A stretch of 64,000 nucleotides of DNA from Oscillospiraceae bacterium. GTDB taxonomy: Bacteria; Bacillota; Clostridia; Oscillospirales; Ruminococcaceae. The stretch spans positions 1 through 64,000 of the forward strand of contig JAFZPP010000046.1 in NCBI GenBank assembly GCA_017550285.1. Direction: 5' to 3'. The notes below the pieces were generated by a model. It was not told the DNA's origin. It worked only from the letters and a program-made list of their open reading frames with translations, and ran no database searches. Below, in pieces: positions 1 through 64,000 of the stretch. Position numbers and translations under genes: made by a program. The stretch's first letter is position 1, and each line of letters starts with the position of its first letter.

Positions 1-304
1 GAAGGGAGAGCGCGAGAGGGAAACCCTAAGGAGAGAGGGGAATGCGAGCGCAGCGAGTTTCCCTTCTCGCCTTGGGGTGTCTCTCTCGCATTCGCGTGCC
101 CCGCATGTTTGCCGCAGGCAAACTGCGCAGTTTCGCTTTGCAAAACATGCGTGCCCAGCGAAAAATACGGTAGGACAAAAGATAAAAAAGAATGACTTGG
201 TGTCAGCAGGAAAAGAAAAACTTTCAAACCTCTCAGGACGCCGCCGGAAATCTTTAGATCAATACCCGCGGGCGCTGCCCGCAATTCTGAAAAGGGAATA
301 TAAC
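1..304. other. Intergenic region without a convincing gene
   Basis: I see no gene here. The stretch is low in coding character and rich in short inverted repeats, including a perfect 14-base palindrome at 120-133 and a wider imperfect inverted repeat around CGCATGTTT (about 96-160). A plus-strand open frame at 77-343 has no ribosome binding site, an arginine/lysine-rich shadow-like composition and runs into the terminator hairpin at 305-336, so I do not call it. Bases 38-81 resemble 34657-34700. Confidence 0.6.
38..81 (+). repeat. Intergenic repeat, copy A
   Basis: This 44-base block aligns without gaps to 34657-34700 at about 70% identity by eye (31 of 44 positions), beginning GGGAATG and ending TTGGG-TGTC. 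Both copies lie in non-coding gaps, so this may be a degenerate interspersed element. Two copies are too few to define its borders. Confidence 0.4.
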
Positions 305-336
305 AAAAGCGCGGCTTCTCTCAGAGCCGCGCTTTT
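305..336 (-). terminator. Intrinsic terminator of the dockerin gene
   Basis: A perfect 12-base stem (AAAAGCGCGGCT at 305-316 with its complement at 325-336) surrounds an 8-base loop. Read on the minus strand it starts 14 bases after the stop codon of the dockerin gene, and the 3' arm ends in TTTT. It is nearly symmetrical and could also act on plus-strand transcripts. Confidence 0.8.
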
Positions 337-349
337 ACTTTGATATCTG

Positions 350-1480
350 TTATTTTGCCTGCAAATCCTGCGCATCTTTGTAATAGGTCTCTGCCCATGC
401 ATCCACGCCTTCATACAAGATGTTGGAATCTGCAAGTCCCTCCGCATAATACAGCAGAATGGTCTGTGCATCCGGCATCAGGGCTTCGGTTTCATTGCTG
501 CACGAGACTTTTTCCCAGTACTGATGCGGAAAGACATCGGCGAGCTTCCGCTGCTGATCTGTCAGAGTACCCGTTCCTTTTGCGACTACAATCGCAGTGT
601 ATTCCTGCAAAGCAAGCTGTGCGTCCGTCACATCGACATTGCCGTCCATATTGACATCGCCTATCGGGTGGACATAATACTTGACAGCTTTTGCGTAATG
701 GTAGTCCATAGCAAGAGCCGCGTCTCCGGTCTGGTATCCAAGTTCCTTTTTGATCGTGTAGGCAATTTCCAGATATTCCGGTGCGGGAACGTCATACAGC
801 TCGCAGCCCTTCTTGCGTACCGAGTAAGTTTCTGCGGTTTCGTAGGTGATTGTACGCACTTCCCAGTCCGGATATTTTTCGGCAATCAGTGCAGTCAGTT
901 TTTCACCGGTCTGCGGATCCTCTGTGCTGCCGCGAACAGCGTCGCCGTAGCAGTAAGTGCATAACCACGAATCTATATAGGTATGCTGTTTATATGCCTG
1001 AATGTTCATACGATAGGTAAATTCGACCAGTTCATACTTTTCATTCAGCGCAGCAAAAAGCTGATCGCATTTCTGCTCTGTTTCTGCACGCGCTTCCGGA
1101 TCGTAAATCTGGACATTCAAGCCGGATTTCACGCTGAAATACATGACGCCTTCAAACTGATAGCTGTCGTCAAAGTATGTTTCGCAGACTGCAAGCAGTT
1201 CTTCTCTTGTGGCTGCATCCTGCGGCACAACGATTGTAAGCTCGGAATACGGCTTTGTGTCAGTGGAGAACAGGGGTTTGTATCTGCCCTCTGTGTTTAA
1301 CCAGTTGGAATAGTACACGGTTCCGGTATCCGGATCGGTCCAGCTTTCCGGATATCGCTTTTGAATCGAATCATCATCCCTCGTATACGCCGCAGAGACC
1401 GGACATACCGGCAGCGCAGCGGCAGAGATAATACCGGCTGCAATCATTGCAAGCACGGAACGCAGCAGCTTCTTTTTCAT
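350..1480 (-). CDS. Secreted protein with a dockerin-like domain
   Basis: Predicted exported protein of 376 residues. It begins MKKKLLRSV and has a hydrophobic signal peptide to about residue 30 (PVSAA). The first ~270 residues match no family I recognise. At about residues 274-346 is a dockerin-like region: a canonical calcium loop DVNMDGNVDVTD followed by the helix AQLALQEYTAI. The second half keeps the helix (DAQTILLYYAEGLA), but its calcium loop is replaced by about 20 unrelated residues. Dockerins bind cohesins and attach enzymes to cellulosomes in Ruminococcus. I chose the start at 1480 because it gives a signal peptide, with AAAGGA about 13 bases upstream; the longer frame to 1555 would add a charged extension. 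Function beyond surface attachment is unknown. Confidence 0.85.
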   Translation of the reverse strand: MKKKLLRSVLAMIAAGIISAAALPVCPVSAAYTRDDDSIQKRYPESWTDPDTGTVYYSNWLNTEGRYKPLFSTDTKPYSELTIVVPQDAATREELLAVCETYFDDSYQFEGVMYFSVKSGLNVQIYDPEARAETEQKCDQLFAALNEKYELVEFTYRMNIQAYKQHTYIDSWLCTYCYGDAVRGSTEDPQTGEKLTALIAEKYPDWEVRTITYETAETYSVRKKGCELYDVPAPEYLEIAYTIKKELGYQTGDAALAMDYHYAKAVKYYVHPIGDVNMDGNVDVTDAQLALQEYTAIVVAKGTGTLTDQQRKLADVFPHQYWEKVSCSNETEALMPDAQTILLYYAEGLADSNILYEGVDAWAETYYKDAQDLQAK

Positions 1481-1595
1481 AATTCTCACGCATCCTTTCA
1501 TTTTCATATGCATTTGCATCAACGGTTCGACAGATTTTTTCTGCCCTTCACTCATTATGACCGCATCCGGCGCGAAAGGTTACCGATTCTGAATG

Positions 1596-1642
1596 TAAAA
1601 AAATGACATGCGGTTTTGTGGAATCCGACAAAAACCGCATGC
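1596..1642 (-). terminator. Intrinsic terminator after the ECF S component gene
   Basis: On the minus strand, two bases after the ECF gene stop, GCATGCGGTTTTTGT pairs with ACAAAACCGCATG around a 7-base loop and is followed after a few bases by TTTTTTT. It probably ends the long yqfC-to-ECF transcription unit. Confidence 0.85.
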
Positions 1643-1644
1643 CT

Positions 1645-2331
1645 TTATAAGCCGTATTTCTTTTTGATGCGCGAAAGCTTGTCGCCGATCGGCTTGCGCA
1701 GCACAATCAGAAACAGCAGATTGGAAACAGCATAAAGGCAGGTCAGCGGCACTGCCGTCGAGATTGCTGCCGCATATTCGCGCAATGTAAATTCCTTGTA
1801 GGTCCAGACCGTTGTCCAGATATCGAGCAGCATCGAATATGCAACGCCGGAGAGCATGCCGTAAATATACAGCAGCAGCGGCGATTTTTTCAGCGGCTTT
1901 GCAAAGATGCCCGCGAACAGCCCGATCAGTCCCCATGCAAGCATCTGAAACGGTGTCCACGGTCCCTGCCCCATGATAAAATTCGAGAGCACTGCCGATA
2001 ATGCGCCGACTAAAAAGCCTGCCTCGGGTCCGAGATACAGCGCCGAAAGAACCGTCAGCGCGGTGATCGGCTTGATGAGCGGCAGCAGACGTCCGATCAC
2101 CGAAAGCGCGGTCATCACCGAGACCAGAATCATCCGGCGCGTGCCAAGCTCACGGCGCTCAAATCCCGCCAGAAACAACAGCAGCGCCAGCAGTACCATA
2201 ATAAAACTGACGAGCGCATAATACTGCGACTGAATGCCGAGCGGCAGCAGCAGCACAATCGCCGGCATGATCGCAAAGGGCAGCACAATGCGCAGCACTC
2301 TGCGGATGCGCTCCGATTTGATGACGAGCAT
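1645..2331 (-). CDS. ECF transporter S component
   Basis: Integral membrane protein of 228 residues with about six hydrophobic segments. It has the S-component signature of energy-coupling factor transporters: a small-residue segment LYLGPEAGFLVGALSAVLSN, then GQGPWTPFQMLAWGLIG. S components capture a vitamin or metal and work with a shared EcfA/EcfA'/EcfT module, which is not in this window. The GPWTPFQM motif recalls cobalamin-type (CbrT-like) S components, but substrate assignment from sequence alone is weak. The start at 2331 is set by AAGGGGGG about 7 bases upstream. It is last in the operon after recO and the ADP-ribosyltransferase-like gene, with a 19-base gap and a terminator right behind it. 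Confidence 0.85.
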   Translation of the reverse strand: MLVIKSERIRRVLRIVLPFAIMPAIVLLLPLGIQSQYYALVSFIMVLLALLLFLAGFERRELGTRRMILVSVMTALSVIGRLLPLIKPITALTVLSALYLGPEAGFLVGALSAVLSNFIMGQGPWTPFQMLAWGLIGLFAGIFAKPLKKSPLLLYIYGMLSGVAYSMLLDIWTTVWTYKEFTLREYAAAISTAVPLTCLYAVSNLLFLIVLRKPIGDKLSRIKKKYGL

Positions 2332-2350
2332 CGCCTGCCCCCCTTCCCTG

Positions 2351-3139
2351 TCAGTTTGCTGCAAACAGATTCCGGAGTGCGCGCTTGAACCGGAGATACG
2401 ATGCCGCATCCTCCGGACAGAGCTGCGCTTCCGGCAGATTCTGCGCTATCTGTGCATATAATCTGACCGCGGAATCATACGCCGCAGGCAGCAGTGCAGC
2501 ATCTGCCTGCATGGTGATGCGCTGATCCGGCAGCACGGACAGATCATATGCGGCGACCGGCGGTGCACCGTTCAGATCGGTGATCCTGCGGTCATCGTCT
2601 GTCAGCGGACGCTGCTGCACTCCGAACCGCAGATACGGCGGCAGCAGCAGCTCATCCTCATTCGCTTTGCGATAATTGTCAAGCATCTGCGAGAAAAGAA
2701 TGACCGGCGTTCCGGCAGGGACATGATAGGTCAGAAGAACAATCTGCTGCTTATCCCCGTAATCCGGCAGAAAACCGCGCTGCGAGGTCGAGGTGAATGC
2801 GCCGGTTTGCCCGCTTTGCAGACAGACCTGAAAATCAGACAGGCGCTCGACGCGGTATCCGGTCTGCGCGGTCTCCTGCGCGCCCTTCTGCGCCGCCGTC
2901 AGCAAACAGGCATACAAATGTACAAGCCGCGGCAGGTCGCGGAGCATCTCCGGATTGAGATGCTTGCCCTCCTGCACGCGCGTATATTCCGTTGCAAGAT
3001 CATCATAAAGCAATGCATTCAGCGTGACATATGCGCGGGCATCGCCCCAGAAGGAATCGGCGCGTTCGTCCGCAGCAATATCGCCTTCATAGTATTTGAC
3101 TGCATGCAGTTCATCGGCTGTCAGTTGTTTTTTTCTCAT
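2351..3139 (-). CDS. Predicted ADP-ribosyltransferase-fold protein
   Basis: A 262-residue protein without signal peptide or membrane segment. Residues 94-163 show the order of motifs typical of the R-S-E class of mono-ADP-ribosyltransferases: GYR (R96), then about 18 residues later AFTSTSQ (S117-T118-S119), a beta-strand region IVLLTYHVPAGTPVI, and a loop NEDELLLPP in which E161-D162-E163 gives the E-x-E pair. These are the NAD-binding arginine, the STS motif and the catalytic glutamate loop. The N-terminal 90 residues look helical and are unassigned. It sits 18 bases after recO and 19 before an ECF S component, within a housekeeping operon. RBS GGAGC lies 8 bases upstream. Substrate unknown. 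Assignment rests on motif order and spacing, not on a database match. Confidence 0.6.
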   Translation of the reverse strand: MRKKQLTADELHAVKYYEGDIAADERADSFWGDARAYVTLNALLYDDLATEYTRVQEGKHLNPEMLRDLPRLVHLYACLLTAAQKGAQETAQTGYRVERLSDFQVCLQSGQTGAFTSTSQRGFLPDYGDKQQIVLLTYHVPAGTPVILFSQMLDNYRKANEDELLLPPYLRFGVQQRPLTDDDRRITDLNGAPPVAAYDLSVLPDQRITMQADAALLPAAYDSAVRLYAQIAQNLPEAQLCPEDAASYLRFKRALRNLFAAN

Positions 3140-3157
3140 GAGCGTGCTCCGTTTCTG

Positions 3158-3919
3158 TTAATCGTCAGACTGCGGATTGCATTGTGCATGGTAAAAATCG
3201 AGTGTCGGGAAGTGCATGCCGAGGCGGTGCAGCACATACTGCTCGGTATACTGCGCAAACAGATCGGCACTTTTCCCTTTCAGCCGGAACTGGAACAGCC
3301 GGTCAAACTCCGTAAAGACGACGTGTCTTGCGGCGAGCAATACCGCTTCGGTCGCCGGAATATCATGATTGTCGGCGATCTCTCTGCATTCACGGCAGAC
3401 AAAATCTGCAAAGCGCACCCGCAGAACCGGATGCTTCGGCAGATACGTCATGCACTCCTGACAGCAGACCAGATTCGGCATCATCCCGAGCTCGGTCATC
3501 AGACGCAGCTCGAACACCGACTTCACCTGCGGCAGCGGTCGGGAATGCTCCGATAAATGATGCAGTGCAAGCAGATACAGCCGCAGAATCTGCGGCTGCG
3601 GCTGATTTGTGACGGTATTCCGGATCAGCTCCGAAAAATACGAGGCGAGCGCAAGTGCATCGAGATCGTTCCGGATTCCGAAAAACAGATTCAGCGAGAC
3701 GGCGCTGTCGAGAAACAGCCGGTCGCCGCTGCACCGCAGACAAAAATCCCCGTAGGAGAAAAGCTGCGTCACTGCGGCATATTTGCTGCCGGGCTTCCGT
3801 GCCGATCTGGCACGCACAGTGCGGATGCCGTCCTCTGTCAGCAGGTCGATGATCTTATCGGCATCCTGAAAGGCGGTCTCCCGTATCACGAGTCCCTTGA
3901 GATTGAGATGCGTCTGCAT
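3158..3919 (-). CDS. recO: DNA repair protein RecO
   Basis: A 253-residue RecO, which helps RecF/RecR load RecA on gapped DNA. The N-terminal OB-fold region carries the usual GLVIRETAFQDADKIIDLLTE pattern (residues about 8-28) and the SYGDFCL stretch. Residues about 150-180 hold the zinc-binding cysteines in LVCCQEC and FVCREC. Length is normal. The start at 3919 (MQTHLNLKG) has GAGGA about 8 bases upstream; the longer open frame to 4045 is upstream noise overlapping yqzL. The first 65 bases overlap the end of the small yqzL-like gene. Gene order era-yqzL-recO is the Bacillus order. Confidence 0.95.
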   Translation of the reverse strand: MQTHLNLKGLVIRETAFQDADKIIDLLTEDGIRTVRARSARKPGSKYAAVTQLFSYGDFCLRCSGDRLFLDSAVSLNLFFGIRNDLDALALASYFSELIRNTVTNQPQPQILRLYLLALHHLSEHSRPLPQVKSVFELRLMTELGMMPNLVCCQECMTYLPKHPVLRVRFADFVCRECREIADNHDIPATEAVLLAARHVVFTEFDRLFQFRLKGKSADLFAQYTEQYVLHRLGMHFPTLDFYHAQCNPQSDD

Positions 3920-4058
3920 AGGTGTTGTCCTCATGCGTGCAGCAGGCACGGTATTCGAGATAATCCGCAACGCTGCCGCTCTGACAGAAGGCATCCCAGC
4001 GCTGCTGCTGCCGGTTCTCTGCCGTTCTGTCCGTCCAGTAAGCATTTTGAATCCGCAT
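3855..4058 (-). CDS. yqzL: YqzL-like small protein
   Basis: A 67-residue protein with the strong site AAAGGAGG 8 bases before its ATG. The stretch RWDAFCQSGSVADYLEYR (residues 20-37) fits the YqzL pattern of a tryptophan/phenylalanine, a TG/SG turn and a YL-x-Y motif. YqzL in Bacillus is a ~47-residue protein of unknown role encoded between era and recO, exactly this position. Here the frame continues 30 residues past the conserved part and overlaps the recO start by 65 bases, which is long. Translational coupling is likely because the recO ribosome binding site lies inside this gene. Confidence 0.7.
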   Translation of the reverse strand: MRIQNAYWTDRTAENRQQQRWDAFCQSGSVADYLEYRACCTHEDNTYADASQSQGTRDTGDRLSGCR

Positions 4059-4118
4059 ATGCGATCCTCCTTTTGAAGTCAGCATATGCGGAATCATTTT
4101 TTATAATCATGGAAAATA

Positions 4119-5030
4119 TTACTGATTGAAATTCAGACCGAACTGCTCGATCATCATATCGCGGTTGCGCCAGTCCTCCTTGACCTTGACCCATGTCTGG
4201 AGATTGACCTGAATCCGGAAGAACTTTTCCAGCTCGCGTCTTGCATTGGCGCCGACCTTTTTCAGCATCGCGCCGTTCTTGCCGATAATCATGCGCTTGT
4301 GCGATTCCTTCTCGCAGTAAATCAGCACGGAAATATTGAGGATATCCTTGTCCTCACGCTCGGAAAAGGATTCCGTCACGACCGCAATGCCGTGCGGTAC
4401 CTCATCCTGCAAAAGATAGAGCAGCTGCTCGCGGACAAGCTCCGCTGCCAGCACACGCTCCGGCTGATCGGTAATCATATCCTCGGGGAAATAATGCGGT
4501 CCATCTACGGCACGGCTGAGCAGCTCATCCAGCACATCCTGCACGCCGTCATTGCGCGTGACGGATACCGGAATCAGCGCTGCCGGATGCCAGCGCTGAT
4601 CTGCCTCCGCAAGCAGCGGCGCCAGCGCGGATTTCTCTTTCAGCAGGTCGATTTTATTGTACACGAAAATCACCGGTGTCCCCTGCTTTGTGAGATTGTC
4701 CAGCATGATCTGCTCCTGCTCGCCGAGGGGCTTTGTGCAGTCCTGCATGAAAATCACACAGTCGATCTCGGAGACGGCTTCCTTCGCCGCTTTCAGCATC
4801 TGGTCGCCGAGCTTTGTCCGCGCATGATGCAGACCGGGCGTATCGGTAAAGACGAGCTGCGTCTCGCCGATATTGCGGATGCCCGTGATGCGCGTGCGCG
4901 TGGTCTGCGGCTTCGGGCTGACCGATGCGATCTTCTCGCCGATCATCGCATTGAGCAGCGAGGATTTTCCTGCATTTGTATGTCCTGCAATCGCTGCAAA
5001 CAGGATCTTTGTTTTGCCGTTTTCCTGCAT
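4119..5030 (-). CDS. era: GTPase Era
   Basis: A 303-residue Era, the GTPase that binds 16S rRNA and assists 30S subunit maturation. Motifs seen in order: G1 GHTNAGKSS (residues ~16-24), switch/G2 region TTRTRITGI, G3 DTPG, G4 NKID, and near the C-terminus the KH RNA-binding motif MIIGKNGAMLKKVG. Length is typical. It lies 3 bases after ybeY, so the two are co-translated. It belongs to the phoH-ybeY-era-yqzL-recO block. Confidence 0.97.
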   Translation of the reverse strand: MQENGKTKILFAAIAGHTNAGKSSLLNAMIGEKIASVSPKPQTTRTRITGIRNIGETQLVFTDTPGLHHARTKLGDQMLKAAKEAVSEIDCVIFMQDCTKPLGEQEQIMLDNLTKQGTPVIFVYNKIDLLKEKSALAPLLAEADQRWHPAALIPVSVTRNDGVQDVLDELLSRAVDGPHYFPEDMITDQPERVLAAELVREQLLYLLQDEVPHGIAVVTESFSEREDKDILNISVLIYCEKESHKRMIIGKNGAMLKKVGANARRELEKFFRIQVNLQTWVKVKEDWRNRDMMIEQFGLNFNQ

Positions 5031-5033
5031 GGA

Positions 5034-5543
5034 TTATTCCTGATCCTCCGGTACGATATAGCTTGTATCTCTGGAGAAGCCGAGCTTTTCGAGAACAGAC
5101 TCCTCCTTCTCGCGCATCTGTCTCTGCTCGAGAGAGGATTTCTCATGATCGTAGCCCAGCAGATGCAGCATCGAATGCACCGTCAGGAACGCAACCTCGC
5201 GCTCCAGAACATGTCCGTACATTTTTGCCTGCTTGACCGCCATTTCCATAGAGATCACGATATCGCCGAGCAGCACAAAGCCGTTCTCGGTGTTGATCTC
5301 CAGATGATCGCCCTCGCAAAGCGGGAAGGAGAGCACATCGGTCTCCATATCCTTATTGCGGTACTGCGCATTGAGCTTGCGGATCTCCTCGTTGTTGACG
5401 AAGGAGACGCTGACCTCGGTATCATGGCCGAAGCCTTCCGTTGTCAGCACTGCCTGACAGCAGCGGCGGATCAGCAGGCGGATTCCGACCGGAATCTTGA
5501 CCTCATGCTGCGTATCCTTGATATAAACTTTCAGTTTAGCCAT
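5034..5543 (-). CDS. ybeY: Endoribonuclease YbeY (rRNA maturation factor)
   Basis: A 169-residue zinc metalloprotein needed for 16S rRNA 3' end processing and ribosome quality control. The diagnostic zinc motif H-x3-H-x5-H is visible in VHSMLHLLGYDHE (residues ~118-130), preceded by DVLSFPL and LGDIVIS, both conserved in the family. I chose MAKLKVYI at 5543; an in-frame ATG at 5564 is a weaker alternative. The start overlaps the phoH stop by 8 bases. Confidence 0.95.
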   Translation of the reverse strand: MAKLKVYIKDTQHEVKIPVGIRLLIRRCCQAVLTTEGFGHDTEVSVSFVNNEEIRKLNAQYRNKDMETDVLSFPLCEGDHLEINTENGFVLLGDIVISMEMAVKQAKMYGHVLEREVAFLTVHSMLHLLGYDHEKSSLEQRQMREKEESVLEKLGFSRDTSYIVPEDQE

Positions 5544-6561
5544 TTTTGCTTCTTTTCCTTTCATGATGATTTTGTATGTTTTTGTGCTCGTAATTCGCAT
5601 ATGCCGTGATGATATCCTGCACGAGTCTGTGACGGACAACATCCTTCTCCGAGAACGTGTGAATTACGATGTCATCGACGGTTCTGAGCACACGCATCGC
5701 TTCGATCAGACCGGAGCGGCGCGGATCGGGCAGGTCAATCTGGGTGATATCGCCGGTGATGACCATTTTGCTGCCCTCGCCGAGACGGGTCAGGAACATT
5801 TTGATCTGCTCGGATGTGGTATTCTGTGCCTCATCCAGAATGATAAAGGCATGATCCAGCGTTCTGCCGCGCATGTAGGCAAGCGGCGCGATCTCAATGA
5901 TATTCTTCTCGAGGTCGCGCTCGACGGCTTCACTGCCGAGCATTTCAAAGAGCGCATCATAGAGCGGTCTGAGATACGGATCGACCTTATCCTGCAAATC
6001 GCCCGGAAGAAAGCCGAGCTTCTCGCCCGCTTCGACCGCGGGCCGCGTCAGGATGATGCGGCTGATCTCATGGCTTTTGAGTGCCTTGACCGCCATTGCG
6101 ACAGCGAGATAGGTTTTGCCGGTACCGGCAGGTCCGATGCCGAGTACAATGGTATTTGCAGCGATTGCATCGAGATACTTCTTCTGACCGACGGTACGCG
6201 GCCGGATCGGTTTGCCGGAGAGCGTCACGCTGACGGCATCCGCGGTCAGTGTCTTGACCTCCTCGGCGGCATTGTCGGCGACCATTGAGACGACGTAGCG
6301 CACGCCCTGCTCATTGATGCCGGTGCCTTTGCGGGTGTTCTCGAGCAGCACATCCATTGCCTCGGCGGCTTTCCGGATATTCTCCTCCGGTCCGGTGATC
6401 TTGACGCCGGTGCCGCGGTTGACAATCACAACCTGAAACTTCTTCTGGATCAGGTTCAGGTTCGAGTCATAGCTGCCGAAGACGGCGGCTATTTCATCGG
6501 GATTTGCTGCATTCCAAATCAGTTCTGCCATGTGCTTTTTTTCAATCTGCTCCTTTGTCAT
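5536..6561 (-). CDS. phoH: PhoH-like ATPase
   Basis: A 341-residue PhoH-family protein, a P-loop ATPase linked to RNA metabolism. An N-terminal KH-like region (FQVVIVNRGTGVKITG) precedes the ATPase domain with Walker A GPAGTGKT, the family motif LTRPAVEAGEKLGFLPGDL, Walker B FIILDEAQN and sensor MVITGDITQIDLP. I start at 6561 because GGGGAAAG precedes this ATG at about 8 bases, while the longer ATG at 6585 has no such site. First gene after the extended -10 promoter at 6621-6629. Confidence 0.93.
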   Translation of the reverse strand: MTKEQIEKKHMAELIWNAANPDEIAAVFGSYDSNLNLIQKKFQVVIVNRGTGVKITGPEENIRKAAEAMDVLLENTRKGTGINEQGVRYVVSMVADNAAEEVKTLTADAVSVTLSGKPIRPRTVGQKKYLDAIAANTIVLGIGPAGTGKTYLAVAMAVKALKSHEISRIILTRPAVEAGEKLGFLPGDLQDKVDPYLRPLYDALFEMLGSEAVERDLEKNIIEIAPLAYMRGRTLDHAFIILDEAQNTTSEQIKMFLTRLGEGSKMVITGDITQIDLPDPRRSGLIEAMRVLRTVDDIVIHTFSEKDVVRHRLVQDIITAYANYEHKNIQNHHERKRSKNG

Positions 6562-6620
6562 AAACTGCTTTCCCCAAGCCTGCATCAGGCCGCAGAAAGC
6601 GCATGATAAATTCTATGTCT

Positions 6621-6629
6621 ATTATATCA
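6621..6629 (-). promoter_or_regulatory. Extended -10 promoter for the phoH operon
   Basis: On the minus strand TGATATAAT gives a consensus -10 with the upstream TG of an extended -10 element, about 60 bases before the phoH start. No good -35 is visible at 17-18 bases (TTCCAT), as expected where an extended -10 compensates. Confidence 0.6.
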
Positions 6630-6654
6630 CAAACGAATGAAAAATGGAATAGTT

Positions 6655-7815
6655 TTAGGATAATTTCACAAAAATTTCACAGCTTTTCCCGATAACGCCC
6701 TCGAAAACATAGTTGATTTTCAGCGAAATGCCCAAATCAGACTGCGAAAAATGGATATTTTTGCTGATGAGCCTGTCATCTGCGTGAAAATTCTGCACAT
6801 ACCGCTCCGCCGATTCGGTCAGCATGGCACGCAGCTCCGCCTCCGTAAAAACGGTAATCGCCGTCTCCTGACGGGTGTAGCGGCAGCGGATCAGCGACAC
6901 CGGAAGCTGTCTGCCGAAGCAGTAAAACGGCTCGCGGTCCTCCTCGTAAATCAGATTCTCTGCCGGTGCCGGACGGACAAAGCCGAGCGTCAGCGGAATG
7001 CGCCTGCCGAACACCGAGAGGACGGTCTCTGTCTCTGTGCTGCCCCGAACGGGCAGTTCGGACACATACGGAAGCATCTGCTCGAAGGTATCAAAATAGG
7101 TGCCCGTGACGGTGCCCTCGGCGTGATAATAGCGGCAGATGCCGAAGGCGTCGGTCTGTGCGCCGCTGATCAGCAGGTCGCCCGCACGGACCGTATCGCC
7201 GACCTGCTTTGCCGCAAAGCCGCTGCGGATATCCATGCCCGTGATCTGTGCGGTCTCGGCGGCGACAATATTCGCGGGGACTCTGCGTTCATCCATTGCA
7301 GGCGGCAGGCGCTCCTCCGTCAGATCGACAATCAGTCTGCCGCCGCGGTGACGCATCGTGATCCATTCGATATCGTGCACGGCAAGGCGCATCTGCTGCT
7401 CAATATAACGGTACGGCAGATCGCGGAACGGCACGCCGTATGACACGCCGAGCTCGGACAGCGCACGGATGATCTCTGCATCCGGAATACGCGTATTTCC
7501 GGTGATCTCAATGCTGCGCACTGCGGCATTGCACCAGAAGAGAAACATGCTGCCGAGCAGCATCCCGCAGAGAAAGCCCCAGCGCCCGCGGAAAGATGTC
7601 AGACGATAGCGCAGTCCGCGGCGTGCGGTGATCTCAACCGCAATCTGACCGTGTGCAGCGAGCGCATGCAGCATTTTCTGATCGCCGGCAGAAATTTCGG
7701 CGGAGAATACCTCACCGCTGACCTGCTGATTCCGGCAGCGGACGCCGTTTCTGCGGAGCGCATCGCGGAAGGCTGCAAGCTGCGCGCCTTTGGCGGTAAA
7801 ATGTACAGAAGCCAT
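6655..7815 (-). CDS. yqfD: Sporulation protein YqfD
   Basis: A 386-residue membrane protein of the YqfD/SpoIV family required at the mother-cell stage of sporulation in Bacillus and clostridia. The N-terminal domain (VRCRNQQVSGEVFSAEIS) resembles YqfD, followed by one hydrophobic segment GFLCGMLLGSMFLFW at about residues 77-95 and a POTRA-like part (VRSIEITGNTRIPDAEII). The rest is predicted to be outside the membrane. ATG at 7815 has GAGGTG about 4 bases upstream; a GTG at 7827 overlapping the yqfC stop is possible. Follows yqfC directly as in other spore formers. Confidence 0.9.
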   Translation of the reverse strand: MASVHFTAKGAQLAAFRDALRRNGVRCRNQQVSGEVFSAEISAGDQKMLHALAAHGQIAVEITARRGLRYRLTSFRGRWGFLCGMLLGSMFLFWCNAAVRSIEITGNTRIPDAEIIRALSELGVSYGVPFRDLPYRYIEQQMRLAVHDIEWITMRHRGGRLIVDLTEERLPPAMDERRVPANIVAAETAQITGMDIRSGFAAKQVGDTVRAGDLLISGAQTDAFGICRYYHAEGTVTGTYFDTFEQMLPYVSELPVRGSTETETVLSVFGRRIPLTLGFVRPAPAENLIYEEDREPFYCFGRQLPVSLIRCRYTRQETAITVFTEAELRAMLTESAERYVQNFHADDRLISKNIHFSQSDLGISLKINYVFEGVIGKSCEIFVKLS

Positions 7816-7823
7816 GCAGCACC

Positions 7824-8054
7824 TCACAGTCCGCCGTCAAATTCAATCGCGCGGATTTCGCCGGAGATATGCAGTCCGCCGCTGCTGTAATCGGACGCGG
7901 ACAGACCGTGTCCCCAGACGGCAACGCGGCTTCCGCCGAGCTCCAGAAGCATCAGCATATCGCTGCATTCAAGCAGCCGGCGGCAGCGGTCGATATATAA
8001 ATCGGAATTGCCGCAGAGCTCCATGCGGTCTAAAAACATCGCGGGCGTTTTCAC
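7824..8054 (-). CDS. yqfC: Sporulation protein YqfC
   Basis: A 76-residue YqfC-family protein. The pattern is a short helix, RRLLECSDMLMLLELG, then the YqfC-typical strand VAVWGHGLSAS and the ending LHISGEIRAIEFD. In Bacillus yqfC-yqfD are controlled by sigma-E. I take GTG at 8054, 10 bases after AAGGG; a GTG at 8072 in the same frame is an alternative. A possible sigma-E-like -10 (CATAGACT, 8090-8097 minus strand) lies upstream, but I see no matching -35. Confidence 0.8.
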   Translation of the reverse strand: MKTPAMFLDRMELCGNSDLYIDRCRRLLECSDMLMLLELGGSRVAVWGHGLSASDYSSGGLHISGEIRAIEFDGGL

Positions 8055-8149
8055 GGTATCGCATCCCTTCACACTCTCTGTTGTAATACAGTCTATGCGG
8101 CGGAATACGGCTGCATGAATTGCGCAGTTTCAAATGAATTCTGCATGAC

Positions 8150-8177
8150 GAAACCGCCTGATGATTCAGACGGTTTC
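8150..8177 (-). other. Hairpin in the leader between promoter and yqfC
   Basis: A 12-base stem (GAAACCGCCTGA / TCAGACGGTTTC, one G-U in RNA) with a 4-base loop lies about 30 bases after the predicted start of the transcript from 8215-8243. No T-run follows, so it is not a clear terminator. It overlaps a possible 33-codon frame that lacks a ribosome binding site. Confidence 0.45.
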
Positions 8178-8214
8178 ATCGGATGATTTACCATTTCTCA
8201 TATTGCCGGATAAT

Positions 8215-8243
8215 ATTCTACCACGCCCGACGCGCTTTGTCAA
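8215..8243 (-). promoter_or_regulatory. Consensus sigma-A promoter upstream of yqfC
   Basis: On the minus strand TTGACA (8238-8243), a 17-base spacer and TAGAAT (8215-8220). It lies after the stop of the PH-like gene at 8288 and points to yqfC, leaving a leader of about 150 bases. Strong match to vegetative consensus, which is unexpected for genes normally driven by sigma-E. Confidence 0.7.
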
Positions 8244-8287
8244 GCATTTTTCGGATATATTTCAGAATTGTATGCTGAATCAATCTG

Positions 8288-9262
8288 TCATTGCTGCATG
8301 AACATGGAACGCTGATCGTCCGGCGGCTCCGGCAGCTCCGGCAGAAGATTGACCGTCGGATCGGGAAATGCGCCCTGCTGCGCGGCATTTGCACCGAACA
8401 GCTCTGCCTGCAAATCTGCGACCGATTCCTCCGGCAGCGTTTCCAGCAGCTCTGCCTTCTCTTCGGCACTGCCCAAAAAGCTCTGCGCCTTACCGCGCGG
8501 AAGCAGTGTACCCTGCGCGGCGCCGAAGAATGCCTGCTCCGGATCGACAACCGCATCATACGCCCGCTTCGGCTTTGCCGGTACTGCCTGCTTCTGTACA
8601 GGCTGCTTCTGAACCGTATATTTTTTCCGCTGTATTTTTTGCAGAGCCGCCTGCGGCTCTACCTGCATTGCAAGCTGATTCTCCCTGATTTCGAGATGCT
8701 TCTGCTGCATCTCACGGATCATCTGCGCGACCAGCTCCGGTGCATGAATCTTCCGCAGCGTCAGATTCTGCGCCACTCTGATCTCTCTGCGCGCCGCATA
8801 ATCCATGGTCTCCACGCGGTAAATAATGCTGAGATCGCCGACCCGTTCAGCCGTGCGGGATTTGGCAGGAAATACCGTCACCTCGTCGATCTTGTCATAG
8901 CTGATAAATTCAATATCCTCCTCCGAGCCCTTCTCCTCATTGCCCCGCTGGGTATACAAACCGTAATTCGTCAGCCAGTAAACCGTATCCTCCGCCCGAT
9001 GTACCGCGCTGATTGCACGGACAAGGTAAATCCAGAGCGGCAGCAGCAGAATCGGCGATAAAACGCTCATCGCCGAAAATAAAAAGCCGAGGAAGCCCTC
9101 CACTGCCATAATCGCAAAATCAATCATCAGGATGAGCGACGTCCAGACGCAGATCGCCGGAAAGGAATCCGGCAGGAATGCCTGCTTCAGATAGGTTCTG
9201 TCGTCGATTTTGCCCTTCCAGAGCACCTTTTCATCCTCATGAAACAGTCTCTCAATTTTCAT
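8288..9262 (-). CDS. Membrane/PH-like protein with conserved tail (paralogue 4)
   Basis: A 324-residue protein, last of four tandem relatives. It begins MKIERLFHEDEKVLWKGK, a start typical of bacterial PH-like membrane proteins. Two to three hydrophobic segments lie at about residues 37-85, then a PH-like beta region (YWLTNYGLYTQRG, EFISYDKIDEVTV). A low-complexity linker rich in Q, K and P follows. The last ~50 residues hold the shared tail: LPEESVADLQAELFG, then AQQGAFPDPTV and LPELPE. RBS AAAGGA lies 9 bases upstream. Function unknown; the tail faces the cytoplasm if an even number of segments is crossed. Confidence 0.8.
   Translation of the reverse strand: MKIERLFHEDEKVLWKGKIDDRTYLKQAFLPDSFPAICVWTSLILMIDFAIMAVEGFLGFLFSAMSVLSPILLLPLWIYLVRAISAVHRAEDTVYWLTNYGLYTQRGNEEKGSEEDIEFISYDKIDEVTVFPAKSRTAERVGDLSIIYRVETMDYAARREIRVAQNLTLRKIHAPELVAQMIREMQQKHLEIRENQLAMQVEPQAALQKIQRKKYTVQKQPVQKQAVPAKPKRAYDAVVDPEQAFFGAAQGTLLPRGKAQSFLGSAEEKAELLETLPEESVADLQAELFGANAAQQGAFPDPTVNLLPELPEPPDDQRSMFMQQ
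8326..8437 (-). repeat. Conserved tail repeat, copy 4
   Basis: DNA encoding the LPEESVADLQAELFG...FPDPTV tail. Closely similar to 9338-9448, 9942-10051 and 10911-11022, while flanking coding sequence differs. Confidence 0.85.
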
Positions 9263-9292
9263 ACTGTCAGTCCTTTCAAATGCTGTCTCCGG

Positions 9293-9895
9293 TTATCTGC
9301 TGTGCGGCGTAAACTCCCCAGCCGGATTCTGCTGCACCTCCGGCAGCTTCGGCAGCGGATTCACTGTCGGGTCGGGGAATGCGCCTTGCAGCGCTGCATC
9401 TGCGCCGAACAGCTCCGCCTGCAAATCTGCAACCGTTTCCTCCGGCAGATCACCGAGCACGCCGTATTCCTGCACATGCTCCCGTTCGGCTGCCTCCTGC
9501 GCCGCCTGCCACGCCTGCATCAGAATCTCATACGCCGCTTTGTAATCCCGCAGATACGCCATGCGAAATGACTGCTGATATTGCGAAAACGGTTTCCGAT
9601 ATACACAGACCAGTGTGCCGGTGCCGTTGCTTTCGCGCACCATTCTGACTCTGTGAAATTCTGCATGTGAATGATAGATCGTTCGGGGAACGCCGACCAC
9701 GAACTCATAATAAATTCCTCTGCCGGTGATCGCATAACGGATGCCGGAATCGGTCTCATCCGGTTCTTGCCTGTGCCCGATGCCGCCGCAGATTCTGGCT
9801 GCAATGCCGCCGGCTTTTACATTCTGTATGAGGGGAGGCGGTTCCGATCTGCCTGCCCAGAGAATCGGCTCACTGCAAAATTCTTCAATACGCAT
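9293..9895 (-). CDS. PH-like protein with conserved tail, no membrane segment (paralogue 3)
   Basis: A 200-residue relative. It keeps the start MRIEEFCSEPILWAGR and the beta region RYAITGRGIYYEFVVG, followed by LVCVYRKPF. The hydrophobic segments of its neighbours are absent; the place is taken by a short hydrophilic stretch (GGIGHRQEPDETDSG). This suggests a soluble derivative made by deletion. The end carries the shared tail: LPEETVADLQAELFG, then ADAALQGAFPDP and LPKLPE. RBS AAAGGG is 8 bases before the ATG. Gap to the next gene is 30 bases. Confidence 0.75.
   Translation of the reverse strand: MRIEEFCSEPILWAGRSEPPPLIQNVKAGGIAARICGGIGHRQEPDETDSGIRYAITGRGIYYEFVVGVPRTIYHSHAEFHRVRMVRESNGTGTLVCVYRKPFSQYQQSFRMAYLRDYKAAYEILMQAWQAAQEAAEREHVQEYGVLGDLPEETVADLQAELFGADAALQGAFPDPTVNPLPKLPEVQQNPAGEFTPHSR
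9338..9448 (-). repeat. Conserved tail repeat, copy 3
   Basis: DNA encoding LPEETVADLQAELFG...FPDPTVNPLP. The stretch encoding VADLQAELFGADAA is nearly identical at DNA level to the copy at 9942-10051. Confidence 0.85.
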
Positions 9896-9910
9896 GATTT
9901 ACCCTTTCTG

Positions 9911-10678
9911 TCACTGCTGCAAAAACTGTCCCTGCTCTGATTCCGGCAGTTCGGGCAGCGGATTCACCGTCGGGTCGGGGAATGCGCCCTGCTGCGCTGC
10001 ATCTGCACCGAACAGCTCCGCCTGCAAATCTGCAACCGTTTCCTCCGGCAGATCATCCGGAAGCGGCGCATCAAATGCATCTGTCACGGCAGGCAGCGGT
10101 ACCGCCTCCGCCGGTGCATGCGCATCCGCACTGCGCCTGAGCGCTTTCTGCTCTGCCTCCCGATACAGTGCAAGCTGCCTGACGATGATATCCTTGACGC
10201 CCTGATAATCCACAACATGCTTCAGCGGAACCGATACGGACCCGAAATCATTTTCACGGCGCAGCGTACAGGTCACGTTGCCGTAATCAAGCGTTTCCGC
10301 ATCGCAGCTTATCTCCTGTATATGTGCATACGGCACAAATATCACAGAGGTTTTCTTTCCGGTACCGGTCTGGAGATAAACGCCCTTGTTCGTCACGCAG
10401 TATTCCATTGCCTTCAATGCGAAATACTGTCCGATGCTGTAGATCAGATAGCAGAAAAACGGAATCAGACAAAAGAACATGAGCCACTTGCCGCCGTCTA
10501 TCCAGTCATATGTATCGGCTGCAAGCAGCACCTGCCGGGCAATGCCGCCTATAAACAGAAACGGCACGGCAATCACCAGTCCGGCATTCAGCAGACTGTA
10601 TCTGATCGTTGCTGCGGATGCTGTGCCGCCGCGTTGCAATACCTTTTCGTTCCGTTGAAGAAGCTCGTCTATTTTCAT
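9911..10678 (-). CDS. Membrane/PH-like protein with conserved tail (paralogue 2)
   Basis: A 255-residue protein starting MKIDELLQRNEKVLQRGG. Two long hydrophobic segments lie at about residues 30-55 and 65-88. The PH-like core follows (YCVTNKGVYLQTG, VIFVPYAHIQEIS, LDYGNVTCTLRR). A short linker leads to the tail LPEETVADLQAELFG with ADAAQQGAFPDP and LPELPE. GAGGAG sits 6 bases before the ATG. This is the simplest version of the architecture: anchor, PH-like domain, linker, tail. Function unknown. Confidence 0.8.
   Translation of the reverse strand: MKIDELLQRNEKVLQRGGTASAATIRYSLLNAGLVIAVPFLFIGGIARQVLLAADTYDWIDGGKWLMFFCLIPFFCYLIYSIGQYFALKAMEYCVTNKGVYLQTGTGKKTSVIFVPYAHIQEISCDAETLDYGNVTCTLRRENDFGSVSVPLKHVVDYQGVKDIIVRQLALYREAEQKALRRSADAHAPAEAVPLPAVTDAFDAPLPDDLPEETVADLQAELFGADAAQQGAFPDPTVNPLPELPESEQGQFLQQ
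9942..10051 (-). repeat. Conserved tail repeat, copy 2
   Basis: DNA encoding LPEETVADLQAELFG...FPDPTVNPLPELPE, best match to copy 3. Confidence 0.85.
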
Positions 10679-10704
10679 GTCATACTCCTCAAAAGATGCA
10701 GTGC

Positions 10705-11973
10705 TTACATGCCCTGCATCAACTGTCCGTGCTGCATCGGATCATCCGCTTCCGGCGGCGGTGCTTCCAGCGATTTCATCTCCGGCTCCTCATTCATGCG
10801 CCAGACGCCGCGCTGCTCCGGCGGCAGCGCATACGGGCTTGCCGGATTGCCGTAAACCGGTGCGGTCTGCGGCTGCGGCATCGGAGCCGCCTGCACCGGC
10901 TCTGCAAACTGTTCCGGAAAAAACGGCAGCGGATTGACCGAAGGATCGGGAAATGCATCCTGCTGTGCTGCACGTGCGCCGAACAGCTCACTCTGCAAAT
11001 CTGCCACGGAATCCTCCGGCAGTGCTTCAATCACCTCGGCATCGGATGCATAATCCGGATCAAGGAATGAGCGCTGCTCACCTGCCGCCGGTACTGCGAT
11101 ACGGGCGCTGCCGAAAAATGCTGCATCCGGATTGCCCTGCACTGCGGCGGTTTTCTTTTCATTTTTCGCCTTGCGGCTGTGCTCCGCTCGGAATGCTTCT
11201 GCCAGTGCATCCGGCAGCGTCTCTGTCTCCGGCTGCGGTAAGACGTCATACATCGTTTTGGCATCCGCAGGCGCTCCCTGCTCCACAAGCGATTCCGCAC
11301 GGCGCTTATATTTGTACTTCGGATGATATTCCAGCGGCGTCGGCGCACGGAACTGCTCTGCCGCACTCCTGCCGCGCTGACTGATCTCCTTCTCCTTTTC
11401 CGCCCTGCGCTGATCCGACAGCTTCCGGATCAGCGACGAAACATACTCATAATCCGGAATGGAGCGGATCGTAAACTCTGCCAGTGAGGCACTGTCAGCG
11501 CCCGTTCCCGATTCGTCTGATGCGGCGCAGTAGTATCTACAGACAACATCGCCGACATGCTCCTTGCTGTCAATATCATTCTGCACGATGCGCGTGTCAC
11601 GCAGACGCTCCAGATACAACAGCTCGGTGGATTCTTCGCCCTCTCTGCCGGTTTCGATATACACGCCGCGGTTTGTCACACAGTAACGCGCCGCCCCTTG
11701 TTTCTGCTTTTTGCGTGTGAAAATGCTGTACAGATAGATCCAGACAGGCATCATCAAAAACGGAAATAAGCCCATAAGCGGTGAAAACAGTGTCGGCTCC
11801 CAGCCAATTACAATCAGATCCCTGATCATGAGATATGTACAGAACACACCGGAGATCAGCGCCGGAATCAGCCATTTGCTGTGCAGTACCGCGGCTTTCA
11901 GCGAACGCAGACCCGTTCGCTGCCCCTGCCACATCACCCGCTCGCCTGGCTTCATCAGTTCTTCAATCTTCAC
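10705..11973 (-). CDS. Membrane/PH-like protein with conserved tail (paralogue 1)
   Basis: A 422-residue protein and the first gene of the four-gene set. I start at GTG 11973 (KIEELMKPGERVMWQGQR), 7 bases after AAGGGGGG; a TTG six bases earlier is less likely. Two hydrophobic regions lie at about residues 33-85, then the PH-like segment (YCVTNRGVYIETG, LLYLERLRDTRIV). A long charged and proline-rich linker contains two partial repeats of the tail environment (NPDAAFFGSARIA resembles EQAFFGAAQGTLL in the last paralogue). The tail LPEDSVADLQSELFG, ARAAQQDAFPDP is followed by ~70 more proline/glutamate-rich residues unique to this member. Confidence 0.8.
   Translation of the reverse strand: MKIEELMKPGERVMWQGQRTGLRSLKAAVLHSKWLIPALISGVFCTYLMIRDLIVIGWEPTLFSPLMGLFPFLMMPVWIYLYSIFTRKKQKQGAARYCVTNRGVYIETGREGEESTELLYLERLRDTRIVQNDIDSKEHVGDVVCRYYCAASDESGTGADSASLAEFTIRSIPDYEYVSSLIRKLSDQRRAEKEKEISQRGRSAAEQFRAPTPLEYHPKYKYKRRAESLVEQGAPADAKTMYDVLPQPETETLPDALAEAFRAEHSRKAKNEKKTAAVQGNPDAAFFGSARIAVPAAGEQRSFLDPDYASDAEVIEALPEDSVADLQSELFGARAAQQDAFPDPSVNPLPFFPEQFAEPVQAAPMPQPQTAPVYGNPASPYALPPEQRGVWRMNEEPEMKSLEAPPPEADDPMQHGQLMQGM
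10911..11022 (-). repeat. Conserved tail repeat, copy 1
   Basis: DNA encoding LPEDSVADLQSELFG...FPDPSVNPLP. The most diverged of the four copies. Confidence 0.8.
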
Positions 11974-11993
11974 GGTCAATCCCCCCTTTTTTC

Positions 11994-12025
11994 ATATGGT
12001 GGATATTCTATATAGTATACCATAT
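11994..12025. promoter_or_regulatory. Inverted repeat overlapping the promoter of the PH-like operon
   Basis: ATATGGT (11994-12000) and ACCATAT (12019-12025) form a perfect 7-base inverted repeat with 18 bases between. It spans the -10 and the likely start site of the minus-strand operon, so it could be an operator. No regulator is encoded nearby. Confidence 0.35.
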
Positions 12026-12043
12026 TGTCAGCAGCTTTGTCAA
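12014..12043 (-). promoter_or_regulatory. Promoter of the four-gene PH-like operon
   Basis: Minus strand TTGACA (12038-12043), an 18-base spacer and TATACT (12014-12019), preceded by TGG, giving an extended -10. It lies about 40 bases before the GTG of paralogue 1. Confidence 0.8.
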
Positions 12044-12314
12044 GGCGGCAAAAAGGGGGAAAGCGCGGCTGATCGGGTTTTTTTGCACATTGTCGGCACC
12101 CAAGCTCGCGGGCGCTTGCACGCATGGGGAATTTCGTGCTTTGCGCAAACTGCGGGCGACTTAGGGCGCCGTCCTTTGGGAACCTGCGAGCTTTTGAAAA
12201 AGCTCGGGCGAAACTTTTATCTTTGACCGCCGGAATGATTCTATCAATGCCGTGACTGTTCAAGCACGGCAAAAATCCGCCGGATGCCGTCCCGTTTTCT
12301 GTGCAGTGCGGCTC
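12044..12314. other. Intergenic region with hairpins, no gene
   Basis: I see no gene. On the minus strand the arm CGAGCTTTTTCAAAAGCTCG (around 12187-12210) makes a tight hairpin next to an A/T run. The rest is GC-rich with short palindromes such as TTTGCGCAAA. Its look is that of intergenic repeat sequence, but I cannot align it convincingly to the other gaps in this window. Confidence 0.4.
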
Positions 12315-12343
12315 TTGCAAAATCCGGCGCAGTATGGTATAAT
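12315..12343 (+). promoter_or_regulatory. Promoter of the PHP phosphatase gene
   Basis: TTGCAA (12315-12320), 17 bases, TATAAT (12338-12343) with TGG directly before the -10. About 58 bases before the start codon. Confidence 0.8.
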
Positions 12344-12400
12344 TAGTTCTGTATCCGGCTGCGCGAATGCGAACGGACACGGAAAGGAGAAATACACCCC

Positions 12401-13228
12401 ATGATCATGAATCTGCATACGCATACGCATAATTCTCCGGACGCAAAACAGACCGTTGCTGAGCGCGTCAAAGCGGCAAATCAGCTCGGACTGCGCTTTA
12501 TGGCGATTACCGACCATGTCGAAATCAACCGATACTATCCGGCAGAATATTACCATGCAGAGGAATCAGAGATGTATTTCTATGACGGCTGCGGCGTCTT
12601 CGCACGCTCGGCTGCCGAAACCGCTGCCGCACAGGCGGACTGCGCGCCGCTCCGGCTCCTCTTCGGCGCCGAGATCGGTCAGATTCCGCAGGATACCGAG
12701 AAAGCTGCGCTGATCTACAATGACCCGCGCGTCGATCTCGTGCTCGGCTCTGTGCATGAGCTGCCGGATATGCCGGATTTCTATTTTCTCGATTACAGCA
12801 GCGCGGATATCCCTGCGCTCGTGACTGCGTACTTTGAAGAGGTGCTGCGGCTCGCACGAACTGACTGCTGGGATGTCCTTGCACACCTCACCTACGGGAT
12901 GCGCTATCTGCCCGACCGCAGAGCCTATGATCTCACGCCGCACCGTGCACTCATCGACGAAATACTCCAAACGGTCATCCGAAAAAACAAAGCACTCGAA
13001 TTCAACGGCTCCGGTCTGCGCAAGCCGCAGCCCTATATTGATCCGGAGCTGACCATTCTCCGCCGGTATTTCGATCTCGGCGGCAGAAATATCACAATCA
13101 GCACCGATGCGCATGATACGAAATACCTCGGCTTCGGGCTCGATCTGCTCGAAGATATGGTCCGCGCGGTCGGCTTTACGGAGCTGACATGGTTTGATAA
13201 GCATGAACCGCGAAAGGTCGCTCTGTGA
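12401..13228 (+). CDS. PHP-family histidinol-phosphatase-like hydrolase
   Basis: A 275-residue PHP-domain metal-dependent phosphoesterase. Metal ligands are visible in NLHTHTHNS (residues ~4-12), ITDHVEI, FGAEIG, GSVHELP, AHLTYG and STDAHD. The overall pattern (H-T-H, then DHVE, late STDAH) is that of HisJ-type histidinol-phosphatases of histidine biosynthesis, and the length fits. No other his gene is nearby, so the substrate remains inferred. AAAGGAGA precedes the ATG by about 11 bases. Confidence 0.8.
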   Translation: MIMNLHTHTHNSPDAKQTVAERVKAANQLGLRFMAITDHVEINRYYPAEYYHAEESEMYFYDGCGVFARSAAETAAAQADCAPLRLLFGAEIGQIPQDTEKAALIYNDPRVDLVLGSVHELPDMPDFYFLDYSSADIPALVTAYFEEVLRLARTDCWDVLAHLTYGMRYLPDRRAYDLTPHRALIDEILQTVIRKNKALEFNGSGLRKPQPYIDPELTILRRYFDLGGRNITISTDAHDTKYLGFGLDLLEDMVRAVGFTELTWFDKHEPRKVAL

Positions 13229-13303
13229 AGCGAGCCGGACGATTACGGCAGACTGCTGCGCTGCCGCTCCCCCTTATCCCAATCATAAAAGGAAGCATAA
13301 AAC

Positions 13304-14005
13304 GTGAGCATTTTTGACCTTTTCAAGCAAATTGAATCCAATGCGCCGGCTGTCACCGGTCCGCCTGAATATATCATCGCGGGGCTCGGCAACATCGGCG
13401 AGAAATATCAGAATACGCGCCACAACGCAGGCTTCATGATGATTGATGCCTTCGCGGAAAAACACGGCGCAAAATTCGGCAAGCATCAGTTCAAATCGAA
13501 TACTGCCACAGCAGAATGCGGCGGCGTCCGCTGCCTGCTGCTCAAGCCAGATACCTTTATGAACCTCAGCGGGCAGGCTGTCACCGAGGCGATGCAGTTC
13601 TATCAGATTCCGCCGGAGCATATCATTGTCATCTATGATGACATCAATCTCGGCGTCGGGGAGCTGCGCATCCGCAAAAAGGGCAGCGACGGCGGGCATA
13701 ACGGCATGAAGAATATTATCTATCTCTCCGGTGCGGACACCTTCCCGCGTATCCGCGTCGGCATCGGACAGAAGCCGCATCCGGACTACGATCTCGCGGA
13801 CTGGGTGCTCTCGGCATTCTCTCCGGCTGAGCGTGAGACACTCGCAGATACGGCGAAAACCGTCAGCGAGGCACTGGCGCTCATGGTAAAGGATCAGACC
13901 GATCTTGCCATGAACCGCTATAATACCGGAAAACAGAAAAAGCCGAAGGCACCGAAATCCGATGCCGCCGGACAGCAGAATGAGGAGGGCGGATCATGCA
14001 CCTGA
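13304..14005 (+). CDS. pth: Peptidyl-tRNA hydrolase
   Basis: A 233-residue Pth, which recycles peptidyl-tRNA released from stalled ribosomes. Conserved motifs: IAGLGNIGEKYQNTRHNAGF with the catalytic histidine (residue ~46), FMNLSGQAV, YDDINLGVGELRIRKKGSDGGHNGMKNI with the catalytic aspartate, and FPRIRVGIGQ. About 25 N-terminal residues before the core and a lysine-rich C-terminal tail make it longer than the usual ~190. The start is GTG at 13304, after AAAAGGAAGC. Its end overlaps the following lipoprotein start by 10 bases. Confidence 0.95.
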   Translation: MSIFDLFKQIESNAPAVTGPPEYIIAGLGNIGEKYQNTRHNAGFMMIDAFAEKHGAKFGKHQFKSNTATAECGGVRCLLLKPDTFMNLSGQAVTEAMQFYQIPPEHIIVIYDDINLGVGELRIRKKGSDGGHNGMKNIIYLSGADTFPRIRVGIGQKPHPDYDLADWVLSAFSPAERETLADTAKTVSEALALMVKDQTDLAMNRYNTGKQKKPKAPKSDAAGQQNEEGGSCT

Positions 14006-15063
14006 AACAAATCGCCGCGCTGCTCATGACCGCTGGCTGCATCCTTTCAGCCGGCTGCGCCGAAAGCACTGCCGCCGAAGAAAGCAGCGGCTCCGGTCTC
14101 TGGCTCGGCATCGAACCGGCACGCGAGGATGAATTCGGCAAGGCAACCTATGAGGACGGTCTCTATCTTTCGCAGAAAGTCCTCGAGCCGCAGCCCGATC
14201 CCTATAAAAAGGATAAAACACTCGTCCGCGAGGGCGAAACCGATGAAGGCATCCGTTATGCGCTCTATGAGGAGCATGCCGAAATTACCGGTCATACTCC
14301 GGATTTCAATGCCGAGGAGCTGGTCATTCCGGAGACAATCAGCGGTCTGCCCGTCACGAAAATCGTTTCCGTTGCCGTTTCGGAGGACAATAAATTTGAA
14401 GCGGACAGGGAAGGCGGATTCTACAGCTGCTATACGCTCTCGAAGGTCACGATGCCCGAAAGCATGTATGCAATCGGCGACTACGCCTTCTACGGCTGCA
14501 AGAATCTGCGCGAGATCAATATCCCCGAAAGCGTCATGCATATCGGGGCGCGCGCATTTGCCATGTGCTCGAGTCTCACCGCGCTGACCGTCCCCTCGGG
14601 CATTGATACAATCGGAGACAGTGCATTCGCGCTGACACCGTGGTATGAGGACCTGCTCTTTCACCGCGATCTCATCATCTTCAACGGCAGACTCTATGAT
14701 GTCGGCAAGCGATGCACCGGTGAGATCATTGTGCCGGATTATGTCGTATCCGTGGAAGATTTTGCATTCTTTGCCTGCGATACGGTCACGGCGGTCGTCC
14801 TGCCGGAAAGCGTCAAATCCATCGGGCGGTATGCATTCTGCGACTGTCCGATGCTGGAAGCCGTTGTCATTCCGAATCCGAAATGCAAAATCTATGACGA
14901 CAGATCAACCTTCAGCAATAAGAAAAACAGCGGCGACAAGGACTTTTACCGCGGCATGATCTACAGCGAAAAGGATTCAGCCGTACACAGATTCGCCAAG
15001 AAATACAATTACCATTTCAGCGAAACTGACGCATACACGCCGGAAGCGACAAAGCATTCCTGA
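13996..15063 (+). CDS. Lipoprotein with BspA-like leucine-rich repeats
   Basis: A 355-residue surface lipoprotein. The lipobox LSAGC gives the lipidated cysteine at about residue 21. From about residue 100 on there are LRR_5 (BspA/TpLRR) repeats recognisable as I-P-E-S-V/M-x-x-I-G-x-x-A-F units: MPESMYAIGDYAFYGC, IPESVMHIGARAFAMC, VPSGIDTIGDSAFAL and LPESVKSIGRYAFCDC. Such repeats mediate binding to proteins or surfaces in gut bacteria. The ligand is unknown. The start overlaps the end of pth by 10 bases, and GAGGAGGGCGG lies just before it. Confidence 0.88.
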   Translation: MHLKQIAALLMTAGCILSAGCAESTAAEESSGSGLWLGIEPAREDEFGKATYEDGLYLSQKVLEPQPDPYKKDKTLVREGETDEGIRYALYEEHAEITGHTPDFNAEELVIPETISGLPVTKIVSVAVSEDNKFEADREGGFYSCYTLSKVTMPESMYAIGDYAFYGCKNLREINIPESVMHIGARAFAMCSSLTALTVPSGIDTIGDSAFALTPWYEDLLFHRDLIIFNGRLYDVGKRCTGEIIVPDYVVSVEDFAFFACDTVTAVVLPESVKSIGRYAFCDCPMLEAVVIPNPKCKIYDDRSTFSNKKNSGDKDFYRGMIYSEKDSAVHRFAKKYNYHFSETDAYTPEATKHS

Positions 15064-15081
15064 AAACACAAAAAAAAACAC

Positions 15082-15107
15082 AGGGGGTATCCGCTCGGAT
15101 ATCCCCT
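15082..15107. other. Hairpin between the LRR lipoprotein gene and mfd
   Basis: AGGGGGTATCC pairs with GGATATCCCCT (one mismatch) around GCTC. On the plus strand no T-run follows. On the minus strand the run at 15070-15078 reads as T9, so it would act better as a minus-strand terminator, although no minus-strand gene is adjacent. Confidence 0.45.
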
Positions 15108-15141
15108 GAAAGCCTTGCTTACCCGAAATAAGGAGACAAAT

Positions 15142-18100
15142 ATGCAGTTTTTTACCGAAGCAGCCGCGAAGCTGCCAGTTCTCAAAGAACTGAAAGCCGC
15201 CTGCGCAAAGGGCATCTCGCCCGTTTCGCTGACGGGCGTTTCACAGATTCATAAGGCGCAGCTTCTGCTCACGCTTTCGCAGGAGCAGCCGCTGCTCGCC
15301 GTGCTGCCCGATGAATCCGCCGTGCGGCAGCTCTGCGAGGATATCAATTTTATGGCGGGCAGCCGCATCGCTTATCCCTATCCGGCGAAGGAGCTCAATT
15401 TTCTCGAAGCTGCCGGTATTTCGCGTGAATACGAGCAGCTCCGGCTCAGCGCCCTCACTGCACTCTGCTGCGGAAGCTGCCGCGTCATTGCTGCCTCTGC
15501 CGAAGCCGTCATGCAGTATACCCTGCCGCGCGATGTGCTCGAAGCGCGCATTCTGCACCTGAAAACCGGCGAAAGCTATGAGCGCGAGCCGCTGACCGAT
15601 GCACTCACTGCACTCGGCTATCTGCGCTGCGAGCAGGTCGATGCGCCCGGACAGTTTTCTGTCCGCGGTTCGATCATCGACATTTTCTCGCCGCAGAATC
15701 CCCTGCCCGTGCGTGCGGAATTCTGGGGCGACGAGATCGACAGCATGGCTTGGTTTGAGCCCGAAACCCAGCGCCGGACCGATATCCTCGATGCTGCGGA
15801 GATCATCCCTGCCGTCGAGGCGCTGCCCGATGCAGAATCGCTGGCGGAACGCATCCGCGAAACCGCAAAGCTCATCCGCGGCAAGCACGCTGCCGATCTG
15901 AAAGCACAGCTCACAGGCGATGCAGAAAAACTCGACAGCGGCGTTTCTTTGCTCAATATCGACCTCTATTTTCCGCTGATCTATCCGGAACAGGCAACTG
16001 TTTTCGATTATTTCAAGGGATGCATTGTCCTCTGCGAGACAAGTGCGCTCACCGATGCCCTGCAAGGGCTGCAATCCCGATACAATGAGGATGTCAAGCT
16101 CATGCTCGAGGACGGCAAGCTCTGCCGGCAGCTCGCCGGCTATTATCTCGATGCGAATACCGTGCTCTCGCAGGCAAAGGCACACCCGCTGATCTGCATG
16201 AACGCTTTTCTCAGCAGCACGAGCAGCTTCAATTTCCAGAAAATGCTCTCCGTCGAAGCGACACAGAATGCGCCGTGGGGCGGCAGTACGCGCATCCTCA
16301 CGGACGATCTGCTCGAGCTCTGCAAGCGCGGCTACCGCGTCATGGTCTGCGGCGGCACCGAGAAAACACTCCCGATTCTCATGCAGGATTTGCAGGAGAG
16401 CGGCATCGACTGCGCAATCGCGGATGAAGATTCCAAATCCGAAGCAGGCAAGGTTCTGCTGATGCGCAGCGGTCTCTCCGCCGGATTTGAGTATCCGGCT
16501 GTCAAATACGCCTGCATCGCACAGAGCAAGGCGCAGAGCACCGTCCTCAAAAAGCGGCGCTTCAAGAAAGGTCAGGAAATCCGCGCGCTCTCCGAAATCT
16601 CCGAGGGCGATGTCGTCGTCCACGCGGCACACGGCATCGGGCGCTTCAAGGGCATCAAAAAGCTCGATATGGAAGGCATCACCAAGGATTATATCACAAT
16701 CGAATACTTAGGCGGCGATGAGCTCTTTGTGCCCGTCACACAGCTCGACCTCGTCTCGCGCTATATCGGCGGCAAGGACGATGTCGCGGTCAAGCTCAAT
16801 AAGCTCGGCTCGCAGGAATGGCAGAAAACACGCACCAACGTCAAAAAAGCGGTCAAGGATATGGCGGCGCAGCTCATCCGGCTCTATGCGGCACGGGAAC
16901 ATGCGCAGGGCTTCCGCTTCGATCCCGACGATGAAATGCAGCGTGATTTCGAGGAGCGTTTCCCCTATATCGAAACCGCAGACCAGCTCCGCAGCGTCGA
17001 GGAAATCAAAAAGGATATGGAGCGCGAACGTCCCATGGACCGGCTCCTCTGCGGCGATGTCGGCTTCGGCAAGACCGAGGTCGCATTCCGTGCCGCGCTC
17101 AAATGCATCCTCTCCGGCAAACAGTGCGTCATTCTCGCGCCGACGACCGTGCTGGCGCATCAGCACTATGAAACGGCAATCCGGCGGTTTGAATCCGTCC
17201 CGATTCATATTGAACTGCTTTCGCGTTTCCGCACAAAAAAGCAGCAGACCGAAATTCTCAAAAAAACTGCGAACGGTACAATCGACCTGCTGATCGGTAC
17301 GCACCGGCTGCTCTCCAAGGATGTCAAATTTGCATCGCTGGGACTCGCTGTCATTGACGAGGAGCAGCGCTTCGGCGTCGCACACAAGGAACGCTTCAAG
17401 GAAGTCTTCAACGGCATCGACATTCTGACGCTCTCCGCAACGCCGATCCCGCGCACGCTCAATATGGCGCTCTCCGGCATCCGCGATATGAGCGTCATCG
17501 AGGAGCCGCCGCAGGACAGATACCCCGTGCAGAGCTTCGTCCTCGAATACGACGCCGGACTGATCGTGCAGGCGATTCAGCGTGAGCTCAAGCGCGGCGG
17601 TCAGGTCTACTATATCCACAACCGCGTCGAGACAATCCGGCAGTGCGCGGGCAAATTGCAGGATATGCTCCCCGATGCGCGCATCGGCTATGCACACGGC
17701 AAAATGAGCGAGCTCGAAATCAGCGAGGTCTGGAACCGGCTCGTCGAGCATGACATTGATATTCTCGTCTGTACTACTATTATAGAAACCGGCGTCGATG
17801 TGCCGAATGTCAATACGCTGATTCTCGAGCAGGCGGACCGCTTCGGTCTCTCGCAGCTCTATCAGCTCCGCGGCAGAGTCGGACGCTCTAACCGCCGCGC
17901 CTACGCCTATTTCACCTATCAGAAGAACCGCTCGCTGTCCGAAGTCGCGGAGAAACGGCTCGATGCCATGCGCGAATTCACACAGTTCGGCAGCGGTTTC
18001 CGCATTGCGATGCGCGACCTTGAAATCCGCGGCGCCGGCAGCATCCTCGGCGGTCAGCAGCACGGACAAATGGAGCAGGTCGGCTATGAAATGTATCTGA

Positions 18101-18600
18101 AAATGCTCAATGAGGCAATCGCGGAGGAGAAGGGCGAACCCGTCAAGGCGCCTGCCTGCACCGTCGATATTCAGGTCGAGGCGCATATCCCCGAGGACTA
18201 TATCACCAGCATGACCTCGCGTCTCGAAATCTACCGCAGAATCGCACTCGTCGAGACAGAAGCCGATCAGACAGACCTCATTGACGAGCTGATTGACCGC
18301 TTCGGCGATCCGCCGAAAAGCCTGCTCAATCTCATCGGTGCGTCGCTCCTGCGCAATACCGCGGGGCGGCTCGGCATCAATGAAATCACACAGAAGCGCG
18401 GGGCACTCTTCTTCTTCGTCACGCAGCCGAATGCAAAGCAGCTGCAGGCGCTTATGGTCAAATATTACGACCGCATTGCATTCAACGATAAAACCGCGCC
18501 CTACTATGTTGCCGTTCGCATCAAAAAGGGTGAGCTTTCGGTCGATCTCATGCGCGATGTAATCGCAATATTTGAGGAGAACGCAGAAAAATCTGCCTGA
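15142..18600 (+). CDS. mfd: Transcription-repair coupling factor Mfd
   Basis: A 1152-residue Mfd, which removes RNA polymerase stalled at DNA damage and recruits UvrA. Visible in order: N-terminal UvrB-like part (GSIIDIFSPQNPLPVRAEFWGDEIDS), RNA-polymerase-interacting domain (EGDVVVHAAHGIGRFKGI, ~residue 492 on), helicase motif I CGDVGFGKTEVAFRAA, motif II DEEQRFG, motif III TLSATPIPRTLNMAL, the translocation part (DILVCTTIIETGVDVPN, QLRGRVGRS) and the C-terminal D7 domain. AAGGAGA lies 7 bases before ATG 15142, which I prefer to the in-frame ATG at 15115. Length is typical. A very long antisense frame over this gene is a codon-usage artefact. Confidence 0.97.
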   Translation: MQFFTEAAAKLPVLKELKAACAKGISPVSLTGVSQIHKAQLLLTLSQEQPLLAVLPDESAVRQLCEDINFMAGSRIAYPYPAKELNFLEAAGISREYEQLRLSALTALCCGSCRVIAASAEAVMQYTLPRDVLEARILHLKTGESYEREPLTDALTALGYLRCEQVDAPGQFSVRGSIIDIFSPQNPLPVRAEFWGDEIDSMAWFEPETQRRTDILDAAEIIPAVEALPDAESLAERIRETAKLIRGKHAADLKAQLTGDAEKLDSGVSLLNIDLYFPLIYPEQATVFDYFKGCIVLCETSALTDALQGLQSRYNEDVKLMLEDGKLCRQLAGYYLDANTVLSQAKAHPLICMNAFLSSTSSFNFQKMLSVEATQNAPWGGSTRILTDDLLELCKRGYRVMVCGGTEKTLPILMQDLQESGIDCAIADEDSKSEAGKVLLMRSGLSAGFEYPAVKYACIAQSKAQSTVLKKRRFKKGQEIRALSEISEGDVVVHAAHGIGRFKGIKKLDMEGITKDYITIEYLGGDELFVPVTQLDLVSRYIGGKDDVAVKLNKLGSQEWQKTRTNVKKAVKDMAAQLIRLYAAREHAQGFRFDPDDEMQRDFEERFPYIETADQLRSVEEIKKDMERERPMDRLLCGDVGFGKTEVAFRAALKCILSGKQCVILAPTTVLAHQHYETAIRRFESVPIHIELLSRFRTKKQQTEILKKTANGTIDLLIGTHRLLSKDVKFASLGLAVIDEEQRFGVAHKERFKEVFNGIDILTLSATPIPRTLNMALSGIRDMSVIEEPPQDRYPVQSFVLEYDAGLIVQAIQRELKRGGQVYYIHNRVETIRQCAGKLQDMLPDARIGYAHGKMSELEISEVWNRLVEHDIDILVCTTIIETGVDVPNVNTLILEQADRFGLSQLYQLRGRVGRSNRRAYAYFTYQKNRSLSEVAEKRLDAMREFTQFGSGFRIAMRDLEIRGAGSILGGQQHGQMEQVGYEMYLKMLNEAIAEEKGEPVKAPACTVDIQVEAHIPEDYITSMTSRLEIYRRIALVETEADQTDLIDELIDRFGDPPKSLLNLIGASLLRNTAGRLGINEITQKRGALFFFVTQPNAKQLQALMVKYYDRIAFNDKTAPYYVAVRIKKGELSVDLMRDVIAIFEENAEKSA

Positions 18601-18682
18601 ATGAAGCAATATTTGGTTTTCTTTTGTGCAGAATGATGAAATCATCACAAAATATTTTCCACATGTTTGTCATTGTGGCGAA

Positions 18683-18712
18683 TAGACTTTTGTGACAGAA
18701 AAGTGATATAAT
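18683..18712 (+). promoter_or_regulatory. Extended -10 promoter for the secreted protein gene
   Basis: TATAAT at 18707-18712 is preceded by TGA, an extended -10. A partial -35 TAGACT (18683-18688) stands 18 bases upstream. About 55 bases of leader remain before the ATG. Confidence 0.7.
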
Positions 18713-18770
18713 GATTCTATAGAATTGGTATTGCTGCAAGGCAGTACTATGATGTATGGAGGAAATTAAC

Positions 18771-19448
18771 ATGAAGATCAAGTCTATGATCGCAGCACTG
18801 GCTGCAAGTGCAATCGCAATCACTGCTCTCGCTGTTCCGGCATTTGCTGAGAAGAAAGTTACCAACGGCAACGACGGTGACCAGATGACCTACAATGTAA
18901 ATCAGGATGATGCAAAATGGGGTCAGATCAAGGGTATCAAGTTCACGATCACACCGGCTGACGGCTGGACTAAGACCGGCTTCGGCGCAGGTGTTGCATA
19001 TCAGGGCAAGGATATCAAGTGGACAGATTATGAGATCAATATCTCCGGTGAGGGCGTCGCTGATCCTGAGAAGAATGAGGTCAGCTTTGAGAAGACCGGC
19101 GATAACACCTTCGCATTCACGCTCGATACCGATGAGCCGTGGTTCAAGGATATCGTTGATGCAGATAAGACCTGGGCACAGGTTATCATCCAGAACTGGT
19201 GGGGCGCTGAGATCGCTGTTGACAACGTAGAGTTCATCTACGCTGAGGCTCCGGCTGAGACCACCACTGAGGCTCCGGCTACCACGACTGCTGCTGATAC
19301 GACCGCTGCTCCGACCACTACCACCACTGCTGCAAAGTCTGCTACTAAGACCGATTCCACCAAGACCGGTGACGCAGGTGTCGGCATCGTTGTTGCTGCA
19401 ATGGGTCTGGCTGCTGCTGCTGCATTCGCAAGCCGCAAGAAGCACTGA
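18771..19448 (+). CDS. Secreted wall- or membrane-anchored protein, probably abundant
   Basis: A 225-residue protein with a clear signal peptide (MKIKSMIAALAASAIA...AFA, ~26 residues). Residues ~28-160 are rich in W, D and G and end in IAVDNVEFIY, a pattern reminiscent of jelly-roll carbohydrate-binding domains. A threonine/alanine-rich linker (TTTEAPATTT) leads to KTGDAG, a hydrophobic segment and RKKH. That end resembles a sortase signal, but without a recognisable LPxTG. GGAGGAAA lies 7 bases upstream. Codons are mostly GCT, GGT, AAG and ACC/ACT, unlike the GCG/GCA-rich neighbours, which suggests high expression. Function not known; a possible relative follows downstream. Confidence 0.82.
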   Translation: MKIKSMIAALAASAIAITALAVPAFAEKKVTNGNDGDQMTYNVNQDDAKWGQIKGIKFTITPADGWTKTGFGAGVAYQGKDIKWTDYEINISGEGVADPEKNEVSFEKTGDNTFAFTLDTDEPWFKDIVDADKTWAQVIIQNWWGAEIAVDNVEFIYAEAPAETTTEAPATTTAADTTAAPTTTTTAAKSATKTDSTKTGDAGVGIVVAAMGLAAAAAFASRKKH

Positions 19449-19492
19449 TTCACAGAAGCCGCGTAAATGCGCAGATAAAATGATATTTCCGG

Positions 19493-19519
19493 ATGCCCTT
19501 TGCGCAATGCAGAGGGCAT
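19493..19519 (+). other. Hairpin between the two surface protein genes
   Basis: ATGCCCT pairs with AGGGCAT around 13 bases. No T-run follows, so it may be a weak terminator, an mRNA stabiliser or a processing site. Confidence 0.4.
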
Positions 19520-19557
19520 TCGCCATGAACAAATGATTTCATATGGAGGAAAGAACT

Positions 19558-20478
19558 ATGAAAAAAATGCTTGCAATCATCGCTGCAACGGCGATGCTCG
19601 GCACACTCGTCTCCTGCGGCAAGGATACTGCGGGTACCACCGCTGAAAGCTCTGCCGCTGAGACAACGACCGCTGAAACCTCTGCGGAATCTTCCGAGGA
19701 GAGCAGCGAGGAGGAGTCTTCCGTTTCCGATCCGCTGCCGAGAGATGTCGGTCCGGTCGATGCAAATGCAATCACCTTCGAGGACGATGATCTGCACACC
19801 GCACACCAGATGGGCGGCGGCGGCGATGAGACCGATGTCGAAATGGGGATTGTCGATCTCGACGGCGACAAGAAGCTGAAAATCCATGCAGTCAGAGACG
19901 ATGCCTCCAAGGATTACGGCGTTGTCAAGATCGTATTCAATCTGCCGGAGATGCTCGGGCTCGAGAATGTCGGCAATATCGGTCATATCACCGTCGATTT
20001 CACCTGCATTGCAAATGAAATGTGGAAGAACGATGACGGCAGCGAATCGCTGGTCGTCGGCAACTTCCTCGGCGCACTCGCCGGCAATATCGCTTCTGAA
20101 AAGGGTACCGATGAGGAAGGCAATCTCATCCAGAATACATGGTCCAATCACTATGAGTTCGCGTATCAGGACTGGGAGCACTCTGAGGGCAGCTGGCGCT
20201 GCGAAACCGATATTCCGGCAAAGGGTATTCCGGCAAACGGTTACGCTGCGAACGATGAAGGCACCACGCTCGTGATCATGCGCTGGGGTCAGAAGAATGA
20301 TGTCGATATCTACATCGACAACATCACCTTCTATGATAAGGATGGCAATTCGATGCCCGTTCTTGCCTCCGGCACCGTTGAAGACGGCGAAGGCAGCTCC
20401 GATGCTGCTGCCGAAGACGCCGCGGCTGAGGAATCCTCTGAAAGCAGCGCGGATGCATCCGAATCCGCTGCGGAATAA
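19558..20478 (+). CDS. Lipoprotein with acidic linker and possible carbohydrate-binding domain
   Basis: A 306-residue lipoprotein. The signal peptide ends with LVSC, giving the lipidated cysteine at about residue 20. A Ser/Glu/Thr-rich linker (residues ~25-65) follows, then a domain that ends YIDNITFYDKDG, similar to the IAVDNVEFIY end of the upstream protein and to the ending of many beta-sandwich binding modules. The last ~40 residues are again Ser/Ala/Glu-rich. The start at 19558 has GGAGGAAA in the right place. A terminator follows. Likely a surface binding protein; the ligand is unknown. Confidence 0.82.
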   Translation: MKKMLAIIAATAMLGTLVSCGKDTAGTTAESSAAETTTAETSAESSEESSEEESSVSDPLPRDVGPVDANAITFEDDDLHTAHQMGGGGDETDVEMGIVDLDGDKKLKIHAVRDDASKDYGVVKIVFNLPEMLGLENVGNIGHITVDFTCIANEMWKNDDGSESLVVGNFLGALAGNIASEKGTDEEGNLIQNTWSNHYEFAYQDWEHSEGSWRCETDIPAKGIPANGYAANDEGTTLVIMRWGQKNDVDIYIDNITFYDKDGNSMPVLASGTVEDGEGSSDAAAEDAAAEESSESSADASESAAE

Positions 20479-20495
20479 TCTGCTGTATCAGAATA

Positions 20496-20529
20496 CCGTC
20501 CCTGCTTTTGCGCAGGGACGGTATTTTTC
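20496..20529 (+). terminator. Intrinsic terminator after the lipoprotein gene
   Basis: A perfect 10-base stem CCGTCCCTGC / GCAGGGACGG (20496-20505, 20512-20521) with a 6-base loop, followed by TATTTTT. Confidence 0.9.
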
Positions 20530-20574
20530 TGCTGTGAAATACACGGATTTTATGCAATGAAATGCGCGGTACAC

Positions 20575-20603
20575 TTGCATTTTCCGCGAAAATGTGGTAT
20601 GAT
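20575..20603 (+). promoter_or_regulatory. Promoter of the hprK operon
   Basis: TTGCAT (20575-20580), 17 bases, TATGAT (20598-20603). About 40 bases before the hprK start. Confidence 0.75.
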
Positions 20604-20643
20604 AAAAGAGAATCCATGCATATCTTAAAAGGAGGCTCTTATT

Positions 20644-21606
20644 ATGGCGGAACGCTTTACCGTTACACTCAAACAGATCATTGACGAATTCCGGCTGGAG
20701 GTGCTCTACTGCCCCGGCAGCCCTGAGGAAATCCTCATCTCTGAAAATGATATCACCCGCCCCGGCTTACAGCTCATGGGGTTCTATGAATACTTCAATC
20801 CCGAGCGCATCCAGATCATCGGCAAAATGGAATTTGCCTACCTCTCCACGCTCGAGGAAACCGAGCGCGCAGAACATCTCAAAGTGCTCTTTGCGCAGCA
20901 TATCAAATGCCTCTGCCTGAGCCGCGGTCTCCCCTGCTTCGCGGAAATGCTTACCCTCGCGCAGCAGTATGCCGTTCCGGTGCTCCGTACCTCGGAATCC
21001 ACCTCGCACTTTACCTCGAATCTGCTCTCCTTCCTCAATCTGCATCTCGCGCCCCGCGTCACAAGACACGGCGTCCTGATTGAGATTTACGGCGAGGGCA
21101 TCTTTATCACCGGTGAGAGCGGCGTCGGCAAATCTGAATGCGCAATCGAGCTCGTCAAGCGCGGTCACAGACTCGTCGCGGATGATGCCGTCGAGCTGCG
21201 CAAGGTCTCCAATACAAACCTCGTCGGTACATCCCCCGAAAATATCCGCCACTTCCTCGAGCTCCGCGGCATCGGCATCATCAATGTACGCAGACTGTTC
21301 GGCATGGGCGCGGTCAAGCTCCAGCAGGAGATCGACATGATCATTGAGCTCGAGCCGTGGGATTCCTCCAAGACCTATGACCGCATGGGCGTCGATGAGC
21401 AGTATGCCAATATCCTCGGCGTCAAGGTTCCGTCTATGACGATCCCTGTCAAGCCCGGCAGAAATACTGCCGTCATCATGGAAGTCGCGGCAATGAACAG
21501 CCGTCAGAAGAAAATGGGCTATAATGCGACCGAAGAGCTGCTGCATAATCTCGGACTCGAATCCATGCAGGGCAAGGAGATCGTCAAGGACTTCGATCAG
21601 TTCTGA
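20644..21606 (+). CDS. hprK: HPr kinase/phosphorylase
   Basis: A 320-residue HprK, which phosphorylates Ser46 of HPr and sets carbon catabolite repression in Firmicutes. The N-terminal domain carries RPGLQLMGFYEYF. The kinase domain carries Walker A GESGVGKSECAIELVKRGH (~residue 156 on), the VADDAVELR motif, the signature LELRGIGIINVRRLFGMGAV and the C-terminal NSRQKKMGYNATEELL region. Length is typical. AAAAGGAGG lies upstream. First gene of a long operon. Confidence 0.97.
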   Translation: MAERFTVTLKQIIDEFRLEVLYCPGSPEEILISENDITRPGLQLMGFYEYFNPERIQIIGKMEFAYLSTLEETERAEHLKVLFAQHIKCLCLSRGLPCFAEMLTLAQQYAVPVLRTSESTSHFTSNLLSFLNLHLAPRVTRHGVLIEIYGEGIFITGESGVGKSECAIELVKRGHRLVADDAVELRKVSNTNLVGTSPENIRHFLELRGIGIINVRRLFGMGAVKLQQEIDMIIELEPWDSSKTYDRMGVDEQYANILGVKVPSMTIPVKPGRNTAVIMEVAAMNSRQKKMGYNATEELLHNLGLESMQGKEIVKDFDQF

Positions 21607-21614
21607 GGTACGCG

Positions 21615-22385
21615 ATGACAGATATCCTGCAAATCCGCGCGGATGTGCATACGCATACGGTCGCATCCACGCACGGCTATTCAACAATCAACGAAAATGC
21701 TGCCGCTGCGCAGGCGCTCGGGATGCAGCTGCTCGCGGTCACCGATCACGGTCCGGCGATGCCCGATGCGCCGCATGTGTGGCATTTTCATAATTATAAG
21801 GTGCTGCCGCGTGAGATCGGCGGCATCAAAATGCTTTACGGCGTCGAAGCGAATATCATCGACGAAAACGGAACCCTCGATATGGACGAACATGAGCTTT
21901 CGTTCTGTGAATGGGTCATTGCTTCGTATCATTTGCAGTGTGTGAAATTTGAACGCACCGCGGAACTGGTCTCGCAGGGCTACCGCAAGGTCTGCGAACA
22001 TCCGCTCGTCGATGTCATCGGACATCCGACAACCGCGATGTTCCCCTTTGATTATGAATCGGTCATCAAAGTCTTCAGGGAATCCGGCAAGCTCGTTGAA
22101 ATCAACGAAAGCTCGCTGAAATGGAAGCGCGGTGCACTCGATAATGCAAAGATTTTCTATGCGCTCTGCAAGAAATATGAGGTGCCGCTCGCGCTCAATA
22201 CCGATGCGCACTATGCAGGGCTCATCGGCAGGACGCCGCTCGCTGCGCAGCTTCTGCATGATCTGGATTATCCGCGCAGACTGATTGTCACGCTCGATCC
22301 GGAGCAGATCATGGATATGGCGCACAGAAAGCGCGGCATTTCCTTCGATTCCGATGTGAAGCAGTTTGAAAAGGAACCCTCCTGA
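21615..22385 (+). CDS. PHP-domain phosphatase (YcdX-like)
   Basis: A 256-residue PHP-family metal-dependent hydrolase. Metal-binding motifs: ADVHTHTVASTHG (residues ~9-21), VTDHGPAMP, GVEANI, IGHPTTA and NTDAHYAG. The arrangement matches the YcdX-like phosphatase subfamily rather than the HisJ type at 12401. It follows hprK after 8 bases; a PHP protein next to hprK, murB and rapZ is a common clostridial order. Substrate not evident. Confidence 0.82.
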   Translation: MTDILQIRADVHTHTVASTHGYSTINENAAAAQALGMQLLAVTDHGPAMPDAPHVWHFHNYKVLPREIGGIKMLYGVEANIIDENGTLDMDEHELSFCEWVIASYHLQCVKFERTAELVSQGYRKVCEHPLVDVIGHPTTAMFPFDYESVIKVFRESGKLVEINESSLKWKRGALDNAKIFYALCKKYEVPLALNTDAHYAGLIGRTPLAAQLLHDLDYPRRLIVTLDPEQIMDMAHRKRGISFDSDVKQFEKEPS

Positions 22386-22419
22386 AAACAATTTACAAAT
22401 CAGAACAGGGAGATACAAC

Positions 22420-23334
22420 ATGTTTGATATAGAACAGCTTTCGGCAGTCTGCCGGCGCGCCGGTGCAGAGCTGACACCGCAGGTGCCGCTCACCGGACTG
22501 ACAACCTTTAAGATCGGCGGCTGCTGCGATGCACTCGTCACGCTGCCGGATGCCGCCGCCTGTCAGGCGGTGATCGCATTTCTGCGCGAAAATCAGATTC
22601 CCTTTGCACTGATCGGACGCGGCAGCAATCTGCTCGTGCCCGATGAAGGCTACAGAGGCGTTGTCCTGAAGCTCGGCGGCGCACTCGCGGAGGATATCTC
22701 AGAAAAAGACGGCGCTGTCACCTGCGGCGCGGGCAATTCGCTCAAAAATCTCTGCCTCTATGCAATGGAGCAGAACCTCACAGGACTCGAATTTGCATAC
22801 GGCATTCCGGGCTCTGTCGGCGGTGCGGTGTTCATGAATGCCGGCGCCTATGACGGAGAAATCTCGCAGGTGCTCGAAAGCGTCACGATGCTCGATGAAA
22901 ACGGCGATATCCGAACACTTGATGCATCGGCGCTCAGGCTCAGCTACCGTCACAGCATCTTCATGGAACAGCCATGGATTATTTTGCAGGCAACGGTCAG
23001 ACTGGAAAAAGGCGATCCGGAAGCAATCCGCGGAAAGATGCAGGATTTGCTCGGAAGACGGAAATCCAAGCAGCCGCTGGAATTTCCGAGCGCAGGCAGT
23101 ACCTTTAAGCGTCCGGTCGGCGGCTATGCCTCCAAGCTGATCGACGAATGCGGTCTGAAAGGCTATACCGTCGGCGGCGCACAGGTCAGCGAAAAGCACG
23201 CCGGCTTTGTCATCAACCGCGGCGGCGCATCCTTTGCCGATGTCATGGCGGTATGTCAGCATGTACAGGAGACCGTCAAGGCGCAGACCGGCTTCGTTCT
23301 CGAGCTTGAGCCGGAGATTCTGGGGAACGCATAA
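22420..23334 (+). CDS. murB: UDP-N-acetylenolpyruvoylglucosamine reductase MurB
   Basis: A 304-residue MurB, which reduces UDP-GlcNAc-enolpyruvate to UDP-MurNAc using FAD and NADPH. FAD-domain motifs: TTFKIGGCCDALV, LIGRGSNLLVPD and GLEFAYGIPGSVGGAVFMNAGAYDGE. The later part has RKSKQPLEFPSAGSTFKRP, with the catalytic serine region of type II MurB, and AGFVINRGGAS. I chose MFDIEQL at 22420, with GGGAGA upstream; the in-frame ATG at 22366 overlaps the previous gene. Confidence 0.96.
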   Translation: MFDIEQLSAVCRRAGAELTPQVPLTGLTTFKIGGCCDALVTLPDAAACQAVIAFLRENQIPFALIGRGSNLLVPDEGYRGVVLKLGGALAEDISEKDGAVTCGAGNSLKNLCLYAMEQNLTGLEFAYGIPGSVGGAVFMNAGAYDGEISQVLESVTMLDENGDIRTLDASALRLSYRHSIFMEQPWIILQATVRLEKGDPEAIRGKMQDLLGRRKSKQPLEFPSAGSTFKRPVGGYASKLIDECGLKGYTVGGAQVSEKHAGFVINRGGASFADVMAVCQHVQETVKAQTGFVLELEPEILGNA

Positions 23335-24074
23335 TGGCGCATACACATCGTTTCTCGGTCGTCGTTCCGGCGCACAATGAGGAGAATTATATCGGAAAAT
23401 GCCTGAAAGCAATCCGCGAAGCCGAAAAACAGGCAGCGCCGGATACCGTGCAGATCATTGTCGCTGCAAACCGCTGCACCGACCGTACCGCCGAAATCGC
23501 AAAAGAATACGGCGCAGAGGTCATCGGCAATCAGGATAAATGCATCGCAAGCATCCGCAATGCGGGCGCAAAATGCGCATCCGGCGAAATTCTCGTGACA
23601 GTCGATGCGGATACGTTCATTGCGCCGGAAACCTTCTGTGAAATCCGTTCGCTGCTCGAAAGCGGCAAATATATCGGCGGCGGCGCGATGCCTGTTTTTG
23701 ACCGCGCATCGCTCGGCATTGCTGTCTCCTCATTCTACATTCTGCTGCTGATGCTCCCCGAGATTTTCCGCAGCAAAGCGCTGCTTTCCGGCGCGGTTTT
23801 CTGGTGCAAAAAAACGGATTTCGATGCCGTCGGCGGATTTGACGAGACACGCATCAGCCTCGAGGACCTCGATTTTGCCAAACGCCTCAAAAAGCACGGG
23901 GAACAGTCCGGCAAAAAATACGGCACGCTCAAAAAATCGAAAATCTACACATCTGCACGGAAATTCGACCAGTTCGGCGACTGGTATCTGATCAAAAACC
24001 GGAAGCTGACCAAGCGCATCTTTACCGGAAAGGACAGAGAGGCTGCCGATCAGTTCTATTATGATGTCAGATAA
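23334..24074 (+). CDS. Family 2 glycosyltransferase
   Basis: A 246-residue GT-A enzyme. Starts SVVVPAHNEENYIGKCLKAI, a GT2 signature. It has the DXD-type motif VDADTF (residues ~87-92), a hydrophobic stretch AVSSFYILLLMLPEIF and the late GGFDETRISLEDLDFAKRL acceptor region with the ED motif. The start overlaps the last base of murB. Sugar and acceptor unknown; the operon context suggests envelope work. Confidence 0.85.
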   Translation: MAHTHRFSVVVPAHNEENYIGKCLKAIREAEKQAAPDTVQIIVAANRCTDRTAEIAKEYGAEVIGNQDKCIASIRNAGAKCASGEILVTVDADTFIAPETFCEIRSLLESGKYIGGGAMPVFDRASLGIAVSSFYILLLMLPEIFRSKALLSGAVFWCKKTDFDAVGGFDETRISLEDLDFAKRLKKHGEQSGKKYGTLKKSKIYTSARKFDQFGDWYLIKNRKLTKRIFTGKDREAADQFYYDVR

Positions 24075-24089
24075 TTTGAGGATAACTGT

Positions 24090-24659
24090 ATGATTGTCAA
24101 TGAATGCGCAATCTCAAAAGAGGATGTCGCGTTTCTGGTGAGCCGCGGCATGAAAACACCGCAGAAAAAGATTCTGCGGGTCATATTGCTGCTCGTCGGA
24201 ATCGCAGGCTGCGGCTTCGGTCTGTTCGGTATATGGCTGATAATCCGCGCAAAGAGGGTGCATCTGGAACTATCCGGCGTACACTGGGCTGTCATTGAAT
24301 GGAGTGTATTCGGCATTCTCGGACTGCTGTTCTTTTTCTTCGGCGACAAAATCGCATACTGGCGTGCGATGCATTCCAAAGCATGGAAGGCAATGATCGG
24401 CAGTCCTGTCAGAAATGTCCTGGACGGGGAGAGCATCACGGTCTCGCGCAGCACGGTCGGAACGGACACGCAGTCGAAATTTGCATACAGTCTGATTATC
24501 AGCTTTGCCGACTGCAACAACACGCTCTATCTCTGCGTGAAGGCGGACAATCAGAAAAAATACATCATCCTGCACGACGACGGCTACCGCGAAGGCACAA
24601 AGGCGGATGTCCTTGCGCTGCTGCACAGCCGCGGCATTCCGCAGGAGAACCCGAACTGA
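24090..24659 (+). CDS. YcxB-like membrane protein
   Basis: A 189-residue protein with two hydrophobic segments (about residues 28-53 and 66-87), followed by a beta-rich cytoplasmic part: VLDGESITVSRSTVGTDTQSKFAY-type strands and a late helix. This is the layout of YcxB-like proteins, whose role is unknown. GAGGATAAC precedes the ATG. It is fitted between the glycosyltransferase and the HD-GYP gene. Confidence 0.6.
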   Translation: MIVNECAISKEDVAFLVSRGMKTPQKKILRVILLLVGIAGCGFGLFGIWLIIRAKRVHLELSGVHWAVIEWSVFGILGLLFFFFGDKIAYWRAMHSKAWKAMIGSPVRNVLDGESITVSRSTVGTDTQSKFAYSLIISFADCNNTLYLCVKADNQKKYIILHDDGYREGTKADVLALLHSRGIPQENPN

Positions 24660-24742
24660 CACAATGTATTTCCGCACAATCATCATTTCATCGCAGCATC
24701 ATCGTTTTCCTGAAGTGAATTCCGCAGAACGGAGGGAGCATT

Positions 24743-26497
24743 ATGATCGAGACATATTATGCCGCGGCACTCGGCGTCTCACTGCTGCTCGTGCTTGTGT
24801 ACTGTCTGCTGTATCACAGGCACTTTGATGTACATATCTCTCTGATATTTGTGCTTGTGCCGATCAACAATCTCGCACAGCTCCTCATCTGCCGCGCCGA
24901 ATCCCATGAAGCGGCGCTGCTCGCAACCAAGGTGCTCTATATCAGCGGCAGCTACCTGATCTTAATGGTCACGCTTGCCGTATTCAGTCTCTGCAAAATT
25001 CAGCTGAACCGCTCCCTGCGCCTGCTGCTCTATCTCTTTACGACTGCCGTGTTTCTTTGCTCACAGCAGATCGGACGGAATCAGCTCTTCTACAAAAGCA
25101 CAGAGTTCCGGCGCGAAAACGGCGCAAGCTATCTCATCAAGGAATACGGTCCGCTGCATCATATCTTCTATGCAATGGTCCTTCTGTATTTCGCGCTCAG
25201 TATCGCCGCAATCGCCTACAGCTACTTCCGGAACAAGCAGGTTTCCAGACGGTTTATCTATCTGCTGGCACTGCCGGAGGTCATTTCAATCGTCAGCTTC
25301 TTCGGCGGCAGAAAGATCATGCGCGCAGTCGATTTTATGCCGAATGCAGAGCTGATTCCGCTTGCGTATGATATCGCGCTCGTGGTCTATCTGATGATTG
25401 TGCACCGGCTCGTGCTCTATGATGTATCCGAGACGGTCATTGATTCGATTGTACAGAAGGGCGACACCGGCTTCATCTCCTTCGATGAAAAGCTGCGGTA
25501 TCTCGGCAGCAACGATACGGCAAAGCGCATCTTTCCGGAGCTTCGCGCACTGACCGTCGATCAGCCCGCCGACCGCAATGATGCGATGCGCGGTACGGCG
25601 CTGAAATGGCTCGCGGACTTCAAGGCAGACCGCAAAAAGGATAAAACACTCTTTCCAAGAGATGACAAAACCTATCTCATCAGCATCAGCGATCTCTCCG
25701 ACGGCAGCCATAAGCGCGGCTTTATGCTCTATATCACCGATGATACGAAGAATCAGCAGTATATCGCCCTGCTGGACAGCTTCAATGCCGACCTGAAAGC
25801 AGAGGTTGCCGAAAAGACACAGCATATCATCGAAATGCATGATAAGCTCATTCTCGGCATGGCAACCATGGTCGAAGGCCGCGACAATTCTACCGGCGGG
25901 CATATCCGGCGGACAAGCGAGGGCGTCCGCATCCTGACAGACGAAATCCGGAAGGGAACGGATTTCCCCGCGGATGATGTGTTCTATCAGGATCTGATCA
26001 AGGCGGCGCCGATGCATGATCTCGGAAAGATCGCCGTTGACGATGCTGTCCTGCGCAAGCCCGGACGCTTTACGCCCGAGGAATTTGCAATCATGAAAAC
26101 GCATGCGCCCGAGGGGGCAAGAATCGTGCATGAAATTCTGCGCGGCACCGATGATGAACGCTTCCGCATGATCGCGGAAAATGTTGCGCACTATCATCAT
26201 GAGCGCTGGGACGGCTCCGGCTATCCCGAGGGGCTGAAAGGCGAACAAATCCCGCTCGAAGCGCGGATTATGGCAATCGCAGATGTCTATGATGCACTCG
26301 TCAGCAAGCGCGTTTACAAGGACAGCATGTCCTTTGCACAGGCGGACAGCATCATCCTAGAAGGCATGGGAAAGCATTTCGATCAGCGGCTGGAGCCGTA
26401 TTATATCGCTGCGCGCCCCCGTCTCGAAGCATATTACAGCGAGGTGCTGCATGATGCTGACAGCACGCCGGCAACGAAAGGAACAACAGAAACATAA
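24743..26497 (+). CDS. Membrane sensor with HD-GYP phosphodiesterase domain
   Basis: A 584-residue protein. The first ~230 residues contain about seven or eight hydrophobic segments like the 7TM sensor part of some histidine kinases. Residues ~235-345 look like a PAS domain. After a short coiled linker comes an HD-GYP domain: MHDLGKIAVDD (HD), HAPEGARI, HYHHERWDGSGYPEGLKGEQIP (HHExxDGSGYP) and IADVYDALVSKRVYK. HD-GYP enzymes cleave cyclic di-GMP or related cyclic dinucleotides. No GGDEF partner is in the window. Strong RBS CGGAGGGAG. Its last base is shared with the start of rapZ. Confidence 0.88.
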   Translation: MIETYYAAALGVSLLLVLVYCLLYHRHFDVHISLIFVLVPINNLAQLLICRAESHEAALLATKVLYISGSYLILMVTLAVFSLCKIQLNRSLRLLLYLFTTAVFLCSQQIGRNQLFYKSTEFRRENGASYLIKEYGPLHHIFYAMVLLYFALSIAAIAYSYFRNKQVSRRFIYLLALPEVISIVSFFGGRKIMRAVDFMPNAELIPLAYDIALVVYLMIVHRLVLYDVSETVIDSIVQKGDTGFISFDEKLRYLGSNDTAKRIFPELRALTVDQPADRNDAMRGTALKWLADFKADRKKDKTLFPRDDKTYLISISDLSDGSHKRGFMLYITDDTKNQQYIALLDSFNADLKAEVAEKTQHIIEMHDKLILGMATMVEGRDNSTGGHIRRTSEGVRILTDEIRKGTDFPADDVFYQDLIKAAPMHDLGKIAVDDAVLRKPGRFTPEEFAIMKTHAPEGARIVHEILRGTDDERFRMIAENVAHYHHERWDGSGYPEGLKGEQIPLEARIMAIADVYDALVSKRVYKDSMSFAQADSIILEGMGKHFDQRLEPYYIAARPRLEAYYSEVLHDADSTPATKGTTET

Positions 26498-27372
26498 TGG
26501 AAATGGTACTCATCACCGGCATGGCAGGTGCCGGAAAAACAAGCGCGCTTGATGCGCTCGAGGATATCGGATTCTATGCGGTGGACAATCTGCCGCTTGC
26601 CATGCTGGAGCCCTATCTGAAGCACTGTCTGGAAAAGGGCGGCAGATACTCCCGCACGGCTGCCGTCATTGACCTGCGCTCCTGTCACCGCTACTCCGAG
26701 CTTGCAGAAGCCTATCGCATGATGCAGGACAGGTACCGGCAGGATATCCGGTTCACGCTGCTTTGCGTCGAAGCCTCCGAGGAGGTGCTCATGAAGCGCT
26801 TCCGGATGTCCCGCAGAAGTCATCCGGTTGCATCGCGGAAATTTGAGGGCGATCTTGAGAAAGCAATCCGCTTTGAGTATGATGAATTGCAGGTGCTCCG
26901 CGCAACTGCCGATTTTCCGCTGGATTCCTCGCTGATTACCGCAGCACAGCTCAAGGAACAGGTCAAAACGCACTTTTTGCAGCGCGTCACCGATGCCATG
27001 CCGATTCAGGTCATGAGCTTCGGCTTCAAATACGGTGTGCCGCTCGAAGCAGACCTGATCTTCGATATGCGCTGCCTGCCGAATCCGTATTATGTCGATG
27101 AACTGCGCGCGCATACCGGCGTCGAGAAATGCGTGCAGGATTATGTCATGAATGCGGAAGAATCGAAGGAATACTTTGAGAAAGTCGTAAATATGCTGAA
27201 ATTTCTCGTCCCGCTCTACATCCGCGAGGGCAGACCGCAGCTCGTTGTCGGCTTCGGCTGCACAGGCGGTCAGCACCGCTCCGTCACCTTTGCTGAGCTC
27301 GTTTCCGAGGAGCTGCGCAATGCCGATATGCATGTCATCACGCATCACAGAGACTATAAGAAAAACCGTTGA
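26497..27372 (+). CDS. rapZ: RNase adapter / nucleotide-binding protein RapZ
   Basis: A 291-residue RapZ (YvcJ) protein. Walker A ITGMAGAGKTSALDALED is followed by GFYAVDNLP. The C-terminal domain has the family signature FGFKYGVPLEADLIFDMRCLPNPYY and GCTGGQHRSVTFAE. In E. coli RapZ controls glmS expression; in Firmicutes it is linked to competence and envelope homeostasis. It is normally followed by yvcK and whiA, which are not present here. A terminator follows. Confidence 0.95.
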   Translation: MEMVLITGMAGAGKTSALDALEDIGFYAVDNLPLAMLEPYLKHCLEKGGRYSRTAAVIDLRSCHRYSELAEAYRMMQDRYRQDIRFTLLCVEASEEVLMKRFRMSRRSHPVASRKFEGDLEKAIRFEYDELQVLRATADFPLDSSLITAAQLKEQVKTHFLQRVTDAMPIQVMSFGFKYGVPLEADLIFDMRCLPNPYYVDELRAHTGVEKCVQDYVMNAEESKEYFEKVVNMLKFLVPLYIREGRPQLVVGFGCTGGQHRSVTFAELVSEELRNADMHVITHHRDYKKNR

Positions 27373-27377
27373 CCCAG

Positions 27378-27407
27378 CGGGATTCCGTCACGCGGAATCC
27401 CGTTTTT
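27378..27407 (+). terminator. Intrinsic terminator after rapZ
   Basis: Perfect 10-base stem CGGGATTCCG / CGGAATCCCG with a 5-base loop and TTTTT. It ends only 12 bases before birA and sits just upstream of the birA ribosome binding site, so birA transcription depends on read-through or an unseen promoter. Confidence 0.88.
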
Positions 27408-27419
27408 CAGGAGTATACG

Positions 27420-28202
27420 ATGAACACAGAACACGAGATTCTTTCGCGCCTCCGCTGCAATCCGGAGATGATCCGGCTGCATGTGTTTGATTCGGTCACC
27501 TCGACAAACGATCTGCTGCGCGAGGCGGCTGCAAACGGCGCACCGGAATTTACCGTCTATGCGGCAAAGCAGCAGACCGCAGGCAAGGGCAGACAGGGCA
27601 GAGCCTTCTATTCGCCGCCGCAGACCGGACTCTATCTCAGCATGCTCTTCAAGCCGCAGATTGCTCCCGCCGAGGCACTCATGCTGACGCCAATGGCTGC
27701 GGTCGCAGCTGCGGATGCCGTCGAACAATGCACCAAGCAGCGCGTACAGATCAAATGGGTAAACGATCTGCTCCTGCACGGGAAGAAAATCTGCGGAATT
27801 CTCGCAGAATCGCAGTTTTCGGATGCTGCATCACTCGATTTCGTCATTGTCGGCATCGGGATCAATCTGCTGCCGCCGCCGCAGGGCTTTCCGCCGGAAT
27901 TACAACACATTGCAGGCGCGGTGTATCCTGCCGGTGCCGATGCAGATACCGCTTTCCGTGACTGCGCTGCGGCACTGATCTCCGCGCTGCTTGCAGAATA
28001 CCGCGGACTGACACAGAAGCATTATCTCGCCGGCTACCGCAGCAGGCTGTGCATGCTCGGGAAACAGATTACCGTCTGCGAAAACGGCATCGAGCAGCCT
28101 GCAACCGCACTGGCTGTCGATGATGATCTGCGGCTGCTGGTGCGCTATCCGGACGGTGCCGAGCAATGGCGCGCGACCGGCGAAATCCGCATCCGAATCT
28201 GA
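27420..28202 (+). CDS. birA: Biotin--protein ligase, catalytic type
   Basis: A 260-residue biotin-[acetyl-CoA-carboxylase] ligase. Motifs: VTSTNDLLRE, the biotinyl-AMP loop GKGRQGRAFYSPPQTGLYLS, KWVNDLLLHGKKICGILAES and IGIGINL. A small C-terminal domain follows. There is no N-terminal helix-turn-helix domain, so this is a class I ligase without repressor function. ATG at 27420 with AGGAG upstream; the longer frame would overlap the terminator. Confidence 0.93.
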   Translation: MNTEHEILSRLRCNPEMIRLHVFDSVTSTNDLLREAAANGAPEFTVYAAKQQTAGKGRQGRAFYSPPQTGLYLSMLFKPQIAPAEALMLTPMAAVAAADAVEQCTKQRVQIKWVNDLLLHGKKICGILAESQFSDAASLDFVIVGIGINLLPPPQGFPPELQHIAGAVYPAGADADTAFRDCAAALISALLAEYRGLTQKHYLAGYRSRLCMLGKQITVCENGIEQPATALAVDDDLRLLVRYPDGAEQWRATGEIRIRI

Positions 28203-28217
28203 GAAAGGACTGCCGAT

Positions 28218-28886
28218 ATGTACAAAATATTCTTAGTCGAAGATGACCGTGCACTCGCAGATACCCTCTCGCAGATGCTCACAGAACGCGATTTCGAGGT
28301 CTGCTGCGTCAGGGATTTCCGCCGGATTCCTGAGGAATTCGATGCCTTTCAGCCGCAGCTTGTCCTGATGGACCTGATGCTGCCCTTCGACAACGGCTAT
28401 CACTGGTGTGCCGAGCTGCGCAAGCGCTCCGATATTCCGATTGTCTTTCTGTCCTCGGCGGCGGATAATCTCAATATTGTCACGGCGATGCAAATGGGCG
28501 GCGACGATTTCATCGCAAAGCCCGTCGATGTCAATGTGCTGGCTGCCAAAATTCAGGCGATTCTCCGGCGCTGCGGCGGAATGGCTGCACAGCCGCTCTC
28601 GCTGCACGGTCTGACGCTGCATCCGAATAACAGCTCCGCCGATTTCAACGGCACACGGCTCGAGCTGACGAAAAATGAATGCCGTATTTTGCAGACGCTC
28701 ATGGAAAACCACGGCAGAATCGTCAGCCGCGATACGCTGATGATGAAACTCTGGCAGGACGATTGCTATGTCGAAGAAAATACGCTGACCGTCAATGTGA
28801 CGCGCCTGCGCAAAAAACTCGCTTCCGCCGGCCTCTCCGATTTCATCCGGACAAAGGTCGGCAGCGGCTACCTGATCGGAGACTGA
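28218..28886 (+). CDS. OmpR-family response regulator (BceR-like)
   Basis: A 222-residue two-component regulator. The receiver domain has VEDD (residues 7-10), the phosphoacceptor D52 in LVLMDLMLP, and conserved lysine in AKPV. The C-terminal winged-helix domain contains LELTKNECRILQTLMENHGRIVSRDTLM and the VTRLRKKL recognition region. It lies 4 bases before its kinase and is followed by a Bce-type ABC transporter, as in antimicrobial-peptide sensing modules. A likely target is the repeated AATGTCAC before the transporter genes. Confidence 0.9.
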   Translation: MYKIFLVEDDRALADTLSQMLTERDFEVCCVRDFRRIPEEFDAFQPQLVLMDLMLPFDNGYHWCAELRKRSDIPIVFLSSAADNLNIVTAMQMGGDDFIAKPVDVNVLAAKIQAILRRCGGMAAQPLSLHGLTLHPNNSSADFNGTRLELTKNECRILQTLMENHGRIVSRDTLMMKLWQDDCYVEENTLTVNVTRLRKKLASAGLSDFIRTKVGSGYLIGD

Positions 28887-28889
28887 ACC

Positions 28890-29876
28890 ATGAAATGCTT
28901 TCTGCAATATCTCCGGACTTTCCGCCGCGCCGTGCTGATGCAGCTCCTCTGCGCGGCGGTTTTCTGCACGGTATTCTGGATATACCGCCTCCCGACGGAG
29001 CCGGTGCTCTATGCACTGCTGCTCACCGCAGTCATCGGCATTGCCGCCGGATGCGTGCATTTTCTTCGCTGGCGGCAGCAGTATCAGGCGCGGGAACGGC
29101 TGATGCAGCCCCCTGCCCTCTTGCAGGATACGCTGCCGGAGCCGGACAATCCCGCTGAGGCGCAATATCAGCAGATGCTGCAAAATCTGCGCAGTATCCA
29201 TACTGATGCGGTCAACCGCACGGCGCAGGAGCGCACCGATATGACCGACTACTATACCCAGTGGGTGCACCAGATCAAAACGCCGGTCTCGGTCATGCGC
29301 ATGATGCTGCAAGCGGAGGATACGGAGGAGCACCGCGCCCTGCAAGCTGAGCTCTTCCGCATTGAGCAGTACGCGGAAATGGCACTGGTCTATTCGCGGC
29401 TGGACAGCAGCGCGCGTGATCTGGTCATCCGCGATACGCCGCTTGATCCGGTCATTCGGGCGGCAATCCGCAAATATGCGCCGCTCTTTATCCGCAAACG
29501 GCTCCGCATCGTCTATGACGGGACGGAGGAATCTGCGCTGACCGATGAGAAATGGCTGCAATTCATCTTAGAACAACTGCTCTCCAATGCCGTGAAATAT
29601 ACCGATTCCGGCTCGGTGACGGTCACAGTCTCCGGTCAGACGGTCTGTGTTGCCGATACCGGAAAAGGCATCGCGCCGGAGGACCTGCCGCGCATCTTTG
29701 AAAAGGGCTATACCGGCAGACTCGGACGCGCCGACAAGCAGGCGACCGGACTCGGGCTCTATCTCTGCAAAAAAGCCGCATCCAGACTCGGTCACCGGCT
29801 GACTGCCGCATCCGAATACGGCAAAGGCGCCGCCTTTACGCTGCATCTGCAATCGGATACATTCACCTTTGAATAA
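28890..29876 (+). CDS. Intramembrane-sensing histidine kinase (BceS-like)
   Basis: A 328-residue kinase. Two membrane segments (residues ~13-31 and ~38-57) are joined by a loop of only a few residues, the hallmark of intramembrane-sensing kinases that detect peptides through their partner ABC transporter. Phosphoacceptor H127 lies in QWVHQIKTPVSVM. The ATPase domain shows the N box LLSNAVKYT, G1 VADTGKGI, F box IFEKGYTG and G2 ATGLGLYLCKK. Immediately follows the response regulator. Confidence 0.9.
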   Translation: MKCFLQYLRTFRRAVLMQLLCAAVFCTVFWIYRLPTEPVLYALLLTAVIGIAAGCVHFLRWRQQYQARERLMQPPALLQDTLPEPDNPAEAQYQQMLQNLRSIHTDAVNRTAQERTDMTDYYTQWVHQIKTPVSVMRMMLQAEDTEEHRALQAELFRIEQYAEMALVYSRLDSSARDLVIRDTPLDPVIRAAIRKYAPLFIRKRLRIVYDGTEESALTDEKWLQFILEQLLSNAVKYTDSGSVTVTVSGQTVCVADTGKGIAPEDLPRIFEKGYTGRLGRADKQATGLGLYLCKKAASRLGHRLTAASEYGKGAAFTLHLQSDTFTFE

Positions 29877-29885
29877 TCTTACAGA

Positions 29886-29919
29886 AATGTCACATCAATG
29901 TCACCTGTTTCAATGTCGC
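29886..29919 (+). promoter_or_regulatory. Direct repeats, candidate operator of the Bce-like regulator
   Basis: AATGTCAC occurs at 29886-29893 and 29897-29904, an 11-base period, and again as AATGTCGC at 29912-29919. Direct repeats spaced one helical turn are typical binding sites of OmpR/PhoB-family regulators. The third unit lies where the -35 would be. Confidence 0.55.
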
Positions 29920-29933
29920 ATCGCTGCAAAATA

Positions 29934-29942
29934 TGCTATACT
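29934..29942 (+). promoter_or_regulatory. Extended -10 promoter of the Bce-like ABC transporter
   Basis: TGCTATACT, an extended -10 with poor -35, fits an activator-dependent promoter. It lies 26 bases before the start codon and downstream of the AATGTCAC repeats. Confidence 0.65.
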
Positions 29943-29967
29943 GGTGTCAGTAAAGGAGGTCTGAATC

Positions 29968-30747
29968 ATGGCAATTTTAGAGGTTCAGGGCGTTGAAAAA
30001 ATCTATACGACAAGATTCGGCGGCAATCAGGTACAGGCACTCTCCGATGTGCATTTCTCGGTCGAACAGGGTGAATATGTCGCCGTCATGGGCGAATCCG
30101 GCTCCGGCAAGACTACGCTGCTGAATATTCTCGCGGCACTCGACAAGCCGACAAAGGGCGATGTGCTGCTCAACGGCAATCCGCTTTCCAAGATCAGCGA
30201 CAAATCGCTTGCCGCGTTCCGCAGAGAGAATCTCGGCTTCGTCTTCCAGAATTTCAATCTGCTCGATAATTTCACGCTGCGCGACAATATCTTCCTGCCG
30301 CTCGTGCTCGCAGGCATGCAGTATGATGACATGGAAAAGCGGCTCCAGCCTATGGCAAAGGTGCTCGGTATCCATGAGCTGCTCAATAAATTCCCCTATG
30401 AGGTCTCCGGCGGTCAGCAGCAGCGCGCCGCAATCGCACGCGCAATCATCACCGAGCCGAAGCTCCTGCTCGCAGATGAGCCGACCGGTGCACTCGATTC
30501 CAAATCGACCGACAGTCTGCTCGATGTCTTCTCAAAGCTCAATGCAGGCGGTCAGACGATTGTCATGGTGACGCATTCCGTCAAGGCTGCAAGCCGCGCA
30601 GGCAGAGTGCTCTTTATCAAGGACGGCGTCATCTTCCACCAGATTTACCGCGGTGACGCATCCAATGACGCCTTCTATCAGCGCATCTCGGATACCCTGA
30701 CACGGATGATGAGCGACAGTCTGCAAGGCGGTGAGCAGGATGCGTAA
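29968..30747 (+). CDS. ABC transporter ATPase (BceA-like)
   Basis: A 259-residue ATP-binding subunit of the MacB/BceA type. Walker A GESGSGKTT (~residue 45), Q-loop FVFQNFNLLDN, signature VSGGQQQRAAIARAI, Walker B LLLADEPTGALD and H-loop VTHS. With the large permease that follows it should remove or sense peptide antibiotics acting on lipid II cycle intermediates. Strong RBS AAAGGAGG. Its stop overlaps the permease start by 8 bases. Confidence 0.93.
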   Translation: MAILEVQGVEKIYTTRFGGNQVQALSDVHFSVEQGEYVAVMGESGSGKTTLLNILAALDKPTKGDVLLNGNPLSKISDKSLAAFRRENLGFVFQNFNLLDNFTLRDNIFLPLVLAGMQYDDMEKRLQPMAKVLGIHELLNKFPYEVSGGQQQRAAIARAIITEPKLLLADEPTGALDSKSTDSLLDVFSKLNAGGQTIVMVTHSVKAASRAGRVLFIKDGVIFHQIYRGDASNDAFYQRISDTLTRMMSDSLQGGEQDA

Positions 30748-32734
30748 GTTTTTCTATGCGCGTCTGGCGGCGGACAATCTCAAAAAGAACCGCCGGACCT
30801 ATCTGCCCTATCTGATCTCGGGCAGCGTCACCTGCGCCATGCTCTATATCATCTGCTCGCTCTCGCTGAATGACGGGCTGCAAAATCTGCAAAAGGGTTC
30901 GGTCATTCTTCCGGTAATCCTGCGCATCGGCACATGTATCGCCATGTTTTTTGCAGCGATCTTCCTCTTTTATACGAATAGCTTTCTGATGAAGCACCGC
31001 CGCAAGGAATTCGGACTCTATCAGCTGCTCGGCATGGAAAAACGGCATCTCGCAAGGGTACTCTTCTTTGAAACCGTCTATACGCTGCTGATCACCATGC
31101 TGTTCGGTCTGGCGGCAGGCATGCTGCTCGATAAGCTGATGTATATGCTCGTGCTGCGCATTATGGGCGGCATATCTGATGCACAGATTCCGCTCGGGTT
31201 TTCGTTCAACGGCTTTGCGCTGCTCTGGGTCACCGCTTTTTTCGGCATCGTCTTCTTCCTGATTTTCCTCAATGCGGTGCGCATCGTCCGCTTTACAAAG
31301 CCGATCTCCATGCTCTCACAGGCAAATGCAGGAGAGCGTGAGCCGAAAACCAAAATCATCATGGCAATCCTCGGCGTTATTCTGCTTGGTACCGGATATA
31401 CCATGTCGATCTGTGCAAGAAACTCCGAGCTGATACTCAAGCTGATGCTGCCGGCTGTGCTCAGCGTCATTGTCGGCACCTATTTTCTCTTTATGGCAGG
31501 CAGCATCGCATTGCTCAAGCTGCTGAAAAAGAACAAATCCTTCTACTATAAAACACGCCATTTTACGGCGGTTTCCGGCATGATCTACCGCATGAAGCAG
31601 AATGCGGTCGGGCTTGCGGGCATCTGCATTCTCTCGACTATGGTGCTCGTCATGATCTCCTCAACAACCTGCATGATGATCGGCATGGACGATCTGCTCA
31701 AAACAATGTTCGCACGCGAAGTGACTGTTACAAAAATCTGCGAACCCGATGAGGAATCTGACTTCGTCAGCAAGATCAATACCGCGCTTGCGCAAAAAGA
31801 CATCGAGCCGGAAAACGCTGTCACGTATTTCAGATTCTCGAAAGCCTGTTCCTTTACAGACGGCAAATTCATTGATTACATTGCCGACAGATATTCTGAT
31901 GAAAACGCACCGCTTTTTCTCTCTGTCACCGCCAATAATTTCTATGCCGATATGACCGGCATTTCGATTCCGCTGGAGAAAAATGAGATTCTGCTCGCAG
32001 GCAATGCGGCACTCCCCACACTCCGGCATCAGACCGAAATCTGCGGGCAGAAATTTACAATCCGGCAGCTCACGGAGCCGATCCGCGGCTACAACAATTC
32101 TGAGCAGAATGTGCTTGCCGTCGTTTCCGATTCGGATGTACTGAAAGCGCTTGCAAAGACAGATAACAAAAACATTGAATATATCTATGCATTTGATATG
32201 CCGGAGGAACGCACTGCGGAAATCTTCGGTGATATGTTCACACGCTGGGAAGATGAAGCGCTCATGGAACGGTTCGATCATGCAAACATTGACTGCCGGA
32301 ATGAATACCGCACAGAGTATATCAGCGTTTTCGGCGGACTCTTTTTCATCGCGCTGTTTCTCGGCGTCCTGTTCACCGTGCAGATGGTTCTGATGATCTA
32401 CTACAAGCAGATTTCAGAAGGACACGATGACCGCAGCCGCTATGTCATCATGCAGAATGTCGGCATGAGTCTCGGCGAGGTCAGACAGACAATCCGCTCG
32501 CAGATTCTGACCGTCTTCTTCCTGCCGCTCGTCACGGCTGCGATTCATACGGTCTTCTGCATTCCGGTCATTAAGACCGTGCTTTCCGAAATGGAACTGA
32601 TCAATCTCAAGCTCACATATCTCATCCTCGGTATCACCTTCATCGTTTTTTCGATCCTCTATGCGCTGATCTATGCCGCAACCGCGAAAATCTATTACCG
32701 CATCGTCAGCAGCAGAACCGCAGAGGCAGCCTGA
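30740..32734 (+). CDS. ABC transporter permease (BceB-like, FtsX family)
   Basis: A 664-residue permease with about ten membrane segments: one near residue 25-45, groups of three near 55-185, further pairs near 200-310, and three at the end. A large extracellular domain lies between segments 7 and 8 (~residues 320-530). This is the BceB/VraG architecture. The segment YRMKQNAVGLAGICILSTMVLVM precedes the extracellular domain as in FtsX-like permeases. ATG at 30740 with AAGGCGG 8 bases upstream; a GTG at 30731 is less likely. Followed by a terminator. Confidence 0.92.
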   Translation: MRKFFYARLAADNLKKNRRTYLPYLISGSVTCAMLYIICSLSLNDGLQNLQKGSVILPVILRIGTCIAMFFAAIFLFYTNSFLMKHRRKEFGLYQLLGMEKRHLARVLFFETVYTLLITMLFGLAAGMLLDKLMYMLVLRIMGGISDAQIPLGFSFNGFALLWVTAFFGIVFFLIFLNAVRIVRFTKPISMLSQANAGEREPKTKIIMAILGVILLGTGYTMSICARNSELILKLMLPAVLSVIVGTYFLFMAGSIALLKLLKKNKSFYYKTRHFTAVSGMIYRMKQNAVGLAGICILSTMVLVMISSTTCMMIGMDDLLKTMFAREVTVTKICEPDEESDFVSKINTALAQKDIEPENAVTYFRFSKACSFTDGKFIDYIADRYSDENAPLFLSVTANNFYADMTGISIPLEKNEILLAGNAALPTLRHQTEICGQKFTIRQLTEPIRGYNNSEQNVLAVVSDSDVLKALAKTDNKNIEYIYAFDMPEERTAEIFGDMFTRWEDEALMERFDHANIDCRNEYRTEYISVFGGLFFIALFLGVLFTVQMVLMIYYKQISEGHDDRSRYVIMQNVGMSLGEVRQTIRSQILTVFFLPLVTAAIHTVFCIPVIKTVLSEMELINLKLTYLILGITFIVFSILYALIYAATAKIYYRIVSSRTAEAA

Positions 32735-32746
32735 TATCACAGCAGA

Positions 32747-32783
32747 CACAGCGCAGCAGATCAAGCTGCGCTGTGCGCTTTTC
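32747..32783 (+). terminator. Intrinsic terminator after the Bce-like permease
   Basis: An 11-base perfect stem CACAGCGCAGC / GCTGCGCTGTG (32747-32757, 32765-32775) followed by CGCTTTT. Confidence 0.8.
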
Positions 32784-32786
32784 CCC

Positions 32787-32815
32787 TTGACATATCTGTG
32801 CTTTTCCGTTATAAT
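32787..32815 (+). promoter_or_regulatory. Perfect consensus promoter of the PepSY gene
   Basis: TTGACA (32787-32792), exactly 17 bases, TATAAT (32810-32815). Full match to the vegetative consensus. About 37 bases before the ATG. Confidence 0.9.
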
Positions 32816-32851
32816 ATTATTAACTATGATGATGATACGGAGGTGACGGAT

Positions 32852-34474
32852 ATGGCTCAGGAAGAAGCGCTGCTGCGCTGTGCAAAAAAACTGTTCCCGA
32901 CTGCGGTACTTTGTCTGGGGTCGCTCCATGACGGCAGAAGCACCGTCACCGAGGCGATTGCTGCCGCAATGCGCGCCGCACCGAAGGCATGGGAGCCGGA
33001 AGCCGTCCGCCAGCTTGTCCGTATCTGCCGGACACGCACGCCTGAACGCATCATGCAGCCGAATCTGCCGCAGGATTCCGCACTCAATGCCCTGCTGCCG
33101 ATCCTGAAGCTGCCTGCCGGAAGCCGCCGCGCTCTGGCACTGACAATCGGCGGTATTCCCTCTGCGGAAGCCGCTGCCGCTGCCGGTCTGAGCGAGGAAG
33201 AGCTTGTGCAGAAAACCGAAAAAGCCCTCCGGCAGCTGACCTTCATGCAGAACGGCAATGCGCCGGAGCTTGCAGACCTTGCAGCTGCTGCAAAGGAAAT
33301 CCCGTGGCATGTCACCGATACCGAGCTGCTGCTCTCCGGCATCGCCGAGGCAGAACAGCAGCAGGAGGCAGAACCGCCCGCTCCGGCAATCCGTGAGATC
33401 AAGCGGACTGCCGTCCAGAAGCCCTCAGGTAAAACAGTCGCCGTCCCGCTCTGGGGCATGGTGCTCGGCATTGTTCTGCTGATTGCACTTGCCGCCGCGC
33501 TGCTTCTGCTCTGGAGTGCGCGCCCGCACCGCAGCATGCCGGAAACATCCGATACGCCGCATTCCGGCGAGGTCGATACGCTCTTTGCATCCTCCTATCT
33601 CAGCATCGGAGAAGCGCAGCGCATCGCTGCGGAACAGGTCGGCACCGATCCGGATGCCGCATGCTTCCTCAGCACAAAGCTCAAATCCGATGAGACACCG
33701 CCCTGCTACTCCATGAGCTTCACAGTCGGCAGCGATCAGCTTTATGAATATAAAATCGACGCAAAAACCGGAGAAATCATCAGTCAGACAAATTCGGAGG
33801 CAGAGAGTGTGCTTGACACCGAAAACTGGCTTCCGGCTGAGGATATCCGACAGGCTGCCATCACAAAAACCGGTCTGCATGATGTGCTGATGATCAAGGA
33901 GAAACGCGGCTCGGACGGCGATACAGGCTACTATAAATTCGAGCTGCTGGACGCAGGCGGAAAGCTCTATTCCGTGCAGGTTGATGCGCGCAATGCAATG
34001 CTGATAAAATATACCGCTGAGGAGCTGACTGCCGAGGAGCCTGAAAATATCATCTCTCCGGCGCAGGCGAAAACCCGTGCACTCTCGCGCGTCGGTGACC
34101 TGAATCTCTCGCAGGTGATTTTTACCAAGGTCAAGCTCGACGGCGGCGCTTATCTGATCGCGTTCACGCTCGATGACGGCACGCAGTATCTGATTGAGCT
34201 GAATGCCGCAACGGGCAGTATCAATACCGTGGATGTGCATCCGGTCTCTGCGGATATTACGCAGGCGGTCGGACTGCTGAAGGCACGCGATACTGCACTG
34301 CATATGGCGGAGCTGACGGAGCGTGATCCGGTCGATTTCACAAAGGCAAAAATCGACCGCAGCAACGGCGCTTATGTCTATGAGCTCGAATTTGAAACGC
34401 CCGAATATGAGTATGAGGTCTCGATCCGGACGGCAACCGGCGAGGTGCTGAAATACCGCGTCTTCCACCAGTAA
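32852..34474 (+). CDS. Sigma-like N-terminus, membrane segment and four PepSY-like repeats
   Basis: A 540-residue protein. Residues 1-125 resemble a degenerate ECF sigma factor: a region-2-like helix set (CLGSLHDGRSTVTEAI, then AVRQLVRIC), and a region-4-like part LPAGSRRALALTI, then AAAAAGLSEEELVQKTEKALRQL. After a Pro/Glu-rich linker one membrane segment (about residues 200-222) leads to the outside. The external part has four PepSY-like units, with starts near LSIGEAQRIAAEQVG, AEDIRQAAITKTG, ISPAQAKTRALSRVG and LKARDTALHMAEL. Each ends with a Y-x-[VI]-x-[IVL]-[DN]-A-x-T-G-like strand. PepSY domains are thought to inhibit or sense proteases. RBS GGAGGTGA. Function unknown. Confidence 0.78.
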   Translation: MAQEEALLRCAKKLFPTAVLCLGSLHDGRSTVTEAIAAAMRAAPKAWEPEAVRQLVRICRTRTPERIMQPNLPQDSALNALLPILKLPAGSRRALALTIGGIPSAEAAAAAGLSEEELVQKTEKALRQLTFMQNGNAPELADLAAAAKEIPWHVTDTELLLSGIAEAEQQQEAEPPAPAIREIKRTAVQKPSGKTVAVPLWGMVLGIVLLIALAAALLLLWSARPHRSMPETSDTPHSGEVDTLFASSYLSIGEAQRIAAEQVGTDPDAACFLSTKLKSDETPPCYSMSFTVGSDQLYEYKIDAKTGEIISQTNSEAESVLDTENWLPAEDIRQAAITKTGLHDVLMIKEKRGSDGDTGYYKFELLDAGGKLYSVQVDARNAMLIKYTAEELTAEEPENIISPAQAKTRALSRVGDLNLSQVIFTKVKLDGGAYLIAFTLDDGTQYLIELNAATGSINTVDVHPVSADITQAVGLLKARDTALHMAELTERDPVDFTKAKIDRSNGAYVYELEFETPEYEYEVSIRTATGEVLKYRVFHQ

Positions 34475-34494
34475 ACAATAGAATCATGATTTTT

Positions 34495-34541
34495 CGCCAT
34501 AGTATTTCTGATATGCGGTCAGAAATACTATGGCGTTTCTA
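34495..34541 (+). terminator. Intrinsic terminator after the PepSY gene
   Basis: A perfect 17-base stem (CGCCATAGTATTTCTGA at 34495-34511 with its complement at 34519-34535), 7-base loop and TTTCTATT. The stem is unusually long for a simple terminator. Confidence 0.85.
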
Positions 34542-34796
34542 TTGATGTTGCGGGCAGCGCCACGGTTATTGATCTCGTATTGTTTCGTCACTCTTTCTTT
34601 ATCGTTTGTCCTGTGTTTATTTTAACTGGGCGCGGGGCGCGAATGCGAGGGGAAGAGGGAATGTGAGCCTTGCGAACTTCCTCCTTCCACTTGGGTTGTC
34701 ACCCCCGAACCATTGGGAGAAGTGATGCTTATGGTTTTGTGTGATTGATTGGGCGCGTTAAGCCGCTGAATTCCGATTTATCTTAGTTACTGACTA
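34542..34796. other. Intergenic region between convergent genes, no gene
   Basis: No open frame with a ribosome binding site is visible. It holds repeat copy B and a purine-rich block at about 34630-34660. Confidence 0.5.
34657..34700 (+). repeat. Intergenic repeat, copy B
   Basis: Aligns to 38-81 over 44 bases without gaps at about 70% identity by eye. See copy A. Confidence 0.4.
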
Positions 34797-34838
34797 AAAA
34801 CAATGCCCCGAAGCGCTTTCTTATTCCGCTTCGGGGCA
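34797..34838 (-). terminator. Intrinsic terminator after gtrA-like gene
   Basis: TGCCCCGAAGCG pairs perfectly with CGCTTCGGGGCA (34804-34815, 34827-34838). On the minus strand the stem is followed by TTGTTTTT. It ends the leftward polysaccharide locus. Confidence 0.88.
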
Positions 34839-34882
34839 AATTATCTTGATAAAGCCTTGATTTATCCTGTCAAAAACTGCGT

Positions 34883-35377
34883 TTATGCTTCCCTTTTCTT
34901 GCTGTAAAGCAGAATCTTTCTTGCAAAGAAATTCCAGAGGAACGAAACTGCCGTCGCAACCAGCTTTGCTATGATCTGAAACAGCGATGTCCTGTCGCCG
35001 AGCCAGAGCTCAAAGAGCTTCGTGATGCCAATCGTAATCAGCAGACCGACTACGCCGATTGCCGCAAAACTCAGGAACTCAACCAGCTTGTTCTCCACCT
35101 TCGAGTTCTTGAAAATCCAGAAGGTGCTGATGATATAATTCACTGCGAGTCCCGCGACAAATGACAGCGAATTCGCTACCCAGCCAAACTGCTTCCGCTC
35201 GCCGAATGCAAACCGGAACAGCAGATACGAAACTGCAAAATCTACGAGAAATGCGAGTCCGCCGACAAAGCAATACCGAAAAAACTGTATCAGCGTGTTT
35301 TCCGTATCGCCGACAAACAGCTTTTTGAATTTGCCCGTTTTGCAGATATCGAGCACCTCTTTCAGCGCATCATTCAT
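34883..35377 (-). CDS. GtrA-family membrane protein
   Basis: A 164-residue protein with four membrane segments and the GtrA pattern: FFRYCFVGGLAFLVDFAVSYLLFR, NYIISTFWIFKNS, and a final FLWNFFARKILLYSKK. GtrA-like proteins are thought to help move undecaprenyl-phosphate-linked sugars across the membrane. It is the last gene of the surface-glycan locus, 12 bases after a GT-C-like protein that could use such lipid-linked sugars. AAGGAGA lies upstream. Confidence 0.88.
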   Translation of the reverse strand: MNDALKEVLDICKTGKFKKLFVGDTENTLIQFFRYCFVGGLAFLVDFAVSYLLFRFAFGERKQFGWVANSLSFVAGLAVNYIISTFWIFKNSKVENKLVEFLSFAAIGVVGLLITIGITKLFELWLGDRTSLFQIIAKLVATAVSFLWNFFARKILLYSKKREA

Positions 35378-35389
35378 TTTTGCTCTCCT

Positions 35390-37780
35390 TTAATGCCAGA
35401 ATACAAACAGGGATTCCGCACGCTCCCAAAGCAGCGGATAGTTTTCGTGCATCGGACCGTCACGCGAGCTGATCAGCAGCAGCACGAACAGCAGAACCGA
35501 GCTGACGCATGCCAGCCAGATCACGCGGTAACGCAGCTCCGAATCAGGATTCGCAGCCGACAAAAGCACGACTGCTGCGAAGATGCAGAACGCCGGCGCA
35601 AGATCAAAGATATACTGCGCACCGTTTCCGGCAAGACAGAAATCCATCCATGCAACCAGACATAACGCGGCAAAGCCCGTCAGCAGCACTGCCTTCTTTT
35701 GCAGCGCAGTCACGCCCTGATACGGTGTTTCACAGCCGCGCTTGCAGACCGTCCGCAGCAGCAGCACGGACAGCGCCAGCATCGGTACCCACAGAATACC
35801 GAAATTGAGATATGTAAACCGGTAGCGCTCATAATTCGGCAGCCCCTGCCATGAGTATCCGATGAACGGGAATGTTCCCTTGAAATCAGGCGGCTGGAGC
35901 ATATAATGATAGATTCCGTCCGGCAGCGCATAAAGCCGGAGCTGATTTGCATTGATGTTGCTGACCGTCAGCTGATACTGCGCGCCGAAATCGAAGAACG
36001 AGCCGAACCGCGCATGATTGTATGTCAACAGTCCGGTCACAATCACAAAGAGCGGCAGCGCAAATGCACCCGCTTTCAGCAGCTTCTGCTTCCATTTCTC
36101 CTGCTTGTTCAGCAGAACGCCGAGGAACAGCGGAATCAGTATCACTGCCGGAATCGTCGTGCTCGGTCTCGCACCGGCACTGAATCCGAGCGCCAGACCC
36201 GAAACCGCAAAATGCAGATACTGTTTCAGGCGCCGTCCCTTCGCCGGCATACAGCCCGCAAAGCCCTGCCAGAGCGCGAGCATCAGGAAGCAGATCGCAG
36301 CGCAGAGCGGCAGCACATAAATGCTGACGCTTTGCAGCGAATAGAAAATGCCGGCTGTCATCACTGCCGCAGGCAGGCTCAGACAGAGCAGCAGGAGATT
36401 CGGTTTCTTGACAAGCAGCGTCACGGCGGCAATCACGGCACGGCAGATAAACAGCGCTGCAAAAATCGCATAGATCAGAATTGCCAGCCGCAGCGTCGGC
36501 AGCTTGTGCGTGAGCCAGTAAACCGGATAATACATCGTCACAATCGGCGTGATGCCGAAATAGGAATAATATTTGCCGTCCTTATAGGCGTGATCCCATG
36601 CATATCCGACGCCGGCAGTATCGCGGCTGGAGTTATCATAGACCTCCGTATCGGACATCGCTGCAAGCTCTGCGCTGACATCCATGCGAAGACTGGTCTG
36701 CCCGTGCTGCAAGGCATCAAAGGTTTTCGCAAATACGTCCAGACCGGAGTTATCCGCTTCCATATCGTAATCTATCAGATTCTGCTGTGAAACGAACACC
36801 AGCGGCGACAGCATGCATGCCGCGGTAATCAGCGTCAGCACGAGGCGGTGATTCGTCTTTTTCCGGTCATATACAATGCGGTGCAGTTCATAAATGCGAA
36901 CCGCGCAGACTGTCATGATAAAGAGGAACAGCAGCAGAAACCGCAGCGTCATGAACCGGAAGGGCGGCGCGGTGGATTCTGCAATCTCACAGACCGTCAC
37001 CGGATCGCCGATGTTGCTGACCTGCAATTTCAGCGAATGGATTTTGACAAAGGGGTCGAGATTCAGCGTAAAGCTCTCGCCGTTTCCGGCAACATACCGC
37101 TGATTGACCTGCTGATAGGTCTTGGAGAAATTGTCATCCTTCATGAATGCGGTGACGGTCAGCATCCGGTTGACGTCTTCCTTTTTCAAACGGAGACTGA
37201 CGGCGCGCGTTCCCTGCGAAGGGGTACACTCAATGAAGGCTGTTTCGCCGCTGAACCGGAGCGAGGTATCCTCCGCAATCTCTGCATTATCGCCGAGCGT
37301 GAACTGCGAAAGCACCTGAAAATGCGGATCGGCTGTCAGACTCTTTGCCCCGAAGAAGAAGCATTCCGCCAGCAGCAGCACCGCAGCGGTCACCGCCGTA
37401 CTGCGAAGAAATCGGAACAGCCTGCCGCCCCTGCCGTACATCGCACAGAGCAGCGCCGCAAAGCCGCAGACCGAGACCAGCAGCATCGGGAACCAGTCCA
37501 TGCCGCTGCTGCCTGCAAGCCCTGATTTCGGAACTGTTTCGCCGACCGTAAACTGCGAAAGCAGCAGGTCGATCAGCAGGAACGCAGCGAGCTGCAAGCC
37601 GCCGGTCACGCCGACCAGCGTCAGCGCAAGCCGGTTGCCCTTGAGCTTTCCGGTGATACGCTCGGCAAACCGCCCCGGCAGCGGTGCCGGAGCGGTCTTT
37701 TTCGTCAATTCTGCGGCAGTTGCAGCCGCGACCAGTGCGGAACAAAGCGGAATCAGGAAATCCGCAGCCAGTGTTCTCAT
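35390..37780 (-). CDS. Large polytopic membrane protein, probable GT-C glycosyltransferase
   Basis: A 796-residue protein with about twelve or more hydrophobic segments and one extracellular domain near residues 150-280. That domain is beta-rich (ECTPSQGTRAVSLRLKKED). Following segment AACMLSPLVFVSQQNLIDYD is a loop with acidic residues. GT-C enzymes use lipid-phosphate sugars and carry such acidic loops, but no diagnostic motif lets me name the sugar. Its place between gtrA and a mutase-like flavoprotein supports glycan modification on the outside. RBS AAAGGAG, 12 bases upstream. Confidence 0.7.
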   Translation of the reverse strand: MRTLAADFLIPLCSALVAAATAAELTKKTAPAPLPGRFAERITGKLKGNRLALTLVGVTGGLQLAAFLLIDLLLSQFTVGETVPKSGLAGSSGMDWFPMLLVSVCGFAALLCAMYGRGGRLFRFLRSTAVTAAVLLLAECFFFGAKSLTADPHFQVLSQFTLGDNAEIAEDTSLRFSGETAFIECTPSQGTRAVSLRLKKEDVNRMLTVTAFMKDDNFSKTYQQVNQRYVAGNGESFTLNLDPFVKIHSLKLQVSNIGDPVTVCEIAESTAPPFRFMTLRFLLLFLFIMTVCAVRIYELHRIVYDRKKTNHRLVLTLITAACMLSPLVFVSQQNLIDYDMEADNSGLDVFAKTFDALQHGQTSLRMDVSAELAAMSDTEVYDNSSRDTAGVGYAWDHAYKDGKYYSYFGITPIVTMYYPVYWLTHKLPTLRLAILIYAIFAALFICRAVIAAVTLLVKKPNLLLLCLSLPAAVMTAGIFYSLQSVSIYVLPLCAAICFLMLALWQGFAGCMPAKGRRLKQYLHFAVSGLALGFSAGARPSTTIPAVILIPLFLGVLLNKQEKWKQKLLKAGAFALPLFVIVTGLLTYNHARFGSFFDFGAQYQLTVSNINANQLRLYALPDGIYHYMLQPPDFKGTFPFIGYSWQGLPNYERYRFTYLNFGILWVPMLALSVLLLRTVCKRGCETPYQGVTALQKKAVLLTGFAALCLVAWMDFCLAGNGAQYIFDLAPAFCIFAAVVLLSAANPDSELRYRVIWLACVSSVLLFVLLLISSRDGPMHENYPLLWERAESLFVFWH

Positions 37781-37800
37781 AACAAATCGGTACTCCTTTG

Positions 37801-39351
37801 TTATTTCGATTCGTGATATTCCTTTTCCGTGTTGACATTCCAGATATTCGTCTTGTCCGTGCTGCCTGCCTTGATTGCTGCCGCGGCGTTGATCGCCGTC
37901 AGCATCGAGTGATCCATATTATTGTATCTGTGCTGACCGTTTCTGCCGACACAGAACAGATTGTCGTAGCCGTCGAGGAATTCGATCACGCGGTCAAATT
38001 CGCTGTAGGTATCGAAATAAGCCGGATATGCCTTCTTCACCTTTTCGCGGTGTGCATCGAGGCAGACGCCCTTTTCAATGACGCCCATTTTCCGGAGCTC
38101 CTTGACCGCGAATGCAATGCACTCCTCATCGGTCATATTCCAGAACTCGTCGCCCTCATCGCAGAAATATTCGAGTCCGATCCAGACGGTCTCCTCGGGC
38201 TTCTTGACCATGTACGGCGACCAGTTATTGAAAATCTGAATTCTGCCGAGCTTGACGCCCTTATCCTGCACATAGATCCAGCAATCCGGAACGATATTGG
38301 CAAGTGTGCGCTTCTCGGTCTGATTTTTGAGGTTCAGCTTCTTGACGAGCAGACCGACCGTCACAAAATCACGGTAGGGCAGACCGCCTGCGATGCGCTG
38401 CATCTCTGCATCGGCATCCTCCATACCGCCGACCAGATTCTTAATCGGCATCGAGGAGATGAAGATATCGCCGGAGATTTCCTCCTCACCGTCCGCGGTT
38501 TTGCAGACGACAGAGGTGACCTTGCCGTTCTCGGTATTGACGCGCTCCACGGCATGACCGAAGCGGATTTCGCCGCCCATTTCCTGCACCTTTGTGCCGA
38601 CCAGCTCCCAGAGCTGACCCGGACCGTACTTCGGATACCAGAACTGCTCGATCAGCGAGGTCTCTGCATTCTTGTTATTCTTTTTGCCGGTCAGCTTGCT
38701 GAACATATCCTTGACAATCGCAAGAATCGACAGTCCCTTGACGCGCTGGCTGCCCCAGTCCGCGGAGATTTCGCGCGGATGTCTGCCCCAGAGCTTTTCG
38801 GTGTAGCCCTCGAAGAACATCGAATACAGCACCTTGCCGAAGCGGTTGATATAGAAGTTCTCGAGATTATCCTCCGGCAGCTTGACGAAGACCGTTTTCA
38901 GGTAGCTGAATCCCGCCTTCATCGTTGTCAGGAAGCCCATGTTTTTGATCGTGGTCATGTTCATGGAGATCGGATAATCGAAGAAGCATTTGTTATAGTA
39001 GATACGGGAAACTCTGTCACGCACCAGCATGACGACGTCTTCCTTCTGCGGATCGGGACCGCCCTGCACGAGCGGCTTTTCTCTGCCAAGCACCTGATCG
39101 TCATACGAAGGCTTGCCCTGTACCGGCATCAGGTCGCTCCACCATTTCATAATGGTATCGTCCTTGGAGAAGAAGCGGTGACCGCCGATATCCATACGGT
39201 TTCCGTGATAGCGAACTGTCTGCGAAATACCGCCCAGCACATCGCTTTCCTCCAGTACGGTGACACGGTATTCCCCGCTGCCGTCTTTCAGCAGCTCATA
39301 CGCAGCAGTCAGTCCGGCAGGACCGCCGCCGATGATGATGACATTTTTCAT
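37801..39351 (-). CDS. FAD-dependent oxidoreductase, UDP-galactopyranose-mutase-like
   Basis: A 516-residue flavoprotein. It has the dinucleotide-binding start [20 protein letters not shown], then [13 protein letters not shown] and [10 protein letters not shown], and near the C-terminus [25 protein letters not shown], which closes the FAD site. This pattern is shared by UDP-galactopyranose mutases and protoporphyrinogen-oxidase-like enzymes in glycan loci. At 516 residues it is longer than classical Glf (~370), so the reaction may differ. Start at 39351 with AGAGGAA. Own promoter at 39413-39442; heads a three-gene unit with the GT-C-like gene and gtrA. Confidence 0.8.
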
Positions 39352-39412
39352 TCTCTGTTCCTCTTTTATCATATTCTGAATTTGTACTGCGCATCGCAGA
39401 AAACACAAGTTT

Positions 39413-39442
39413 ATTATACCATACGGCAAACAGGTTTGTCAA
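39413..39442 (-). promoter_or_regulatory. Promoter of the mutase-like / GT-C / gtrA unit
   Basis: Minus strand TTGACA (39437-39442), 18 bases, TATAAT (39413-39418) with TGG before it. It lies just after the stop of the glycosyltransferase-methyltransferase gene; no terminator is visible between them, so read-through is possible. Confidence 0.85.
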
Positions 39443-39458
39443 TACAAACACTTCGCTT

Positions 39459-41825
39459 TTACTCCGGAATCCGGACAGCCGCCGCCGTCCATGTCATCGG
39501 CTCATTGCGGTATTCGGCAGGCATCGGATAGAGCCCCTGTCCGATCGGAACAAGCGCCGCAAGACGCAGCCCGTTGTCGGCAAGCTCTTTTTCGAGTGCA
39601 TGGCGTGTCCAGAAGACATCGTAAATCTGATACTGTCCCCAGCCGTTGCTCTGGCGGTGCGGAATCTCAAAGCGCGCATTCGGCACATCGAACAGCAGCA
39701 CACCGTTTTCACCGATCAGGCTCCGCAGCTTGGACCAGAGAATTCTGCGCGCGCCGTATTCATAGTGCCGGATAAACCGGAACAGCGTCACGGCATCGTA
39801 CTCGCCTTCCAATTCATCCGCAAGCAGATCGACCTGCCGGATGTCTACATCCGAATACTGCCGTTTCAGCATCTCAAGCATCGCAGGCGACGCATCACAG
39901 GCAGTGCATTCGCCGTACGGCAGCAGCTCCCGCAGAATTCTGCCCGTACCGCTTGCAAGATCAAGCAGCTTCGGCGAACGGTTCCCGCGCAGCAGATGCT
40001 CCAGCAGAACGGATACACTCTGCCGCTCCATGAGGTCAAAGCAGTTCTGCGGATAGGACGAAAAGCGCGTATCCTGATAGGTTTCCGCCACATCCTGCCG
40101 CTGATAGTAAGCGCGCAGCTGTGCATTGCCCTTGATCAGATGCAGATTGCGCAGCTTGAGCTGACGGTCCCATTCATAGAGCGTATGCACACCCTGCGGC
40201 ACGGCTTCTGCAATGCAGGTCTCGACATACTGGACGAATTCCTTGCCCGAGAGCAGTCCGCGGAGCTTTTCCGTGCGCCACGGCTCCTGAAATGCCTGTG
40301 CGCAGGGACCGAGCTGCCGCAGCGCCTTCGTCAGCGAATCGGCATCCGTCCCCTCGGCGACCAGACCGATGCCGCAGGCGGCAATCAGCTCCGAGACACC
40401 GGCGCAGGGCGTTGCAACCGCAGGAATGCCCAGCAGCATGCCCTCAACCGCCGACAGCGAGCAGGCATGATTATAATTCTCCTCTGCATACGGAATCAGC
40501 ACGCAGTCGATTTCGCCGTAGAATGCAGTCATATCGCAGGAGCCGGTGCGCACCTCGCAGTTTTCCGCATCCCGCAGCGCATCCGGCACCGCAACGGCAT
40601 CCGCATCGCGCCAGAGCACCAGAAAACGGATATCCGGATTCTGCTTCACAACCTCGCAGAGCGCCGGAATGCCTCTTGCATCCGCCTGCTCCGGACCCAT
40701 CGGCGAGGATGCAAAGCCGACCGTCAGATGCGCAGGGTCCAGCGGACGCGGTCTGCGCGTAAACATCGGCTTTTTCATGTTGATATACGGATACATCACC
40801 GCCGGACGCCGGAAGCCGTGCTGCTCCATGATATCTGCGGCACGGTTCGATGCGACGCAGTAATGCTGCACGCCGAAATCGCAGAGATGCAGCAGCTCCT
40901 GCATTTTGCTGCCGCCGAGTGCCTGCGCCGGATTCTGTCCGCTGAGCCGCAGAACGGCATTCCGCAGCAGCATGCACTGGTCGCCTGCCGTGAGGATGCC
41001 GGTCGTGCTTTCGCAGAAGATCAGCAGCGCCGGATCATACTGCCGCATCCAGTCGCCGAGGCAGTCGTCCGGAACATAGTGCACATCGCCGCCGACTGCG
41101 GTCTCGCCGCCCGCCGGCTCAATCGACACGATATAGACGGGATGTCTGCCGGAATCGCGCAGCAGCGTATATAAATCCCAGATTTCATTGCGGATCGCTT
41201 CGATGCGCGTGCCGCTGCCGAAGGAATTGCAGACAATCGCAATCGGCTTCATGACCTTCGGGTCGGTCAGCCGTTCCATGGATTCGGTCAGCATATTGCG
41301 GTAATCGGCGCTGAGCGATTCGAGCGCGGATTCCGTTTCCTCTGCGGAGCGTGCCTTCTGCACCGCATGGAAATCCTGAAACAGCAGCTCGGTACCGATC
41401 ACCGGCAGCTTGGTCAGCGGCGGCTGTCCGACACCGCTCCGGCTCTCCGGTGCGGCAATGCAGAGACTGCGCTCCAGATCATCCGAGACGGCATTGATCG
41501 CGTCCTGCTCCTCGGCATGGGTTCTCGCAAGCGTCTGCCGCGTCTCCTTGCGGAAATCGGCAATCCGCTGCTTGAATTCCGCGCGGACAATCGCAATCTC
41601 GCCTTCAAAGGCTTCTACGCGCTGATTCAGCGCCTCGATCAGATCGGCAGCGGCATCGTTAAACTGATTCTGCTTCTCGCCGAACGGCGAAACATACCAG
41701 TATGACAGCTTTCTGCCGAGCCGCTTTGCCAGCTTGAATTTTCCGTGCGGTGCCGGTGTCACCGTAAAGCTCTCCTTTGAAGAATGCAGCGCACGCAGCT
41801 TTTTTTGCAGTACATCCTGTTCCAT
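39459..41825 (-). CDS. Coiled-coil, glycosyltransferase and methyltransferase fusion
   Basis: A 788-residue protein with three parts. Residues ~40-58 hold a WYVSPFGEKQNQFN motif, followed by a predicted coiled coil (~residues 58-120). Residues ~165-560 form a GT4-type glycosyltransferase with a late EGMLLGIPAVATPCAGVSELI donor-site motif. Residues ~575-788 are a class I SAM methyltransferase with LLDLASGTGR (residue ~620), CDASPAML and LLFDVPN. It follows the Wzm/Wzt exporter. In Gram-negative ABC-exported glycans, a coiled-coil methyltransferase (WbdD type) caps chains and sets length, so a chain-terminating role is a reasonable inference. Start at 41825 with GGAGGG. Confidence 0.82.
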   Translation of the reverse strand: MEQDVLQKKLRALHSSKESFTVTPAPHGKFKLAKRLGRKLSYWYVSPFGEKQNQFNDAAADLIEALNQRVEAFEGEIAIVRAEFKQRIADFRKETRQTLARTHAEEQDAINAVSDDLERSLCIAAPESRSGVGQPPLTKLPVIGTELLFQDFHAVQKARSAEETESALESLSADYRNMLTESMERLTDPKVMKPIAIVCNSFGSGTRIEAIRNEIWDLYTLLRDSGRHPVYIVSIEPAGGETAVGGDVHYVPDDCLGDWMRQYDPALLIFCESTTGILTAGDQCMLLRNAVLRLSGQNPAQALGGSKMQELLHLCDFGVQHYCVASNRAADIMEQHGFRRPAVMYPYINMKKPMFTRRPRPLDPAHLTVGFASSPMGPEQADARGIPALCEVVKQNPDIRFLVLWRDADAVAVPDALRDAENCEVRTGSCDMTAFYGEIDCVLIPYAEENYNHACSLSAVEGMLLGIPAVATPCAGVSELIAACGIGLVAEGTDADSLTKALRQLGPCAQAFQEPWRTEKLRGLLSGKEFVQYVETCIAEAVPQGVHTLYEWDRQLKLRNLHLIKGNAQLRAYYQRQDVAETYQDTRFSSYPQNCFDLMERQSVSVLLEHLLRGNRSPKLLDLASGTGRILRELLPYGECTACDASPAMLEMLKRQYSDVDIRQVDLLADELEGEYDAVTLFRFIRHYEYGARRILWSKLRSLIGENGVLLFDVPNARFEIPHRQSNGWGQYQIYDVFWTRHALEKELADNGLRLAALVPIGQGLYPMPAEYRNEPMTWTAAAVRIPE

Positions 41826-41874
41826 TGCATCATCCCTCCGCCTGATTATATTTCGGAATTCCGGTATTTTTCTG

Positions 41875-43068
41875 TTATGGGATATCCCATGTGTGATCGA
41901 GTCTTGTGACGCCGGTCTCGTCAATCGGGTCATAGACCGTAAACCGCACAGCCTGTGCGGCATAATCATAAGCAAACATATCCATTCTGCGCAAGCCGAC
42001 ATCAAACCAGTATGTGCCTGCAATCAGATTCATCGGCGCAAACCGGCAGCGGATCACGCCGTTTTTTTGCAGCTTCAGCGGCTGCATCCGCTCGCGCTGC
42101 GTATTGGTTCCGTAGCAGAGCGCCTTGTCCGCACGGTAGAGTGCAAGCCCGACAAGCGCCTCCTCCGCGCGTTCGGGATCGGCTTCATAGGTCATCTCAA
42201 GAATCACGGTATCACCGGTGCGGAATTTGTCAATCCGCTCGCCCTGTTCATTCAGCAGGCAGATATGCTTCCATTTTGCAGGCGACTCGGACGGCTCCGC
42301 CTGCTCCTGCTTCGGCGCTGCGGAAGCACTGAGCTGCCGCCGCTTTCCCATTTCCTCGAGATATTTCGGATGCACTTCATTCGGCGCGCCCTCCATGCGG
42401 ATTTTGCCGTCCTCGATCCAGATTGTCCGGTCGCAGATGCGTTCGAGCTGTGCCATACTGTGCGAGACAATGACGATTGTCGTGCCGGACGCCTTGATCT
42501 CCATGAGCCGCTCAAAGCATTTCGCCTGAAATGCCGCATCGCCGACCGCAAGGATCTCGTCGATCAGCAGGATATCCGCGCCGACATGAATCGCAACCGA
42601 AAATGCAAGCCGCATATACATGCCCGAGGAATATGTCCGCACAGGCGTATCTATAAAATCCTGCATCTCGGAAAATGCAATGATCTCATCAAGCCGCGCC
42701 TCGATCTCCTGATGCGTCAGACCGAAAATCGAAGCATTCGTGAAGATATTTTCCCGTCCGGTCATATCGGGGTGAAAGCCTGCGCCGAGCTCAATCAGCG
42801 AGGAGACCCTGCCGCTGAGCTTCACGCTGCCGCTGTCCGGATAGAGAATCCGGCTCATCAGCTTGAGCAGCGTCGATTTGCCGCAGCCGTTCTTCCCGAC
42901 GAGACCGATTGCCTCGCCCTCCCTGACGGTCAGCGAAATGCCGTCGAGCACGGTGCGCGTCTGATAGCGGCGGCGCTCCGGCGAGAGCAGCTTCTCCTTG
43001 AGCGACTGCCCCCTGTCGGCATAGAGCCGGAAGGATTTTTTCAGATTCTGGATTTCGATTGCAGCCAA
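41875..43068 (-). CDS. wzt: Polysaccharide ABC exporter ATPase Wzt with C-terminal binding domain
   Basis: A 397-residue ATPase. Walker A GLVGKNGCGKSTLLK, the TagH/Wzt-like ENIFTNASIFGL stretch, signature TYSSGMYMRLAFS, Walker B ILLIDEILAVGD and H-loop VSHSM. From about residue 255 an extra beta-rich domain follows (TGDTVILEMTYEA, IAGTYWFDVGLRR). This corresponds to the Wzt C-terminal glycan-binding domain, which in O9a/O8 systems recognises the terminal modification before export. Start TTG at 43068, 9 bases after GGAGGG. Placed next to the putative cap-adding fusion enzyme. Confidence 0.9.
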   Translation of the reverse strand: MAAIEIQNLKKSFRLYADRGQSLKEKLLSPERRRYQTRTVLDGISLTVREGEAIGLVGKNGCGKSTLLKLMSRILYPDSGSVKLSGRVSSLIELGAGFHPDMTGRENIFTNASIFGLTHQEIEARLDEIIAFSEMQDFIDTPVRTYSSGMYMRLAFSVAIHVGADILLIDEILAVGDAAFQAKCFERLMEIKASGTTIVIVSHSMAQLERICDRTIWIEDGKIRMEGAPNEVHPKYLEEMGKRRQLSASAAPKQEQAEPSESPAKWKHICLLNEQGERIDKFRTGDTVILEMTYEADPERAEEALVGLALYRADKALCYGTNTQRERMQPLKLQKNGVIRCRFAPMNLIAGTYWFDVGLRRMDMFAYDYAAQAVRFTVYDPIDETGVTRLDHTWDIP

Positions 43069-43098
43069 GGCGCTGCCCTCCGTTCTCCGGCGCAGCGG

Positions 43099-44790
43099 CT
43101 ATGCCGCATCCGCCGGTATATTCTCCACACGCTTTGTCAGATCAAAATATCTGCCCGCCGGCGGCGTCAGCTGACTGCCGTCTGCGACATCGTAAAACTC
43201 GAGCGCATTGCCGTCGGTATCATAAAGCGTTATATTGAAATGCTCCGGCACAAGCGTCCGGAAGGTCAGCGACCGCGCACGCAGTTCCGTGTCCGTCTCG
43301 CCGGTGACCGCATAGGCGTAGTTCACGGGCATCCGCATGCAGAGTGTCTGCTTTTCCGCATCGAGATTCTGCGGCTCGTGGATATATGCGATATTCTCAG
43401 GATTGTATATTTTCAGATAATCCTGCGTAAACGCGCGGTCCAGATGAATGCCTGCATTGTCCGGCGCACAAATCTGCCAGTCTGCGTCACAGTCCGGCAG
43501 CACCTGCGAGACAACATAGTCAAAATTGCGGTAACGCAGCGACAGCTCGGCAAAATGCGGCTTCCACATATCCGTCACGGCGCTTGCGGAGAGACATGTG
43601 CAGAAGACGCAGATGCTCAGCAGAATGCGCGACGCCTGTCTGCGGTTGTGATGCGGGGCAGTCTGATAGATCAGCAGCGCCGCAGCGAGCAGAAAGCCCG
43701 TCACAAACAGAAAGCTGTAGAATGACGGCAGATAACCGTCCGTGCCGCGCCGCATCCAGCCCATGTATTTTTCGCTGACAGCGGTCAGCGTGCAGGGCAG
43801 AAAGATTCCGATTCCGGAGAGCAGCAGCAGATTCCGCAGCTTCTCCGGTTTCATCCGGATATGCGGCAGAAGCTGCCAGAAGCAGACCGTTGTCAGCATT
43901 GCGGTCAGCCATGCCGCCGGATGCATCAGATGCGAAAGAAATCCCGCAGCCGAAATCGGATGCTCCTTTGCAAGGCGCATCAGCTCCCAGACCGGAAAGA
44001 ACGAAAGCGCGTAGGTTTTCAGTGAATAGAGGCTCATGAACGGCTCTTGCAGATCCATTGCAATGCCGTCATAGGCAGGCGGATAAACATGCTGCCATGC
44101 AAAATAGATCAGGCTGTAGCCTGCGACGGTCAGAAGCTGCGGCAGAATGCGTCCGGATGCAGACCGCAGCCATTTGAAAAAGGAGATATCCTTCCCAGCC
44201 GGCTGACAGAGTGCCCAGACCAGCAGAAAGAGCACCATTGCCGCAAATGCTTCATAGATCATCACGGCGAGCAGCAGATAGACGCAGCTCAGCACGGTAT
44301 CCTTTTTCCGCTGTGATTGCAGCGCATTGCCGAAATGATACAGCGAGAGGAAGCAGAGCCCGACCGGTATCTGATGACAGAGCGCATAGGCAATCAGCAG
44401 ATTGTGATACGCCGAAATACAAGCCCACGATACCGCAAGCACCGCAGTCAGATCGGCAAACCGCCTGTCAGCATGTGCACGCAGCAGCTTCCAGCCCGCA
44501 TAAATATCAAAGAGAAATGCCGCATATTGAATCAGCTTATAAAACCAGACCTTGTTCGCGCGGAACGGCAGCGCCAGCAGATGATGATTCCACAAATGCG
44601 AGATTCTGCCGGTCTTTGCGGCTCTGACCGAATCGGCAAAGACCATGCCGCGCCGGACGAGCGTATAATTCCGCATGTCGTCATGCGTTGCGAAAATAAT
44701 CGGGTAGATTTCTATGAACAGCCAGAGCACTGCCGCGCCGAATGCAATCTGCGGCAGATATTTCCGGATTGTTTTCCAAACGGATGACAT
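43099..44790 (-). CDS. Polytopic membrane protein, possible GT-C glycosyltransferase
   Basis: A 563-residue protein with about ten to twelve hydrophobic segments, and a C-terminal ~150-residue soluble part. An acidic pair occurs in the first loop (FATHDDMRNYT), the place of catalytic residues in GT-C enzymes such as GtrII-like glucosyltransferases. Its ATG overlaps the wzm stop and has GAGGTG 5 bases upstream. Its position between wzm and wzt suggests a role in side-chain addition or in glycan handling outside the membrane. No closer assignment. Confidence 0.65.
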   Translation of the reverse strand: MSSVWKTIRKYLPQIAFGAAVLWLFIEIYPIIFATHDDMRNYTLVRRGMVFADSVRAAKTGRISHLWNHHLLALPFRANKVWFYKLIQYAAFLFDIYAGWKLLRAHADRRFADLTAVLAVSWACISAYHNLLIAYALCHQIPVGLCFLSLYHFGNALQSQRKKDTVLSCVYLLLAVMIYEAFAAMVLFLLVWALCQPAGKDISFFKWLRSASGRILPQLLTVAGYSLIYFAWQHVYPPAYDGIAMDLQEPFMSLYSLKTYALSFFPVWELMRLAKEHPISAAGFLSHLMHPAAWLTAMLTTVCFWQLLPHIRMKPEKLRNLLLLSGIGIFLPCTLTAVSEKYMGWMRRGTDGYLPSFYSFLFVTGFLLAAALLIYQTAPHHNRRQASRILLSICVFCTCLSASAVTDMWKPHFAELSLRYRNFDYVVSQVLPDCDADWQICAPDNAGIHLDRAFTQDYLKIYNPENIAYIHEPQNLDAEKQTLCMRMPVNYAYAVTGETDTELRARSLTFRTLVPEHFNITLYDTDGNALEFYDVADGSQLTPPAGRYFDLTKRVENIPADAA

Positions 44791-45569
44791 CAAAGCACCT
44801 CTGCAAAGCGGCGCTGCAGCTTTTCAAAGATCAGATATCCGAAGCACAGAATCAGCAGACTGATGCCTGCTGCGATCAGAAGATGCTTCGGCTGCGGCGC
44901 GCGCTGATAATATAGAATATCGCGGTAGGAGAGCACAAGCGGCGCCATCGGATTAAGCAGATACCATTTGTGCCAATAGTCCGGCACGAAGTCGATGCCG
45001 TATACAACCGGCGAAAGATACATCCACGCCATGCTGACAACGCCCATGATATGCTCCAGATCGCGGATATACACCGTGACGGCGGAGGTGATGAGATTCA
45101 TGCCCAGCACCAGCACAAGCTGAATCAGCATGACCGGAATCAGCCAGAGCAGCGCCGGAAGATTCACGCCGAGCCGCATCACCGCAATCACCAGAAAGAT
45201 GATGAGGAAGGAAAAGAGCATATTGCAGAAGCTGCTGAGCGTATAGGCGACCGGCAGCACCTCGCGCGGAAAATAGATTTTCTTGATCATATTCTTCTGA
45301 TCGAGCACGAGCTTTGCACCGGTTGTCAGCGAGGATGCAAAGAAAATCCACGGCACCAGCGCGACAAACAGATGCAGATAGTAATTCGGGATGCCGCTTT
45401 TCAGAATGACCGAAAAAACCATTGTATAGACAAGCAGCTGCAAAAGCGGATTCAGGAAGGTCCAGAGGAATCCGAGCACACTGCCCTTATAGCGCCCTTT
45501 CAGGTCCTTTCGCACAAGGCTGACGATCATCTCGCGGTATTGATAGAGTTCACGCAGCTTTCCGATCAT
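44790..45569 (-). CDS. wzm: Polysaccharide ABC exporter permease Wzm
   Basis: A 259-residue ABC-2 permease with six membrane segments. Early VRKDLKGRYKGSVLGFLWTFLNPLLQLLVY is a hallmark of Wzm/TagG permeases, with SSLTTGAKLVLDQKNMIKKIYFPREVLPV following. The last part, LLNPMAPLVLSYRDILYY, is also family-typical. Forms the exporter with Wzt; moves an undecaprenyl-linked glycan across the membrane. Start/stop overlap with rmd and with the next membrane protein gene shows translational coupling. Confidence 0.95.
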   Translation of the reverse strand: MIGKLRELYQYREMIVSLVRKDLKGRYKGSVLGFLWTFLNPLLQLLVYTMVFSVILKSGIPNYYLHLFVALVPWIFFASSLTTGAKLVLDQKNMIKKIYFPREVLPVAYTLSSFCNMLFSFLIIFLVIAVMRLGVNLPALLWLIPVMLIQLVLVLGMNLITSAVTVYIRDLEHIMGVVSMAWMYLSPVVYGIDFVPDYWHKWYLLNPMAPLVLSYRDILYYQRAPQPKHLLIAAGISLLILCFGYLIFEKLQRRFAEVL

Positions 45570-46537
45570 GCTTCCGATTGCTCCTTCAGTTTCTGCCGCC
45601 AGAAATCAAGCGTATCGGCGATTGTCTGCCCCGTCGGGATTTCGGGGCGCCAGCCGGTATCGCTTTGCAATTTTGTTGTACCAGCAGCAAGATATGCCGT
45701 TTCTGCCGGACGCAGCTTTGCAGGGTCAATCTCACGGCGCACCGGTACGCGGCAGCAGGACAGGATCATATCCAGCATCTCCGAAATCGGGATTGCTTTG
45801 CCGCTACCGACATTATAGGTCTCCCCCGCTCTGCCGGATTCCAGCAAAAGCACGTAGGCACGGACAATATCGCGTACATCGGTAAAATCGCGCCTTGCAT
45901 CGAGATTGCCCGTCCGGATTACCGGCTCACGCAGTCCAAGCTCAATCTCCGCCGCCTGCTTGCAGAAATCCGCAGCAACGAAAATCTCCCGCTGCTTCGG
46001 TCCGAAATGATTGAACGCGCGGACGCAGATCACCGGCAGACCGTATGCAGCGGCATAGACCCCTGCGAGCTGCTCCGCGGCAGCCTTCGTCGCAGCATAG
46101 ATATTGACCGGATGCAGCGGTGCAGACTCGGAAACAAGCTGCGTCCCCTCCGCATCCGACGGCAGTTTCCCGTATTCCTCGGCAGAGCCGATCAGCAGAA
46201 TCCGCGGCAAAGCCGGCAGATTCCGTGCCGCCTCCAGCAGATTGACTGTCCCTTTGATATTGAGATCGGCGGTCAGCTGCGGCTGCTTCCATGCAGCGGC
46301 AACCGAGCTCTGCGCCGCAAGATGCAGAATCCGGTCCGGCTGAATCTGTTGCAGCAGCGCCGAAACCGATGCCGTATCCAGCAGATCGAAATGATGCACC
46401 GTACACAGCGGCAGCAGCTCCGGCGACAGCGTTTCCTGCGGCAGAATCGCGGCATGCACCGCATATCCCTTCGCCGCAAACGCTTCCACCGCATAGGAAC
46501 CGACAAAGCCTGCCGCGCCGGTAATCAGAATTTTCAT
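45566..46537 (-). CDS. rmd: GDP-4-dehydro-6-deoxy-D-mannose reductase (Rmd)
   Basis: A 323-residue extended short-chain dehydrogenase. Nucleotide site ITGAAGFVGSYAVEAF, catalytic triad region IGSAEEYG and YAATKAAAEQL (YxxxK), substrate motif RAFNHFGPKQ and RDFTDVRDIVRAY. This fits Rmd, which turns the Gmd product into GDP-D-rhamnose; GDP-fucose synthase-like GMER is the main alternative but has a different C-terminal half. Gmd and ManC lie downstream in the same locus, so the GDP-D-rhamnose route is complete from mannose-1-phosphate. Confidence 0.8.
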   Translation of the reverse strand: MKILITGAAGFVGSYAVEAFAAKGYAVHAAILPQETLSPELLPLCTVHHFDLLDTASVSALLQQIQPDRILHLAAQSSVAAAWKQPQLTADLNIKGTVNLLEAARNLPALPRILLIGSAEEYGKLPSDAEGTQLVSESAPLHPVNIYAATKAAAEQLAGVYAAAYGLPVICVRAFNHFGPKQREIFVAADFCKQAAEIELGLREPVIRTGNLDARRDFTDVRDIVRAYVLLLESGRAGETYNVGSGKAIPISEMLDMILSCCRVPVRREIDPAKLRPAETAYLAAGTTKLQSDTGWRPEIPTGQTIADTLDFWRQKLKEQSEA

Positions 46538-46550
46538 ATCGCTCTGCTCC

Positions 46551-47681
46551 TTATTTATTCAGCAGCACCCTGCGTGTGTTCCGCATCACCGTTTCGAGCG
46601 AAAACTCGCGCAGGACACGTTCACGCGCTGCCTTGCCGTATTGTTCGCGCAGCGCATCATCGTTCAGCAACTGCTCCATGGCGTCCGTCAGTGCACCGGC
46701 ATCCTGCGGCGGAACGGTCAGACCGGTTTCCCCGTGGATGCTGACCAGCGGGACGCCTGTCGGCAGTGCCGTATTGATGACAGGCTTGCCGTTGACCATT
46801 GCCTCAAGCTGCACAATGCCGAATGCCTCACTGTTTGCGACCGACGGCAGCACGAAAAGATCACAGTCCGCGAACATATCGCGCAGCTCGGGCGTCATGC
46901 GTCTGCCGAGGAAATGCACGCGGTCACGGATGCCGAGCGTTTCGGCACGCGCCTGCAATTCCGGCTCGAGCACGCCCGTTCCGGCAAAAAACAGTTCCGC
47001 ATCCGCCTTCACATTCGCAAAGGCTTCGAGCAGCACATCCGCACCTTTATAATACACCAGACGTCCGGTGAATAAAATCTTCTTCGCATGACTGTTCCGA
47101 AGCTGCGACGTCAGCGGCGTGAGATGCGGACGGAATTCATATTCCGCCGGATCAATGCCGTAGGGCACGATTACGCATTTCTCCCGAAACGGCGGCAGAT
47201 ACGGCGAGCTGTCGATATGCGCCTTTGTCGCAACGAGTATTGCATCGGCGCGTTTCAGCAGCCATTTCATCAGCGGTTTATAGAGCGTGAGCATATGCTT
47301 CTGCCGCACGACATCGCTGTGCCATGCAACGACCACACGCCCCTTATATCCCGAGAGCAGCAGTGCCAGATCGGCAACCGGAAACGGCAGATGCAGCTCA
47401 ACGGTATCCGCAAGCATGACCTTGCGCCGGAATTCGCCGAGATAGGAGAAGGAAACCGGACACGAGGCGACGGTTCCGAAGCTGCCTGCATAGGTCACAG
47501 GCACTCCGCGGATTTTTTCCTTTTTCGTCAGACCGAGCTCGTCGCGGCAGCAGAGCACCTTAGTTTTTGCGTATTTTCGCATATATTCCGCAGTCTGCTG
47601 CATGACGGTCTCAATGCCGCCGATATGCGGTGCATACGCCTTTCCGGCAATCAGCAGCCGCGGGCGGTTATTCTGCTGCAT
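46551..47681 (-). CDS. GT4 glycosyltransferase
   Basis: A 376-residue GT-B enzyme. The acceptor side begins AGKAYAPHIGGIETVMQQTAEYM; the donor site has ILFTGRLVYYKGADVLLEAF and VANSEAFGIVQLEAMVNGKPVINT with the E-x7-E motif. In the context of rmd and gmd it probably transfers D-rhamnose or mannose from a GDP donor. Its start overlaps the end of the acetyltransferase gene by 14 bases. Confidence 0.88.
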   Translation of the reverse strand: MQQNNRPRLLIAGKAYAPHIGGIETVMQQTAEYMRKYAKTKVLCCRDELGLTKKEKIRGVPVTYAGSFGTVASCPVSFSYLGEFRRKVMLADTVELHLPFPVADLALLLSGYKGRVVVAWHSDVVRQKHMLTLYKPLMKWLLKRADAILVATKAHIDSSPYLPPFREKCVIVPYGIDPAEYEFRPHLTPLTSQLRNSHAKKILFTGRLVYYKGADVLLEAFANVKADAELFFAGTGVLEPELQARAETLGIRDRVHFLGRRMTPELRDMFADCDLFVLPSVANSEAFGIVQLEAMVNGKPVINTALPTGVPLVSIHGETGLTVPPQDAGALTDAMEQLLNDDALREQYGKAARERVLREFSLETVMRNTRRVLLNK

Positions 47682-48243
47682 GCGCTTTCAGCCTCCGGTA
47701 TTCCTCCGCGAGCATCCCGTACCAGACATCGTCAAAGACTCTGCCTCTTGCGTAGCCCTGCTGCCGGAGCGTTCCCTCATAGCGCATGCCGAGCTTCTGC
47801 ATCACTCTGCCGGATTTCGGATTTGCAATATCATGATTCGCCGCAACGCGGTTCACGCCGACTGTCTCAAACAGATATTGCAGCACGGCGCCGCCGGCTT
47901 CCGGCATATAGCCGCTGCCCCACCAGCGTTCGCCGATGCAGTAGCCGAGCACGGCGCATGCGGCCTCCGGATACAGATGCACCACGGAGATATTGCCGAT
48001 CAGCTTGCCCTCGGGCTTCAGTGCAATCGCCCAGTTATAGCAGTCCGGCGCATCATATGCCTTCACCCATTCCTTCAGCAGTGCTTCCGTCTCCTCCGCA
48101 TTCTTATGCGGCTCCCATGTCAGAAAGCGTGCCACATCCTTCGAGGATGCCCAGTTCCGGTACATTGCCGGCGCATCCGAAACGGTAAATCGCCGCAGGA
48201 TCAGTCTCTCTGTTTCCAGCGTGACGGTTCCCTGATGCTGCAT
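47668..48243 (-). CDS. GNAT acetyltransferase (RimJ/RimL type)
   Basis: A 191-residue N-acetyltransferase. It has the RimJ-like start LETERLILRRFTVSDAPAMYRNWAS, motif A region CIGERWWGSGYMPEAG and the late VNRVAANHDIANPKSGRVMQKLGMRYEG, with the conserved N-x-x-S-x-x-V-x-x-K-x-G-[FM] pattern. RimJ-type enzymes acetylate proteins or small metabolites; within this locus it may act on a sugar or a glycan intermediate, which is inference. GAAGGAG upstream. Confidence 0.85.
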   Translation of the reverse strand: MQHQGTVTLETERLILRRFTVSDAPAMYRNWASSKDVARFLTWEPHKNAEETEALLKEWVKAYDAPDCYNWAIALKPEGKLIGNISVVHLYPEAACAVLGYCIGERWWGSGYMPEAGGAVLQYLFETVGVNRVAANHDIANPKSGRVMQKLGMRYEGTLRQQGYARGRVFDDVWYGMLAEEYRRLKAHAAE

Positions 48244-48249
48244 CCCTGC

Positions 48250-49401
48250 TCACTCCTTCTCCTGTAATTCGCCGTATACCTGATACAGCTTTTCCGCGGC
48301 TGCCGCCCAGCTCATCTCCTCCGCACGGCGGAATCCGCGTTCGATGAGCGTATTCCGCAGGCTTTCGCGCGTCAGCAGCAGCTCCATGCCCCTTGCAATC
48401 GCGCGGATTTTCAGCGGATTGCAGACAAGCGCCGCATTCCCGACCGCCTCCGGCAGCGAAGCCGTTTTCGAGGTCAGTACGGGACATCCGCACGCCATTG
48501 CCTCCAGCGGCGGCATACCGAATCCCTCATAGAGCGAGGGAAACACAAATGCCAGTGCGCCGGAATAAACCGCCGCGATATCCTCCGAGGGGATATAGGA
48601 CGGGAAAATGATATGTCCGCGCACATCGGGCGAAGCGGATGCCTCAAAAATCCGCTCATACTGCCAGCCCTTGCCGCCTGCGAGCACGAGCGCCGGTGCA
48701 TCCGGATACCGCTCACGCAGGAGCGCATAGGCGCGGATCAGCCGCACGAGATTCTTGCGCGGCTCCAGTGTTCCGAGATAGAGAAAATAGCGCTCCGGCA
48801 GATGGTGAATTTTTCGTACCTTCCTGATCTCCTGCTCTGATGCAGGCTGAAAGCGCGTCCGGTCCACGCCGCAGGGGACCACGCGGATTTTCTCCGCCAT
48901 ATCCGGATAATACCTGATGATCTCCGAGCGTGAAAATTCACTGTCGGTGACGATTCTGTCGGCACGCTTCATCGAGCGCCGCAGACCGGTTTGCAGCAGA
49001 AGCCGCGTCCGTCTGCGCATGGTTTCCGGATATGCCCTGAGCACCATATCATGCACCGTGACAACAGTTTTCCCGTGGACAAAAGGCGGCACGATATAAT
49101 TGAAAAAATGCGTCACATCTGCCCATTTGCCCTGAAATGCACAGTACGGAACCGGCACGAAATTCGAGAGCATGCGATAGGCAAGCGGCGAAAACCTTGC
49201 CGGATGCAGCGGCGTATTTTCGCGGACAAAGGGCTGCATCCGCCGTACCTTCTCCTCCGGCGAACGCAGCGTGAAATATTCAAACCGGTATTTCTCCTCC
49301 GGATGCAGCTGCGTCAGCGCATCCGTCAGATTTGCCTCACACCAGCCCACGCCGGAGATATTGTCTCCGATCAGCGGGCTTGCGTCAAATGCGATATTCA
49401 T
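48250..49401 (-). CDS. GT4 glycosyltransferase, mannosyltransferase-like
   Basis: A 383-residue GT-B enzyme. Signatures [22 protein letters not shown] (residue ~210), [27 protein letters not shown] (E-x7-E) and the C-terminal [21 protein letters not shown] are typical of GT4 mannosyl- and rhamnosyltransferases of the WbaZ/MtfB kind that use GDP sugars. Follows gmd by 25 bases. RBS GGAGG. Confidence 0.88.
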
Positions 49402-49426
49402 GTTTCATATGCCTCCGGCAAAAAAA

Positions 49427-51153
<1,727 letters not shown>

Positions 51154-51187
51154 ATCCGTATACCTCCGTTCCATTTTCCGGCAGGAA

Positions 51188-52276
51188 TCAGAGCAGTTCT
51201 CCTCTGCCCTGCTCCCGCAGCATTTCCGTAATTTTTTTGATATTCTGCGCCGCGTCCATATCACAGACCAGCAGCGCATCCTCTGTATCGACAACCACGA
51301 TATTCTCCAGCCCGACCGCTGCAATCAGCTTCTCCCTGCCGGAAAAAACGCAGTTTTTCGTCCCGATTGTGATGATATCGCCGTCGCGGTAATTGCCGTT
51401 TGTATCCGTCTTGGCAACGCGCCGCAGCGCAGGCCAGCTTCCGACGTCATCCCAGCCGAAGCTGCCCGGAATTGTGCAGAGCCGTTCGGTCTTTTCGAGG
51501 ATGCCGAAATCGACGGAGATCGACGGCATATCGGGGAATCGCTTTTGCAGCACGGCATCAAATGCATCCGTATCGCAGGCGTCTCTGATCTCCGCAGCAA
51601 TCTCATATGCCGCCGGAAGATGCGTCTTCACGGCATCAAGAAAGACATCCGTCTTCCAGACAAACATGCCGCTGTTCCAGAGATAATTTCCGGAATTGAC
51701 GTAGCTGCGTGCTGTTTCGGCATCCGGCTTCTCCTTGAAGCTGTCTACCTGATAGACGCCACGCGGCAGATACTTCGCGCGCGAGAAAGCGATATAGCCG
51801 TATCCGGTCTCGGGATAGGTCGGCGTGATGCCGATTGTCACGAGCGAATCGGTCTCCTCCGCGGCAGCGGCTGCACGGCAGAGCACATCGGAACAGATTT
51901 CCTCATGCCGCACGAGATGATCGGCGGGCAGCACAAGCATTGTAGCATTGCCGCTGCGTTTCTGAATCACCGCGGCAGCAAGTGCAATGCAGGGCGCGGT
52001 ATTGCGCGGTGCAGGCTCGGCGAGCAGATTTTCTGCCGGAATATCCGGAAGCTGCTCCCGCACAAGCGGCATATATTCCGCATTTGTGACGATATAGGTC
52101 TGCTCCGGCGGCACCAGACCGCCGACACGCCGGACGGTTTTTTGCAGCATAGTCTCACCGTCGCCTGTCAGCGGCAGAAACTGCTTCGGACAGCGGATGC
52201 GGCTTTTCGGCCAGAAGCGTTCGCCCCTGCCGCCAGCCATAATAACCGCCGTCAGAATCTGATTCGGATTCTGCAT
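51188..52276 (-). CDS. manC: Mannose-1-phosphate guanylyltransferase
   Basis: A 362-residue GDP-mannose pyrophosphorylase. Signature VIMAGGRGERFWPKSR, then KQFLPLTG, the catalytic FKEKPD motif, and WNSGMFVWK. The second, isomerase domain of bifunctional ManC/AlgA enzymes is absent, so the protein is a monofunctional GTP transferase. Makes GDP-mannose for Gmd. Start 52276 with AAGGAG. Confidence 0.93.
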   Translation of the reverse strand: MQNPNQILTAVIMAGGRGERFWPKSRIRCPKQFLPLTGDGETMLQKTVRRVGGLVPPEQTYIVTNAEYMPLVREQLPDIPAENLLAEPAPRNTAPCIALAAAVIQKRSGNATMLVLPADHLVRHEEICSDVLCRAAAAAEETDSLVTIGITPTYPETGYGYIAFSRAKYLPRGVYQVDSFKEKPDAETARSYVNSGNYLWNSGMFVWKTDVFLDAVKTHLPAAYEIAAEIRDACDTDAFDAVLQKRFPDMPSISVDFGILEKTERLCTIPGSFGWDDVGSWPALRRVAKTDTNGNYRDGDIITIGTKNCVFSGREKLIAAVGLENIVVVDTEDALLVCDMDAAQNIKKITEMLREQGRGELL

Positions 52277-52283
52277 ATGGTAT

Positions 52284-53648
52284 TTACTCCTTATTCTTGC
52301 TTTCCGGATGATACGCGGAAAATTCCTCTGCATTTGTTTCCGGCGGAAACAGCGCTGTTTTCAGCGTCAGCAGCAAAATCTGGATATCGAGCAGCAGTGA
52401 ATACTGTTCAATATACATCAGGTCCATTTTCAGCTTATCAATGGGTTCGGTATCGTAGGTACCGGTCACCTGTGCATAGCCGGTCAGTCCGGCTTTGACC
52501 TGCAAACGGTACGGAAATTCGGGATATTTTTTTGCATATTCCTCTGTGAGCTCCGGACGCTCCGGACGCGGTCCGACAAGCGACATTTCGCCGCGCAGGA
52601 TATTGAGCAGCTGCGGCAGCTCATCGAGCCGGAATCTGCGGAGGATTCTGCCGGTTTTCGTAATGCGCATGTCATTGTCCGCGGCAAGGACGGGCTTGCC
52701 GTCTGCCTCCGCATCGGGAATCATGCTGCGGAATTTGAGCACTTCAAATTCCCTGCCGTCGCGTGTCAGCCGGCGCTGCCGGTAAAAGACCGGACCGCCG
52801 TCCTCGAGCCGGACCGCCGCGGCACAGATCAGCATGACCGGCGAAGCGAGCAGCAGCAGCAGCGCAGAAACGACCAGATCAAAGCAGCGCTTGACGATTC
52901 TCTGCTCCGGCGAAAGACCTTCATTGCGGCAGAGGATCAGCGGTGTATCAAAGAGCCGCAGCTCATCGCCGCCGCGCATGAGAATATCCGAAATCTTCGG
53001 TGCAATATAAGCGCGCAGACGGTGTCCGCAGCAGTATTTGAGCAGATCGTTGCGCAGCTCGGCGGGCACCTCGCAGAGGATCACGCCCTCGAATTCATCG
53101 AGCAGCTTTGTGATCTCACGGAGCCCGACCGCACAGCTGATGCTCTCGCAGATCATATATTTATCGACGCGCGTGCTCATTTTCAGGACGAGCTCCGCAG
53201 CCTTGGCAGAGCCGTAAACGATGATGAGCCTGCGCGGCGGAAAAAGCCGGAAGTATAAGCCGCTGATCAGCAGCGCCCAGCCGAATACCGTCACAAAATC
53301 GAGCCCTGTCAGCAGCAGCATCGGTGCAAGCGGCATGAAGTGCCGACCGATCAGGCTGATCTGGAAATAGGTGATCACATTGACAATCGAAACGCCGATC
53401 AGCTGATAGTAGATCAGGTCACTTCGCTTGAGATAGCCGAACTTCGTGCAGTGATAGGCTTTGAAAACCAGCTCCGTCAGTACCAGATAAATCAGCACGA
53501 CGACCCAGTTTCCGCGCCGGAAGAACGGCTCGATAATAATATCTGCGTAATAATGCGCCCAGATCATGCCGAACCAGAGTGTCAGCATCCCGAGCAGCAG
53601 TATGCCGAATACCGTCGAAAAAAGATGCCGGTATTTCCTGTGCTCCAT
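52284..53648 (-). CDS. Undecaprenyl-phosphate sugar phosphotransferase (WbaP-like)
   Basis: A 454-residue enzyme that starts glycan synthesis by putting a sugar-1-phosphate on undecaprenyl phosphate. Four N-terminal membrane segments precede a soluble CoA-binding-like part. The catalytic C-terminal part has KRCFDLVVSALLLLLASP (re-entrant helix), FRSM, RFRLDELPQLLNILRGEMSLVGPRPE and LQVKAGLTGYAQVTGTYD. This is the polyprenyl glycosylphosphotransferase family. First gene of the locus. Preceded by a hairpin next to its ribosome binding site AAGGGAG. Confidence 0.93.
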   Translation of the reverse strand: MEHRKYRHLFSTVFGILLLGMLTLWFGMIWAHYYADIIIEPFFRRGNWVVVLIYLVLTELVFKAYHCTKFGYLKRSDLIYYQLIGVSIVNVITYFQISLIGRHFMPLAPMLLLTGLDFVTVFGWALLISGLYFRLFPPRRLIIVYGSAKAAELVLKMSTRVDKYMICESISCAVGLREITKLLDEFEGVILCEVPAELRNDLLKYCCGHRLRAYIAPKISDILMRGGDELRLFDTPLILCRNEGLSPEQRIVKRCFDLVVSALLLLLASPVMLICAAAVRLEDGGPVFYRQRRLTRDGREFEVLKFRSMIPDAEADGKPVLAADNDMRITKTGRILRRFRLDELPQLLNILRGEMSLVGPRPERPELTEEYAKKYPEFPYRLQVKAGLTGYAQVTGTYDTEPIDKLKMDLMYIEQYSLLLDIQILLLTLKTALFPPETNAEEFSAYHPESKNKE

Positions 53649-53663
53649 AAGTCATGCTCCCTT

Positions 53664-53684
53664 CCGGCAGCGGAAAACTGCCGG
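53664..53684 (-). promoter_or_regulatory. Hairpin just before the ribosome binding site of the glycan operon
   Basis: CCGGCAG pairs with CTGCCGG around 7 bases. On the minus strand it ends where AAGGGAG begins, so it may affect translation of the initiating transferase. A possible -10 TACAAT lies further upstream, but no full promoter is clear. Confidence 0.4.
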
Positions 53685-53743
53685 TGCCTTTTGTTCCGTC
53701 CGCAGAAAAATTGTAACCTGTTCTGCGGAAAACATACAGCCTG

Positions 53744-54610
53744 CTATCCGGTCTCCGCGGTGTGTCCTGTCTGTTTTTGCAGGATCCTGTCGTGCCGCGG
53801 CACCGATGTAATCAGGCAGATTTCCGGCGGATTGAACAGCCGCAGCTTGCCGAGCCCGCCGCTGACGATCATCTCGGAATCCCCCTGCCGGAATTTGCCC
53901 TTGTCAAATTTCGGAAAGAATGTACGCTCCGGCGAAAGCAGTCCGCCGAGCAGCGGCAGACGCACCGCGCCGCCGTGCACATGTCCCGAAAGCGTCAGCT
54001 CCGCGCCCCATTCCGCATAAGCGGGAAAGCGCAGCGGATCATGCGCGAGCAGCAGCGTATGTGCAGGGCATTTGCCGAGCCGCAGCCGCAGTGTTTTCTT
54101 CGTGCAGATTTTCTCGCCGCGGAAGCCGAAATTGCCGCCGCCGCGGAAGTAATCGGACGACAGTGCAAGCCCCGCAAGATGAATCTCCCCGAGCTGTATG
54201 ATTTCATTTCTGAGATATTCTGCGCCGCTCCGCCGTACCGCCGCACGGAATTCCGCATAGAGCACCGGCGGCAGATCGGCTTCGTGATTGCCCTCGGAAA
54301 CAATGACCGGCGCGAGCGCGCCGAGCCTGCGCAGAAGCTGCTCCGTACCGGTAAAATCGGTCACTGTCCGCGAAATGAGATCGCCGGTAATCAGGATATA
54401 TTCCGGCTGACAGGCAGCGACTTTCCGGATCAGCCTGCGCTGTCCGGCGCCGAACTGCCGCTTATGCAGATCGGAAATCTGAACAATCCGCGGCAGCCCC
54501 TGCATCGCGGCAGCATAATGCTTCACACGCAGCAGCGCCGTATTTTCCAAGACCGCCCAGCCCGCAAGCAGTCCTGCCGCTGCGCCGGGCAAAGTCCATC
54601 GCTTTTTCAT
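53744..54610 (-). CDS. Membrane-anchored metallophosphoesterase
   Basis: A 288-residue calcineurin-like phosphoesterase with an N-terminal membrane segment. Metal motifs: IVQISDLHK (D-x-H), ILITGDLISRT (GD), VSEGNHE (GNHE), LLAHDP (H) and LSGHVHGGAVRLP (GHxH). This matches the YkuE/YaeI type, which acts at the membrane, for example on lipid-linked phosphates. Follows the activase gene after 25 bases, probably co-transcribed. Confidence 0.88.
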   Translation of the reverse strand: MKKRWTLPGAAAGLLAGWAVLENTALLRVKHYAAAMQGLPRIVQISDLHKRQFGAGQRRLIRKVAACQPEYILITGDLISRTVTDFTGTEQLLRRLGALAPVIVSEGNHEADLPPVLYAEFRAAVRRSGAEYLRNEIIQLGEIHLAGLALSSDYFRGGGNFGFRGEKICTKKTLRLRLGKCPAHTLLLAHDPLRFPAYAEWGAELTLSGHVHGGAVRLPLLGGLLSPERTFFPKFDKGKFRQGDSEMIVSGGLGKLRLFNPPEICLITSVPRHDRILQKQTGHTAETG

Positions 54611-54635
54611 AAGCCCTCCTCAGGGGTTGTCCGTC

Positions 54636-57629
54636 TTATACTGTCACGGGGACGCGCGCCGGTGCCGGTTCGGATGCCTTTTCCGGTTTCTGTGCCGGAT
54701 GCTCCTCCATCGCCGCGACCAGTGAGCGCAGGCGGATTTTCGCCGCGCCGAGGTTATTGATCTCGTCGATCTTGAGCTGTGTATAGAGCTTGCCGCCCTT
54801 TTCGAGAATCGCGCGCACCTCATCGGTCGTCACGGCGTCGATGCCGCAGCCGAAGGAGACAAGCTGCACGAGCTGCATATCCGGCTGATCGTTGACGAAC
54901 TTCGCTGCGCGGTAGAGCCGCGAATGATAGGTCCACTGATTCAGCACGCCGAGCTTGCCGACCATTGCAAGCGAAGCGACCGCATCCTCACTGATGACCG
55001 CCATACCGAGGCTGGTAATCAGCTTATGGATGCCGTGATTGATTTCCTTGTCGATATGATAAGGTCTGCCTGCAAGGACAATGATCTTTCTGCCCTGCTT
55101 CCGCGCCTCGGTAATAATGCGCTGTGCCTCCTGTGCGACATTCATGCGGTACTGCATCTGCGCGGCATATGCCTGTTTCAGCGCAGTTTTCAGCTCCGCA
55201 GCCGGAATCTGCCATTTGGCAAGCGCATCCCTGAGCGAAAGATACACGCCCTTCTGCCGGTTGAGGTCCATATACGGCGTGATGAAATTCTGCTCGGTGA
55301 GCTTGCTGTTATTGGCACGCAGCAGCTCCGGATAATACGCAACGACCGGACAGTTGTAGTGATTGTCGCTGCATCCCTCATCGAAATTATAGCTCATACA
55401 GGGCCAGAAGATGAAATCGACACCCTGCTCCAGCAGGTCTTCGATGTGCCCGTGTGCCAGCTTTGCCGGATAGCAGACCGTATCCGAAGGGATCGTATGC
55501 TGCCCCTTGTAATACATATCGCGGTCGCTTTCATGCGAGAGTTTTACCGCAAAGCCGAGCCGTGCAAACAGCTCAGACCAGAACGGCATCTGCTCATAGT
55601 AGCTCAGCGCGAGCGGCAGACCGACCGTGCCGCGCCGCTTTCCGAAGACCGGATGCTGATCCTGACTGAGAATCAGTTTATATTTATAATCATAGAGCGA
55701 CGGGATATCATCGGTCTGCTTTTTGCCCGCACCGCGTTCGCAGCGGTTGCCGGAGATGTATCTGCCGCCGTCCGGGAAAATGACGATATTCAGTGCGCAG
55801 TGTGCAGTACAGCCGCCGCATTTTGCGCTGCGGGTCTGATAGCTGAAATCCGCGATTTTCTCCGCAGAGATCGTGGTTGTTTCGGCAGGTGCATGCTCCT
55901 TTGCATAGAGTGCCGCGCCGAATGCGCCCATGAGACCGGAGACCGCCGGACGGATCACATCGCGCCCGAGCTCCATTTCAAATGACCGCAGCACGGCATC
56001 ATTGAGGAAGGTGCCGCCCTGCACGACGATATTCTTTCCGAGCTCATCCACGGATTTTGCGCGGATGACCTTGTAGACTGCATTTTTGATGATCGACGAG
56101 GAAAGACCTGCGGAAATATCCTCGACGGTTGCGCCGTCCTTCTGCGCCTGCTTGACGGAGCTGTTCATGAAGACGGTGCAGCGCGAGCCGAGATCGACCG
56201 GATGCTCTGCGAACAGTCCGAGCTGCGAGAATTCCGCGATATCATAGCCGAGCGCCTGCGCAAAGCTCTGGATAAACGAGCCGCAGCCCGAGGAGCATGC
56301 TTCATTGAGCATGATGCTGTCGATGCTGTGATTGCGGATTTTGAAGCATTTAATATCCTGACCGCCGATGTCCATGATAAAATCGACATCTGGGCAGAAA
56401 TAGGAAGCCGCCTTGAAGTGTGCGACGGTCTCCACGATGCCGAAGTCGATGCCGAGACCTGCGCGGATAAAGTCCTCGCCGTATCCGGTGACCGCCGAAG
56501 CGCGGATATGCAGATCGGGATTCTTTTCGGCATAGATTTTTTTGAGCTGCTTGACGATTCTGTCGAGCGGCTGACCGCGGTTTGCCGCATAATACTGATA
56601 AAGCAGATCGCCGTCGCCGGTAATCAGCACGAGCTTTGTGGTTGTTGAACCCGCGTCGATGCCGAGATAGGCATCGCCCTTGAAGGTATGCAGATCGGCA
56701 AAGGGCAGGTCATGCGCCTTATGCCGTTCGATAAATGCCTCATATTCCTTCCGGCTGCGGAAGAGCGGCTCGCCGGTGACGGTATTGCCGCCGGTCTCCG
56801 CATGCTCGAGCTTGTCCTGCGCCTCTGCAAGCGTCATCGGTCCGACGGACTGCGAAGCGTACATTGCACAGCCGTATGCAACAAATACCGGTGCATTTTC
56901 CGGAAAAATCGCGTGTGCATCGTCGAGCTTCAGCGTCCGGACGAACGCCTGCCGCAGACCCTGAAGGAAGGAAAGCGGACCGCCGAGAAACAGCACGGTG
57001 CCCTCAATGGTTCTGCCCTGTGCAAGACCCGAAACGGTCTGATCGACGACCGCCTGAAAGATGCTCGCCGCGATATCCTCGCGCTTTGCGCCCTGATTGA
57101 GCAGCGGTTGGATATCGGATTTTGCAAAAACGCCGCAGCGGGAAGCGATCGGATAGCGTTTTTCTGCTTTCAGCGAGAGTGCATCCATTTCGTCCGCCGT
57201 GATGCCGAGGAGCGTTGCCATCTGGTCGATGAACGCGCCGGTGCCGCCTGCGCAGGAGCCGTTCATGCGCTGCTCGACGCCGCCGGTCAGGAAGATCATC
57301 TTCGCATCCTCGCCGCCGAGCTCGATCACCACATCCGCCTGCGGATAATCCGACTTGACCGCAAGGAATGCCGCATGGACCTCCTGCACAAACGGGATAT
57401 CCGCGCTCTGCGCAAGACCGAGTCCTGCCGAGCCGGTGATGCAGATTTTGAACTGTGCATCGGGGAACTGTTTTTTCAGATCCTGAAGCTGAGCCATGAC
57501 CGTTTCACGGACGCGGGACATATGGCGCTGATAGCAGCGCGAAAGAATCTGATTCTGCGCATCAATCACCACAGTTTTGACCGTCGTTGAGCCGACGTCA
57601 ATGCCGAGAGCATACACGTTTTGACGCAA
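54636..57629 (-). CDS. Acyl-CoA dehydratase activase, tandem BadF-like ATPase
   Basis: A 997-residue protein with two ASKHA ATPase units: GIDVGSTTVKTVVID with cluster motif GSCAGGTGAFIDQ, and GIDAGSTTTKLVLITGDG with NEACSSGCGSFIQS. Each contains the cysteine that binds the shared [4Fe-4S] cluster in HgdC-type activators. After these come a cysteine-rich stretch (KCGGCTAHC, GNRCERG) and a DUF2229-like part with PSDTVCYPAKLAHGH and WPCMSYNF. Related proteins power 2-hydroxyacyl-CoA dehydratases by ATP-driven electron transfer. Many homologues run to ~1400 residues; this is shorter at the C-terminus. TTG start at 57629 after AAGGAGGT. No dehydratase is nearby. Confidence 0.88.
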   Translation of the reverse strand: MRQNVYALGIDVGSTTVKTVVIDAQNQILSRCYQRHMSRVRETVMAQLQDLKKQFPDAQFKICITGSAGLGLAQSADIPFVQEVHAAFLAVKSDYPQADVVIELGGEDAKMIFLTGGVEQRMNGSCAGGTGAFIDQMATLLGITADEMDALSLKAEKRYPIASRCGVFAKSDIQPLLNQGAKREDIAASIFQAVVDQTVSGLAQGRTIEGTVLFLGGPLSFLQGLRQAFVRTLKLDDAHAIFPENAPVFVAYGCAMYASQSVGPMTLAEAQDKLEHAETGGNTVTGEPLFRSRKEYEAFIERHKAHDLPFADLHTFKGDAYLGIDAGSTTTKLVLITGDGDLLYQYYAANRGQPLDRIVKQLKKIYAEKNPDLHIRASAVTGYGEDFIRAGLGIDFGIVETVAHFKAASYFCPDVDFIMDIGGQDIKCFKIRNHSIDSIMLNEACSSGCGSFIQSFAQALGYDIAEFSQLGLFAEHPVDLGSRCTVFMNSSVKQAQKDGATVEDISAGLSSSIIKNAVYKVIRAKSVDELGKNIVVQGGTFLNDAVLRSFEMELGRDVIRPAVSGLMGAFGAALYAKEHAPAETTTISAEKIADFSYQTRSAKCGGCTAHCALNIVIFPDGGRYISGNRCERGAGKKQTDDIPSLYDYKYKLILSQDQHPVFGKRRGTVGLPLALSYYEQMPFWSELFARLGFAVKLSHESDRDMYYKGQHTIPSDTVCYPAKLAHGHIEDLLEQGVDFIFWPCMSYNFDEGCSDNHYNCPVVAYYPELLRANNSKLTEQNFITPYMDLNRQKGVYLSLRDALAKWQIPAAELKTALKQAYAAQMQYRMNVAQEAQRIITEARKQGRKIIVLAGRPYHIDKEINHGIHKLITSLGMAVISEDAVASLAMVGKLGVLNQWTYHSRLYRAAKFVNDQPDMQLVQLVSFGCGIDAVTTDEVRAILEKGGKLYTQLKIDEINNLGAAKIRLRSLVAAMEEHPAQKPEKASEPAPARVPVTV

Positions 57630-57680
57630 TGTTTTGGACCTCCTTCGCCGCGAAAGCATAATGCGGCATAATACGGTACT

Positions 57681-57689
57681 ATTATAGCA
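57681..57689 (-). promoter_or_regulatory. Extended -10 promoter of the activase gene
   Basis: Minus strand TGCTATAAT, about 50 bases before the TTG start. The -35 is poor. Confidence 0.6.
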
Positions 57690-57832
57690 CAAATGCAGAA
57701 AAAAAGAAACCCCCAAACAGCCATATTCATAATTTATTCATATTTATCCTGCAAAATCTGCACATTTCCGGCGATGAACCGTCCGCGCCTGTGCAAAATA
57801 CCATGTCAGAATCCGGAAACCGCAGGAGATGA

Positions 57833-57861
57833 TTGACTTTTTCGCATGAATCGGTTATAAT
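57833..57861 (+). promoter_or_regulatory. Promoter of the TM1266-like regulator gene
   Basis: TTGACT (57833-57838), 17 bases, TATAAT (57856-57861). Transcription would run into the hairpin at 57872-57903 and then the regulator. I see no separate strong promoter for the nitrogenase-like operon, so it may also use this one. Confidence 0.8.
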
Positions 57862-57871
57862 AGAAACAGCG

Positions 57872-57903
57872 GGCTGCCGCTTGACGGAAGGAAGCCGGCA
57901 GCC
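57872..57903 (+). other. Leader hairpin before the regulator gene
   Basis: GGCTGCCG pairs with CGGCAGCC, enclosing a smaller self-complementary part (CTTGACGGAAGGAAG). It starts about 10 bases after the -10, i.e. right at the 5' end of the transcript. Confidence 0.45.
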
Positions 57904-57920
57904 GGAAAGGAATCTCAGAT

Positions 57921-58166
57921 ATGGAATCGAGAGTCGCAGTCATTGCGATCATCGTGCAGGACAGCAGCTCCGCCGCGAGCATCAATGCGCTCCTGCATGA
58001 ATACGACCAGTTTATCATCGGGCGCATGGGCATCCCCTACCGCACAAAGGGAATCAGCATCATCAACATTGCCATTGACGCGCCGCAGGATGCGATCAAC
58101 CGCCTCGCAGGCGGCATCGGCAGACTCAGCGGTGTCAGTGCCAAAACCGTTTACGCGCCCGCATGA
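57921..58166 (+). CDS. TM1266-type small regulator (iron-only hydrogenase system regulator)
   Basis: An 81-residue ACT-like/ferredoxin-fold protein. The family pattern is clear: VAVIAIIVQD, SSAASINALLHEYDQFIIGRMGIPY, GISIINIAIDAPQDAINRLAGGIGRLSGVSAKTVYA. TM1266-like proteins are usually linked with [FeFe]-hydrogenase maturation genes, and are assumed to be regulators, without much experimental proof. Here the gene stands just before a nitrogenase-like operon, 165 bases upstream, instead of hyd genes. Confidence 0.82.
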   Translation: MESRVAVIAIIVQDSSSAASINALLHEYDQFIIGRMGIPYRTKGISIINIAIDAPQDAINRLAGGIGRLSGVSAKTVYAPA

Positions 58167-58221
58167 ACAAAAAATTTCATCATTATGACGCTTTCTTCTG
58201 ATGCCAAAACGCAGCGCACAC

Positions 58222-58314
58222 GCTGTCTTGCGGCAAAAGTACGACAGCCGGACATATGCAACCGGTACAGCCGTATTTTCTTTTTCGGAAGAGGATACGG
58301 CTTTTTTATGTCCG
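58222..58314 (+). ncRNA. Candidate structured leader RNA before the nitrogenase-like operon
   Basis: Three helices: GCTGTC/GACAGC (58222-58227, 58243-58248), then CGGACATA/TATGTCCG (58249-58256, 58307-58314) enclosing AGCCGTAT/ATACGGCT (58269-58276, 58295-58302). The last is followed by TTTTTT (58302-58307), the form of an intrinsic terminator, and the T-run abuts the outer helix. It ends 16 bases before the first NifH-like gene. This fits an attenuator or riboswitch, but could also be a simple terminator of the regulator gene. Type unknown. Confidence 0.5.
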
Positions 58315-58330
58315 CGGAAAGGAAATCACC

Positions 58331-59101
58331 ATGATCAAAATTGCGATATACGGCAAAGGCGGCATCGGCAAATCGACGATCTCCGGCAATCTGTCGGCGG
58401 AATTTGCCGCGAGAGGTCTGCGCGTCATGCAGATTGGCTGCGACCCGAAGGCAGATTCGACCGCGCTGTTGCATCACGGCAGCCGCATCCCGACCGTTTT
58501 GCAGCTCGAGCGCGAAAGGGGAAACAAAATCGCGCTCGAAGATATTGTCACCGTCAGCGAAAGCGGCGTGATCTGCGTAGAGGCGGGCGGACCCGTGCCG
58601 GGCGTCGGCTGCGCGGGCAGAGGCATCATCAATGCGCTCGAAACGCTCAAAAAGCTCGGTGCCTACGAGAAATATCAGCCGGATATCGTACTCTATGACG
58701 TCCTCGGCGACGTTGTCTGCGGCGGCTTCTCCATGCCGATGCGCAAGGGCTATGCCGACCGTGTTTTCGTGGTCACATCCGGCGAAAAAATGGCGCGCTA
58801 TGCAGCGGCGAATATCTGCATGGCAGTGCAGAATTTTCAGGGGCGCGGCTATGCATCGCTCGGCGGTCTGATTCTCAACTGCCGCGGCGTTCCCGACGAG
58901 CAGGCGCTGACGGAGGCGCTCGCTGCGGATTTTGATACAAAAATCGTCGGAACGATTCCGCGTTCACAGGAGATTCAGCAGGCGGATGCCGAGGGATGTC
59001 CGTTTATTGTCCGGTATCCGGATTGTCAGGCGGCTGTGCAGCTCCGTGCGCTGGCGGATGCGATGCTGAAAGAATGTGAGGCATCAGATGCAGCAGTATG
59101 A
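58331..59101 (+). CDS. Nitrogenase-reductase-like protein 1 (NifH-like)
   Basis: A 256-residue iron protein homologue. P-loop [10 protein letters not shown] (residues 7-16), switch I CDPKADST, cluster cysteine C94 in [25 protein letters not shown] with second cluster cysteine C130 and switch II (D-V-L-G). Both cysteines that hold the intersubunit [4Fe-4S] cluster in NifH are present, so it should be a functional ATP-driven electron donor. Shorter than classical NifH (~290), lacking C-terminal residues. AAAGGAAA upstream. Its end overlaps the NifD-like start by 14 bases. Confidence 0.92.
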
Positions 59102-60398
59102 AAAGCCGCCGGTCATCCGCATGGCAGATGCCGATGCAGGCAGTGCATTTGCCTCGGGGCTCGAGTACAATCCGCCGGTGCGCGGCATGTGGAATATCGT
59201 GCATATGGGGATGCTCGTGCCGGAGGCGCATCAGGTCTATGCCTGCGCGCAGGGCTGTCTGCGCGGCGTCATCCTGACGGCTGCGGAAATGAATCAGCTC
59301 GACCGTCTGAGCTGGATTTCACTGACCGAGGAGGATATGTTCAACGGCACACTGGAAAGCAGTCTGGTCGAGGGCGTCAGCGAGATTATTGAAAAGCTGG
59401 GGACACATCCGCCGATGATTCCGCTGTTTCTGAGCTGCATGCATCTCTTTGCGGGCTGCGATTTTGACAGCGTTCTCGCCGATCTCAGCGCACGGTACCC
59501 CGATATCACCTTTGTCGATTGCTATATGACACCGACGATGCGCCTGACGATCTCGCCGGTCGCACAGTGCAGCCGTCAGCTTTATATGGGCTTGCAGCCG
59601 CTGCCGCAGAATCCGAAGGCAGTGAATCTGATCGGCTGCGACCGTCCGACCGATGAACACTCGGAGCTGCTGCGGATCATCCGCGGTGCAGGACTGATTC
59701 TGCACGATCTGCCGCTCTGCAAGACCTATGCGGAATATCTGCAAATGGCAGAGAGCAAACTCAATATCGCCTATCTGCCGACGGCGCATGCGGCGCTCGA
59801 TGCACTCGAAGAAAAGCTCGGGATTCCGCAGCTTTATCTGCCGGCGCGGTTTGATTTTGACGGGCTCCGTGAGAATTACCGGATGCTCTGCGATGCGCTG
59901 GAGATTGCCTGTCCCGATTTTTCCGATGAAGCCGCCGCGGCGGATGCAGCGCTCCGTGCGGCAAAGGAGACAATCGGCGAAACGGCGGTTGCGGTTGATT
60001 ATACGGCAGTCTCAAGACCGTTTGAGCTGGCAAAGCTGCTCTGCGAATACGGCTTCAACGTAAAATATATCGTTGCGGATGCGGCAGGCGAGGATGCGGA
60101 TGCATTTGCATGGCTGAAAGAAAACCGTCCGGATATTCTGCTGTATTCTCCGACAAATGTCAATATGCTGCATCAGCATGAAAAGGCGCCGGAGCCGGTG
60201 CTTGCGGTCGGACAGAAGGCTGCGTATTATTTTGCGACCGACCGCTTTGTGAATTTTGTGGTTAACGGCGGATATTACGGCTTTGCGGGTATCAAAGCAA
60301 TCGCGGAACTGATGCAGGATGCCTTCTGCAATCCGAAGGACCGCCGCCCGCTGCTGCGGCATAAGGGCTACGGCTGCGATTCGTGCCTGTTAAGTTAA
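59088..60398 (+). CDS. Nitrogenase component 1-like protein (NifD-like)
   Basis: A 436-residue homologue of NifD/BchN-type subunits, shorter than NifD (~490). Candidate cluster cysteines: C53 and C57 in [10 protein letters not shown] and C117 in [11 protein letters not shown], which correspond in position to the P-cluster ligands around C62 and C154 of NifD. No cysteine is seen where the middle ligand (C88) would be, and C124 follows closely. Further cysteines: C145, C161 and a C-terminal GYGCDSCL. I see no basis for FeMo-cofactor binding. ATG 59088 is preceded by GAGG. Likely forms a heterodimer or tetramer with the next gene product. Confidence 0.82.
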
Positions 60399-60408
60399 TG
60401 GTGAGAAT

Positions 60409-61569
60409 ATGAAGCAAACAGCAAGAATCATTCCGTGCTATGCGGCAGATACCTCCGGTGTCTGCGCGGCACTCTATGAGCTCGGCGGCATGGTCGCCGT
60501 GCATGACGCATCCGGCGTCAACTCAACCTACGCAACACATGATGAGCCGCGCTGGGAGGATATGCAGTCGATGATCTATGTCTCCGGACTGACGGAGCTT
60601 GACGCAATCCTCGGAAATGACGAAAAATTCATCGCCGATGCCGCTGCGGCTGCGGCAGATCAGAAGCCGCGGTTTATTGCGGTCTGCGGCTCACCGATGC
60701 CAATGATGATCGGCGTGGATTTTGATGCGGTCGCAGCGGAGATTGAACAGCGCAGCGGCATCCGCACCTTTGCGCTGCACACAAACGGGATGCATTCCTA
60801 TCCCGAAGGCGCTTCGGAGGCGCTGCTTGCGATTACAAAGGAATATGTGCTGCCGCCGGCGGAGACAATCCGGAACGGCGTGAATATCCTCGGCGCACTG
60901 CCGCTTGATTTCGGCAATCCGGAGGAGATTCCGGACATCCGCGTATGGCTTTGCAAAAACGGTTTTTCCGTGATTTCCTGCATCGCAGCGGGCGATTCGC
61001 TTGATACAATCGCCAAAGCAGGCAATGCGGCAGTCAATCTCGTTGTCTCCTACAGCGGACTTGCCGCAGCGGAGTATTTGTATGATCGTTTCGGGATACC
61101 GTATGTCTGCGGCGTACCGTTCGGCGGCGTATTCTCGCAGATACTCGCAGATTCCCTGCGGCATGCGGCAGAGAGCGGTCAGCCGGAATCCCCCTGCACA
61201 TCCCGCGGCACATCCGGCAGAAGCATCGCCGTCATCGGAGAGAATCTCATCGGCGGTTCGATTGCAGCGCAGCTCGGATGTATGGGCTTGGCAGCGCATC
61301 TGATCTGTCCGCTGCCGCATTCGGACAAGCTGCTGATGCAGGGTGATGCGGATGCTTCATCGGAAGAGGAAATCGAACAGTATCTTGCGCAGATGCAGCC
61401 CTGTGCGGTCATTGCCGATCCGCTCTACCGCTTCATCCTGCCGAAAGGTACCAGACATATCGAGCTGCCGCATTATGCATTTTCCGGCAGATGCTTTGAA
61501 CGGCAGATGCAGAATCTGACCGGCAGCCGGTTTGACGCATGGCTTTCACAGAACGGAGGACTGCAATGA
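60409..61569 (+). CDS. Nitrogenase component 1-like protein (NifK-like)
   Basis: A 386-residue homologue of NifK/BchB-type subunits, well below NifK size (~520). Candidate cluster ligands: C10 (IIPCYAAD), C19 (SGVCAALYEL) and C93 in AVCGSPMPMMIGVDF, where the C...IG-x-D pattern matches the C153 region of NifK. The middle part ALPLDFGNPEEIPDIRVWL resembles the NIG domain start. The spacing of three cysteines suits a bridging cluster shared with the NifD-like protein. It follows after 10 bases. Substrate unknown. Confidence 0.8.
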   Translation: MKQTARIIPCYAADTSGVCAALYELGGMVAVHDASGVNSTYATHDEPRWEDMQSMIYVSGLTELDAILGNDEKFIADAAAAAADQKPRFIAVCGSPMPMMIGVDFDAVAAEIEQRSGIRTFALHTNGMHSYPEGASEALLAITKEYVLPPAETIRNGVNILGALPLDFGNPEEIPDIRVWLCKNGFSVISCIAAGDSLDTIAKAGNAAVNLVVSYSGLAAAEYLYDRFGIPYVCGVPFGGVFSQILADSLRHAAESGQPESPCTSRGTSGRSIAVIGENLIGGSIAAQLGCMGLAAHLICPLPHSDKLLMQGDADASSEEEIEQYLAQMQPCAVIADPLYRFILPKGTRHIELPHYAFSGRCFERQMQNLTGSRFDAWLSQNGGLQ

Positions 61570-61961
61570 AACAGAAAACACTGCATATCTGCATTGCGTA
61601 CGGGTTCCATGTAATCCTGATGATACTGGGCTTTTTTCTGATGCGCCGCGAGCATGAGATGATGGATGTTCTGCTGATTGCAGGCGGTGTCCTGTATCTC
61701 ATTTACTGGTGCATCGTCAACCGGAAGCAGTTTCTGTCATGGGCGGTTTACCTGCATTTTGTAATCGGGACGGCTTTGCAGATTACCCTGAATTCTGCCG
61801 GCATCATTCCGCCGGACAACGGCTTTTTCTCAGGGATGGGGCAGGCGGTTTATGTGGTTTTGGTATGTCTGCTCGGCTTGCTTGCCGGCATTGTGAATCT
61901 GATTCTGTGGCTGATTGACAAACGGCGCAGAAAGCGGTCTGCGGCGGCGCCCGAAGGCTGA
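61566..61961 (+). CDS. Small four-helix membrane protein
   Basis: A 131-residue protein with four hydrophobic segments (about residues 7-25, 33-50, 56-75 and 88-117) and a basic C-terminus KRRRKRSA. I do not recognise the family. ATG overlaps the NifK-like stop (ATGA), with GGAGG upstream, so it is translated with the nitrogenase-like subunits. It may tie the system to the membrane or to a transported substrate. Confidence 0.75.
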   Translation: MKQKTLHICIAYGFHVILMILGFFLMRREHEMMDVLLIAGGVLYLIYWCIVNRKQFLSWAVYLHFVIGTALQITLNSAGIIPPDNGFFSGMGQAVYVVLVCLLGLLAGIVNLILWLIDKRRRKRSAAAPEG

Positions 61962-62014
61962 ACAAATGAGAAACATGCAGACTGTGTGCTGCATGCATGA
62001 TAAAGAGGCATATT

Positions 62015-62785
62015 ATGATCAAACTTGCGATATACGGAAAAGGCGGCATCGGCAAATCGACCTGCACGGCGAATCTTGCGGCGGCGTTTGCGATGCGCGG
62101 CAAAAAGGTCATTCAGATCGGCTGCGACCCGAAGGCAGATTCGACGATCAATCTGCTCGGCGGTACGCCTGTGACGCCGGTTATGGATTATCTGCGCGAT
62201 CATGACGAGGAACCCGACCGGCTCGAACAGATTTCGCAGCGCGGCTTCGGGGATATTCTCTGCATTGAGACAGGCGGTCCGACGCCCGGACTCGGCTGTG
62301 CAGGACGCGGCATCATTACGACATTCAGTCTGCTGAATGAGCTGCGGCTGTTTGAGCGATGTCAGCCGGATGTTGTGCTCTATGATGTCCTCGGCGACGT
62401 CGTCTGCGGCGGATTTGCCGCACCGATCAGAGAGGGCTATGCAGAGAAGGTGCTGATTGTCACCTCCGGCGAAAAAATGGCGCTCTATGCAGCGAACAAT
62501 ATCCATAACGCCGTGAAAAATTTTGAAGACCGCAGCTATGCAAAGGTGCGCGGCATCATCCTCAACCGCCGCAATGTCACCGATGAGGAGCAGAAGGTGC
62601 GCGCATTTGCGGAATCCGCAGGGCTGGATATCGCGGCGGATATCCCGAGATCGGATGATATCACAAAGTATGAAGATATGGGCAAAACCGTGATCGAGGG
62701 CGATCCGGAATGCGAAACTGCAAAACGTTTCTTCGCGCTTGCCGATCTGCTCATCTCGGAGGAAGCGGAAAATGAGAAGAGCTGA
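62015..62785 (+). CDS. Nitrogenase-reductase-like protein 2 (NifH-like)
   Basis: A second 256-residue NifH-like protein. P-loop [18 protein letters not shown], cluster cysteine C95 in GLGCAGRGI and C131 in [16 protein letters not shown]. The segment [20 protein letters not shown] is closer to standard NifH than the matching part of the first copy. Residues 106-125 and the C-terminal half diverge from copy 1, so the two have probably been separate for long and may serve different partners. GAGG lies 8 bases before the ATG. Confidence 0.92.
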
Positions 62786-63242
62786 CAGAGCGATCACCGA
62801 TGCGGCACAGATCGCGGCGTTTCTTGCAAAAGAACAGATCATCCGCATTGCGTTTTACGATCACGGTGAGATTTACATTGTGCCGGTCAACTACGGTATT
62901 CTGATTGAAAACGGGCAGTACCGCTTCTATTTTCACGGCGCAAAGGCAGGCAGAAAATATACGCTGAGCCTTGCAAATCCGGAGATCGGGTTTGAGATCG
63001 ACGGCGATTATGCGCTGATCGCGGCGGAAACCGGCTGCGGACATTCTGCCAAATTCATGAGCGTGACCGGAACGGGCAGCGTCAGCATCGTCACGGATGA
63101 TGCGGAACGAATCAGCGGGCTGCAATGCCTGATGCGGCAGGCGACCGGCAAAGCAGACTGGTCCTTTGATGAAGCGGTGATGCAGAAAACGGCTGTGTTC
63201 CGGATTGATGTGCAGACATTTTCCTGCAAGGCGAAGGGATAA
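62772..63242 (+). CDS. PPOX-family flavoprotein (NimA-like)
   Basis: A 156-residue split-barrel protein of the pyridoxamine-phosphate-oxidase-like class. The early [42 protein letters not shown] and late C-terminal strand match the NimA/FMN-binding subgroup, which reduces nitro compounds or other small molecules. It overlaps the second NifH-like gene by 14 bases. In this operon it may take part in electron transfer or in handling the product. Confidence 0.85.
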
Positions 63243-63246
63243 TGCG

Positions 63247-63993
63247 ATGAATGCAAAGGAACAGATTGCAGCGGCAAAGCAGGGCTTTGAACAGAGCTTT
63301 GCGGCAGGTGATTTTTACAATAAGCAGACGCAGGATGCAAACCATTTGCAGCAGATTCTATCATTTCTGCCGCTGAAAAGCGGAATGCGCGTGCTCGATC
63401 TCGGAACGGGCAGCGGCTATCTTGCATTTGCGCTCGCGGCGGCGCATCCGGATATCGAAATCACAGGGCTCGATATTGTAGAGCAGGCACTGGATGTCAG
63501 CCGCAAAAGGGCGGCGCGGGAACAGCTTGCCAATCTGCATTTTGTCAGCTATGACGGCATGCGGTTTCCGTTTGCAGACGGTGCATTTGATCTGACCGTA
63601 TCGCGGTATGCGCTGCATCATTTCCCCGAAATACGCAGCAGCATCGCAGAAATCGGCAGGGTGCTTGCAGCTGACGGCAGCTTCTTTCTCTCCGATCCTG
63701 CGCCGAATGACTGTGATACAGAACGATTTGCCGATGCCTTTATGAAGATGAAGCCGGACGGGCATATCCGGTTTTATACGCGCGGTGAATGGGATGCGCT
63801 CTGCACGGAGCAGGGCATGCGGCGCACCGGTGCATTTGACAGTGTGATCCGGTTTCCGCGGAAGAAGGATGCGCGGTATGATACGCTGCTGCAACAGTAT
63901 CCGCAGGAAATCACAGACAGCTATCAGATCAGTGAATCCGGCGATGAAATATGGATTACGGAGCAGGTCAATAATCTGCTGTACCGGAAATGA
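63247..63993 (+). CDS. Class I SAM-dependent methyltransferase
   Basis: A 248-residue methyltransferase of the UbiE/Methyltransf_11 kind. Motif I VLDLGTGSGYLAFAL (residue ~50), acidic end of strand 2 GLDIVEQAL, motif II DGAFDLTVSRYALHHF, and the post-motif LAADGSFFLSDPAP. Follows the flavoprotein after 4 bases, RBS AAGGG. Its presence suggests that the product of the nitrogenase-like enzyme is methylated, or that a methylated substrate is made for it. The operon may continue past the window. Confidence 0.9.
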   Translation: MNAKEQIAAAKQGFEQSFAAGDFYNKQTQDANHLQQILSFLPLKSGMRVLDLGTGSGYLAFALAAAHPDIEITGLDIVEQALDVSRKRAAREQLANLHFVSYDGMRFPFADGAFDLTVSRYALHHFPEIRSSIAEIGRVLAADGSFFLSDPAPNDCDTERFADAFMKMKPDGHIRFYTRGEWDALCTEQGMRRTGAFDSVIRFPRKKDARYDTLLQQYPQEITDSYQISESGDEIWITEQVNNLLYRK

Positions 63994-64000
63994 ACTGCGT

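Follow-up and report, generated by a model that had tools for sequence, protein, structure and literature searches.

In HydE-HydF-HydG maturation of the [FeFe]-hydrogenase H-cluster, HydG makes an Fe(CO)2(CN) synthon from tyrosine, whereas HypCDEF is known for an Fe(CN)2CO unit. Published work attributes the CO and CN of the H-cluster to HydG (PMC3105041, PMC11736057). Members of the nitrogenase superfamily have roles other than N2 fixation, as in CfbCD, DPOR/COR, methylthio-alkane reductase and the isethionate NFL, and CfbCD also works in cofactor building (PMC12176620, PMC12552129, PMC11423573). In the accessible sections of a study of Clostridium acetogens (PMC9431212), hydG is undetected in five of eight species with HydE and HydF present, and HypCDEF occurs without HypAB in five of eight, four species being common to both lists; its authors raise mechanisms “not yet identified” and also propose atypical HydG-like radical SAM candidates. 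hydG is missing there as it is here, yet those sections name no nitrogenase-like genes. Ruminococcus albus is listed among organisms with a studied multimeric [FeFe]-hydrogenase in PMC5626996. We found no description of a nitrogenase-like replacement of HydG in the open-licence literature.

The DNA analysed here (the window) comprises positions 1 to 64,000 of the 108,443-base contig C8 of an Oscillospiraceae bacterium. It holds the first part of a same-strand gene run that extends beyond the window into the rest of the contig:

57921..58166, + strand, TM1266-family regulator, 81 aa (TIGR03959, 105 bits, cut-off 60.8)
58331..59101, + strand, H1, NifH-like Fe protein with P-loop, 256 aa (PF00142, Fer4_NifH, 286 bits)
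59088..60398, + strand, D1, NifD-like, 436 aa, ATG at 59088 (PF00148, Oxidored_nitro, 88 bits)
60409..61569, + strand, K1, NifK-like, 386 aa (PF00148, Oxidored_nitro, 101 bits)
about 61566..61961, + strand, small putative membrane protein (no Pfam family over cut-off)
62015..62785, + strand, H2, second NifH-like Fe protein, 256 aa (PF00142, 291 bits)
about 62772..63242, + strand, PPOX-type flavoprotein (PF12900, Pyridox_ox_2, 64 bits)
63247..63993, + strand, SAM methyltransferase (PF13847, Methyltransf_31, 84 bits)
64060..65346, + strand, D2, past the window (PF00148 over cut-off)
65545..66573, + strand, K2, past the window (PF00148 over cut-off)
between K2 and HypF, + strand, CdiI_3-like protein, then GNAT protein
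68035..70356, + strand, HypF (over cut-off)
between HypF and HypC, + strand, small pyrophosphatase-like protein
70685..70894, + strand, HypC (over cut-off)
70891..71934, + strand, HypD (over cut-off)
between HypD and HypE, + strand, glyoxalase-like protein
about 72801..73808, + strand, HypE (over cut-off)

As originally predicted, the genes from H1 to the methyltransferase share the + strand and either overlap or follow one another closely, D1 and K1 have the claimed sizes, and the NifH-like cluster cysteines are exactly C94/C130 in H1 and C95/C131 in H2. An upstream GTG at 59076 is a possible alternative start of D1. Most genes of the run lie close together, but K2 is preceded by a gap of about 200 bases and HypE by one of about 430, so that a single transcript is only presumed.

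H1, H2, D1, K1, D2 and K2 are members of the nitrogenase superfamily (NifH and Oxidored_nitro). The GKGGIGKS motif is present in 79 of 80 H1 and all 70 H2 proteins, including both from this genome, and five cysteines are conserved in D1 (C45, C49, C109, C137 and C422, numbered by row one of alignment A1). The cysteine of the K1 motif HDASGxN occurs in 70 of 77 K1 proteins and is Val in seven, the K1 described here included; in the K1 of this clade, Val replaces one cluster-position cysteine. By eye, the D/K cysteines seem to lie at P-cluster-like positions, and we read no cysteine at the FeMo-co position of these proteins. The AF2 model of D1 (pLDDT 85.6) shows the nitrogenase fold, and the models of D1 and D2 have Foldseek matches of probability 1.00, the best of which include NifEN and subunits of MoFe and other nitrogenases. 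The set resembles NifEN/NifDK plus NifH in fold, NifH cluster cysteines and presumed P-cluster-like D/K cysteines, but differs in its short K subunits and in scores far below the nif equivalog cut-offs.

The prediction that these proteins differ from known nitrogenases, from DPOR/COR and from CfbCD holds as well, with H, D and K below NCBIfam cut-offs and D/K far below. Specifically, for an N2-fixing nitrogenase, H1 and H2 reach 302 and 306 bits with TIGR01287 (cut-off 394), and D1, K1, D2 and K2 are far below the nifD, nifK, nifE and nifN cut-offs; for CfbC, H1 and H2 reach 301 and 297 bits with NF033200 (cut-off 402), and for CfbD, TIGR03282 gives 20 bits for K1 and 16 bits for D2 (cut-off 268), with D1 and K2 unlisted. 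DPOR (BchLNB) is rejected by NCBIfam scores below cut-off and by a quick tree, with long BchN and BchB branches and with MarDK absent from it, in which D/K form groups of their own apart from NifDKEN and BchNB. In a MarDK comparison confined to PDB sequences and folds, the phmmer E-value against MarD-type 9fmg is 0.21 for D1, level with NifE, and 0.092 for K1, worse than BchB and NifE. The highest curated-model scores of D2 and K2 are to NifEN/NifE (67 and 35 bits).

The association of D1 with its partners is repeated across 80 loci and is thus not due to chance. Within 12 kb of D1, H1 is present in 79/80 loci, H2 in 69/80, TM1266, the usual first gene of the system, in 68/80, HydE in 52/80 and HydF in 41/80. 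The conserved core consists of the TM1266-type regulator, H1D1K1, H2D2K2 and hypF-C-D-E, in which H2 travels with D2, K2 and Hyp. In many relatives, including R. albus and R. bicirculans, hydE and hydF, without hydG, lie inside the same run; the order in R. bicirculans 80/3 is TM1266-hydF-hydE-H1-D1-K1-H2-D2-K2-hypF-C-D-E. One-module runs read TM1266-FecCD-ABC-hydE-H1-D1-K1-SBP-hydF (L084) and hydE-H1-D1-K1-SBP-FecCD-ABC-hydF-TM1266 (L110). The survey of neighbours in relatives thus yields a second D/K pair, HypFCDE, TM1266 and often HydE and HydF as frequent partners. Because these include hydrogenase maturation genes, the substrate is likely to be a cofactor precursor of [FeFe]-hydrogenase, in place of the other small molecule that had been proposed for an ATP-driven reductase.

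The genome itself encodes HydE (528 bits, cut-off 255) and HydF (511 bits, cut-off 326), on separate contigs (C17 and C9) outside the D1 run, and a HydA with H-cluster motifs; it has no HydG over cut-off, its HydG-like match being ThiH (510 bits, cut-off 380). Among 41 operon genomes (this one and the genomes of 40 loci selected from the 80), HydG is over cut-off in none, HydF in 39, and a PF02906 [FeFe]-hydrogenase match is found in 40. HydG is likewise not over cut-off in R. albus AR67, KH2T6 and 8 or R. bicirculans 80/3 (G001-G004), and HydG-like frames at the D1 loci never exceed ThiH- or HydE-type scores, the best being ThiH at 164 bits. Across 216 genomes of the class, strong D1 occurs in 10 of the 11 with HydF and no HydG and in 0 of the 135 with both, three of which have a weaker relative; a Fisher test on these counts treats related genomes as independent. 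Strong D1 spans five families, four of which also hold HydG-containing members. Within genus g54, genomes carry either the D1 block (G090, G159, G178, G213) or hydG (G114, G247).

In 20 HydG-containing regions selected from 140, most with hydF nearby, TM1266 lies beside hydG in 18 and hydG occurs together with TM1266, hydE and hydF in 12, and none of the 20 holds an H, D or K gene. Between 14 HydE sequences from HydG-containing genomes and 54 from D1-containing ones there is no non-conservative switch; the trees of HydE and HydF point to several changes between the two states, although well supported branches force only one. Comparative genomics suggests that the nitrogenase-like/Hyp block very probably acts as an ATP-driven, HydG-independent H-cluster route that replaces HydG: it is found in genomes that retain HydE, HydF and [FeFe]-hydrogenase but lack HydG, and it often shares its locus with hydE, hydF and TM1266, in the place that hydG has in other genomes. 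As in HydE-HydF-HydG maturation, hydE, hydF and TM1266 are kept, often in one run, and the end use would be the same, but a nitrogenase-like/Hyp block stands in place of HydG. On a conservative view, it would still be H-cluster maturation in a variant form, as HydE and HydF are kept. If true, the route would add to the roles of nitrogenase relatives, would take HypCDEF beyond NiFe hydrogenases, would perhaps explain why hydG goes undetected in some acetogens, and would offer hydrogen biotechnology a second maturation kit.

As to the chemistry, we propose that HypF and HypE would supply cyanide from carbamoyl phosphate and that HypC/HypD would assemble an Fe-cyanide-CO unit, both steps being known from the maturation of NiFe hydrogenases. 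H2 and H1, the NifH-like ATPases, would deliver low-potential electrons to D2K2 and D1K1, which may act on a cofactor precursor in a NifEN-like manner, reducing it and/or exchanging ligands, perhaps by making CO out of CO2; the product would be a synthon equivalent to the [Fe(CO)2(CN)(Cys)] of HydG. HydE would then form the diiron unit, and HydF would deliver it to HydA. D1K1, usually with H1, would be the indispensable module, and H2D2K2 with HypCDEF a supply module, for which some lineages seem to use a FecCD-type importer instead. We lean towards such a second H-cluster route in gut and rumen bacteria, in which HypEF cyanide and HypCD Fe(CN)(CO) would pass through two nitrogenase-like complexes to a HydE synthon, the importer variant bringing in an iron complex; the machineries that assemble nitrogenase, NiFe hydrogenase and [FeFe]-hydrogenase would thereby meet in a single pathway. 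The ligand step counts against it, since the HypCDEF product is Fe(CN)2CO and that of HydG is Fe(CO)2CN.

A possible, if rather less probable, scheme is that D1K1 itself makes CO from CO2 and supplies HydE/HydF with free diatomics or with reducing power, Hyp contributing only cyanide. Nitrogenases can reduce CO2 to CO, and strong D1 is found in HydF-containing genomes without HydG even where HypD is absent (G166, G235, G101); one-module lineages lack HypD, so HydG can be replaced without Hyp. Additionally, earlier work mentioned in PMC9431212 obtained about 1% activation with HydE and HydF alone and trace diatomics. CO production by D1K1 accounts neither for the constant pairing of D2 with HypD, which is present in 7/7 class genomes with D1 and D2, nor for the cargo of the importer in one-module operons.

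It is improbable that the block serves another cofactor or reduction and is co-regulated with hydE/hydF, the H-cluster ligands coming from free CO and CN. Such a reading fits the separate location of hydE and hydF in this genome and fits G180, which has TM1266-hydE-hydF and neither HydG nor D1; HydE and HydF may therefore persist without either, or the assembly misses its HydG. A related D'/K' group with weaker scores and an importer also occurs in HydG-containing genomes (G103, G157, G171), in G165 (no HydF over cut-off) and on a plasmid of Treponema, with no hydE/hydF alongside, and H-D-K with a transporter therefore has another use as well. However, co-regulation hardly explains the distribution of strong D1 (10/11 against 0/135), the block's position with hydE/hydF in hydG's usual place or the swap within a genus.

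It is very improbable that HypCDEF matures a NiFe hydrogenase that escaped detection, its place in the D1 operon being an accident. A weak NiFe-type match (50 bits) is present in three of the 41 operon genomes (G029, G030, G033), but no large subunit is found in the other 38, this genome among them, or in the seven class genomes with D2, and the hyp genes share one run with H2D2K2 across families. All 28 tested genomes with HypD and without D2 have a NiFe hydrogenase. HypC, D, E and F are over cut-off here as in HypABCDEF maturation, but they run with nitrogenase-like genes in a genome without detected NiFe hydrogenase. HypE ends in PRIC, presumably the cyanide carrier, in 35 of 40 cases. A free-standing small-metabolite reductase with methyltransferase and PPOX steps, as first suggested by the presence of both genes in this operon, is hardly credible, since near D1 PPOX occurs in 2/80 loci and the methyltransferase in 5/80 and the frequent partners are hydrogenase maturation genes.

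The accessories in the set first claimed (H, D, K, membrane protein, H, PPOX and methyltransferase) are thus peculiar to few loci, the membrane protein to 1/80, and a methylation step before or after reduction is unsupported because PPOX and methyltransferase are rarely near D1. In the one-module run L084, the importer ATPase is fused to a TM1266-like domain (PF21699, 62 bits).

Comparative genomics suggests that the nitrogenase-like genes of this operon are part of a block, completed by Hyp genes, that replaces HydG in maturation of the [FeFe]-hydrogenase H-cluster. The genes and coordinates of the original prediction are all correct, as are the cluster cysteines of the two NifH-like proteins H1 and H2 (C94/C130 and C95/C131) and the lengths of the NifD- and NifK-like subunits D1 and K1 (436 and 386 residues). 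The window corresponds to bases 1-64000 of contig C8 (108,443 bases) in a genome of 3.41 Mb that is 96% complete, and beyond its edge the run goes on along C8, on the same strand, from D2 through HypE. D2 and K2 constitute a second nitrogenase component-1 pair.

57921-58166, upstream of H1: TM1266-family gene, which NCBIfam lists as a putative iron-only hydrogenase system regulator
C8:64060-65346, plus strand: D2 (PF00148, 100 bits)
C8:65545-66573, plus strand: K2 (PF00148, 58 bits)
C8, between K2 and HypF, plus strand: CdiI_3-like protein, then GNAT protein
C8:68035-70356, plus strand: HypF (NCBIfam, 760 bits, over cut-off)
C8, between HypF and HypC, plus strand: small pyrophosphatase-like protein
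C8:70685-70894, plus strand: HypC (NCBIfam, 61 bits, over cut-off)
C8:70891-71934, plus strand: HypD (NCBIfam, 403 bits, over cut-off)
C8, between HypD and HypE, plus strand: glyoxalase-like protein
C8, ending at 73808, plus strand: HypE (NCBIfam, 413 bits, over cut-off)

A D1 scan of the genome collection supplied the best 80 of 88 relatives as loci, of which 79 are from Bacillota (39 Ruminococcus, 12 Lachnospiraceae, others) and one from Lentisphaerota. In the 49 loci that extend 1.5 kb or more upstream and 9.5 kb or more downstream of D1, H2, D2 and K2 are present in 47, TM1266 in 46, HypF in 45, HypC and HypD in 43 each, and HypE in 35. Within 12 kb of D1, HydE is found in 52/80 loci and HydF in 41/80. 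The PPOX, methyltransferase and membrane proteins do not belong to the core, being near D1 in 2/80, 5/80 and 1/80 loci, respectively. All these 12-kb counts include contig-end loci and are lower bounds because contig ends cut many loci; ABC, FecCD, MT, GNAT and ACT2HAD matches below 38% identity were discarded beforehand. The order TM1266-hydF-hydE-H1-D1-K1-H2-D2-K2-hypF-hypC-hypD-hypE occurs in four genomes, that of R. bicirculans 80/3 and those of three R. albus strains (L061, L033, L037, L049). In L113, where the order is TM1266-hydF-hydE-H1D1-K1-H2-D2-K2-hypF-C-D-E, H1 and D1 share a single 698-aa open frame (10708-12804, minus strand), reflecting either natural fusion of the Fe protein to component 1 or loss of a stop.

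In the genome carrying the run, the top HydG-model match (184 bits, cut-off 312) turns out to be ThiH (510 bits, cut-off 380) rather than a hidden HydG, and a further match of 63 bits is HydE (528 bits, cut-off 255). HydF is present as well (511 bits, cut-off 326), and HydA, which adjoins a HydB-like gene, carries the three H-cluster motifs. Across the 41 operon genomes (this one plus the genomes behind 40 of the 80 loci), HydG exceeds its cut-off in none, HydF does so in 39, and PF02906 is found in 40; the other operon genomes contain similar HydG-model matches of 174-190 bits and about 350 aa, the ThiH identification being that of the match in this genome. Additionally, when a HydG protein was compared by BLAST with the open frames from all 80 loci, from the extended locus of this genome (L001) and from 20 further regions, the highest score was 164 bits (ThiH).

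The same pattern is seen class-wide, in 216 genomes for which a completeness of at least 90% was requested. HydF exceeds its cut-off in 146 and HydG in 140, and D1 is strong (at least 438 bits) in 10; weaker D'/K' homologues (311-337 bits; G103, G157, G165, G171) were tallied separately. All 10 strong D1 genomes have HydF and lack HydG, and they make up ten of the 11 HydF-positive, HydG-negative genomes, the other being G180. Among the 135 genomes with both HydF and HydG, none has a strong D1 (Fisher p ~1.2e-14, genomes treated as independent) and three have a weaker relative, so that with weaker homologues included D1 is found in 10/11 versus 3/135. The strong D1 genomes span five families, and HydG-bearing genomes occur in four of these too. 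HydE and HydF trees, built with 17/54 and 20/48 D1-genome sequences, respectively, are compatible with one or several swaps. One genus, g54, is mixed, with hydG in some species (L150, L151) and an H2D2K2-Hyp-D1K1 block with a single NifH-like gene beside it in others (L115-L118), which makes these species a good pair for genetics. HydG without HydF over the cut-off was found in G051, G123, G133, G154 and G186, where the lack of HydF may reflect assembly gaps.

Gene neighborhoods are in line with this distribution. In 20 hydG regions drawn from the 140 HydG-positive genomes, most of them picked for a nearby hydF, hydG lies together with TM1266, hydE and hydF in 12. The remaining 8 have some of these genes beside hydG, and H/D/K genes are absent from all 20. 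In the strong D1 genomes of L110 (hydE-H1-D1-K1-SBP-FecCD-ABC-hydF-TM1266), L113 and L116 (H2-D2-K2-hypF-C-D-E-TM1266-D1-K1-hydF-hydE), the H/D/K block, not hydG, stands beside hydE, hydF and TM1266. In others (this genome, G146 and G166), hydF is located away from the block.

Passages of PMC11736057 describe HydG as converting tyrosine to [Fe(CO)2(CN)(Cys)], HydE as proposed to reduce and dimerise this product, and HydF as proposed to load HydA. In C. thermocellum without hydG and ech, H2 was undetectable, according to PMC4355364; an organism with an [FeFe]-hydrogenase but without HydG should therefore need a replacement. No non-conservative switch distinguishes HydE of D1 genomes (54 sequences) from that of HydG genomes (14), so the former may take the same substrate. 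HypEF would supply cyanide and HypCD could act as carrier of an Fe-CN-CO unit. The D/K complexes, driven by ATP, might then reduce or exchange ligands to yield the product of HydG. That the D2K2 step would precede the D1K1 step is a guess from partner genes.

HypD is present in 41/216 class genomes, including all seven with both D1 and D2, and the NiFe-hydrogenase large subunit is found in 0/7 of these and in 28/28 of those tested among the 34 other HypD genomes (the test left out seven genomes, namely six HypD-positive genomes without D2, and G165). These searches make it very unlikely that the Hyp genes serve a NiFe hydrogenase; a 50-bit NiFe-type match occurs in 3/41 operon genomes (G029, G030, G033). 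HypD is missing from the three strong D1 genomes in which the D1 model at E 1e-20 matches no D2 (G166, G235, G101), and their operons contain a binding protein, FecCD permease and ABC ATPase instead of Hyp. Since D2 goes with HypD, and D2-less genomes with the importer, the system seems to come in two alternative forms, one with two modules (D1K1 + H2D2K2 + HypCDEF) and one with a single module (H1D1K1 + importer). Importer genes are present in L082 and L084 too (those of L110 and L084 were identified by Pfam). The L084 ATPase (7039-8109; PF00005) ends in a TM1266-like domain (PF21699, 62 bits, residues 279-350), which ties the importer to the hydrogenase system; in this protein a transporter part and a regulator of the hydrogenase system are naturally fused.

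Several observations count as doubts on replacement of HydG by the block. G180, a 99% complete genome, has a TM1266-hydE-hydF run (L127, 8046-10543) without HydG over the cut-off and without D1, reflecting either an assembly gap or a third solution. In the genome studied here, hydE and hydF sit on contigs other than that of the run. Finally, related H-D-K-importer operons occur in HydG-positive genomes, in G165 and on the Treponema saccharophilum plasmid pTS1, where H-D-K is followed by a binding protein, an iron-type ABC permease and an ATPase, with no hydEF in this stretch (L130, 14998-21294). Because the same layout is found in HydG-positive clostridia (L119, L120, L121), these operons represent a further nitrogenase-like family.

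As for precedent, passages of PMC9431212 report hydG as undetected in 5/8 Clostridium acetogens and HypCDEF without HypAB in five, four of these species also being among the hydG-negatives, and suggest as explanations radical SAM proteins of an atypical, HydG-like kind or mechanisms yet to be identified. Among the matches listed in open-licence literature, covering titles and abstract starts, with most subscription papers and preprints outside the scope, none ties the maturation of [FeFe]-hydrogenase to Hyp or nitrogenase-like proteins; the novelty of this proposed route to the H-cluster is not proven.

In a quick tree with long Bch branches, D1, D2, K1 and K2 form one group each, separate from NifD, K, E, N, BchN and B. 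AF2 monomer models of D1 (pLDDT 85.6) and D2 (83.8) have nitrogenase subunits and NifEN among their top matches. Conserved D/K cysteines, aligned by eye, presumably occupy P-cluster or 4Fe-4S ligand positions of nitrogenases. K1 (window 60409-61569) retains one cluster-position Cys in 70/77 sequences, whereas its own clade has Val there (7/77), and its cluster may therefore differ in this clade. The HypE C-terminus is PRIC in 35/40 sequences.

Adjoining the operon on the minus strand (window 54636-57716) is a 1026-aa 2-hydroxyacyl-CoA dehydratase-activator-like protein (BcrAD_BadFG + DUF2229), which is near D1 in 1/80 loci. A putative surface-sugar gene run on the minus strand (window 49427-53648), assigned by eye, includes GDP-mannose dehydratase-like, mannose-1-phosphate guanylyltransferase-like and sugar transferase-like members.
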